Source: an uncultured Clostridia bacterium (GTDB taxonomy: Bacteria; Bacillota; Clostridia; Christensenellales; Aristaeellaceae). Taken from it: 37,795 nucleotides of DNA. Position 1 is the stretch's first letter, and each line of letters starts with the position of its first letter. Of the stretch, positions 1 through 37,795 are shown in pieces. The position numbers were made by a program, and so were the translations under genes. A model generated the notes under the pieces. It was given only the letters and a program-made list of their open reading frames with translations, was not told where the DNA came from and ran no database searches. Where the stretch lies: contig CANRLC010000022.1 in assembly GCA_947631405.1 (NCBI GenBank), forward strand, positions 1 through 37,795. The letters are read 5' to 3'.

Positions 1-74
1 TAATGATAACAGATCCGACTGCATCCTTCTATTCTTTTTTTCTCTCGGTGTCCAAGATGTATTGTAGTCCTACA
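1..74 (-). mobile_element. Terminus of an IS-like element, continuing off the left edge
   Basis: Read on the minus strand from position 74 leftwards, the sequence begins TGTAGG and carries CATCTTGGACA at bases 16-26 (plus-strand 49-59). The same two blocks at the same spacing open the sequence at 37720 at the other end of the window. An ATG at 24-22, preceded by AGAAGG, opens a frame (MQSDLLSL) that runs off the edge and could be a transposase start. The family cannot be assigned from so little sequence; an IS3-type element is one possibility. The identification rests on the similarity between the two ends. Confidence 0.45.
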
Positions 75-105
75 CAGTTTTTTCAACAAGCTAGCAAAAT
101 AGCGC

Positions 106-134
106 TTGCATTGCGCGCACAAACGTGGTATAAT
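106..134 (+). promoter_or_regulatory. Sigma-A promoter of rpsT
   Basis: A -35 box TTGCAT (106-111) and a -10 box TATAAT (129-134) are separated by exactly 17 bp. The -10 is extended by TGG (TGnTATAAT). It lies about 40 bp upstream of the rpsT start, so a short leader is expected. Confidence 0.8.
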
Positions 135-176
135 CGTTTCTGTTGATTTGGAATCCAGTCGAGGAGGTGAATTTCA

Positions 177-434
177 TTGCCGAACATCAAGTCCGCTATC
201 AAGCGCGTGAGCGTCACCAAGCGCAAGACCCTCCGCAACAAGATGGTCAAGTCCGCTACGAAGACCGCGCTCAAGAGGTTTGACACCGCCGCGGCTGCGA
301 AGACCGCGACCGCCGAGATGTTGAGCGCCGCCTCCGCCGCTGTCGATAAGGCCGCCGCCAAGGGCGTCATTTCCAAGAACGCCGCCAACCGCCAGAAGGC
401 GCGCATGGCCCGCGAGCTGGCCAAGGCTGAGTAA
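177..434 (+). CDS. rpsT: 30S ribosomal protein S20
   Basis: This 85-residue, Lys/Arg/Ala-rich protein begins PNIKSAIKRV and has the length and helical composition of bacterial S20, a primary 16S rRNA-binding protein of the small subunit. The start is TTG at 177, chosen because GAGGAGGTGA at 161-170 is an excellent ribosome binding site 6 nt upstream; TTG or other weak starts are common for rpsT and fit its autoregulation in other bacteria. The gene is monocistronic, with its own sigma-A promoter and a strong terminator right behind it. Confidence 0.96.
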   Translation: MPNIKSAIKRVSVTKRKTLRNKMVKSATKTALKRFDTAAAAKTATAEMLSAASAAVDKAAAKGVISKNAANRQKARMARELAKAE

Positions 435-450
435 GCGATGTAGCCAAGTT

Positions 451-477
451 CCCTCCCGCCGGGAGGGTTTTCTTTTT
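451..477 (+). terminator. Intrinsic terminator of rpsT
   Basis: A perfect 7-bp stem (CCCTCCC/GGGAGGG, loop GCC) is followed by TTTTCTTTTT, 16 nt after the rpsT stop codon. Confidence 0.92.
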
Positions 478-480
478 GCG

Positions 481-509
481 AAAACGGGGCGCGCCGCAGG
501 GCGCGCCCC
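481..509 (-). terminator. Hairpin terminator of the CapA-like gene
   Basis: GGGGCGCGCC and GGCGCGCCCC form a perfect 10-bp stem around GCAG (486-509). On the minus strand it is followed by GTTTTCGC. It sits directly after the stop codon of the CapA-like gene and back-to-back with the rpsT terminator. Confidence 0.7.
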
Positions 510-514
510 ATCCT

Positions 515-1594
515 CTATTCCGCGGGCAGATACTCCTGCGGCGCGCAGCCGAGCGCCTCGTCATAGGGCGCGAGCGCAAAGCGCGTATCCGCCTGTACGC
601 GCCGCATCACCCGGCGCGCGGCCGCGCCATCGACCAGCCGGGGCTGGTAGTCGTTCTTTTTCTCGTTCCCGGAGACGTTCGCCGGGTAGAGCGTCAGCCG
701 CTGGCCGAGGTAGACGCCGTCGTCGGAAAAGGTCATCTCCGCCACAACGATCAGCGACTCCAGCGCGCGCACGCGCTTGTTCCCGCCGAAGCAGAAGTTT
801 CCCAGCGAGTAGCACACGCTTCGCCCCGAGAGCACGCTCATCCCCTGCACGACGTGCGGGTGGTGCATGACGACGAGGTCGGCCCCCGCGTCCACGGCCA
901 TGCGCGCCACATCCTGCTGGCGCTGGGTGCGGCCCTCGCCGTACTCCTGCCCGCCGTGGTAGACGAACACGACGGCGCTCGCGCCCTCCGCCTTGAGTCG
1001 CGCGATCTCCCCGGCCATCCGCTCGCGCTCGTCGCGGCTTTCCTCCGTGTAGCTCATCCCCAAGAACGCGACGGTCACGCCGTCCTTGGTAAAGGAAGCC
1101 GTCTCCTCCCCGCCGAAGTGCGCGATGCCCGCCGCGTCCAGCGCCGCCAGCGTGTCGCGATAGCCGCGCTCGCCGTAGTCGAGCGTGTGGTTGTTGGCGA
1201 GGTTCGCCATCTCGATGCCGCCCGCCTGCAGGATGGACGCATACGCGCCCGGCCCGCGAAAGCGGTACGTCTTGTCCGTGCGCTCGCCCTCGGCGCTGTC
1301 GGAGAGCACGCCCTCCAGATTGACCACGGTCAGGTCGTCCGCGTCAAAGAGCGCCTTCACGTTCGCAAAAAACGCCGCGTCGCCCAGCGCGCGCTGCACG
1401 CCCGGCAGCGAATCCTCGTCGTCCCGATACTTTTCCTCGCAGCCGAGCGTCACGTCGCCCGTGAACGTCATGCGCAGGGTCACGTCCGCCCGCGCGCCCT
1501 CCGGCGCGGCCAGCATCGCCGCCAGCGCCAGCAGCGCGCACACCGTCACCGCGACCGCCCAGCGCCGCCGCGCCGCCTCGCCCATCCCTCGCAT
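515..1594 (-). CDS. CapA family protein (secreted PGA_cap-type metallophosphoesterase)
   Basis: This 359-residue protein has an N-terminal signal sequence (hydrophobic about 12-30, then ARAD) and a full CapA/PgsA-like domain. The visible motifs are FTGDVTLG (44-51), NLEG (92-95), NNHTLDYG (134-141), YHGG (212-215), HHPHVVQG (244-251) and YSLGNFCFGG (262-271). These are the metal- and phosphate-binding motifs of the calcineurin-like CapA family, which takes part in poly-gamma-glutamate or other cell-surface polymer metabolism. No pgsB or pgsC partner is nearby, so the substrate is unknown. The start at 1594 has GAGGAGG 9 nt upstream. Some 125 bp of leader and then repeat copy C (1720-1970) lie upstream. 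Confidence 0.88.
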   Translation of the reverse strand: MRGMGEAARRRWAVAVTVCALLALAAMLAAPEGARADVTLRMTFTGDVTLGCEEKYRDDEDSLPGVQRALGDAAFFANVKALFDADDLTVVNLEGVLSDSAEGERTDKTYRFRGPGAYASILQAGGIEMANLANNHTLDYGERGYRDTLAALDAAGIAHFGGEETASFTKDGVTVAFLGMSYTEESRDERERMAGEIARLKAEGASAVVFVYHGGQEYGEGRTQRQQDVARMAVDAGADLVVMHHPHVVQGMSVLSGRSVCYSLGNFCFGGNKRVRALESLIVVAEMTFSDDGVYLGQRLTLYPANVSGNEKKNDYQPRLVDGAAARRVMRRVQADTRFALAPYDEALGCAPQEYLPAE

Positions 1595-1719
1595 CGCACG
1601 TCGCCTCCTCGCGTTTCTCTACCTGAGATAGAGCGCGAGCGGGCGAAACTTCACGCCGCGCGGCGACGTTTTGAATTATTCCAAACGGCGTGTGCGAGGC
1701 AAAGCGCCGACAGCGGGAT

Positions 1720-1970
1720 GGATACTCTTTCAGTTAGAATCTTTATATCACAGGATGGGGTCTGGGACTGAAGCCCGCCGCCGCCAGTGGCGGAGGAGAG
1801 GCGGGCGGAACGTCGGAAACGCAAAGGAGCGCTTGCGCGACTATTGCGTTTCCCGGGCGAGCGCTAAAAAGACTTAAACCGCCACTGCCCCGACAGTGAC
1901 CGTTCCCCATATATCGGGCGAAGCGTTCCCGGGCGGGTTCACCTTGAATATGATTTGAGAATAGTATGAA
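1720..1970 (-). repeat. Mosaic intergenic repeat, copy C
   Basis: The outer part shares 20 consecutive bases (1951-1970 as reverse complement) with 12561-12580 of copy A, then the GGTGAACCCGCCCGGGA block. The other end (CCCAGACCCC...GTG...TCTAACTGAAA) matches the far end of copy B near 23120-23165. The middle differs from copies A and B and holds its own palindromes, such as GCCCGCC...GGCGGGC at about 1772-1806. It lies 3' of the Tag gene and its terminator, in the same relative orientation as the other copies. Between it and the CapA-like start (1595-1719) no gene is seen; TTGCCT-16 bp-AATAAT near 1680-1707 is a weak promoter candidate. Confidence 0.7.
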
Positions 1971-1988
1971 CCTGCGGCGCTGCGCATC

Positions 1989-2012
1989 AAAAAATCGCCG
2001 CACATGCGGCGA
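1989..2012 (-). terminator. Intrinsic terminator of the Tag gene
   Basis: The palindrome TCGCCGCACATGCGGCGA (1995-2012) is followed on the minus strand by TTTTTT (1994-1989), 64 nt past the tag stop codon. Confidence 0.88.
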
Positions 2013-2075
2013 CTGGATAGCGATACCTCCACCATGTTTTCTGATAGCGCGCGAGCGGGTCGTTGTTCCTTTCGC

Positions 2076-2729
2076 TTATCCCCTCGGCGATTGCCCCGGC
2101 TCCACGACGCACACGTCCGCCGCGCGGTTGATCTGCGCGTAGCGAAAGCAGTCCGGCGCGTGGTCGTTGATGACGCCGCACGCCTGCAAATGGGAGTAGA
2201 CGGTGATGGAGCCGAGATACCGGAAGCCCCGCTTGCGCAGCGCGGCGCTCACCGCGTCGGAGAGCGCGTTGCGCGTCTCTCCCTGCCCCAGCTGATGGCT
2301 GCGGTAGATCAGCGTCTTCCCGTCCGTGAACGACCACAGGAAGCGGTCGAAGCTGCCGAACTCCTCACGGATCGCCAGAAACCCCCGCGCGTTGCCGATG
2401 ATCGCCTTCACCTTCGGCCGTGAGCGAATCATGCCGGGCGTCGCGAGGATGCGCTCCACGTCCGCCTCGCCGTAGGCGGCGACCTTCTGCGCATCGAAAT
2501 CGTCAAAGCAGCGCCTGAAGATCTCGCGCTTCTGGAGCATCAGCGTCCAGCTCAGGCCGCACTGCATCGCCTCCATCAGCAGGTATTCAAAGTGGCGGCG
2601 GTCGTCATGCAGCGGCCAGCCCCATTCCTCGTCGTGATAGCGCAGCGCCAGCGGATGCGCGAGGCACCAGCCGCAGCGCGCCGGCGCGCTCTGGTTTTGC
2701 TCCATATTTTGCTCCATGTTTTCCTCCAT
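2076..2729 (-). CDS. tag: DNA-3-methyladenine glycosylase I
   Basis: This 217-residue TagI homologue excises 3-methyladenine from alkylated DNA in base excision repair. The zinc-snap ligands are all present: Cys19 (RCGW), His32 (YHDEEWG), His190 and Cys194 (NDHAPDC). The catalytic-site acid corresponding to E. coli Glu38 is Glu53, and the LSW motif is at 59-61. The N-terminus has an odd extension of about 15 residues, MEENMEQNMEQNQ, encoded by a near-perfect 12-bp tandem repeat that supplies three possible ATG starts. The first ATG (2729) is preferred because GGGAGGA lies 5 nt upstream. Its terminator follows at 1989-2012. Confidence 0.93.
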   Translation of the reverse strand: MEENMEQNMEQNQSAPARCGWCLAHPLALRYHDEEWGWPLHDDRRHFEYLLMEAMQCGLSWTLMLQKREIFRRCFDDFDAQKVAAYGEADVERILATPGMIRSRPKVKAIIGNARGFLAIREEFGSFDRFLWSFTDGKTLIYRSHQLGQGETRNALSDAVSAALRKRGFRYLGSITVYSHLQACGVINDHAPDCFRYAQINRAADVCVVEPGQSPRG

Positions 2730-2804
2730 GGCTTCCTCCCGATCTCTATGGGTTCGCGCGGCGCGGGGCTTTCATGCGAGGCCTTGCCGCGGCGCTTTGC
2801 ATAC

Positions 2805-2833
2805 GAAAAAAGCGCGAAACCGCGTTCCGCGCT
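2805..2833 (-). terminator. Terminator of the tRNA operon
   Basis: On the minus strand AGCGCGGAAC and GTTTCGCGCT form a 10-bp stem (one G-T pair) around GCG, followed by TTTTTTC. It starts 2 nt after the CCA end of tRNA-Lys. Confidence 0.9.
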
Positions 2834-2834
2834 C

Positions 2835-2910
2835 TGGTGATCCATTGGGGGTTCGAACCCCAGGCACCTTGATTAAAAGTCAAGTGCTCTACCGACTGAG
2901 CTAATGGATC
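2835..2910 (-). tRNA. tRNA-Lys(TTT)
   Basis: A 76-nt cloverleaf with a GATCCAT/ATGGATC acceptor stem, D arm GCTC...GAGC, anticodon arm CTTGA-CTTTTAA-TCAAG (anticodon TTT), T arm TGGGG-TTCGAAC-CCCCA, discriminator A and encoded CCA. It is the last gene of the tRNA operon. Confidence 0.97.
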
Positions 2911-2915
2911 AAGGA

Positions 2916-2991
2916 TGGCTGGGGTGGCAGGATTCGAACCTTGCGAATGCGGGAGTCAAAGTCCCGTGCCTTGCCGCTTGGCGACACCCCA
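2916..2991 (-). tRNA. tRNA-Gln(TTG)
   Basis: A 76-nt cloverleaf with a TGGGGTG/CACCCCA acceptor stem, anticodon arm CGGGA-CTTTGAC-TCCCG (anticodon TTG), a standard T arm with GGTTCGAATCC, discriminator G and encoded CCA. Only 5 nt separate it from tRNA-Lys. Confidence 0.97.
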
Positions 2992-3016
2992 ACGCTCCGC
3001 TTGCGCGGAGAAAAGG

Positions 3017-3094
3017 TGGGGTGAGTAGTGGGGCTCGAACCCACGACCTCCAGGGCCACAACCTGGCACTCTAACCAACTGAGCTATACCCACC
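3017..3094 (-). tRNA. tRNA-His(GTG)
   Basis: Acceptor GTGGGTA pairs with TACTCAC (one G-T pair). The anticodon arm CCAGG-TTGTGGC-CCTGG gives anticodon GTG. The extra 5' G (G-1, position 3094) opposite discriminator C, typical of bacterial tRNA-His, is genomically encoded, and CCA is encoded. Confidence 0.97.
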
Positions 3095-3097
3095 ATA

Positions 3098-3174
3098 TGG
3101 CGCGCCTGGAGGGGCTCGAACCCACGGCCCACGGCTTAGAAGGCCGTTGCTCTATCCAACTGAGCTACAGGCGC
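3098..3174 (-). tRNA. tRNA-Arg(TCT)
   Basis: A 77-nt cloverleaf with a GCGCCTG/CAGGCGC acceptor stem, anticodon arm ACGGC-CTTCTAA-GCCGT (anticodon TCT), discriminator G and encoded CCA. It is the first gene of the operon, only 3 nt from tRNA-His. Confidence 0.97.
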
Positions 3175-3221
3175 ATGTCCGATGCGCTCCACGCATGCGG
3201 CATTTCCGCTGACGGAGAATC

Positions 3222-3250
3222 ATTATACAGGATTTGCCCTGCCCTGTCAA
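3222..3250 (-). promoter_or_regulatory. Consensus sigma-A promoter of the tRNA operon
   Basis: A perfect TTGACA (3250-3245) and a perfect TATAAT (3227-3222) are separated by 17 bp on the minus strand. They lie about 48 bp upstream of tRNA-Arg. A full-consensus promoter fits strong stable-RNA transcription. Confidence 0.92.
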
Positions 3251-3285
3251 GCGGCCTAAGCCCATTTTGGCAAATTTCCGCGCGC

Positions 3286-3780
3286 TCACAGCGTCTCGTC
3301 CCGCACCGTGGGCATGGGGCCGCCACCCAGCAGCAGCAGGCTCGCCCGCGCGCGGCCGCCCCGGCAGCCGTTGCCCGCCGAGCCGGGATTGAGCAGCAGC
3401 ACGCCGTCCCGGTATTCGCACAGCGGCTCGTGCGTGTGCCCGAAGAGCGCGATTTGCGCGCCGCGCTCCTTCGCCCTGTAGCAGAGCGTGAGCAGGCTTG
3501 GGCACAGGTGACCATGCTCCATGTGGATGCGCACGCCGCCCAGCTCGATCAGCAGGTCGTCCGGCAGCGCCGAGGCCCAGTCGTTGTTGCCGCGCACGGC
3601 GTAGAGCGTCGGCTCGCCGGGCTGGGCGAGCAGCTTCTCGCGCAGATGCGCCGCGTCGCGCGCAACGTCGCCCAAAAAGCAGGCCGCGTCCAGCCGCCCC
3701 ATGCGCTCAAGCAGCGCGTCCAGCGCGTCGTGGTCGCCGTGGCTGTCCGAAAAGACGCCCACGCGCAGCGGCTCGCTCAT
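3286..3780 (-). CDS. YfcE/MJ0936-type metallophosphoesterase
   Basis: This 164-residue single-domain calcineurin-like phosphodiesterase has all the family metal motifs: DSHGD (12-16), GD (37-38), GNND (64-67), HGH (89-91) and GHTH (114-117), then LNPGS. Relatives hydrolyse phosphodiesters with Mn2+ or other divalent metals; the natural substrate is unknown. The start at 3780 gives an ATGA overlap with the rdgB stop codon (3777-3779), so the two are translationally coupled. A longer frame reaching 3960 lies inside rdgB and is not used. Confidence 0.9.
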   Translation of the reverse strand: MSEPLRVGVFSDSHGDHDALDALLERMGRLDAACFLGDVARDAAHLREKLLAQPGEPTLYAVRGNNDWASALPDDLLIELGGVRIHMEHGHLCPSLLTLCYRAKERGAQIALFGHTHEPLCEYRDGVLLLNPGSAGNGCRGGRARASLLLLGGGPMPTVRDETL

Positions 3781-4385
3781 CGCCCCGCCTCCTCGCGCAG
3801 CGCCGCGAGCACCGCCTCGATGCCCCGGCGGCGGTGGCTGATCGCGTTCTTTTCCTGCGCGGTCAGCTGCGCGAACGTCTTGCCCGCCTCGCAGAGGAAC
3901 AGCGGGTCGTAGCCGAAGCCGCCCTCGCCGACGGGCGCAAAGAGGATCTCCCCCGCGCACGTCCCGCGCCGCACGACGTCCGGCTTCCCCGGGCGCACCA
4001 GCGCGATCGCCGCGACGTAGCGCGCCCGGCGCGGCGGCGGCACGTCCGCAAGGCGCTGAAGCAGCAGCGCGTTGTTCGCCGCGTCGTCGCCGTGGCGGCC
4101 GCAGAAGCGCGCGCTGTACACGCCCGGCTCCCCGGCGAGCGCCTCGACCTCCAGCCCGCTGTCGTCGGCGATCGCCGCCTCGCCCGTCGCCGCGGCGACG
4201 AAGCGCGCCTTGAGCAGCGCGTTCTCCTCAAAGGTCTTGCCCGTCTCCTCGATCTCGCCCGTCACGCCCGCCTCGCGCATCGGCACGATTTGATAGACCT
4301 CTCCCAATATCTCGTCAAACTCGCGCAGCTTGTTCGCGTTGCCGCTCGCGACGATCAGCCGCGGCCGCTGATTTGCATTGCCCAT
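3777..4385 (-). CDS. rdgB: XTP/dITP diphosphatase (RdgB/HAM1 family)
   Basis: This 202-residue nucleotide pyrophosphatase removes non-canonical purine triphosphates (ITP, XTP, dITP) from the pool. The visible motifs are SGNANK (14-19), FEENALLKA (52-60), ADDSGLEV (73-80), GGFGYDPLF (155-163) and SHRRRG (183-188). ATG 4385 is preferred over an in-frame ATG 17 codons upstream because GGGAGGG lies just 5' of it and an extended -10 (4414-4419) would start transcription in between. It forms a two-gene operon with the overlapping phosphoesterase gene. Confidence 0.95.
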   Translation of the reverse strand: MGNANQRPRLIVASGNANKLREFDEILGEVYQIVPMREAGVTGEIEETGKTFEENALLKARFVAAATGEAAIADDSGLEVEALAGEPGVYSARFCGRHGDDAANNALLLQRLADVPPPRRARYVAAIALVRPGKPDVVRRGTCAGEILFAPVGEGGFGYDPLFLCEAGKTFAQLTAQEKNAISHRRRGIEAVLAALREEAGR

Positions 4386-4413
4386 AGCGCCCTCCCGTGG
4401 ATTTGCTGCAAAG

Positions 4414-4419
4414 AGTATA
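4414..4419 (-). promoter_or_regulatory. Extended -10 promoter element of rdgB
   Basis: The minus strand reads TGGTATACT, an extended -10 of the type used at rpsT. It sits 28 nt upstream of the rdgB ATG. No good -35 box is seen. Confidence 0.5.
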
Positions 4420-4463
4420 CCACGTTTTGCGCGCAAAGGAAAGGGGCGGGGATTGCCTTCCCG

Positions 4464-5160
4464 TCACCGCTCGTCCCCTTGCAGCGCCCGCATAAGAAAA
4501 CCGTAAACCGCCTCGCGCGTCGCCTTTGCGCCCTGCTCTTGCAGCGCGCGGGTCACGTTTCGCCGGTCGTAGGAAAACAGCGTCTCCCCCCGCCCCGTCG
4601 CATACCACGCAGCGCACGCAGCCCCACGCGCTGATCTCCGCCTCCGCGAAATAGATCTCCGTCAGCAGCGCCGCGATCTCGGCCTCGCCATTCTTCGCGC
4701 AGGCGAAGCTGTAATCCTCCCAGACCGAGCGGCCCGGGTCGTTCCCCTTTTCCAGTCGGTACGGGCGCAGGTCGATCGTATCCGCCAGCCGCTCCTCGAG
4801 ACGAAGCTGTCCGTAGGTATCGTCCACGGCCGTGAAGTAGTCCGGCGCATGGGCGTTCCCGTCGCCCGTCTTCACCAGCCCGTAGCAGCGCACAAAGGCC
4901 TGACACAGCCTGCCCGCATCGTCCTCCAGATCAAACGTCCACAGGTGAACATATTTCCCGGGGCCGGTCTCCTGTGTGCCAAACGTCACGGAGCGCAGTG
5001 CAAATTCCCGCCCGTATTTTTCGCCCATCGTCTCCAGCGCCGCCCGCCGCGCGTGGACGTTATACGGATTATAGAAAAAACACCGGCAAAGCCAAAGGCA
5101 GGCCGCGCCAAGGAGAATCGCAAAACCCAGCGCGAGCGCCGCCCTCTTTCCCTTTTGCAA
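4464..5160 (-). CDS. Membrane-anchored protein of unknown function, interrupted by a +1 frameshift
   Basis: The frame begins with a positively charged start and one membrane segment (about residues 7-25), followed by a soluble domain that I do not recognise. As written it runs on to 4315, deep into rdgB, with an unprotein-like Arg/Ala/Gly-rich tail. Dropping one G from the GGGG run at 4622-4625 (after EISAW) moves translation into another frame. That frame reads WYATGRGETLFSYDRR and on to LQGDER, stopping cleanly at 4464, for about 231 residues. So either a base is extra in the assembly or the gene is broken. TTG 5160 is preferred because AGGGGG lies 7 nt upstream; GTG 5199 has no good site. 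TTGACA-17-TAAGCT upstream (5218-5190) could be its promoter. Confidence 0.6.
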
Positions 5161-5214
5161 GGCCAATCCCCCTGTGCCTTTTGTGGAATAGCTTATCACC
5201 TCGCGCGGCCCCTG

Positions 5215-6144
5215 TCAACGCGCGACATCCGACCCGGCCAGCGTAAACGGCGGCTTAAGCTCTTCGGGGTTTTCCGGCATCCCGTCCGGCAGGGTTTCGA
5301 TATGCGCGCCGCCGCCGTTTGCCGTCATCCACGCGTCCAAATCCGCATCCCAGATCAAATTGTTGCCGCTTGCGGCGTCATGATAGAAGGCGGACAGCAG
5401 CTCGCCGCCGGGCGTGTAGCGCCTCGCCAAGAAGCTGGGAAAGCCGGTCTGATCCTCCGAAACGAACGTCAGATACGAATAATCGCACATGCGCCCGTCC
5501 GCCGGGGAGAAGGCGACGGCGTAATACGCCTCGCCAAGCTCCTCGTCCCCTTCGGCGCTCCCGCAGGCGTAGCTTTTGAGCTTCAGTTGCCCGTCCCAAA
5601 CCGCATAGAACCACGAGACGGTCGTTCCGTCGTCCCGCGTGATATGGATGTCCCTGCCCTGCAAATCGCCGGACGCGCCGTAGCGATCCCACACTTGGAA
5701 ACCATGCGCGCCGGCGGCGGCAAGCTCGGGCAGGCCGCGGGCAGATCGGTAAACGCTGACGTACAGATCGGCCGTCTCCACGTCCGCGTCCAGCGCAAAC
5801 GCATAGGTCAGCGCGTCCGGCGAAGCCTCGCCCTCAACGCGCGGGCTTTCCAATCCGCTTATGCGCAGCTCGACGGTCGTCCGCTTTTCGGCGACGGGCT
5901 GGGCGCCCAAATCCACGAAATCGCCCGCCTTGGGGTCGCTGTCAAAGGTGACGACGGTTTTCCCGTCCTCCGTCCGCTCAAATGCGACCACCTGAAGCGG
6001 CGGGACGTATCGCTCCAGCGTCTGCTCGTCGAGGGGAAATGCCTCGACCTCGTCCGCCGTCTCGGGCAGATCGATCGCCAGCGCGACGGGCGCAAGGCGA
6101 AGCGCCGCAAGGCACGCGACAAGCGCAAACAGCGTCTTTTTCAT
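5215..6144 (-). CDS. Secreted protein of unknown function
   Basis: This 309-residue protein has a clear signal peptide (MKK, hydrophobic to about residue 22, cleavage after ALA). The mature part is acidic and beta-rich, with many Asp/Glu, Trp and Tyr residues, and shows no motif I recognise. No lipobox Cys or membrane segment is seen, so it is probably released or wall-associated. GAGGAGG lies 8 nt upstream of ATG 6144. Its stop codon lies 54 nt before the frameshifted membrane protein, so the two may be co-transcribed. Confidence 0.7.
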   Translation of the reverse strand: MKKTLFALVACLAALRLAPVALAIDLPETADEVEAFPLDEQTLERYVPPLQVVAFERTEDGKTVVTFDSDPKAGDFVDLGAQPVAEKRTTVELRISGLESPRVEGEASPDALTYAFALDADVETADLYVSVYRSARGLPELAAAGAHGFQVWDRYGASGDLQGRDIHITRDDGTTVSWFYAVWDGQLKLKSYACGSAEGDEELGEAYYAVAFSPADGRMCDYSYLTFVSEDQTGFPSFLARRYTPGGELLSAFYHDAASGNNLIWDADLDAWMTANGGGAHIETLPDGMPENPEELKPPFTLAGSDVAR

Positions 6145-6216
6145 GGGATCGCCTCCTCGCTTTCCGTATCAGGAGCACTCTATCTATAAGACGAACGCGA
6201 GGGGGAAAAGTTTCAC

Positions 6217-6248
6217 AAAAAAACTCGGCATACGCCCGGTATGCCGAG
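6217..6248 (-). terminator. Intrinsic terminator of the GerMN gene
   Basis: CTCGGCATAC and GTATGCCGAG form a perfect 10-bp stem with a 5-nt loop, followed on the minus strand by TTTTTTTG. It begins 6 nt after the stop codon. Confidence 0.95.
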
Positions 6249-6254
6249 AAGACC

Positions 6255-7298
6255 CTATTCGATCACCATGACCTCCGGGAACTGATTTTCCACCTCCGAG
6301 GCGACGTTGGCGAACGTCGGCGCGTCGGCGACGGGCGCGTCATACGGCTTGCCGTCCACGAGCAGGCGCACCTTGCGGATGCCGGGATAGCGCGTACAGG
6401 TCATCATCAGCGCGCGGATCGCCTGCATACCGCCGTCGCTCTGCTCGGCGATCTTCGCGAAGTCGCCGCTGAAATTGATGGTGACCTCGCCCCCGTCCAC
6501 GCTCACGCCGAGCAGCTGCACGCTGTCCGGGATGGGCGTCTCCAGCCCGCTGTCCGCCTTCGGGCCGCGCAGGAACTCGAAGACCGCCGTCGCCACGTCG
6601 TCGTCGGAGTAGACCGTGCGCGATACGGGCACCAGCAGCCGCCCGTCCTGCGCGGGGAAGTACATCTGAATCTCGCTCGCCCCGGCGAAGGTCTCCTGCG
6701 CGGGTTCCTCCGGGTTGAGACCGACGCGCGTGAAGTTGCCGGAGATGGGCGTGCCGTGCGGCAGCGTGTCGCGCGACTGGCCGCCGACGAGGAAGCTCAC
6801 GTCCTGCACGGTGTCAAACTCCGTCAGCGCCCAGACGATCGCGGTGCGCACGTTCTCCTCCTGCTCGGCGTCGGCCGCGGCGAGCACCTTGTCGCCCAGA
6901 TCGACGCGCGCGTGCCCGCCGGAGATGTCCAGATCGAACGTCGTGCCCTCCGGCACCACGGGCGAAAGCCCCAGCCGCGCGGCCTCCATGTCGTTGCGCG
7001 CGCTGGAGACCATCATCTCCAGCGTCGCCTTGGCGATGCCGTCCTGCCGCGCGACCTCGCGCTGCACGGGCACCAGATACCCGTCGCCGTCCTCGTAGTA
7101 GACGACGGTCTGCTGCGTGTCCTCCCCCGCCGTCTGCGCCAAGACGCTGACCTCGCCCTGCGGAATCTCCTCGAGCGGCTCCTCATAGGGTTCCCGCTCG
7201 CCGCCGCGCACGGACAGGAGCAGCACGAGCGCCGCGGAGCACGCGATGAGCGCGCGCTCCGCATCGACGCGCCGGAGTTTGATCTTCGGCCATTTCAC
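6255..7298 (-). CDS. GerMN (sporulation/germination) domain protein with tandem domains
   Basis: This 347-residue protein has an N-terminal membrane segment (about residues 15-30), a short acidic linker, and two tandem GerMN-type domains (about 60-190 and 205-325). These domains occur in GerM, a forespore-associated protein needed for efficient sporulation and cortex synthesis in Bacillus, and in LpqB. Typical GerMN features are the YYEDGDGYLVPVQREV strand pair and the TAIVWALTEFDTVQDVSFLV segment, both with a degenerate second copy in the C-terminal half. The start is GTG 7298 with AAGGAG 9 nt upstream. It is divergent from rqcH and ends at a strong terminator. Confidence 0.85.
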   Translation of the reverse strand: MKWPKIKLRRVDAERALIACSAALVLLLSVRGGEREPYEEPLEEIPQGEVSVLAQTAGEDTQQTVVYYEDGDGYLVPVQREVARQDGIAKATLEMMVSSARNDMEAARLGLSPVVPEGTTFDLDISGGHARVDLGDKVLAAADAEQEENVRTAIVWALTEFDTVQDVSFLVGGQSRDTLPHGTPISGNFTRVGLNPEEPAQETFAGASEIQMYFPAQDGRLLVPVSRTVYSDDDVATAVFEFLRGPKADSGLETPIPDSVQLLGVSVDGGEVTINFSGDFAKIAEQSDGGMQAIRALMMTCTRYPGIRKVRLLVDGKPYDAPVADAPTFANVASEVENQFPEVMVIE

Positions 7299-7369
7299 AG
7301 TAAATCACTCCTTGCCGGTTCGTTCGCCCGATTGTATTCCCCAGCGCCCGCGGACATGCGCCCGTCGCG

Positions 7370-7398
7370 TGGACGCGCCGCGCAAAACGTGCTATAAT
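7370..7398 (+). promoter_or_regulatory. Promoter of rqcH
   Basis: TATAAT at 7393-7398 is extended by TGC. TGGACG at 7370-7375 stands 17 bp upstream as a four-of-six -35 box. Confidence 0.65.
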
Positions 7399-7488
7399 GG
7401 GGTGGTCGTCGCTTGTACACCTGACGCATCCTATGCGCGATGGGGCTTGGCGTATGCGCGGCGAATATGCTGCCTAGGAGGGATCGGC

Positions 7489-9228
7489 ATGCCGATGGAC
7501 GGCGTGATGCTCGGCTTCGCCGCGCGCGAGATGGACAAGAAGCTGCGCGACGGGCGCGTGGATCGCGTGCTGCAACCGGAGCGGGACGAAATCCACCTGC
7601 TCATCCGCGCGCAGGGCGAAAACCTGCGGCTGGTGCTCAGCGCGTCGCCCAGCGCCGCGCGCGCACACCTGAGCGAGCACGCCAAGAGCGCGCCGATGGA
7701 GCCGCCCATGTTCTGCATGCTGCTGCGCAAGCACCTGTGCGGCGGGCGGGTGCGCTCCGTAAATCGCGTGGGCGGCGACCGCGTGCTGCGCATCGTCTTT
7801 CAGGTGCTCAGCGAATTGGGCGATACGGTCGAGCGCACGCTCGTGGCCGAATTGATGGGCCGCCACTCGAACATCATCCTCCTCTCGGGCGACGGGCGCA
7901 TCATCGACGCCGCGCGCCATGTGGACGAGGACGTCTCCCGCGTGCGGCAGGTGCTGCCGGGGCTGCCCTACGCCGCGCCGCCCGCGCAGGACAAGCTCGA
8001 CCCCGACGCCGCCACAGAGGAGGAGATCGCAAAGCGCCTCTCCCGCGAGGCGGGGCGGCTCGACCGCGCGATCGGCGCGACGCTCGCGGGCTTTTCGCCG
8101 CAGGCCGCGCGTGAGGCCGCCGCGCGCATGGGCTTTGGCGGCGGCGAGGCGATCGAGGCGCTGGACGCGCCCGCCGTCGCGCGCGCGCTATACCGCTACC
8201 TGCGCGAGATGCCCTCTCTCTCCCCGTGCGTGGTCGCGCTGAGCGAGAGCGGCGAGCCTGCGGACGTGTTCCCGTTCCCGCAAAAGCACCTCGCCTGCGA
8301 ATACGCGACTTACGGCGGCCCGAGCGAGGCGCTGGACGCGTACTTCTTTGAGCGCGACCGCATCGACCGCCTGCGCCAGCGCTCCTCCAGCCTGCGCCAC
8401 GCGCTGCGCAGCCACATCGAGCGCTGCGAGCGCAAGATCGCCTTACAGGACGAGGCGCTCGCGGGCGCGGCGCGCATGGAGGAATACCGCCAAAAGGGCG
8501 AGCTGCTTCAGGCGAACCTCTACCGCCTCAAGAAGGGCGAGCCGTTTGCCGAGGTCGAAAACTACTTTAGCGACGACTGCGCCCCGGTGCGCATCCCGAT
8601 GGACGTCTCCCTCTCGCCCGCGCAGAACGCGCAGCGCTACTTCAAGCTCTATCAAAAGGCGCGCGGCGCGCGCACGCTGGCGGCGGAGCAAAAGCGCAAA
8701 GCCGAGGAGGAGCTGCTGTATCTGGAGCAGATCGAGGACGACCTGCGCAAGTGCTCCGACGCGCAGGGCCTCTCCGAGCTGCGCGCGATGCTGGAGGCGT
8801 CCGGGCACCTGCGCGCCCCGGCGACGCGCGTCAAGCCGCGCCGCGAGGCGCCGAGCCAGCCGATGCTCTACCTCTCCAGCGACGGCGTCAAGATCGAGGT
8901 CGGCAAGAACGCGCTGCAAAACGAGCGCCTGACGATGGGCGCGAGCGGGAACGAGACGTGGCTGCACGCGCAGAAGATGCCCGGCTCGCATGTGATCGTC
9001 CACGCGGAGACCGTGCCGGAGGCGACGCTCGCCGAGGCGGCGCTGCTCGCGGCCTACTATTCAAAGGGCGCGCGCTCCGCGCAGGTGCCCGTGGATGTGA
9101 CCTTGCGGCGCTATGTGAAAAAGCCCGGCGGCACGCCCGCGGGGTTTGTCACCTACACGCATCAGAGCACGCTCTACATCACGCCGGACGAGGCCGCGGT
9201 GCGGCGGCTTCAATGCGTGAGGGCGTGA
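7489..9228 (+). CDS. rqcH: Rqc2/RqcH homologue, NFACT family ribosome quality control protein
   Basis: This 579-residue protein has the full NFACT layout: an N-terminal NFACT-N module (MDGVMLGFAAREM, then FCMLLRKHLCGG and GDRVLRIVF), helix-hairpin-helix and long coiled-coil segments (about 300-430), and a C-terminal NFACT-R domain with NALQNERLTMG and TWLHAQKMPGSHVIV. The family binds stalled 50S-peptidyl-tRNA complexes and, in Firmicutes, adds C-terminal Ala tails that mark nascent chains for degradation; older names are FbpA and fibronectin-binding protein. The ATG at 7489 is chosen for TAGGAGGG just upstream; an ATG two codons later is less well spaced. It is monocistronic and convergent with the kinase gene. 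Confidence 0.93.
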   Translation: MPMDGVMLGFAAREMDKKLRDGRVDRVLQPERDEIHLLIRAQGENLRLVLSASPSAARAHLSEHAKSAPMEPPMFCMLLRKHLCGGRVRSVNRVGGDRVLRIVFQVLSELGDTVERTLVAELMGRHSNIILLSGDGRIIDAARHVDEDVSRVRQVLPGLPYAAPPAQDKLDPDAATEEEIAKRLSREAGRLDRAIGATLAGFSPQAAREAAARMGFGGGEAIEALDAPAVARALYRYLREMPSLSPCVVALSESGEPADVFPFPQKHLACEYATYGGPSEALDAYFFERDRIDRLRQRSSSLRHALRSHIERCERKIALQDEALAGAARMEEYRQKGELLQANLYRLKKGEPFAEVENYFSDDCAPVRIPMDVSLSPAQNAQRYFKLYQKARGARTLAAEQKRKAEEELLYLEQIEDDLRKCSDAQGLSELRAMLEASGHLRAPATRVKPRREAPSQPMLYLSSDGVKIEVGKNALQNERLTMGASGNETWLHAQKMPGSHVIVHAETVPEATLAEAALLAAYYSKGARSAQVPVDVTLRRYVKKPGGTPAGFVTYTHQSTLYITPDEAAVRRLQCVRA

Positions 9229-9249
9229 GCAGGACTCAAATACGACCCC

Positions 9250-9291
9250 GCGCCCATTCGCCGGTAGCGCCTGCGAATGGGCGCAGCCTTC
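9250..9291 (+). terminator. Bidirectional terminator between rqcH and the hybrid kinase
   Basis: GCGCCCATTCGC (9250-9261) and GCGAATGGGCGC (9273-9284) form a perfect 12-bp stem with an 11-nt loop. The T-rich AGCCTTCTTTCTT follows on the plus strand. The hairpin also lies just past the stop codon of the minus-strand kinase gene. Confidence 0.75.
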
Positions 9292-9296
9292 TTTCT

Positions 9297-10460
9297 TCAC
9301 GCCCCGCGCGTGTCGCGCGCACGCGCCTGCGCAAGCAGCGCGCGAAGCTGCTCCGGGTCGATCGGCTTTTCGAGGCACGCGTCAAAGCCGGCGCGCAGCG
9401 CCCGCGCGCGGTCGCCCTCCCCGGCGCTGGCCGTCATCGCCACGAGCGGGAGGGCTTGCGCGTCCTCCCTCGGCAGCGCGCGCAGGCGCATGGCGGTTTG
9501 CGCGCCGCCCAGCGACGGCATGCGCAGATCGAGCAGCGCCGCGGTGAACGCGCCCGGCCGGGAGCGCGCAAAGCGATCCAACGCCTGCGCGCCGTCGCTT
9601 GCGAGCGTCACATGCGCGCCCTGCGACGTCAGCCGCGCGCAGACGATCTGCGCCGCGAGCGCGTTGTCCTCCGCGACCAGCAGGCGTTCGCCGCGCAGCG
9701 CGTCCCCGGCGGGGCTTGCAGCCGCCTGCGGCGCGCGCATCGGCTGCGGCGCGCGCGGGGTCTGCAGCGCGCCCGGCGTCTCCGGCAGCGGCACGCACAC
9801 GGTGAAGCGCGTGCCGGCGCCCCAGCGGCTGTCCACGGCGATCTCGCCGCCCAGCGCCTCCACCAGCCGCTTCACGCTCGCCAGCCCCAGCCCGCTGCCC
9901 TCGACGCCCCGGCTCTCCGGCGCGCGCGCGAGCGGGTCGAACATCCTGCCCATGAACGCGCGCTTCATGCCCATGCCGTCGTCCTCGACGGTGAAGACCG
10001 CGCGCATCGGCTCGCCGTCCGTCAGGCACGCGTACAGCGCGATGTGCCCGCCCTCCTGCGTGTACTTGACGGCGTTGGTCAGCAGGTTTTGCAGGATGCG
10101 GCAGAGCGCCGCGCGCTCGCCCGTGAAGGCGCGGCCCGACAGCGCGCTCAGGTCGAGCGCGAGGCTTTGCCGCTTCTCCTGCGCCAGCGGCGCGACGAGC
10201 GCGCGCAGATCGCAAAGCAGCATTTCGCCCGTGAAGACCTCCGCCCGGCCCGCGCCGAGCAGCTCGCCCGCCATCGCGTCCAGCGCGCTGGCCGCCGACA
10301 GGATCTGCGTCAAATATTCCTCCACCTGCGCGCCGGAGCGCGCCGATTCCAGCGCGCCCTGCGCCGCGCCGCGGATGCTGCGTATCGGCGTGCGCAGATC
10401 GTGCAGCAGCAGCCCCAGCTGCTCCGCGCCAAGGCTCCCCGCCGCGCCCGCTCTTTCCAT
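9297..10460 (-). CDS. Hybrid histidine kinase with C-terminal receiver and no sensor domain
   Basis: This 387-residue protein starts almost directly at the HisKA helix with the phosphoacceptor His20 (LLHDLRTP). It continues with a HATPase_c domain (N box NLLTNAVKYT, G1 EDDGMGM, G2 GSGLGL) and, after a Pro/Ala linker, a receiver domain (AEDN acidic pair, phosphoacceptor Asp in LLDLRMPS, Lys in LEKP). No membrane segment, PAS or other input domain precedes the kinase, so it is a cytoplasmic module that probably receives signals through a partner. No cognate regulator or Hpt protein is adjacent. GGAGG lies 9 nt upstream of ATG 10460, and upstream is an AT-rich island. Confidence 0.9.
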   Translation of the reverse strand: MERAGAAGSLGAEQLGLLLHDLRTPIRSIRGAAQGALESARSGAQVEEYLTQILSAASALDAMAGELLGAGRAEVFTGEMLLCDLRALVAPLAQEKRQSLALDLSALSGRAFTGERAALCRILQNLLTNAVKYTQEGGHIALYACLTDGEPMRAVFTVEDDGMGMKRAFMGRMFDPLARAPESRGVEGSGLGLASVKRLVEALGGEIAVDSRWGAGTRFTVCVPLPETPGALQTPRAPQPMRAPQAAASPAGDALRGERLLVAEDNALAAQIVCARLTSQGAHVTLASDGAQALDRFARSRPGAFTAALLDLRMPSLGGAQTAMRLRALPREDAQALPLVAMTASAGEGDRARALRAGFDACLEKPIDPEQLRALLAQARARDTRGA

Positions 10461-10755
10461 GCTTAAAGCCTCCCTTGCGCCCTAGCGGCCTTCTTTGCGA
10501 ATATTCTATGATATATGTTTCAAATTCATGCGAAAAATGTGGCTTTAATTCGAGAAAAAGTTAATTTTCTTCACAAATTATGACATATTTCTCGGATTTT
10601 TGTCCCATTTCCCGCCTTTCGACCGCTTTCGCGCGCACTATTGCGCCGCCAAGTGTCTCCATCCGCCGCGGGGCGTTTCGCCATTTTCCCCTTGTATGCA
10701 AGGGCCGCTCATGCTATAATGCTTCTGGTAAAACCGCTTTAGAAAGGGGACGCTT
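10461..10755. other. AT-rich divergent promoter region
   Basis: This 295-bp gap holds no gene. Positions about 10500-10600 are strikingly AT-rich against the GC-rich surroundings and probably carry the kinase promoter: minus-strand TTTCGC-16 bp-TATCAT is one candidate, and no consensus pair stands out. The right part contains the promoter and a palindrome of the phosphoribosyltransferase operon. Confidence 0.5.
10689..10720 (+). promoter_or_regulatory. Promoter with overlapping palindrome for the phosphoribosyltransferase operon
   Basis: TTGTAT (10692-10697) and TATAAT (10715-10720, extended by TGC) are 17 bp apart. The -35 box lies inside a perfect inverted repeat, CCCTTG-TATG-CAAGGG (10689-10704), which could be an operator. 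Confidence 0.72.
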
Positions 10756-11388
10756 ATGGAAAACAGCTACGAGATCACCTCCTCCGCGGGGGTGTCGATC
10801 CATGTGACGCGCGGTCACTTCTCCACCAACCACTCGCACATCAACTACTATGTGGACACCACGACGCTGAAGGCCAGCCACAGCGATTCCGCCGCGGCGG
10901 CGAAGCAGCTGGCCGCCAAGTACGTCTACAACACGATGGTGGACACCATCGTCTGCATCGAGGGCACCGAGGTCATCGGCGCGTTTCTCGCGGACGAATT
11001 GACCAAGCAGGGCATCCGCTCCATCAACACCCAGCGGACGATCTACGTCATCCCGCCGGAATACAACAGCTCGAACCAGCTCATCTTCCGCGACAACATC
11101 CGCCCGATGATCGCCGGAAAGAACGTGCTGGTGCTGCTGGCGGACGTGACCACGGGCCGCACCTCGGCGCGCTGCGTGGAGGGCGTGGAATATTACGGCG
11201 GCATCGTGCGCGGCGTGTGCGCGCTCTTCAGCGCGGTCGATCAGGTGGCCGGGTACCCGGTGAACGCGGTGTTCACCACCAAGGATCTGCCCGATTATCA
11301 GGCGTACACCTCCGCCGAGTGCCCGTTCTGCAAGGGCAACGTCAAGCTGGACGCGCTGGTGAACAGCTTCGGCTACTCCGAGCTGTGA
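10756..11388 (+). CDS. Orotate phosphoribosyltransferase-like protein with C-terminal CxxC
   Basis: This 210-residue type I phosphoribosyltransferase has the PRPP-binding segment VLVLLADVTTGRTSARCVEG (about 124-143), which corresponds to the VVDDVxTTG loop of PyrE. The second acidic residue of the motif is absent here (LAD, not DD). A C-terminal CPFC (189-192) looks like a metal-binding or knuckle motif, also seen in some OPRT-like proteins. No other pyrimidine genes are near, so it may not be the housekeeping PyrE; salvage of another base is possible. AAAGGGG precedes ATG 10756. Its stop codon overlaps the GTG of the next gene. Confidence 0.78.
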   Translation: MENSYEITSSAGVSIHVTRGHFSTNHSHINYYVDTTTLKASHSDSAAAAKQLAAKYVYNTMVDTIVCIEGTEVIGAFLADELTKQGIRSINTQRTIYVIPPEYNSSNQLIFRDNIRPMIAGKNVLVLLADVTTGRTSARCVEGVEYYGGIVRGVCALFSAVDQVAGYPVNAVFTTKDLPDYQAYTSAECPFCKGNVKLDALVNSFGYSEL

Positions 11389-11585
11389 GCGCGCGCGATC
11401 CGCTGCGGCGGGGTTCGCCGCAGAGCGTCGGCCTGAGCGTGGGCATCTCCGCGAGCATCCTCTTGGGCGGCCTCCTCTATCGCCGGGGCCGCCTTTTGGG
11501 ACTCGCCGCGGGCGTCCTCGCGGGGATCGCGCTGGGCGCGGTGGCCGCGCGGCTGCTGGCGGCGCATCTTCGCAGGAAGGGCTGA
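11385..11585 (+). CDS. Small membrane protein, translationally coupled
   Basis: This 66-residue protein begins at a GTG that overlaps the upstream stop codon (GTGA at 11385-11388). It has two Gly/Ala/Leu-rich hydrophobic segments (about 15-32 and 37-60) split by a positive YRRGR turn, and a basic C-terminus. This is consistent with a helical hairpin in the membrane with both ends cytoplasmic. No homologue is recognised. The tight overlap on one side and the 6-bp gap to the metalloprotein gene argue that it is a real operon member. Confidence 0.65.
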   Translation: MSARDPLRRGSPQSVGLSVGISASILLGGLLYRRGRLLGLAAGVLAGIALGAVAARLLAAHLRRKG

Positions 11586-11591
11586 TCGCCG

Positions 11592-12443
11592 ATGAGGATC
11601 ATCGACACCTACCCCGCGCTTCTGGATTCTTACGAGGGCGGCGCGTTTTGCTTTGAGCGCTGGCGCGCGTACATCGACCGCGCGCTGCCGGGGCTATCCC
11701 CCGCGCTGATCGAGGACGCGCAAAAGAGCCTGCGCACGGGCGCGGTCTCGTGGCGGGAGAACGTGCTGCCCGCGCTTTGCGGCGTGGCGGCGCAGATCGG
11801 CCTTTGCGAGGAGGCGCATCGCTCCTTTCTTGCCGCGACGCAGGGGCTGGGCGAGGCGATCGCCGAAACGTTTGGCAGGCCGCTCGACGCGGACGTCGTC
11901 TTCTACCTCGGCCTGTGCAACGGCGCGGGCTGGGCGACGCGCTACGAGAACCGGCGCGCCGTGCTGATCGGCCTTGAGAAGATCGTGGAGCTGCGCTGGC
12001 ACGGCCGGGAGACGATGCTGGGGCTGATCCGCCACGAGCTGGGCCACGTCTATCACGGCCGCTACGGCGCGCTCGAAAGGAAGACGGGCGGCGCGCGGGA
12101 CGCCTATCTCTGGCAGATGTTTTCCGAGGGCGTCGCGATGGTCTTCGAGCAGATGCTGGCGGACGATCTCGACTATTTCCATCAGGACAGGGACGGCTGG
12201 CTGCGCTGGTGCGACGCGCATCTCGCGCAAATCAAGCGCGACTTCTGCCGCGACCTGCCGGAAATGACCCCCGCAAACCAGCGCTATTTCGGCGACCTCG
12301 CCCTCTACGAGGGCCACGGCGACGTGGGCTACTACCTCGGCTGCCGGTTCGTGCAGGATCTGTTGGGTCGATATAGCTTCAACGAGATCATCCGCTTTGA
12401 GCCGGGCGACGTGGCCGAGGCGTTTGGGCGCTTTGCGGCGTAG
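11592..12443 (+). CDS. Putative zinc metallopeptidase (HELGH gluzincin-like)
   Basis: This 283-residue protein contains HELGH (148-152), the HExxH zinc and catalytic motif. A candidate third ligand, Glu179 in MFSEGVAMVFEQ, follows on the next helix, as in gluzincins. The surrounding IRHELGHVYHG and the bulky aromatic C-terminal half are reminiscent of DUF2268-type predicted Zn proteases, but I cannot fix the family. No signal peptide or membrane segment is visible, so it is probably cytoplasmic. It is the third gene of the operon, 6 bp after the small membrane protein. Confidence 0.72.
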   Translation: MRIIDTYPALLDSYEGGAFCFERWRAYIDRALPGLSPALIEDAQKSLRTGAVSWRENVLPALCGVAAQIGLCEEAHRSFLAATQGLGEAIAETFGRPLDADVVFYLGLCNGAGWATRYENRRAVLIGLEKIVELRWHGRETMLGLIRHELGHVYHGRYGALERKTGGARDAYLWQMFSEGVAMVFEQMLADDLDYFHQDRDGWLRWCDAHLAQIKRDFCRDLPEMTPANQRYFGDLALYEGHGDVGYYLGCRFVQDLLGRYSFNEIIRFEPGDVAEAFGRFAA

Positions 12444-12480
12444 CGCGCGAGGAAAGTTGAGTTACAGGAAACGCATATGC

Positions 12481-12515
12481 GCAAAAGGGCCGCGGGGCAT
12501 TGCCCGCGGCCTCAG
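12481..12515 (+). terminator. GC-rich hairpin after the metallopeptidase operon
   Basis: GGCCGCGG...CCGCGGCC (12488-12511) makes a long stem about 45 nt past the stop codon. The plus-strand T-tract is poor; on the minus strand CTTTTGC follows. It sits between convergent genes and immediately precedes repeat copy A. Confidence 0.6.
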
Positions 12516-12560
12516 CTTGTCCAAAGCGCCTTTTCTCCCGGTCAGGAAGAAAGTCTTTGT

Positions 12561-12755
12561 TTCATACTATTCTCAAATCAAACCATATTCATGGTGAACC
12601 CGCCCGGGATCGCTTCGCTTCCGGGCTACCTTTTGCAATCGCTTCGCGATTTGGGGTACGTTGGGGCTACCGCCCCAAGCCCCGTCTGGGGACATTGTCC
12701 CCAGACCCCTCTCTGTGCTTCGCACCACATCAATGATTTTCTCTGAGGAAAGTAT
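12561..12755 (+). repeat. Mosaic intergenic repeat, copy A
   Basis: A left block (12561-12580) is identical to copy C. From 12590 to about 12750 it is very similar to 23007-23165 (copy B), with only scattered differences. It is a chain of palindromes: GCCCGGGATCGCTTCGCTTCCGGGC, AATCGCTTCGCGATT, GGGGCTACCGCCCC, GTCTGGGGACATTGTCCCCAGAC and GTGCTTCGCAC. It lies between convergent genes. Apparent short frames inside it are conserved only because the repeat is. Confidence 0.88.
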
Positions 12756-14560
12756 CAGTCCTCCGGCTTCGCGCCGATGACGGCCTTGATACGCCGCACG
12801 CCGGCGGAGGAGGATTCCTCCTTCTGAATCTTGAAGCTGACCAGCTCGCCCGTGTGCGAGGCGTGCGGGCCGCCGCAGATCTCCTTGGAGTACGGCCCCA
12901 TCGTGTACATGCGCACGCGCTCGCCGTACTTGCTCTCGAACAGGCCGATCGCGCCCTCGGCCTTGGCGGCTTCGACGGTCGTCTCGGTCATCACGACGGG
13001 CACGTCGGCGGCGATCCACTCGTTGACCAGCGCCTCGACCTGATCCAGCTCCTCGCGCGTCACCTTGCGGCCGAACTTGAAGTCGAAGCGCAGGCGCTCG
13101 GCGGTGATGTTGGAACCCTTCTGCGCGACCTCGTTGCCCAGCACGCGGCGAAGCGCAGCCTGCAAAAGGTGCGTGGCGGTGTGCAGCCGCGCGGTCTGCG
13201 CGCTGTGGTCGGCGAGGCCGCCCTTGAAGCGCTGCTCCGCGCCCGCCTGCGAGAGCTTCTGATGCTGCGCAAAGTGCTCGGCAAAGCCCTGCTCGTCCAC
13301 GGTGAGGCCCTTTTCCTGCGCCAGCTCGCGGGTCATCTCGATGGGGAAGCCGTAGGTATCGTACAGGTGGAACGCGGACACGCCGTCGATCACGCGGCTG
13401 TCGCCGAGGCGCTGGGCCAGCTTTTCAAACTCGCGCTCGCCCTGCCGCAGCGTGCGCTCGAAGCGCGCCTCCTCGAGGGAAAACTGCTCCAGCACGAACG
13501 CCTCGTTCTCCCGCAGCTCCGGATAGACCTCGGCGTACTGCGCGATGACGACCTTGGCGATCTCGCCGGTAAAGCCCTCGGGCATGCCCAGCCGCATGCC
13601 GTAGCGCACGGCGCGGCGGATGAGGCGGCGCAGCACATAGCCCTGATCGACGTTGCTGGGGCTGACGCCGCGCGGGTCGCCCATGATGAACGTCGCGGTG
13701 CGCAGGTGGTCGGCGATGATGCGGAAGGCCTTCGTGGTCGCCTCGTCGTCGCCGTAATGCTTGCCCGACAGATCGCTGATGCGCGCGAGGATGCCGGTGA
13801 AGGCGTCCGTCTCGTAGACGCTGGCCGCGCCGTTGAGCGTGAGGATGGTGCGCTCCAGCCCCATGCCGGTATCGACGTTCTTCTTGGCCAGCGGCACATA
13901 GTTGCCCTCGGCGTCCTTGTTGTACTGCATGAAGACGTCGTTCCAGATCTCGAGGAACCGCCCGCAGGAACAGGCCGGGGAGCAATCGGGGCCGCAGGGC
14001 GGCTGATCCTTGATGATGAACATCTCGGTGTCCGGGCCGCAGGGGCCGGTCTGGCCCGCAGGCCCCCACCAGTTGTGCTTGCGGCCGAGGTAGTAGATGT
14101 TCTCGGGCTTCACGCCGTTCTCCATCCAGTATCCGGCGGCCTCGTCGTCGCGCGGGATGTCGCCCTCGCCCTCGAAGACGGTGAAGGCCAGCTTGTCCTT
14201 GTCAAGGCCGAGATAATCGGGGCTGGTCAGAAACTCCCAGCTCCAGGCGATCATCTCCTTCTTGAAGTAATCGCCCAGCGACCAGTTGCCCAGCATCTCG
14301 AAGAAGGTCAGGTGCGAGGCGTCGCCCACCTCGTCGATGTCGCCCGTGCGGATGCACTTCTGCACGTCGCAAAGGCGGGTACCCGCCGGGTGCTTGCTGC
14401 CCAGCAGATACGGCACCAGCGGGTGCATGCCCGCGGTGGTGAAGAGCACGGTCGGGTCGTTCTCGGGGATGACCGAGGCGCTGGGGATCACCGCGTGCCC
14501 CTTGCTGCTAAAGAACTGGAGCCACATCGCGCGCAGCTCGCCGGACGTCTTGGGTTTCAT
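12755..14560 (-). CDS. alaS: Alanyl-tRNA synthetase, short form lacking the C-Ala region
   Basis: This 601-residue protein covers the class II catalytic domain (LFTTAGMHPLVPYLLG, FFEMLGNWSLGDYFK, DTGMGLERT), the tRNA-recognition domain (RRAVRYGMRLG) and the editing domain. The editing-site metal motifs are intact: HTATHLL and CGGPHASHTGE. It ends soon after SSSAGVRRIKAV, where typical bacterial AlaRS (about 870 residues) continues with a coiled coil and DHHA1/C-Ala domain. A Cys-rich insert (PPCGPDCSPACSCG) is present. ATG 14560 is chosen because GAGAGGAAAG lies just upstream; the frame continues 5' into the T-box leader. Expression is under a T-box riboswitch. Confidence 0.93.
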   Translation of the reverse strand: MKPKTSGELRAMWLQFFSSKGHAVIPSASVIPENDPTVLFTTAGMHPLVPYLLGSKHPAGTRLCDVQKCIRTGDIDEVGDASHLTFFEMLGNWSLGDYFKKEMIAWSWEFLTSPDYLGLDKDKLAFTVFEGEGDIPRDDEAAGYWMENGVKPENIYYLGRKHNWWGPAGQTGPCGPDTEMFIIKDQPPCGPDCSPACSCGRFLEIWNDVFMQYNKDAEGNYVPLAKKNVDTGMGLERTILTLNGAASVYETDAFTGILARISDLSGKHYGDDEATTKAFRIIADHLRTATFIMGDPRGVSPSNVDQGYVLRRLIRRAVRYGMRLGMPEGFTGEIAKVVIAQYAEVYPELRENEAFVLEQFSLEEARFERTLRQGEREFEKLAQRLGDSRVIDGVSAFHLYDTYGFPIEMTRELAQEKGLTVDEQGFAEHFAQHQKLSQAGAEQRFKGGLADHSAQTARLHTATHLLQAALRRVLGNEVAQKGSNITAERLRFDFKFGRKVTREELDQVEALVNEWIAADVPVVMTETTVEAAKAEGAIGLFESKYGERVRMYTMGPYSKEICGGPHASHTGELVSFKIQKEESSSAGVRRIKAVIGAKPED

Positions 14561-14592
14561 GTGCTTTCCTCTCCTCTTTGCGGTTTGAGCAA

Positions 14593-14829
14593 CCAAAAGC
14601 GCCTGCCGTCCGAAGACGAACAGACGCACATTCGCGGTACCACTTCGGTTGACGCCCCCAAGGAGAGCGCCCTCTTGCGGCCCGTAACGCGGGCGTCACG
14701 TCCGGCTCGTCGCCGGCGGCTGAGCGGAGGGCTGCCCGGTTCGCCGCGCCGCCGGGCTTGCACCGCCCCCGGCTCGCTGCCGCGCGTTGAGGAACCCGGT
14801 CGTTCCGCCTCATCGCCTTTTCTATCGGG
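14593..14829 (-). promoter_or_regulatory. T-box riboswitch (tRNA-Ala responsive) upstream of alaS
   Basis: On the minus strand the leader carries the T-box core AAGTGGTACCGCG (14646-14634, within 14650-14633), an apical Stem I segment of the AGCGAGCCGGG...GGTGCAAGCCCGG type, and a terminator hairpin (14627-14599: GCG/CGC, CTG/CAG, CGTC-TTCG-GACG) followed by TTTTGG. Uncharged tRNA-Ala should pair with the specifier and stabilise the antiterminator, letting alaS be read. The Ala specifier triplet was not fixed with confidence; GCA and GCC both occur in the 3' strand of Stem I. Confidence 0.9.
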
Positions 14830-14833
14830 GAAC

Positions 14834-14862
14834 ATTATAGCGGCTTTGCCGCGCCTTGTCAA
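14834..14862 (-). promoter_or_regulatory. Consensus sigma-A promoter of the alaS leader
   Basis: A perfect TTGACA (14862-14857) and a perfect TATAAT (14839-14834) are separated by 17 bp on the minus strand, 4 nt past the miaA stop codon. This separates alaS from the gyrB-gyrA-miaA transcript. Confidence 0.92.
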
Positions 14863-14865
14863 GCG

Positions 14866-15770
14866 TTACGGCTCGGCCAAAAAGGCGCGCACGGCCTCGC
14901 TCGCCTGCGAGACGGCGTCGCCCTGCATGTCGAGCCAGAGGATGTCCGGGCAGCGCCTGAACCACGTCATCTGCCGCTTGGCAAACTGGCGAATCGCGCG
15001 CGACAGTTCCGAGAGCATCTGCTCGCGGTCGGGCGTCTCGCCGGTCAGATAGCGGGTGATGTAGCGGTATTCCAGCCCCAGCCCCAGCAAGAACTGCGCG
15101 CTGACGCCGCGATCGAGCAGCCCCTGCACCTCTTCGATTAGCCCCTGCTCTACGCGCACGGCCAGCCGCTCGTCGATTCGCCGCGCCAGCACGTCGCGCG
15201 GCCAGCTCACGCCCAGCCGCAGGCTGCGGTAGCGCGCGCGCTTGCCGGGCTGCGCGTCGTCGCCGTCGTGCAGGCGCTCGAGCATGCGCATCACGCGGTT
15301 GCGGTTGTTGCGCTCCACCTGCGCCTGCGGCGAAAGCGCCATGAGCATCTCGTAGAGCTGCGGTGTGGTCAGCTTTTCCAGCTCCGCGCGGTAGGCGAGG
15401 TCAGGCTCCGTGTCGGATAGCTCGTAGCCGTCCAGCACGGCGTCCACATACAGCCCCGTGCCGCCGACGATCAACGGCAGGCGGCCGCGCGCGAGGATGC
15501 CGTCCATGGCGGCGTAGCTCTCGCGCTGAAAGTCCGCCATCGAGTAAAACTCCCCCGGCTCGCGCACGTCGAGCAGGTGATGCGGCACGCCGCGCATCTC
15601 CTCGGGCGTGATCTTGCCGCTGCCCAAATCCAATCCGCGGTAGACCTGCCGCGAATCCGCCGAGACGATCTCGCCGCCGAAGCGCAGCGCCAGCTCGACG
15701 CCCAACGCGCTCTTGCCCGACGCGTTCGTGCCGACGACCGCGACGACCTTGGGCAGCGCTTGTTCCGCCG

Positions 15771-15774
<4 letters not shown>
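14866..15774 (-). CDS. miaA: tRNA dimethylallyltransferase
   Basis: This 302-residue enzyme transfers a dimethylallyl group from DMAPP to N6 of A37 in tRNAs that read UNN codons. The visible motifs are the P-loop GTNASGKS (15-22), [15 protein letters not shown] (40-54), [15 protein letters not shown] and the C-terminal [12 protein letters not shown]. The length is normal. Its ATG (15774-15772) overlaps the TGA of the topoisomerase A subunit (ATGA), so translation is coupled to that gene, whereas in many bacteria miaA follows mutL. Confidence 0.96.
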
Positions 15775-18250
<2,476 letters not shown>

Positions 18251-18251
<1 letters not shown>

Positions 18252-20218
18252 TACTTCGCCTTCCCTTCCCGTTCGAGGAACGTGTCCACCTTGTTAAAGT
18301 CCGCAAAGGCGGTGATGTAATCGCGCCTCGGCTCGACCTTGTCGCCCATCAGCAGCGTCACGAGGCGCTCGGCCTCGGCGACGTCCTCCAGCGTCACCTG
18401 CATGAGCTGGCGGTTCTCGGGGTTCATGGTCGTCTCCCAAAGCTGGGAGGGATCCATCTCGCCCAGTCCCTTGTAGCGCTGCACCGTGTAGCCCTTGCCG
18501 ACGCTCGCCGTCGCGCGGGATAGCTCCTTGTCGTCGTAGGCGTAGACGATCTTTTCGCCCTTGGCCACGCGGTAGAGCGGCGGCATGCCGATGTAGACGT
18601 GCCCCTCGGTGATGAGCGGGCGCATGTAGCGGTAGAAGAACGTGAGCAGGATCGCGCGGATGTGCGCGCCGTCCTGATCGGCGTCCGAGAGGATGATGAC
18701 CTTGTAGTATTTGAGCGAGGAGATGTCGAAGTCCTCGCCGATGCCCGTGCCCAGCGCCGTGATGATCGAGCGGAACTCCTCGTTGGCGAGCACCTGATCG
18801 ATGCGCTTCTTCTCGACGTTGAGCGGCTTGCCGCGGATGGGCAGGATCGCCTGAAAGCGCCGGTCGCGGCCCTGCTTGGCGGAGCCGCCCGCGGAGTCGC
18901 CCTCGACGATGAACATCTCGTTTTCCTCGGCCTTGCGCCCGGTGCAGGCGGAGAGCTTGCCCACCAGCGGCGCGGCCTCCAGCTGCGTCTTGGCGCGGGC
19001 GACCTCCTTCGCCTTGCGCGCGGCCTCGCGCACCTTGCTGGCGCGCAGCGCCTTTTCGAGCATCGCCTGCGCGACGTCCTGATTTTTGAGGTTTTCCAGA
19101 TACTCGGTCAGCCGCGCGTAGACGAACGCCTCCACGGCGGGGCGCACCTCCGTGTTGCCGAGGCGGCCCTTGGTCTGCCCCTCGAACTGGGGGTTGCGCA
19201 CGAAGGCGAGCAGCACCGCCGTGATGCCCTCGCGGAAGTCCTCGCCCATCAGGTTGTTGTCCTTTTCCTTGAGGGCGCCGACGCGGCGGGCGTAGTCGTT
19301 GAGGGCGCGCGTGAGGCCGGACTTGAAGCCCATCTCGTGCGTGCCGCCCTCGGCGGTGGGAATGTTGTTCACATAGGAGAAGATGCTCTCGGAATAGTCG
19401 TCCGTGTGCTGGATGGCCAGCGACAGGCGCACGTCGTCCTGCATGCCCTCGAAGAGGAGGATGTTCTCGTAAAGCGGCGTCTTGTCGCGGTTGATGTAGG
19501 CGACGTAGTCAGCCAGACCGCCGTCGAAGCGGTAGACGGCCTTTTGCTTTTCGGGATCCTTTTCGCGCTCGTCGATGAAGGTGATCTCCAGCCCCTTGTT
19601 GAGGTAGGCCAATTCGCGCAGGCGGCGGCGCACCGTCTCGGCGGAAAAGCGCGTCTCCTCAAAGACCGTGTCGTCCGGCAGGAACGTGATGCGCGAGCCG
19701 TGCTTGCGCGTTGCGCCCACGCGCTCCAGCGGCGTCACGGCCCGGCCCGAGGCGACCTTGCCCTCCTTGGGATCGTAGTTGCTCTCAAAGCGCATGCGGT
19801 AGTGTCCCCCGCCGATGCAGCTATCGACGACGAGCCACTTCGACAGCGCGTTCACGACCGACGCGCCCACGCCGTGCAGGCCGCCGGAATAGGCGTAGTT
19901 CTCGTGATCGAACTTGCCACCCGCGTGCAGCCGGGTGTAGATGACCTCCACGCCCGTGATGCCCAGTTCCGGGTGGATGTCCACGGGCAGGCCGCGGCCG
20001 TCGTCCTCCACGCTCGCGCTGCCGTCGCGGTGCAATTCCACCTGCACGGTGCTGGCGTAGCCGTTGGCCACCTCGTCGATCGCGTTGTCCACGATCTCCC
20101 AGAGCAGGTGATGCAGCCCGCGCGAGCCGGTGGAGCCGATGTACATGCCGGGACGCATGCGCACCGCGTCCAGCCCTTCCAGCACCTTGAGCGTGCTGGC
20201 GGAGTACGTCTTCGCCAT
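18251..20218 (-). CDS. gyrB/parE: Type IIA topoisomerase subunit B (GyrB/ParE family)
   Basis: This 655-residue ATPase subunit has a GHKL domain ([37 protein letters not shown]), a transducer domain, and a TOPRIM domain with [14 protein letters not shown] and the metal-binding DADQDG. The C-terminal end is [18 protein letters not shown] and onward. ATG 20218 is chosen because AAGGAGG lies about 10 nt upstream and the start fits the family; an upstream in-frame extension lies across the promoter. It heads the operon with subunit A and miaA. Confidence 0.94.
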
Positions 20219-20251
20219 GAAAAGCAACCTCCTTGTGGTCATACGCCCTGT

Positions 20252-20280
20252 ATTATACACATTTTTCCCTTTTTTTGCAA
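20252..20280 (-). promoter_or_regulatory. Promoter of the gyrB-gyrA-miaA operon
   Basis: On the minus strand TTGCAA (20280-20275) and TATAAT (20257-20252) are 17 bp apart with an A-rich spacer. They lie about 34 nt upstream of the B subunit ATG. Confidence 0.85.
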
Positions 20281-20305
20281 GGCTCGCGGCCTTCGCGCCC
20301 ACGGC

Positions 20306-20334
20306 GGATAAAACCCGCGCGCGGCGAACACACT
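20306..20334 (+). promoter_or_regulatory. Possible sporulation (sigma-E-like) promoter
   Basis: GGATAAA (20306-20312), a 14-bp spacer and AACACACT (20327-20334) loosely resemble the ATA / CATACAnT elements of sigma-E promoters. No sigma-A pair is seen in front of this spoIIP-containing operon. The match is weak. Confidence 0.25.
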
Positions 20335-20385
20335 AGCCGCGAATCACGATCCCCATCGGGAAAACTGGAAAGCGAGGGATTCTCT

Positions 20386-21024
20386 GTGTCCATCGGCATG
20401 ATCCTGCTGGTCGTGCTGGCGCTGCTGATCCTCTTCGGCGTGCTGCAGCGCGTCCTCGACCGCATGGCGCTCACCGACCGGCAGGCGCTGCTCCTCGTGG
20501 CGGCGATCTTCATCGGCGGCTGGCTGCCCGACCTGACCTTCGGCCGCGTGAGCGTCAACATCGGCGGCGCGCTCGTCCCGCTGCTGGTGTGCGCGTATTT
20601 GTTCATCCACGCCGGAACGGCGAAGGAGAAGGCGCGCTGCCTCGCGGCGAGCGTGATCACGGCGGTCGCGGTCTACGCGATCGGCCTGCTCTTCCCCGCC
20701 GACCCCGTCGAGATGCCGTTTGACCCCATGATCCTCTACGGGCTGTCGGGCGGCGTGATCGCGTGGCTGCTGGGGCGCTCCCGGCGCGGCGCGTTCATCG
20801 CGGGCGTGCTGGGCGTCGTGCTCGCCGACCTCCTCTCCGGCGCGCTCACATGGGCGCGCGGCGTCGATCAGCCCGTCCGTCTGGGCGGCGCGGGCGCGGT
20901 GGACGCGGTCGTCCTCTCCGGCGTGACGGCGGTGCTGCTGTGCGAGCTGGTCGGCGAGATCATCGAGCGCATCGGCTCGGGCCGCGCGCGCGAGGGGGCC
21001 GTCGAGGGAGGTCAGCGCGCATGA
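20386..21024 (+). CDS. DUF1614-like polytopic membrane protein
   Basis: This 212-residue protein has about seven hydrophobic segments from residue 3 onward. VNIGGALVPLLVCAYLF and LPDLTFG in the first half are typical of the DUF1614 family, whose function is unknown. The start is GTG 20386 with GCGAGGG 6 nt upstream; the frame is open further 5' into the gyrB promoter but without a binding site. Its TGA overlaps the ATG of spoIIP, which suggests co-expression in sporulation. Confidence 0.75.
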   Translation: MSIGMILLVVLALLILFGVLQRVLDRMALTDRQALLLVAAIFIGGWLPDLTFGRVSVNIGGALVPLLVCAYLFIHAGTAKEKARCLAASVITAVAVYAIGLLFPADPVEMPFDPMILYGLSGGVIAWLLGRSRRGAFIAGVLGVVLADLLSGALTWARGVDQPVRLGGAGAVDAVVLSGVTAVLLCELVGEIIERIGSGRAREGAVEGGQRA

Positions 21025-22148
21025 GCGAACGCACGAAGCGGCTGGCCCTCTCGCTGGCGCTGGCGCTCGCGCTACACGCGGGCGCGGCGCGCGCCGAGGG
21101 CGCATCATCCTATGAGGACGACGCGCGCGTCTTCACGGCCCTCACCGAGGACGGCACGCCGCTCTTCTCCATCGCGGGCGAAATCTGCGAGGGCGACGAG
21201 TACATCAGCGCGGACAACGCGCTCTACCGCATCGTCTCCGTGTCGGAGGAATCCGCCGTCGCGCAGCGCGTCGGCGAGGAGGCCATGCCCGACGTCTCCT
21301 ACCTGCGCGCGGGCGAGGCGCAGGCCGTCTTCGCGGCCGTGCCGGCGGCAGCGCAATCCGAGAAGGACGACGACCGCAGGCTGATCGCGATGTACGTCAC
21401 CCACAGCGACGAGAGCTACGTCCCGTCCGACGGCACGCAGAGCATCGACGGGCAGGGCGGCATCTACGATGTGGCGCGCGCGTTCCGCGACGCGCTGCAG
21501 GCGCAGGGCGTGGACGTCATCCTCGACGAATCGACGCACCTGCCCCACGACTCAAGCGCGTACCGCCGCAGCCGCCAGACCGCCGAGCGCCTGCTGCAAA
21601 AGCGTCCCGACGCGATCATCGACGTCCACCGCGACGGCATCCCGGACGAAGGCGAGTACGTCTATCAGGGCGACGGCGAACCCGCCTCGCGCGTGCGCCT
21701 GCTGGTCGGCCGCGGCAACCAGAACAGCGCGGTCAACCGCGAGTTCGCCAAGCAGATCAAGGCCGTGGCGGACGAGGAATACCCGGGGCTGGTGAAGGAC
21801 ATCTTCATCGGCAAGGGCGCGTACAATCAGGATCTGTCGCCCAACGCGATCCTGCTGGAGTTCGGCACGCACACGATCAGCAAAGAGCGCGCGATGGCCT
21901 CCACCGAGATGATGGCAAAGGTCGTGGACGTCGCGCTCTACGGCGAGCAGACGGGCGCGCCGTCCGCCCCCGCATCCCGCGTCCGCGGCTCAGCTTCGGG
22001 CATCGGCTGGCTGCTGCTGGTGCTGCTCGTCGGCGTCATCCTCTTCGCGCTCGCGCAGACGGGCGGCGGCGCGGCGATGAAGCGCAAGCTGAAGAGCAAC
22101 GCCCGCGAGGTGACGGGCGGCTTCTTCTCCCACCGGCGCGGGGAGTGA
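21021..22148 (+). CDS. spoIIP: Stage II sporulation protein P (peptidoglycan amidase/endopeptidase)
   Basis: This 375-residue SpoIIP homologue would degrade septal peptidoglycan during engulfment together with SpoIID and SpoIIM. The catalytic-domain signatures are YVTHSDESYVPSDG (His128, Glu131), a middle His in DVHRDGIP (203), and ILLEFGTHTISKERA (Glu280). Topology is unusual: an N-terminal signal peptide with a good ARA-E cleavage site (about residue 25) and a single C-terminal membrane helix (about 328-346) followed by a basic tail. Bacillus SpoIIP is anchored by its N-terminus. It overlaps the DUF1614 gene by ATGA and is followed by a terminator. Confidence 0.9.
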   Translation: MSERTKRLALSLALALALHAGAARAEGASSYEDDARVFTALTEDGTPLFSIAGEICEGDEYISADNALYRIVSVSEESAVAQRVGEEAMPDVSYLRAGEAQAVFAAVPAAAQSEKDDDRRLIAMYVTHSDESYVPSDGTQSIDGQGGIYDVARAFRDALQAQGVDVILDESTHLPHDSSAYRRSRQTAERLLQKRPDAIIDVHRDGIPDEGEYVYQGDGEPASRVRLLVGRGNQNSAVNREFAKQIKAVADEEYPGLVKDIFIGKGAYNQDLSPNAILLEFGTHTISKERAMASTEMMAKVVDVALYGEQTGAPSAPASRVRGSASGIGWLLLVLLVGVILFALAQTGGGAAMKRKLKSNAREVTGGFFSHRRGE

Positions 22149-22166
22149 GGTTTTGCCAAAGCGCTC

Positions 22167-22206
22167 GGCGCGGCGAGGGCGTTGGCTCTCCCGCGCCTCT
22201 TTTTCT
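22167..22206 (+). terminator. Intrinsic terminator of spoIIP
   Basis: GGCGCGG (22167-22173) pairs with CCGCGCC (22191-22197), with a further GAG/CTC pairing inside, followed by TCTTTTTCTT. The T-tract overlaps the next promoter. Confidence 0.8.
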
Positions 22207-22234
22207 TGACATCCGCCCCGCCGCCCTCTATAAT
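22206..22234 (+). promoter_or_regulatory. Consensus promoter of the YczE-type gene
   Basis: A perfect TTGACA (22206-22211) and a perfect TATAAT (22229-22234) are 17 bp apart, directly behind the spoIIP terminator. Confidence 0.9.
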
Positions 22235-22265
22235 GGACGCCAAGAAAACAAGGGAGTCGGCGCAG

Positions 22266-22874
22266 ATGAAGAAATATCCGGCGAGGCGGCTGCTGGTGAT
22301 GGCCGCGGGCATCGTCGTCATGGGGCTGGGCGTGGCGCTGTTTCGCCTGTCGCTGATGGGCAACGACCCGATCAACGGCATGTACATGGCCATCGCGGAC
22401 AGGCTGGGCTTTCCGTTTTACGCGGTGAGCATCGGCGGCAACTGCGCGCTCTTCGCGCTGGAGGCGGCCTTCGGCAGGCGCTACATCGGCCCCGGCACGT
22501 TCGTCAACTGGATCGGCGTCGGGACGATCACGACGTTCTTCCGCGACGCGCTCTCCGCGTTCGCGCCGCAGGGCTTTGCGCCCCGGCTCGCCGTGATGGC
22601 GGCGGGCGTGCTGGTGCTCAGCCTGTCGGTGTCGCTCTACCAGACGGCGGACGTGGGCATCAGCCCCTACGATTCGCTCTCGATCATCCTCTCGGACAGG
22701 CTGCATGCGCCCTACTTCTGGTGCCGCATCTTCACCGACGCGATCTGCACGGTCGTGCTCTTCGCCTTCGGCGGCATCCTCGGCGTCGGCACGCTGATCT
22801 GCGCGCTGGGCCTCGGGCCGTTCATCGCGTTCTTCGACCGCGCGGTATCGAAGAAGCTTTGCAAAGAATCCTAA
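22266..22874 (+). CDS. YczE/YyaS/YitT-type integral membrane protein
   Basis: This 202-residue protein has about five membrane helices. The first-helix pattern (MGLGVALFRLSLMGNDPINGMYMAI) has the family look, in which a Gly-rich helix is followed by a DP.NG or SPYD turn; the second repeat has TADVGISPYDSLSIIL. The halves resemble each other, suggesting internal duplication. The function of the family is not known. ATG 22266 is chosen for GGGAG about 10 nt upstream; the upstream part of the frame lies in the promoter. Confidence 0.82.
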   Translation: MKKYPARRLLVMAAGIVVMGLGVALFRLSLMGNDPINGMYMAIADRLGFPFYAVSIGGNCALFALEAAFGRRYIGPGTFVNWIGVGTITTFFRDALSAFAPQGFAPRLAVMAAGVLVLSLSVSLYQTADVGISPYDSLSIILSDRLHAPYFWCRIFTDAICTVVLFAFGGILGVGTLICALGLGPFIAFFDRAVSKKLCKES

Positions 22875-22884
22875 GGGAATACGC

Positions 22885-22918
22885 AAAAGGCGCCGGGGCA
22901 GATGCTCCGGCGCTTTTT
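22885..22918 (+). terminator. Intrinsic terminator of the YczE-type gene
   Basis: GCGCCGG (22890-22896) and CCGGCGC (22907-22913), with inner GC pairing, are followed by TTTTT. It stands immediately before repeat copy B. Confidence 0.92.
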
Positions 22919-23168
22919 GTCTTATACTACTATTCACAGATGAAATGAACTACGCGCTCTGTTATCGGGTCCTCCGGGCAAGCATAAACAGAATAACGCA
23001 ACTTTTCATGATGAACTCGCCCGGGATCGCTTCGCTTCCGGGCTACTTTTGGTAATCGCTTCGCGATTTGGGGTACGTTGGGGCTACCGCCCCAAACCCT
23101 GTCTGGGGACATTGTCCCCAGACCCCTTTCCGTGCTTCGCACCATATTAAGAGTTTTAACTGAAAAAA
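22919..23168 (+). repeat. Mosaic intergenic repeat, copy B
   Basis: The part from 23007 to about 23165 closely matches copy A, including all five stacked palindromes. The left edge (ATACTACTATTCACAGATGAAA) is a diverged version of the left block shared by copies A and C. Between them is a 55-60 bp segment (about 22945-23004) not found in copy A. It occupies the gap between the convergent YczE-type and FtsX-like genes and may act as terminator for the long minus-strand operon. Confidence 0.88.
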
Positions 23169-23172
23169 AGTT

Positions 23173-24348
23173 TTACCTCGCTCTGTCGATCTCCGGCAGC
23201 GGCACGCGGCGGTTCAGCCACGGCACGCCGCGCACGGCCATCCCCAGCAGCGCCGCGAGCAGGCCCCAGCGCAGCAGGCCCCGCCCCAATTCCACGCAGC
23301 AGACCTCCCGGCTCACGCAGCGCACGGCGACGGCGTTTTGCGCGTTCAGCGCCCAGAAGCGGCCCGTGAGCGAGGACAGCTCGACCACGACCTCCGGCAC
23401 CCACTCGGTGAACACCAGAAGCGGCGCGATCGCAAAGCGCGCCAGCAGGAACGCCGCCAACAGCAGCGCCGCGTAGGCCAGCAGCGCGAGCAGGCCGCGC
23501 GCGATCATCGCGGGCAGCAGGTCGCGCGCGTAGCGCGTCTTTAGCGCCTGCGCGAAGCCGCCGATCCTCCCCCACACGCGCGCATTCAGCCTGCGCAGCA
23601 GGGCCAGCAGCACCAGCGCGCCGGCGATCAGCGCGAGCCAGCGCAGCGGCATCGACGCGCCGAGCTTGAGCTTGCTCAGGCTGTAAAAGCTGCCGCCCGG
23701 CATCCATGTGGAGAGCGTGTCGCGCATGAGCGTCGCGGAGCCGATCTCGCTGACGGCGCGGCCTTGCAGCGTCACCGTCGCCACCGGCAGCGCGGCCTCG
23801 TCCGCCGCGGTGATCGGGATATAGGCGATGCGCGCGTCCGCCTCGCCGATGCGCTGTCCGCCCTCGATCACGCCGCCGACCTCAAAGGTCTCCCCGCTCA
23901 GGCGCACCGCCTTCCCGACCGCGTCCTCGCCCGGGAAGAGCTTGAGCGCCGTCGGCCTGTCCAGCACGATCACGCGCTCGGCGCGCTTCACGTCCCCCTC
24001 GCTGACGAGGCGGCCCTCCAGCAGGCGCTCGTAGCGCGCCTCAAAGTAGCCCGCACCAACCGCGTAGAGCGTCACCGTCTCGCTCGCGTTCCCCGCCTCG
24101 GCGGCCAGCCCCACGCCCTGCGCGCGCGCGGCGATCGCCGAGGCGGTCAGCATGTCGGTCATCTCGGCGAGGCGCTCCATGCCGCCCTCGTAGAGCGCCG
24201 TCAGTTCGCCGCCCTCCTGCGAGGCGGCGGGCGCGGGCAGCACATATTGCAGCATATCGGGCGTCGCCAGCAGCACGGCCGCGCCGCAGGCCATCAGCGC
24301 CGCGCCCAGCAGCAGGAGCAGCGCGCCGCCGCGCCGTTTACTGCGCAT
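23173..24348 (-). CDS. FtsX/MacB-type permease, last gene of the seven-gene operon
   Basis: This 391-residue protein has the layout of a type VII ABC permease: an N-terminal helix (about 7-28), a large extracytoplasmic domain (about 30-235) resembling MacB_PCD (for example GKAVRLSGETFEVGGVIE), and three C-terminal helices (about 238-258, 285-315, 355-375). Relatives work with a MacB/LolD-type ATPase in export or mechanotransmission, but no such ATPase is in the window. ATG 24348 overlaps the end of the upstream adaptor gene by 11 nt, so the two are translationally coupled, as MacA-MacB pairs often are. Confidence 0.78.
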   Translation of the reverse strand: MRSKRRGGALLLLLGAALMACGAAVLLATPDMLQYVLPAPAASQEGGELTALYEGGMERLAEMTDMLTASAIAARAQGVGLAAEAGNASETVTLYAVGAGYFEARYERLLEGRLVSEGDVKRAERVIVLDRPTALKLFPGEDAVGKAVRLSGETFEVGGVIEGGQRIGEADARIAYIPITAADEAALPVATVTLQGRAVSEIGSATLMRDTLSTWMPGGSFYSLSKLKLGASMPLRWLALIAGALVLLALLRRLNARVWGRIGGFAQALKTRYARDLLPAMIARGLLALLAYAALLLAAFLLARFAIAPLLVFTEWVPEVVVELSSLTGRFWALNAQNAVAVRCVSREVCCVELGRGLLRWGLLAALLGMAVRGVPWLNRRVPLPEIDRAR

Positions 24349-25672
24349 AGGCCATGACCTCCGAGCCGTCGTCGATGGCGCGATCCTCCATGTAGGCCAC
24401 GCGCTGGCGGCCAAGATCCTCCTCGATAGAGGCGGTGCTGCCGACCTCGGCGAGCACGGTCACCTTCTGGCGGGAGACGCGCATCACGCTCTCGCCCAGC
24501 CCGTTCTGCTCGTCCTGGATGAGGTAGACGTAGCGATCCTCGCCGGAGCCGCGCACCGCGCTCACCGGCAGCAGCGTCGTGGAGCTGGGCGCGCGATAGC
24601 TGACCGCCATCTCGATCGGGTCGCTCATCAGCGCCGCCGCGCCGCCCAGATTGCTGATCTCGCGGTCGGACAGCTCCACGTCCACATAGTTCTTTCCTTC
24701 GCTATCCACGCCCGTGTCCGTCACCTCGGCGGAGACGCTTCGCCCGTTGCTGCGCTCCATCGACACCTCGGTGCCCTCGCCGATGCGCCGCTCCACGTCG
24801 CTCACGTCCGCGCGCAGCGCGCCCTTGCTCTTTTTGGCGCTGAGCACCACGGCCGCCACGCCGTCTGCGAGCGGGTCGCCGGCCTTCACGTTCACCTCGA
24901 CCACATAGCCGTCGTGCGGCGCGACGATCGCGCCCGCCTGCTCGCACAGCACACGCAGCGCCGTCAGATCCTGCTCGGCCTGCGCGATCTGCTCCGAGAG
25001 CGAGCGGGACTGCGTGATGTACTCGACGAGGCTCTCGCTCACGCCCATCCGGTTCGCGCCGTTATACGCCTGCTGCGCGGCCGCCTCCGCGTCCTTCGCA
25101 TCTTCGAGCGCCTTGGCCGCCGCCTTGACGTCCTTATCCTTCACGCCGTCCGGCAGCGCGTCGCCCTCCAGCTCCACGCCCGCGATGCGCGCGCGAACCT
25201 CCAGCTCGGTGCGCGCGTCGCGCACGGCGGCCTTCGCCTCGCCCAGCGCGTCGTAGGCGGCCACCCACTGCTCCTCCAGACGGGTCAGCCGCGCGCCGCC
25301 GCGCTGGCGCTCCAAGGCGAGCAGATCGCTCTGCGCCTTGTCGTACTGCGCGCGCAGCTCGTCCATGCGCTCCTGCGCGCCCACGACCTCGGCCTCGATG
25401 AGGACGTCCCCCTCCTCGACCTGCTTGCCCTTCACCGCGCGCACGCGCCGGGCGATCACGCTCTGCGAGCCGATGCCCGTGAGGGCCACGTCCTCCGTCT
25501 CCGGGAAGACGAGCGTCCCGCTCAGCTTGATCTTCTCCTCCAGCTTGCCCTGCTTCGCGGTGACGATCATCACCTTGGCGGTCGAAAGCGTCTTGATCGT
25601 GCCGGAAAAGAACATGCACAGGCACACCACGACGGCCAGCGCGATCAGGCCCTTGATTGCGGTTTTCTTCAT
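24338..25672 (-). CDS. HlyD/MacA-like membrane fusion (adaptor) protein
   Basis: This 444-residue protein has one N-terminal membrane anchor (about 7-24), a beta-barrel/lipoyl half (IKLSGTLVFPETEDV...VIARRVRAVKGKQVEEGDVLIEAE), a long coiled-coil hairpin (about 98-240), the second lipoyl half (AGAIVAPHDGYVVEVNVKAGDPLADG) and C-terminal beta domains. This is the periplasmic adaptor layout of MacA/HlyD. In a Gram-positive cell such adaptors pair with MacB-type permeases. The downstream overlapping gene is such a permease. GAGGAG precedes ATG 25672. Confidence 0.87.
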   Translation of the reverse strand: MKKTAIKGLIALAVVVCLCMFFSGTIKTLSTAKVMIVTAKQGKLEEKIKLSGTLVFPETEDVALTGIGSQSVIARRVRAVKGKQVEEGDVLIEAEVVGAQERMDELRAQYDKAQSDLLALERQRGGARLTRLEEQWVAAYDALGEAKAAVRDARTELEVRARIAGVELEGDALPDGVKDKDVKAAAKALEDAKDAEAAAQQAYNGANRMGVSESLVEYITQSRSLSEQIAQAEQDLTALRVLCEQAGAIVAPHDGYVVEVNVKAGDPLADGVAAVVLSAKKSKGALRADVSDVERRIGEGTEVSMERSNGRSVSAEVTDTGVDSEGKNYVDVELSDREISNLGGAAALMSDPIEMAVSYRAPSSTTLLPVSAVRGSGEDRYVYLIQDEQNGLGESVMRVSRQKVTVLAEVGSTASIEEDLGRQRVAYMEDRAIDDGSEVMAYAQ

Positions 25673-25696
25673 CTCGTTCTCCTCGCCCCGCGGGCG

Positions 25697-26554
25697 TCAC
25701 TTCAGCTCCGTGAGCTGCACGCCCTCTAAGATGTCCGACTGGAAAAACAGGTAGATCAGCAGCGCGGGCAGCATGTAGAGCGCCGCCCCGGCGAACTCCA
25801 CGCCCGTGCTCTTCTGCGTGAGCTGGTTGAAGACCACCGAGAGCGGGTACAGCTCCTTGCGCGTGGTCAGGTAGGTCAGCGGCTGCTCGACCAGATTCCA
25901 GCAATCGGCGAAGGACAGCGCCGCCGCCGCGCCCAGCACCGGACGGCAGACCGGCAGCGCCACATACAGGAAGCAGCGGCCCGTGCCCGCGCCGTCGATC
26001 TGCGCCGCCTCGAACATCTCGGCGGGCAGGCCGATCATGTACTGCCGCAACAGGAAGATGTAAAACGGCGCGATCGCCATCGGCAGGATGATCGCCCACA
26101 CGGTGTCGATCAGCCCCAGCGCGCGCAGCGTGAGCACGTTGGGCACCATCGTCACCTGAAAGGGCAGCAGCATCAGCAGCAGGATGACGAAGAAGATCGC
26201 GTCCCTGCCCCTGAAGCGAAAGCGCGAGAGCGCGTAGGCCGTCATCGGCACGACGAGCGCCTGAAGCAGCAGGATCGCCGCCGCGTACATCGCCGAATTG
26301 ACGAAATAGCGCAGGATGGTCATGTCCTCGATGAGGATGTTGTAGTACTGGCTCAGGGAAAACATGTCCGGAGCCAGCTTGATCTCCATGAACGCCGACG
26401 CGTTGTAGCTGCCGCGCGTCTCCATAAAGGCGCGGATCTCCTCCGGAGAAAAGAAGGAATACAGCGCGGTCATCACCACGGGCAGCAGCAGCAGCGCCGC
26501 GAACGCCGCGAGCAGCAGGCGCGGCGCGATATGGCGTTTATGTGCCTTATGCAA
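25697..26554 (-). CDS. Carbohydrate ABC transporter permease, MalG type
   Basis: This 285-residue protein has six predicted helices and the EAA loop EMFEAAQIDGAGTGRCFLYVALPVCRPVLG (about 186-215) that contacts the ATPase in CUT1 importers. It would pair with the MalF-type permease encoded 12 nt upstream. Residues 37-70 form an extracytoplasmic loop as in MalG relatives. The C-terminal ILEGVQLTELK resembles the VEGLTAGAVKG end of MalG homologues. No importer ATPase is encoded nearby; a shared MsmK/UgpC-like ATPase elsewhere is the usual explanation. Confidence 0.92.
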   Translation of the reverse strand: MHKAHKRHIAPRLLLAAFAALLLLPVVMTALYSFFSPEEIRAFMETRGSYNASAFMEIKLAPDMFSLSQYYNILIEDMTILRYFVNSAMYAAAILLLQALVVPMTAYALSRFRFRGRDAIFFVILLLMLLPFQVTMVPNVLTLRALGLIDTVWAIILPMAIAPFYIFLLRQYMIGLPAEMFEAAQIDGAGTGRCFLYVALPVCRPVLGAAAALSFADCWNLVEQPLTYLTTRKELYPLSVVFNQLTQKSTGVEFAGAALYMLPALLIYLFFQSDILEGVQLTELK

Positions 26555-26566
26555 GCGCGTCGCCTC

Positions 26567-27421
26567 CTAGCTCAAATCGCGCACGGCGCGGCGCTGCGCG
26601 AAGAACAGCACGGCGAAGATCGCCATCACGATCACCGCGAAGGAATACGCGGCGGCGGTCACATCCTGATAATTGAGCTTCTCAAACATGTTGTTCATGT
26701 AGTTTTGCAGCGTGTAGACGGACTCGTCCGGGTACGCGCCCGCGATGAAGTAGACCTCCTTGAAGATCTTGAACGCGTTGATCCACGCGAGCACGAACAC
26801 CAGAAACGCCGACGGCGTGACCAGCGGCAGCGTGATGGTGACGGCCTGCCGCAGAAAGCCCGCGCCCTCCAGCGTGGCGTACTCGTAGAGCGGATGCGGG
26901 ATGGTTTGCAGCGCCGAGAGGAAGATGATCGTGCAGAAGCCCAGATTCTTCCACAGGAACATGAGCACGATGGGCAGGCGCAGCGCGCCGGATTCCAGCC
27001 ACATCACGCGTGAAAAGCCCAGCGCCACGCACAGGCGGTTGACCGGGCCGCCGAAATCGAAGAGCACCAGCCACGCCAGCAGCATCGCCGAGGAGGGCGC
27101 CAGATACGGCAACAGCACCGCCGAGCGCGCAAAGCCGCCGTAGGGCTTCACCGCCATCAGCGCCGAGGCGAGCAGGAACGAGAGCACCCACAACAGCGGG
27201 GCGCAGATGAGCGAAAGCTCCATGGTGTTTCGCAGGCCCGTCAAAAACATGGCGTTTTTCCACAGGCTCCTGTAATTGGCCATGCCCACGAAAACGTTTT
27301 TGTAGCTGCCGTCCGTCAGGCTGTAGCGCACGCCGCCCACCAGCGGCACGACGTAGAACACCATCAGCAGAAGCAGCCCCGGCAGCAGGAACAGCCAGAC
27401 CGATTTTTTCTTGACGAACAT
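26567..27421 (-). CDS. Sugar ABC transporter permease, MalF type
   Basis: This 284-residue protein has six helices, starting with the typical WLFLLPGLLLLMVFYVVPL. The EAA region is LYEYATLEGAGFLRQAVTITLPLVTPS (about 178-205), with the conserved EGAG Gly. It forms the channel dimer with the MalG-type protein. It lies 75 nt downstream of the solute-binding protein gene, with a hairpin in the gap. ATG 27421 has AAGGAGA 6 nt upstream. Confidence 0.92.
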   Translation of the reverse strand: MFVKKKSVWLFLLPGLLLLMVFYVVPLVGGVRYSLTDGSYKNVFVGMANYRSLWKNAMFLTGLRNTMELSLICAPLLWVLSFLLASALMAVKPYGGFARSAVLLPYLAPSSAMLLAWLVLFDFGGPVNRLCVALGFSRVMWLESGALRLPIVLMFLWKNLGFCTIIFLSALQTIPHPLYEYATLEGAGFLRQAVTITLPLVTPSAFLVFVLAWINAFKIFKEVYFIAGAYPDESVYTLQNYMNNMFEKLNYQDVTAAAYSFAVIVMAIFAVLFFAQRRAVRDLS

Positions 27422-27446
27422 GTCTTCTCCTTGGGCGCGAAGCGGC

Positions 27447-27475
27447 GGCGGAAGGGATCAAAGCGCCCTCCCGCC
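27447..27475 (-). promoter_or_regulatory. Intercistronic hairpin after the solute-binding protein gene
   Basis: On the minus strand GGCGGGAGGG (27475-27466) pairs with CCCTTCCGCC (27456-27447), one mismatch and a 9-nt loop, with no T-tract. Hairpins at this spot in importer operons often protect the binding-protein message and set its excess over the permeases; that role is inferred here. Confidence 0.55.
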
Positions 27476-27496
27476 GTTGCTGCGCTTGCGCGATGG

Positions 27497-29821
27497 TCAG
27501 TTGCCCTCCAGCCGCTGCGCTTCCAGCGTGGAGCTGAGCTTCGAGGCGAGCTGCTCGGCGCTGATCGCGCCGTCGATAAACTGATCCACCTGCGAATAGG
27601 TGTCCTCGCTCGACCAGAGGCTCGAGCGGGCGGGCACGAGGTAGGGCACCATCTCGCGGTAGCGGGCGATGCTCTCCGGGGAAACCTCCCAGCGGCCGTA
27701 CTTCTTGAATTCCTCGTAGTTCTCCTGATAGCTGCTCAGGCTCTCCTTGGCGGCCTCCAGCGCCTCGTCGTCCTCGTCTGCTTCCGCCTTGGCTACGGCC
27801 TCCTCCAGATCCTTGAGGGTGCCCTCGATCTCCTTGAGGTTGCTCTCGTAGTAGGGGGATTCGATCGGGTCGTTGCGGTTCGGGCACATCTGGATAAGGT
27901 TGCTCTCTTCGATCTCGTCCATGGCCATCTCGAGGTACTCGATCGCCTCCTCGCGGTGCTTGCTGAACGGGTTGACGAACGCCAGCCGCACGTCCGCGGA
28001 GATCATCGGCTCCTCGCCGTCCACGATGGAGAGCGGGGTGAACTCGTCCTCCACGCCGCCCCAGCCGCTGTCCACATACAGGCTGTAGTAGTTGAGCAGG
28101 ATGTTCTCCTCGTTCCACTCCCACATCTCGTCTTCCTCGTACTCCTCGGGCAGGCCGAGGCCGTACCAGTCGATTTCATTGTAGGCGTCAAGGAGCCTGA
28201 CCAGCACCTCGCTCGCGCGGGAGACGTGCGCCTCGTCCGCGTCCAGCCAGAGGAAGTAATCGGACAGCGCACTGTAGAGCACGCTGCTCTGCACGCTCTG
28301 GCGCGTGTAGCCCGGGCCGAGAATCTGCAGCTCCGGCGCCTCCTCGAGCTTGCCGTGGGAGAGATCAGCGATCACGCGGAAGACCTGCTCCCACGATGTG
28401 GGAAGCTCCTCCTGCGCGTAGCCCAGTTTCTCCGTGAGCAGTTTGTTGCTGATCTTCTGCGCGCTAGAATAGAAGCCGAGCGGCACGGCGTAAAGCTCTC
28501 CGTCCTTGAAGCACAGCTCTTGCAGGAACGGGTACGTTTCGTCCACCGCCGCCGTCAGCTTTTCGCTGCCGCCCAGCTCGGCCATGTAGCCGCGCGAAAG
28601 CAGGCGCGAATAGAGCTGCTCCGAGGAGCTGACGCAGTAGATGTCCACGTCGCTCTGCTGGCCCATCATCGCCTGCAGCACGTCGTCCTCCTCAATGCCG
28701 GAATGGCGCAGGGCGACCATGAACTCCGGATGCTTTTCGGTGAAGGAGAAGTAAGCGCCGTCCATCTCGCTGCTGCCGCCCTCGATGACGAGCCGCTGCT
28801 CGGGGGCCTTTTCCACCGTCACGTCGCGGCCGATCACTCCGTCGAACCCGCTGGTGACATACAGATCGCCCAGCAGCGCGGCGTTGGAGATCTGAACCGG
28901 CATGTCGGCAAACTCCTCCGCCTCGCCCAGCCCTTCCTCGGTGAGCGGCATGCGCCACACGCTGCCCGCGAGCGTGTAGTAGATCATCCCGCGCTCGGGA
29001 TCGTAGCACAGCGCGGTCGGCGTCTCCCAGTCGATGGTGGGCATCTCGCCCAGCTTTTCCGTCTCCTCGCTCTCCGGGTCGAAGACCAGCAGATCGGTGA
29101 CGGGCTTATCGCCGTTGTAGTCGTCCACGATGAGCAGCAGTTGCCCGTCGCCAAACGGCGCGATGGAGCCGATGGAGCCGCTGCTCAGATCCCAGTCCAC
29201 CGTCAGGCGGTCGACGTCCTCGTTTTCGATATCGACCGCGGCGATCTCCTGCCCGTTGTCGCCCCAGACGAGGCCGTAGACGATGCCGTCCATCGAGCAG
29301 GGCCGGCTCAGGTCGCTGTAGCCGGCGTAGCCGTCGCCGTAGTCCTCGGTCAGCTCGTCGCCCAGATCGTATACATCGCCCAGCGACAGGGAGCCGTCCT
29401 CGCCCACGATCATCTCCACCATCAGCACCGCGACCACGCCGTCGTCGTCCGCGATCTGCGCGCTGCGGAAGAGGCGGTCGTCCACCGCGTAGACCGCGCC
29501 GTTAAAGTAAAAGCGCTCGCCCTCGCCCAGCTCGATCTGCGCCTCGCCCAGATCGAGCGTGCGCTCGTTCTCGGTGTCAAAGTCGTTCTGGCGCAATTCA
29601 TCGTAGCCCTCGATCTCCACAAGGCCGCCCTCCTGCGACCATGTGTAGAGCTTGTCGTAGCTGGAGAGCAGCAGCCTGTCGCCGAAGACGAGCATGCTCT
29701 CGATGTAATCGTCAAAGCCGTCCTTGCCCTGCCGGGCGATGGTCACGTTGCCCGCCGCCAGCGCGCAGGAAGCGCCCAGCAGCAGCGCCAGCGTCAGGAT
29801 GAGCGCGATCGCTCTTTTCAT
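27497..29821 (-). CDS. Extracellular solute-binding protein with N-terminal propeller-like half
   Basis: This 774-residue secreted protein has a signal peptide (1-22, cleavage ALA-A). Residues about 25-355 are short beta repeats of the DGQLLLIVDDYNGD, GMIYYTLAGSVWRM and GDLYVTSGFDGVI kind, which look like a beta-propeller. Residues about 360-774 look like a family 1 sugar-binding protein: YFSFTEKHPEFMVALRH, then SDVDIYCVSSSE, GELYAVPLGFYSSAQKISNKLL, PTSWEQVFRV, and a late MISADVRLAFVNPFSKHREEAIEYLE. Typical binding proteins have 420-550 residues and no propeller. A Cys at 20 is a poor lipobox, so anchoring is uncertain. It precedes the two permease genes, as expected for an importer. Confidence 0.85.
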   Translation of the reverse strand: MKRAIALILTLALLLGASCALAAGNVTIARQGKDGFDDYIESMLVFGDRLLLSSYDKLYTWSQEGGLVEIEGYDELRQNDFDTENERTLDLGEAQIELGEGERFYFNGAVYAVDDRLFRSAQIADDDGVVAVLMVEMIVGEDGSLSLGDVYDLGDELTEDYGDGYAGYSDLSRPCSMDGIVYGLVWGDNGQEIAAVDIENEDVDRLTVDWDLSSGSIGSIAPFGDGQLLLIVDDYNGDKPVTDLLVFDPESEETEKLGEMPTIDWETPTALCYDPERGMIYYTLAGSVWRMPLTEEGLGEAEEFADMPVQISNAALLGDLYVTSGFDGVIGRDVTVEKAPEQRLVIEGGSSEMDGAYFSFTEKHPEFMVALRHSGIEEDDVLQAMMGQQSDVDIYCVSSSEQLYSRLLSRGYMAELGGSEKLTAAVDETYPFLQELCFKDGELYAVPLGFYSSAQKISNKLLTEKLGYAQEELPTSWEQVFRVIADLSHGKLEEAPELQILGPGYTRQSVQSSVLYSALSDYFLWLDADEAHVSRASEVLVRLLDAYNEIDWYGLGLPEEYEEDEMWEWNEENILLNYYSLYVDSGWGGVEDEFTPLSIVDGEEPMISADVRLAFVNPFSKHREEAIEYLEMAMDEIEESNLIQMCPNRNDPIESPYYESNLKEIEGTLKDLEEAVAKAEADEDDEALEAAKESLSSYQENYEEFKKYGRWEVSPESIARYREMVPYLVPARSSLWSSEDTYSQVDQFIDGAISAEQLASKLSSTLEAQRLEGN

Positions 29822-29852
29822 CGTTTCGTCCTCCTCTATTGCGAAAATGCCG

Positions 29853-30935
29853 TCACTCGACGTAGACCACGACGGTCATGCCGATGCGGACGGTCTCGTC
29901 CGGGGTGAAATCGACGTAGGCGACGTACTGCGCGCCGCCCCCCGCGGCCCCCTCCTTCTCCTCCTCGCGGACGTAGGAGATCGAGGCGATCTCGCCCTCG
30001 AAGCGGCGGCCGCTGTCGGCGTCCCAGTTGAACTCGATGCTCGCCTTGTCGCCGACGTTCACGTCCAGCAGGTCGGCCTCGGAGATGACCATCTTCACCT
30101 GCACGGCGTCCTGCGGGTAGACCGTGGCCAGCTTGGCGTCCTTCTCGACCGCCGTGCCGCTCGCGGCGTCCACGGTGGCGACGATGCCGTTCACGTCGCT
30201 GACGATCTGCGTATCCGGCGCGTAGAGGCCGTCGAGCGTGCCCTGCACGGTCTCAAAAAGCAGCTCGCCCCGCTCGACGACGTCGCCGGGCTTCACATGG
30301 ATGCGCAGCACGCTGCCCTCTCCGTTCACCGCAACGGGCGCGGTGCGCGCCACCGTGCCCCGGCCGATGCGCGAGGCGGCGGCGTGATCCGCGCTGCGGA
30401 AGACGTCCACGGTCTCGCCCATGTAGAATTCGCCGCCCGTCACCTCGACGCTGAAAGCCTCCTCGTTCTCATCGTCCAGCGCCGTCACGACGCCCTGCCC
30501 CTGATGGCTGCCGTCGCGCGTGCAGGAGAGGTAGACCGTTTCGCCGATGTGGATGTAGCGGTTTTCGCTGGAATTGTAGGCGCGCTCGGTGCTGCACGCG
30601 AGCGTGAAGCGGTGCAGCGGCTCGATGTACACCAGCGCGCCGTAGCGCGTCTTGATGTCCTCCGCCGCGTCGCCCTCGCTGGCGAAGACGCCGCTGATCG
30701 TGCCCTCGGTCATCGCGTAGGTCTTCTGCGTGTTGATGACCGCGATCGGATCCCCGATATGCACGCCGTCGCCGACGCGCACGCGCACGTCGCTGACGAT
30801 GCCGCCGAACGGCGCGGCGATCACCTGCGCTCCGCTGACCGTCACCTCGCCGGGAAACACGCTCTCCGCCCGCGCGGCCGGGCAGACGAGCGCCGCCAAC
30901 ATCAAAAGCGCCGCCAGCGTCCTCTTACTCTTCAT
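29853..30935 (-). CDS. Secreted HlyD-like protein with tandem lipoyl-like domains
   Basis: This 360-residue protein has a cleavable signal peptide (1-23, ARA-E) but no membrane anchor. The first lipoyl-like unit (about 27-70) contains APFGGIVSDVRVRVGDGVHIGDPIAVI. A second (about 200-270) contains LRIHVKPGDVVERGELLF and VSDVNGIVATVDAASGTAVEKDAKLATV, followed by a beta-barrel-like C-terminus (DKASIEFNWDADSGRRFEGEIASI). There is no coiled-coil hairpin, so it is a short adaptor variant. Its ATG overlaps the end of the preceding gene by 11 nt, and it lies 31 nt before the solute-binding protein gene. Confidence 0.8.
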   Translation of the reverse strand: MKSKRTLAALLMLAALVCPAARAESVFPGEVTVSGAQVIAAPFGGIVSDVRVRVGDGVHIGDPIAVINTQKTYAMTEGTISGVFASEGDAAEDIKTRYGALVYIEPLHRFTLACSTERAYNSSENRYIHIGETVYLSCTRDGSHQGQGVVTALDDENEEAFSVEVTGGEFYMGETVDVFRSADHAAASRIGRGTVARTAPVAVNGEGSVLRIHVKPGDVVERGELLFETVQGTLDGLYAPDTQIVSDVNGIVATVDAASGTAVEKDAKLATVYPQDAVQVKMVISEADLLDVNVGDKASIEFNWDADSGRRFEGEIASISYVREEEKEGAAGGGAQYVAYVDFTPDETVRIGMTVVVYVE

Positions 30936-33018
30936 CCTTCGCTTCCCCCTCTTGATCGCGCTTAAGATAGCTGCCGTAGGGCTTTTGCATCATCTCCACC
31001 GGGCCGACCAGCACGTCGTAGCGGTACATCGGCTGGGCGTGATCCTCCTCCAGCAGGTAGGTTTCGCCCTCCACCTGCACGCTGAGGGTCGTCTCGCGCA
31101 GCGCCTCGTCCTGCGAGAGCGTGTAGGCGAAGCGCCGCGTGGATACGCCGCCCGCCTTCATCTTGGCGTAGGCCGTGCCCGCGGTGAAGCCCGCCGTCGG
31201 CACCGCCGCCAGATAATCGCCGCTGACGAAGACCAGATAGTCGACACCGCTGTTGTAGAGCAGGCGGTACACGTCGCCGGAGAAGCTCCACACGTTCACC
31301 GCGCTCTCGCCCGTCGGCTCCGCCGTCAGCACGAGCGCGTTGCCGCTGTCCTGTTCCCCCGCCTCGCTCTGCCAGTCGGCGAGCCGCGCGGTGAAGGGCG
31401 CAGGCTCCGCCTTGCCGCCCACGTCGGCGGTCATGGAGAGCGAGAGCGTCGTGCCGCCCGCCGTCAGCGTGAGCGACGGCTCCTGCGGGAAGACCAGCTC
31501 CAGCGCGTTGTAATTGGCCAGCGAATAGTCGGTCGTCTGCGTCGCATGCTTGATGCGCTTGCCGCCGCCCCCGCCGCCGCCCACGCGCGGGCGGTCGCCG
31601 AAGACGAACTCCTCAAAGTTGGCGGAGACGTTGCCCGCGCGGTCGCGCGCGAGGATCGTGCCCGGCTCGACGACCTCGCCCTTCTCGCCCACGACGGAGC
31701 CGCCCTTCTCCTCGTCGAACGGCTGCCAGCTGTAGCCGCCGTCCGTGGAGACCGTCTCCACGCCGCTGAGCGCGTCCGTCGCGGTGACCCCCGCCACGAT
31801 GTCGCTCTCGTCCAGCAGATAGAGGTACGGGCCGTCCGGCGGGGTCATATCGAGCCACACGTCAAACTGCTCGGAGAGCGCCTGTACGTCGCCCATCATG
31901 TCGAGGATCGCAAACCGGAAGCTGACCTCGCCCTCCACCGTGGGGACGTAAGTCGTCTCGCCGTCGGCGAGCAGCACCAGCATCTCCCCGCAGACGAACA
32001 CGCCGTAGACGGCCTCTTCATCCGGCCGTATGCCCGAGAGCGTAAAGGTCGGCGGCACATTTTGCCACGCGCCGGGCGTCAGGCCCTCCACGCTCACGCT
32101 CAGGCGGGGCTCCGGCGAAGGCGTCGGCGTCGGCTCCTCGGCCGGTTCATCCGTCGGCGGCGGCGTCGCGATCTCCACCTCGCCGGGGGCGAGCGTCGGA
32201 TGCGCGGGCTGCTGCGCGGGGTCGCCGTCCGGGTCTTCCCCGTCGTTTTCCTCAACCTTTTTGCGCGCCACGGTGACGACGATCTCGGGCAGCGCGTCCG
32301 GCGCGGCGTCCGGCGGCAGCGTCCCCTCCTCGATTTGAACCTCGTAGGGGCCGTCCTCCTCGCCCAGCGCCTCGCGGTCGGCGCGCAGCTTCACGCGGTC
32401 AAAGAGCGACATCGGGATGTCCGTGAGCGCGTACTCGCCCAGCGCCGTCAGGTACACCGTCGCGCGCGCGTCGCTTTCAAGCATCTCCTCCAGCACGGCC
32501 TGCAGCGTGTCGTCCAGCACCGTGCCGTCCTCCAGCTCCGTCCACGCCTCGCCCTGCGGCGCGTAGTCCTCCGGCTCGGGGGTCTCCTCATTCCCATCGG
32601 AGGGAACGGGCAGGATCGACTGGCCCGGCGCGCCCACCGGCGGGACGGCAGGCTCCTGCCCGCCGCCTTCCTGCGGGGGCTGCAGCGGCTCCGGCCCGGC
32701 GGCGCCCTGCGCGTCGGCGAGGTTCAGATCGCCGCCGCCCTGCGCGCCTTGCGCCTCGTCGGGGGCCGGTTCGCCGCTCTCCTCCACTTTTTGTTCTTCT
32801 TCCGGCGCATTGCCGCCGTCGTCCTCCACATCTGTAGTATCGGCAGGATCTGGAGACGGGCTTTCCTCCACTTCCGGCTCTTCGGCGGCCGCAGGCGGAG
32901 CGCTCTCCTCCACGGGCTGCGCCTCCTGCGCCTCCTGCGCGGTCGCCTCGCAAAGCGCGGACGGCGCGCAAGCGCCCAGCAGCGCCACGGTCAGCGCCCA
33001 TGCGATCAGCTTCTTCAA
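30925..33018 (-). CDS. Secreted or lipoprotein Pro/Glu-rich protein with Ig-like region, first gene of the operon
   Basis: This 697-residue protein starts at TTG 33018 with GGAGGA 5 nt upstream; a frame extending to 33231 runs through the promoter and is not used. The signal sequence ends in LLGAC (Cys16, possible lipobox) or ALC-E. Residues about 22-165 are a low-complexity acidic Pro/Ala/Glu/Gln linker, likely a wall spacer. A second Pro/Glu/Thr linker follows (about 270-310). Then come an Ig-like segment (VWLDMTPPDGPYLYLL, TVSTDGGYSWQPF, ILARDRAGNVSANF), a run of seven Gly, and a C-terminal beta-rich domain. No enzyme motif is recognised. It could present or anchor the complex at the surface. 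Confidence 0.7.
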   Translation of the reverse strand: MKKLIAWALTVALLGACAPSALCEATAQEAQEAQPVEESAPPAAAEEPEVEESPSPDPADTTDVEDDGGNAPEEEQKVEESGEPAPDEAQGAQGGGDLNLADAQGAAGPEPLQPPQEGGGQEPAVPPVGAPGQSILPVPSDGNEETPEPEDYAPQGEAWTELEDGTVLDDTLQAVLEEMLESDARATVYLTALGEYALTDIPMSLFDRVKLRADREALGEEDGPYEVQIEEGTLPPDAAPDALPEIVVTVARKKVEENDGEDPDGDPAQQPAHPTLAPGEVEIATPPPTDEPAEEPTPTPSPEPRLSVSVEGLTPGAWQNVPPTFTLSGIRPDEEAVYGVFVCGEMLVLLADGETTYVPTVEGEVSFRFAILDMMGDVQALSEQFDVWLDMTPPDGPYLYLLDESDIVAGVTATDALSGVETVSTDGGYSWQPFDEEKGGSVVGEKGEVVEPGTILARDRAGNVSANFEEFVFGDRPRVGGGGGGGKRIKHATQTTDYSLANYNALELVFPQEPSLTLTAGGTTLSLSMTADVGGKAEPAPFTARLADWQSEAGEQDSGNALVLTAEPTGESAVNVWSFSGDVYRLLYNSGVDYLVFVSGDYLAAVPTAGFTAGTAYAKMKAGGVSTRRFAYTLSQDEALRETTLSVQVEGETYLLEEDHAQPMYRYDVLVGPVEMMQKPYGSYLKRDQEGEAKDEE

Positions 33019-33148
33019 GCGAATCCTCCTCCTTTGCGCGCCGCGCCTTCGCGGACGCCCTCTTTCTATATGACGAGCGGGCATGCCGTTTTCTTGCATC
33101 TCTGCGCAAATTTCCCTAAGCAACGCGGCGATCCCGCGCGCGTCTCCT

Positions 33149-33154
33149 AGTATA
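33149..33154 (-). promoter_or_regulatory. Extended -10 promoter of the seven-gene operon
   Basis: The minus strand reads TGTTATACT, an extended -10 with no good -35 box. It lies about 130 bp upstream of the TTG start of the first gene. A divergent extended -10 for the pectinesterase is only 85 bp away, so the two could share regulation. Confidence 0.5.
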
Positions 33155-33238
33155 ACATATTTGCGGGAAAAATGGAAATGAACGGGCGGATTTTTCGCAA
33201 ATGTGCCGCCGCCGCTGGCGTTCGGGGCCAAGCTGTGC

Positions 33239-33244
33239 TATACT
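33239..33244 (+). promoter_or_regulatory. Extended -10 promoter of the pectinesterase gene
   Basis: TGCTATACT gives an extended -10 (33239-33244) 29 bp before the ATG. The -35 region is poor, which suggests dependence on an activator or on the extended -10 alone. Confidence 0.55.
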
Positions 33245-33273
33245 GACGGAAAAAACGAAGGAGAGACGCTGCC

Positions 33274-34260
33274 ATGACCGCTACAATAAAGGTTGGCCCG
33301 GGCGAGGCGTGCGCGACCCTCGCGCAGGCTTTCGCCGCCCTGCCGCCCGATGACGGCACGCCCGCCGAGATCCGCCTCGCGCCCGGCGTCTACCGGGAGA
33401 AGACGGCGCTCTGCCGCGCGAACACGGCCATCGCCGGCGCGTCCGCCGAGAGCACGCGCATCGTCTGGGGCGACCGCGCCACCGAGATTCTGCCGGACGG
33501 GCAGAAGCGCGGCACCTTCCGCACGGCGACGCTGCGCATCGACGCGCCGAACGTCGCCCTGCGCGGCCTGACCATTCAAAACGACGCCGGGCCGCGCGAG
33601 CTGGCGGCGCAGGCCGTGGCGCTCTACGCCGACGGCGACGGCTTCCTGTGCGAGGACTGCGTGCTGCTCGGCGCGCAGGACACGCTCTTCACCGCGCCGC
33701 TGCCGCCCAAGGAGATCGAGAAGAACGGCTTCATCGGCCCCAAGCAGTTTGCGCCGCGCACGCCGCAGCGCCACACCTACCGCCGCTGCCGCATCGAGGG
33801 CGACATCGACTTCATCTTTGGCGGCGCGGCGGCGTGGTTCGATCAATGCGACGTGGTGAGCATCGACGCCCGCTCCGACCGCTCCTCCCCCACGGTCGGC
33901 TACGCCACCGCCGCCTCCACGCCGGAGGGCCAGCGCTTCGGCTACGTCTTCGACCGCTGCCGCTTTCTAAACGGCGGCGCGAGCAAGGGCTGCGTGTATC
34001 TGGGACGCCCGTGGCGGGACTACGCGAAGACCGTTCTGCTGCGCTGCTATCTGGACGACCACATCGCCCGCGCGGGCTTCCACGACTGGAACAAACCCGC
34101 CGCGCGCGAGCGGATGTTCTACGCGGAATACGGCAGCGCCGGCCCCGGCGCGGCGCCTGCCGGGGAGCGCGCGCCGTTCGTGCGGCGGCTGACGGACGGG
34201 CAGGCCGCGGCGATCACCTACGAGGCGTTCCTCGCCTCGCTTCAGGACGCGACTCTGTGA
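33274..34260 (+). CDS. Pectinesterase (CE8 family), no signal peptide
   Basis: This 328-residue right-handed beta-helix enzyme would demethylate the galacturonate backbone of pectin, giving pectate and methanol. Family motifs are QAVALYADGDGFLCEDC, LLGAQDTLF (the Gln and first catalytic Asp), IEGDIDFIFGGAAAWF (second catalytic Asp) and YLGRPWRDYAKTV (Arg and Trp). No signal peptide precedes the domain, which starts TIKVGPGEACATLAQAFAALP, so it probably acts in the cytoplasm on imported methylated oligosaccharides. AAGGAGA lies upstream of ATG 33274. Confidence 0.93.
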   Translation: MTATIKVGPGEACATLAQAFAALPPDDGTPAEIRLAPGVYREKTALCRANTAIAGASAESTRIVWGDRATEILPDGQKRGTFRTATLRIDAPNVALRGLTIQNDAGPRELAAQAVALYADGDGFLCEDCVLLGAQDTLFTAPLPPKEIEKNGFIGPKQFAPRTPQRHTYRRCRIEGDIDFIFGGAAAWFDQCDVVSIDARSDRSSPTVGYATAASTPEGQRFGYVFDRCRFLNGGASKGCVYLGRPWRDYAKTVLLRCYLDDHIARAGFHDWNKPAARERMFYAEYGSAGPGAAPAGERAPFVRRLTDGQAAAITYEAFLASLQDATL

Positions 34261-34290
34261 TTATACCCCCCCCCGGAAAAAATCAAGCCC

Positions 34291-34323
34291 TAAAACGCCG
34301 CCCCGCTGCTCGCGGGACGGCGT
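34291..34323. terminator. Bidirectional terminator between pectinesterase and ANTAR genes
   Basis: ACGCCGcCCCGC and GCGGGaCGGCGT (34295-34306 and 34312-34323) pair with one mismatch and a 5-nt loop. On the minus strand TTTTAGGG follows, and on the plus strand CGTCGTTT. A run of nine C at 34266-34274 lies just after the pectinesterase stop codon. Confidence 0.75.
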
Positions 34324-34340
34324 CGTCGTTTAATGCGGTT

Positions 34341-34907
34341 TTACCACGCGGTCAGATCCTCCGCGTCGAGCACCTCCTGCGCCACCTGCGCAAGGCGGCT
34401 GCCGGTGTCCATACTGCGCTTCTGGATGCGGTGATGCGCCTCCGCCTCGGTGAGGCCCAGCGCGTCCATGAGGCGGCCCTTCGCCCGGTCGATCAGCTTG
34501 CGATCCTCCAGAGCGCGCTCCAGCTTGTGCGTCTTGAAACGCAGCTCGTTCATGCGGCCGTGGCAGTAGCGCATCGTCCGCACGCTTTGCAGCAGCGCGT
34601 CCGGGCTGACGGGGTTGCGCAGCGCCAGCGCGCTGTCGCCCGGCGTCTCCTGATAGTCCGGCGGGACGATCATCAGCACGTCGTAGGCGTCGCCCAGCCG
34701 CTCGGCCAGTTCCGATCCGGTCATGTCGGACAGGCGCCACGTCGTCAACATCACCGCGCCCTCCCGGCGCACGGCGGCCAGCGCCTCCGCCCCCGCGGCG
34801 TACACGGCGTCCGGCTTGAGATTGGCCGCGGAGAGAATCCCCTGCAGCTTTTCGGCGGTCGCCGTCGGCGCGGCGACAACTATGCGTTCCATCGTCCCAT
34901 CGCTCAT
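34341..34907 (-). CDS. ANTAR-domain RNA-binding antiterminator with degenerate receiver
   Basis: This 188-residue protein has an N-terminal receiver-like fold (about 7-112) and a C-terminal ANTAR domain (about 128-185: LEDRKLIDRAKGRLMDALGLTEAEAHHRIQKRSMD). ANTAR proteins bind paired hexaloop hairpins in nascent RNA and prevent termination. The strand that normally ends in the phosphoacceptor Asp reads AVMLTTWRLSDMTG, with Thr in place of Asp, so control by ordinary phosphorylation is unlikely. GGGGGA lies 7 nt upstream of ATG 34907. It is monocistronic; the RNA targets are not known. Confidence 0.88.
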   Translation of the reverse strand: MSDGTMERIVVAAPTATAEKLQGILSAANLKPDAVYAAGAEALAAVRREGAVMLTTWRLSDMTGSELAERLGDAYDVLMIVPPDYQETPGDSALALRNPVSPDALLQSVRTMRYCHGRMNELRFKTHKLERALEDRKLIDRAKGRLMDALGLTEAEAHHRIQKRSMDTGSRLAQVAQEVLDAEDLTAW

Positions 34908-34969
34908 CCTCGCGTCCCCCTTATCTCGCGGCGCGCCCGTGCGCCGTTTCTGTGTTTCTCGATAGATGT

Positions 34970-34998
34970 ATTATAGCAACCTAATTGCTCTATTGCAA
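34970..34998 (-). promoter_or_regulatory. Promoter of the ANTAR gene
   Basis: On the minus strand TTGCAA (34998-34993) and TATAAT (34975-34970, extended by TGC) are 17 bp apart, 62 bp upstream of the start. Confidence 0.85.
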
Positions 34999-35111
34999 GA
35001 TATTTTGTGCAAAAATCGCGTTATCTTGCAAAAAAAGTGTAGTTTTATCCCCGGCGGCGCTTTCTTTGCAAAAGCGGCGCAAAAAAACTGCGCCGAACTT
35101 TCATTGGACGC

Positions 35112-35140
35112 TAGACAATTTGCACCCAATGGATTATCAT
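35112..35140 (+). promoter_or_regulatory. Candidate promoter with inverted repeat for the PL26-like gene
   Basis: TAGACA (35112-35117) and TATCAT (35135-35140) are 17 bp apart, each a five-of-six match. CATTGG (35102-35107) and CCAATG (35126-35131) form an inverted repeat that overlaps the -35 box and spacer and could be an operator. The leader would be about 370 nt. Confidence 0.5.
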
Positions 35141-35262
35141 AGACGCAGCGGCAGTCTGTCAAAAAAGGCTTTTCTCTCCCCCGGAGGGGGAGAAAAGACG
35201 AATTCTTTCCATGGTTGTTTGGCTTTTGAATCCAATCAAAAAGGATTTTGATGCTGAACATG

Positions 35263-35316
35263 GGTTTTCGACAAGCTGACGCGCGGCAAAGGCCGCGCCC
35301 AGTCTGTCAAAAAACC
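35263..35316 (+). repeat. Long near-palindrome, full copy of a hairpin repeat
   Basis: GGTTTTCGACAAGCTG and CAGTCTGTCAAAAAACC form the outer stem, GCGCGGC and GCCGCGC the inner one, around AAAG. Half copies occur at 35152-35166 (CAGTCTGTCAAAAAA) and 35466-35501. Confidence 0.75.
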
Positions 35317-35347
35317 AATTTCACTTTTGCTCGTAATCACGGAGGAT

Positions 35348-35426
35348 GCGGGGCTTTGCCCCGCCGCCCACCAAAGGGCTTTCCGGTCGCCCTTTGGAAA
35401 CCTTCGGCCCCCAAACTTTGAAGGTT
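35348..35426 (+). repeat. Stacked small hairpins
   Basis: Three consecutive hairpins: GCGGGGC-TTT-GCCCCGC (35348-35364), CCAAAGGG/CCCTTTGG (35371-35397) and AACCTTC/GAAGGTT (35399-35426). They recall, in style but not in sequence, the stacked palindromes of repeats A and B. Confidence 0.7.
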
Positions 35427-35465
35427 GTAAAAGCTTTTGAAGATTACGCAAGATAGCGCGATGAC

Positions 35466-35501
35466 TTTTTTGACAAGCTGACGCGCGGCAAAGGCCGCGC
35501 C
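35466..35501 (+). repeat. Half copy of the hairpin repeat, next to the PL26-like start
   Basis: Positions 35472-35501 are identical over 30 bases to 35270-35299. The repeat ends just before AAAGGAG, the ribosome binding site of the next gene, so a GCGCGGC/GCCGCGC hairpin forms directly upstream of translation initiation. Confidence 0.8.
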
Positions 35502-35517
35502 GAAAGGAGTGCGTGCG

Positions 35518-37719
35518 ATGATCCCCCTCTATTTTGAAGCGATCTATGCTACAGAGGCCCGGCCGGAGCCGTGCAGCGCGGCCGTCGCGCTGCGCCCGGG
35601 CGAATTGCAAAGCGCGGCGCGCGTGCGCGTCTACGACGAGACGGGCCGTCCCGTGCCCACGCAGGCGCGCGTCACGGCGCGCCATCCCGACGGCAGCGCG
35701 CGCTGGCTCCTCGTGTGCTTCATCGCGCGCGTGCCCGCGATGCGCTCCGCCGTCTACCAGCTCTCGCTGGACGGCGGCGAGGAGGCGGAGGGCTTTCCCC
35801 CGCTTGAGGCGACCCCCGCGGGCCTCGACGCCCCCGGCCTGTCGCTGCGCGTGAGCGAGCGGCCCGGCGCGCTCTTTGAGTCGATCGCAGCGGGCGGCGT
35901 CTCGTTGGGCGCGGATGCGATCGGCGCGCCGGAGCTCATCGACGCGCGCGGCGATCGCTACGATTTCGCCGTGGAGCGCTGGGAGGTCGCCGAGTGCGGC
36001 GAGGTCTGCGCCACGCTGCGCGCCGTGGGCTGGCACAGCCTGCGCGGCGAGCACCGCTACAAGGGCGAGATCGCCGTGACCGTGTGGCGCGATTCGCCCG
36101 CGTTCGAGCTGCGCTACCGCCTCGTCAACACGAGCTTGGAGCCGCTTGCCATCGGCAGCCTGACGATCGCGCACCGCCGCGGGCGCGGCGCAAATCCGCG
36201 CAGCGCCGTGGGAATCTCCAACTACAAGACGCGAACTCAAATCGGCGAGGGCGGCGCGCCGGTGAGCGTGACCATCGACGACCAGTTCCTGCTCTACGAG
36301 GCGAACGAGCACAACGCCGAGGTCTTCTTCGGCACGTTCTTCGCCGACTGCACGGACGAGACGGGCGGCCTGTGCGCGACGATCCATCAGGCGCAGCAGA
36401 ACTACCCCAAGGCCTTCTCGGCGGACGCCTGCGGCTGGCGGGCGATGCTCGTGCCGCAGGGCGTGGGCAGCGTGGTGATGCAGGGCGGCATGGCGCGCGA
36501 GACGCGGCTGCTGATCCATCCCCATGCAAAGGAGGAGAGCCTCGAAGCGCTCGCCGACGCCTCCACGCGCTACCAGATGCCCAACCGCCCGCGCGTGGAG
36601 CCGGAAATCTACGCGCGCAGCGGCGTGCTGGAGGACGTGTTCACCGCGGATCCGGATGTGGAAATGTTCCTCGAGGCGCAGGCGGACGCCCACGCGCGCT
36701 GCTACGGCATGCTCAACTGGGGCGACTCGCCGGACGCGGGCTACACGGCGCAGGGGCGCGGCGGCGGCGCGCCGGTGTGGACGAACAACGAATACGACTA
36801 TCCGCATGCCTGCGCGCTGCTCTACGCGCAGACGGGCGTGCGGCGCTATCTCGATTACCTGCTGGTCAGCGCGCGCCACTGGATGGACGTGGACATCTGC
36901 CATTACAGCGACGACCCGCTGCTGCTGGGCGGCCAGTGGGAGCACACGGCCGGGCACTGCATCGGCGGGCGCGTGATGTGCTCGCACCAGTGGGTCGAGG
37001 GGCTGCTCGACTACTATCACTTCACCGGGGACGAGGAGGCGCTGCGCGCCGCCGTCGGCATCGGCGAGGTCGACCTGCGGCTGCTGGAGACCCCGCAGTT
37101 CAAGACCCCCGGCGAGACGACCGCGCGCGAGACGGGCTGGGCGCTGCGCGCGTTTGTGGCGCTCTACAAGGAGACGAACGACGAGCGCTGGCTCGCCCCG
37201 TGCGATCGCATCGTCTCGCACTTCGCCGCGTGGGAGGAGCGTTACGGCCTGTGGCTCTCGCCCTACATGGACAACACGCGCATCCGCGTGGTCTTTATGA
37301 TCTCGGTCGCGGTCGCCAGCCTGATGCGCTATTACCGGGTGTGCCCGCAGGAGCGCGTGCGCGGGATGATCCTGCGCGCGGTGGACGACCTGCTCGATAA
37401 CGCGCGTCTGCCGAACGGGCTATTCTACTACAAGGAGCTGCCCAGCCTCAAGCGCTTTGGCAACAACCCGCTGGTGCTGGAGGCGCTCGCCATCGCCTAC
37501 GAGCTGACGGGCGACGCCAAATACCTGCGCGCGGGCCTGCCCACGCTGCGCTATGTGATGGGCAACCGGGCCGCAGGCTCCGCCGTGAGCGCCAAGCGCG
37601 TGGTGGGCGACGCGGTCGTCTGCGCCGGGCCGGGAACCAAGGGGTTCGCGCAGCTGATGCTCCCGGTGGCGTCCTTCTCCGCCGCCTGCTGCAGGGCGGG
37701 GCTGGATGTAGGCCGCTAA
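35518..37719 (+). CDS. PcRGLX-like (PL26-like) protein with RIFT-barrel N-terminus, no signal peptide
   Basis: This 733-residue protein starts at ATG 35518, since AAAGGAG (35503-35509) overlaps the alternative GTG at 35509. The N-terminal part, with YDETGRPVPTQARVTARHPDGSARWLLV, looks like the RIFT barrel of exo-rhamnogalacturonan lyases (PL26). The middle and C-terminal parts have helical-barrel features: NEYDYPHACALLYAQTG, GHCIGGRVMCSHQWVEGLLDYYHFTGDEEAL and LALAYELTGD-like repeats. PL26 enzymes cleave unsaturated units from rhamnogalacturonan; activity here is inferred. No signal peptide is seen, which fits a cytoplasmic role together with the pectinesterase. The alternative is another six-hairpin glycosidase-like family. 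The element end at 37720 follows the stop codon directly. Confidence 0.6.
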   Translation: MIPLYFEAIYATEARPEPCSAAVALRPGELQSAARVRVYDETGRPVPTQARVTARHPDGSARWLLVCFIARVPAMRSAVYQLSLDGGEEAEGFPPLEATPAGLDAPGLSLRVSERPGALFESIAAGGVSLGADAIGAPELIDARGDRYDFAVERWEVAECGEVCATLRAVGWHSLRGEHRYKGEIAVTVWRDSPAFELRYRLVNTSLEPLAIGSLTIAHRRGRGANPRSAVGISNYKTRTQIGEGGAPVSVTIDDQFLLYEANEHNAEVFFGTFFADCTDETGGLCATIHQAQQNYPKAFSADACGWRAMLVPQGVGSVVMQGGMARETRLLIHPHAKEESLEALADASTRYQMPNRPRVEPEIYARSGVLEDVFTADPDVEMFLEAQADAHARCYGMLNWGDSPDAGYTAQGRGGGAPVWTNNEYDYPHACALLYAQTGVRRYLDYLLVSARHWMDVDICHYSDDPLLLGGQWEHTAGHCIGGRVMCSHQWVEGLLDYYHFTGDEEALRAAVGIGEVDLRLLETPQFKTPGETTARETGWALRAFVALYKETNDERWLAPCDRIVSHFAAWEERYGLWLSPYMDNTRIRVVFMISVAVASLMRYYRVCPQERVRGMILRAVDDLLDNARLPNGLFYYKELPSLKRFGNNPLVLEALAIAYELTGDAKYLRAGLPTLRYVMGNRAAGSAVSAKRVVGDAVVCAGPGTKGFAQLMLPVASFSAACCRAGLDVGR

Positions 37720-37795
37720 TGTAGGTTTGTCAATCATCTTGGACAGGGAAGTTAGAGAGAAAGTCGCTGGGGGATGCCCAGTGAAGAGGACGCAT
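37720..37795 (+). mobile_element. Terminus of an IS-like element, continuing off the right edge
   Basis: It begins TGTAGG immediately after the TAA of the preceding gene and carries CATCTTGGACA at bases 16-26 (37735-37745), as at the left end of the window. An ATG at 37774 preceded by GGGGG opens a frame (MPSEEDA) that runs off the edge, 54 nt from the terminus; the left-end equivalent is 50 nt from its terminus. The rest of the sequence differs between the two ends, so these are related but different elements. ATGTAGG occurs twice (37707-37713 and 37719-37725) at the junction. Confidence 0.5.

Follow-up and report, generated by a model that had tools for sequence, protein, structure and literature searches.

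An importer core that appears to be inherited together with two efflux-pump parts

Within the 37,795-nucleotide stretch of DNA analysed here (the window), a minus-strand operon joins MalF- and MalG-type permeases and a solute-binding protein to relatives of efflux-pump subunits, and comparison with related sequences suggests that the importer-like core and two efflux-pump parts, which appear to be inherited together, form one machine. In the reading that we consider likely, the operon would encode an ABC importer of CUT1 type to which two subunits of MacAB ancestry, the products of g6 and g7, have been added as a crown on the permease pair MalFG. The open reading frames of the window place seven genes inside 23173..33018 (the starts of g1 and g7 were set at internal ATGs):

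g1, 30925..33018, minus strand: secreted surface protein of 697 aa; accessory
g2, 29853..30935, minus strand: secreted HlyD/lipoyl adaptor of 360 aa without a membrane anchor; accessory
g3, 27497..29821, minus strand: solute-binding protein of 774 aa, predicted beta-propeller plus CUT1-type sugar-binding domain plus tail
g4, 26567..27421, minus strand: MalF-type permease of 284 aa; EAA loop EYATLEGAG
g5, 25697..26554, minus strand: MalG-type permease of 285 aa; EAA loop EAAQIDGAG
g6, 24338..25672, minus strand: membrane-anchored HlyD/MacA-like adaptor of 444 aa
g7, 23173..24348, minus strand: protein of 391 aa with the extracytoplasmic core domain of MacB borne on membrane helices; FtsX domain absent

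The gaps between these genes, from g1 to g7, are -11, 31, 75, 12, 24 and -11 nt, and both the overall span and the gaps reproduce those of a preliminary description of this DNA. Pfam matches above the cut-off were HlyD_3/lipoyl for g2, BPD_transp_1 for g4 and g5, and MacB_PCD for g7; the lipoyl and HlyD matches of g6 both fell below it, and g1 and g3, searched as single window proteins, gave matches at chance level only. A promoter/terminator scan found one promoter-like site against 1.0 expected and nine terminator-like sites against 5.5 expected. The arrangement goes beyond chance because its gene order recurs across other species, genera and families. The carriers are gut bacteria; Subdoligranulum variabile TSDC17.2-1.1 is one carrier.

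At E<=1e-15, the g6 profile matched 131 of 308 genomes, in 35 of the 50 genera of the family. Of 79 distinct stretches from relatives that bear g6, 71 have the four genes g4-g5-g6-g7 (MalF-MalG-adaptor-g7) contiguous and in this order (a script scored 69 of them, and L123 and L154 were read by eye); contig ends cut off seven of the remaining stretches, one is an exception, and L076 and L078 belong to a single assembly, of which each is a piece. The preliminary description had treated the genes as one unit, and the importer and adaptor/MacB-like genes do occur together and in one order, not separately, in nearly all the loci read. As compared across these relatives, MalF, MalG, g6 and g7 are inherited together. 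One genome, G105, holds two modules (L131 and L132) with all four genes in each, and of 11 other MalF-MalG pairs read in the window's own genome, none is flanked within 2-5 kb by a gene for an adaptor or a MacB core. A 4-kb contig (L141) carries g6-g7 without MalFG.

When contigs were searched with the single g6 sequence, 114 pattern matches were obtained and none was confirmed; an alignment-based search found 27 loci. A more distant MalF set comprised 18 loci, two of them second modules in genomes of the family. An adaptor directly follows MalG in 15 of these 18, two are cut, and L188 has a module-clade MalF without an adaptor. By profile, a g7-like gene comes next in 9/18; L164, L176 and L178 have the adaptor with no g7 detected behind it, and g7 is thus not obligatory everywhere.

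The core therefore consists of MalF, MalG, the anchored adaptor and g7, usually with one to three binding proteins: a binding protein is present in 46 of the 47 loci with room upstream, with a maximum of three per operon. Where 9.5 kb or more of upstream sequence was available, g1 occurs in 22/47 loci and g2 in 25/47. The wall protein g1 and the second adaptor g2 are optional members, so that of the seven-gene set first described the four-gene core and the usual binding protein stand, whereas these two are not constant. Pectin-type genes adjoin the window operon. In a random draw of 115 from 249 flanking frames (E<=1e-10), no family appeared in more than three of the frames scanned and pectinesterase was not among the flank families seen at least twice; the pectin-type genes are therefore not a recurrent neighbour in this sample.

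The trees give a similar picture. All 42 module MalFs fall within one 45-row clade (100/99), which also takes in two undetermined rows and L188; none of the other 15 non-module MalFs falls inside it. In the adaptor tree, a 100/100 split sets the 33 module adaptors apart from five ordinary adaptors and five g2-type proteins, and four subgroups are common to both trees. The g2 protein falls together with the second adaptor encoded in L050, the ordinary MacAB locus of the window's own genome. One ordinary adaptor, L161, scores 54.6 bits against the g6 profile, higher than the weakest module adaptors do.

The g7 protein had been described as an FtsX/MacB-type permease, and the MacB half of that label holds: MacB_PCD was found in 58/58 g7 at E<=0.1, with the core domain placed between the first two membrane helices, a feature of MacAB/Type VII systems, and profile matches in the PDB were to MacB, YknZ and one ABC permease (5xu1). 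The FtsX half does not, the domain being present in 0/58 g7 versus 4/4 ordinary MacB. Likewise, the coupling signature was found in 0/58 g7 versus 19/19 ordinary MacB rows (17 distinct), and the alignment of the g7 and MacB profiles stops where the coupling helix starts. In L174, L185, L186 and L187, g7 has two hydrophobic helices only, one either side of the core. A long loop ahead of the last helix bears an EWVPE motif, a pattern found as written in 32/58 g7. At the edge of detection, L182 narrowly reaches MacB_PCD (27.5 bits against a cut-off of 27), L177 stays below it (15.2 bits), and in L179 and L189 the candidate fits in size and place and has no Pfam match, that of L189 scoring 23 bits with the g7 profile. 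On these profile comparisons, g7 is not an FtsX permease; it has kept the MacB extracytoplasmic core and is missing the ATPase-coupling part.

In g6, residues 8-34, which cover the membrane anchor and its exit, form the most conserved 27-residue window among relatives (0.72 versus 0.45, p=1.7e-9, 74 sequences); the same control in ordinary MacA, with n=2, gave no result. Signal prediction makes g2 a secreted protein with HlyD/lipoyl domains. The other accessory protein, g1, has a signal sequence, with a lipobox-like LGAC in the window copy, and is secreted; its signal is followed by a proline/acid-rich linker, an Ig/FnIII-like part (weak FnIII match, E=0.0027) and a C-terminal domain of unknown fold, and the window protein has no Pfam match at E<=0.01.

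The earlier assignment of g3 as a solute-binding protein held up by family profile and not by the window protein alone, for which Pfam gave no solute-binding match. The family profile matches CUT1 sugar-binding structures in the PDB (best E=3.6e-15), and SBP_bac_8 was found in 31/61 and SBP_bac_1 in 18/61 family members. The sugar-binding domain spans residues ~326-643 and is followed by a tail; in front of it, within residues 1-335, lies a YncE-like propeller part (E=1.3e-7). By these homologies g3 joins a beta-propeller and a sugar-binding domain in one chain. A lipobox is absent from 69 of the 79 family g3 proteins with a detectable signal. The missing lipid anchor was considered as a sign of tethering to the crown, and this idea was dropped since six other binding proteins of the window's own genome, those with readable starts (L190, L191, L193, L197, L198 and L199), are also without a lipobox.

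EAA loops were found by a simple pattern in 71/74 MalF and 65/77 MalG proteins of relatives. As the preliminary description had it, the operon has no ATPase: there are 64 ABC_tran matches genome-wide and none on the window's contig. ATPases of the shared, 'multitask' kind, MsmX among them, are known (PMC7658222), and an importer without an adjoining ATPase is therefore ordinary. Searching the genome for an MsmK-like ATPase uncovered a single OB_MalK protein (G000:C2), on another contig that has no BPD_transp_1 match; it has all four multitask residues (D77, R104, E110 and K154), and this distant protein is probably the ATPase of the window operon. A MacB-type ATPase, of 230 aa, was found in the ordinary MacAB locus L050. 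In four of the 18 more distant loci (L183, L184, L185 and L187), a MalK (ABC_tran plus OB_MalK) directly follows g7. With positions mapped by offset, these in-operon MalKs are off at two multitask positions in L183, one in L185 and two in L187, changes fitting dedicated ATPases; multitask residues alone do not decide ATPase sharing. The suggestion that import and export are paired here, each short of its ATPase, finds no support, given the one MalK-type ATPase after g7 in the distant loci and a g7 without the MacB coupling part. From the linkage, the MalK of the distant loci and the tree clades, we infer that the adaptor and g7 belong to the CUT1-type importer and not to a second, ATPase-less pump.

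The assembly might do mechanical or signalling work and not uptake, with the MalK-driven motion of MalFG relayed via g7 and g6 to wall or surface proteins in the manner of FtsEX or Lol. Such a role would suit the secretion of g1 and g2, the lack of recurrent sugar-use genes in the flanks, and the mechanotransmission known for proteins of MacB architecture (PMC5985334). We nevertheless judge it unlikely, as the importer parts have been retained, with EAA loops and a nearly constant binding protein (46/47 loci, up to three per operon), and four distant operons include a MalK.

Still less probable, in our estimation, is that the operon simply co-transcribes two unconnected machines, one of them a CUT1 importer and the other an adaptor/MacB relic that has no energy source of its own. 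Both fold families are indeed present, and the adaptor is retained in the three loci where g7 was undetected; but two independent machines sit poorly with four-gene linkage in 71/79 stretches, a single origin and subgroups common to the MalF and adaptor trees, the completeness of both G105 modules, and the absence of such genes from the flanks of the 11 other MalFG pairs read. The least credible reading makes g6-g7 an exporter driven by a MacB-type ATPase on loan from another locus, with the importer working beside or opposite it. The genome could supply one, holding L050 with its own ATPase among 64 ABC_tran matches; however, a g7 that has neither FtsX domain nor coupling signature, and in four relatives only two hydrophobic helices, is ill-suited to receive it, and the ATPases directly after g7 are of MalK type.

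The system resembles CUT1 importers such as AraNPQ-MsmX, which has a shared ATPase, and MalEFGK2 in its EAA-loop MalF/MalG permeases, its sugar-type binding domain and, probably, a MalK/MsmX-type ATPase supplied in trans; it differs from these importers in the inherited anchored HlyD/MacA-like adaptor and MacB-core membrane protein, and in the propeller domain on the binding protein. MacAB and YknXYZ (Type VII ABC, tripartite efflux) have in common with it the family of the adaptor and the extracytoplasmic core of MacB, whereas it is without the MacB ATPase, FtsX domain and coupling signature and is joined to an importer. The ordinary locus L050 (MacA-like adaptor, ATPase, MacB, second adaptor) is alike in that its second adaptor is the one grouping with g2, and differs by having its own ATPase, an FtsX-containing MacB and no MalFG match. 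In Mla/MCE lipid transporters the MCE part has a tunnel role. The likeness here is one of analogy only, to an ABC core with an extracytoplasmic tunnel or bridge (PMC10665443), and none of the seven window proteins has an MCE (MlaD) Pfam match at E<=1. Open-licence PMC literature on importers with efflux parts yielded no description of this gene set, and the portion of PMC10094684 concerned contains no importer with an adaptor.

In the crowned importer that we favour, MalFG, powered by the orphan MsmK-like ATPase, would transport substrate inward, a direction taken from homology. The g6 and g7 proteins would sit on the outer face of MalFG as an extracytoplasmic crown or funnel, with the membrane helix of g6 touching MalFG or g7. 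This crown may dock one or several propeller-type g3 proteins and lead substrate from them across the wall zone to MalFG, and in part of the family g1 and g2 would lengthen or tether it. Sugar is the putative substrate class, and the flanking genes give no pointer to it. That the system is a new architectural class of Bacillota ABC importer, a MalFG with a MacA/MacB-derived extracytoplasmic tunnel in which efflux parts are reversed as a wall-zone uptake conduit fed by at least one propeller-bearing receptor, is a tentative idea to which we lean slightly less than to its contrary.

Convention treats importers and tripartite efflux pumps as separate designs. An importer lineage with a stable efflux adaptor and MacB core, minus the ATPase-coupling part, would show that such parts are separable from export, and labelling such genes as efflux subunits may mislead. 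Two questions become testable: what role an adaptor plays when a bacterium has no outer membrane, and by what route such a cell leads substrate through the wall to an importer.

The operon comprises seven genes on the minus strand, between 33018 and 23173, with intergenic distances of -11, 31, 75, 12, 24 and -11 nt, as the preliminary description had it; these and the other features of the window are as follows.

30925-33018, minus strand: g1, surface protein
29853-30935, minus strand: g2, secreted HlyD/lipoyl adaptor
27497-29821, minus strand: g3, binding protein
26567-27421, minus strand: g4, MalF-type permease
25697-26554, minus strand: g5, MalG-type permease
24338-25672, minus strand: g6, membrane-anchored HlyD/MacA-like adaptor
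23173-24348, minus strand: g7, MacB-core membrane protein
33274-34260 and 35509-37719, plus strand: pectinesterase, and a second protein weakly matching GH127/PcRGLX, adjoining the operon in its own genome
34341-34907, minus strand: ANTAR-domain protein, encoded on the operon's strand, upstream of it and beyond the pectinesterase
2835-3174, minus strand: cluster of four tRNA genes (Lys, Gln, His, Arg)

In Pfam, g2 is recognized as an HlyD/lipoyl protein, g4 and g5 as BPD_transp_1 permeases and g7 as MacB_PCD; recognition of g6 is below cut-off only, and g1 and g3 have nothing beyond chance-level matches. NCBIfam matches g2 and g6 to adaptor types, likewise below cut-off. The start of g7 is placed at 24348, where the protein begins MRSKRRGG; it had been described as FtsX-type but contains no FtsX domain.

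When 60 related genomes were searched with g7, strong matches appeared in its own genus and in two other genera. The complete seven-gene order is kept in six members of the genus (L039, L041, L042, L043, L045 and L046), a contig end truncating g1 in some of them, and in one genome of a different genus (L048); two further loci are cut by contig ends (L040, L044) and two are variant arrangements (L047, L049). A g6 profile (E<=1e-15) matches 131 of the 308 Aristaeellaceae genomes, in 35 of 50 genera; at the order level 22 of 396 genomes match, all listed in the same family, and at the class level 2 of 391, both family members. A selection of matches, partly picked for diversity and deduplicated by g6, gave 79 distinct g6-bearing stretches, with L076 and L078 being two pieces of one assembly. 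MalF, MalG, g6 and g7 are contiguous and in this order in 71 of the 79 (69 identified by script, plus L123 and L154 on inspection), which bears out the claim that the importer/efflux mixture is real and travels together. Seven stretches are cut by contig ends (L070, L074, L075, L076, L078, L121 and L133), and in the one exception, L141, the 4-kb contig lacks MalFG and carries g6-g7 beside a divergent binding protein. The core of the system is these four genes, hereafter the module.

In a MalF tree of 60 proteins, 42 module members fall in one clade (100/99) together with two undetermined loci and L188, and the 15 other non-module MalFs fall outside it. An adaptor tree (43 proteins) splits 33 module adaptors from five ordinary adaptors and five g2-type proteins (100/100); g2 itself sits with the ordinary adaptors. 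Common to both trees are the subgroups L183-L184, L174-L185-L186-L187, L177-L182-L189 and L164-L176-L178-L180. Flanks were read for 11 further MalF-MalG pairs encoded by the own genome; neither adaptors nor MacB-core genes occur there. Judged from sequence, the module is of one origin.

The L188 protein (9356-10981), a 541-aa MalF relative within the module clade without an adaptor, is possibly a fused permease. An ordinary MacAB locus of the own genome (L050, G000:C9, 2907-6864) comprises an anchored adaptor, a 230-aa ATPase, a MacB with FtsX and a secreted second adaptor related to g2, and the same four-gene set is present in another species of the genus (L051).

MacB_PCD is found in all 58 family g7 proteins and the FtsX domain in none of the 58; four of four ordinary MacB controls have both. 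A coupling-motif pattern for FtsX that we wrote ourselves matches 19 of 19 ordinary MacB rows (17 distinct) versus 0 of 58 g7 proteins. Among solved structures, the g7 profile finds MacB, YknZ and one ABC permease (5xu1); the matches cover the core domain, and the longest extend to the first helix. The profile alignment of g7 with ordinary MacB spans the core and second helix and ends at the start of the coupling helix; the major coupling helix is located between helices 2 and 3 in the available text of PMC5985334. By hydropathy, g7 of L174, L185, L186 and L187 has a single hydrophobic helix on each side of the core. We therefore regard g7 as a core domain held in the membrane, a MacB without motor coupling.

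With a MalF profile at E<=1e-45, 30 of 357 genomes match at the order level (21 belonging to the family, 9 not) and 7 of 338 at the phylum level, one of them the own genome. The distant set comprises 17 MalF-profile loci plus L164, 18 in total; L181 and L182 are second modules in family genomes. An adaptor is the gene after MalG in 15 of the 18, L172 and L173 are cut, and L188 has no adaptor there. A g7-like gene then follows, by profile, in nine (L174, L175, L177 and L182 to L187), and none was seen by profile in L164, L176 and L178; the stretches of L180 and L181 end before this position, and L179 has a right-sized protein there without a match. Subdoligranulum variabile TSDC17.2-1.1 (OY725868.1, unannotated) carries a binding protein, MalF, MalG, an adaptor and a g7-like gene (weak, 23 bits). 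The notion that two ATPases are missing fails on four distant operons (L183, L184, L185 and L187), where a MalK-type ATPase with ABC_tran and OB_MalK directly follows g7. The own genome has 64 ABC_tran matches but one OB_MalK protein (373 aa, G000:C2:69488-70609), on a contig with no BPD_transp_1 match. It carries D77, R104, E110 and K154, residues tested for multitask ATPases in the available text of PMC7658222, and we infer that it serves the window operon.

Where at least 9.5 kb of upstream sequence is available (47 loci), g3-type binding proteins are encoded on the same strand in 46 (one in 28, two in 9, three in 9). We regard g1 and g2 as accessories because only 22 and 25 of these 47, respectively, have them and because L049 has the four core genes without g1-g3, a g3 relative sitting on another contig. 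In L115, g2 is placed after g7, and in L123 (2271-5232) a tandem pair of g6-type adaptors lies between MalG and g7. Over approximately residues 326-643 the g3 profile matches structures of CUT1 sugar-binding proteins, with 3zkk, an XOS-binding protein, ranking first (3.6e-15), and residues 1-335 match YncE-like propellers (8bai, 1.3e-7). Long binding proteins (open frames of 794 to 948 residues) likewise adjoin the modules of L185, L187, L174 and L189. In L047 (3573-5786) the g3 relative is broken into two frames, a single stop falling within the match. The own genome encodes a second g3-type binding protein (L162, G000:C57, 6644-8926), on a contig without a MalF/MalG match, and this protein may feed the same importer as g3. 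Signal peptides lacking a lipobox are found on six CUT1-type binding proteins encoded by the own genome (L190, L191, L193, L197, L198 and L199). Omp85 has no match in the own genome, and on this one marker we take the envelope as single-membraned.

The membrane anchor of g6 (residues 8-34) has a conservation of 0.72 versus 0.45 elsewhere in 74 sequences, and the signature FF[SAG]x[TS][ILV] marks the anchor exit in 61 of 80 members of the family, in 9 of 16 outgroup adaptors and in none of 5 ordinary adaptors. Together, anchor conservation and exit signature suggest that g6 has a fixed partner in the membrane. We propose that g6 and g7 would form an extracytoplasmic structure on MalFG. MacA is a hexameric funnel in the available text of PMC5985334; in the simplest use, a putative funnel over MalFG would take substrate from the propeller protein. 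Genes flanking the modules gave no lead on the substrate. What comparison shows is joint inheritance, MalK in four distant operons and the absence of the MacB coupling domain. We view the operon as an inherited variant of CUT1 importers carrying efflux-derived subunits.
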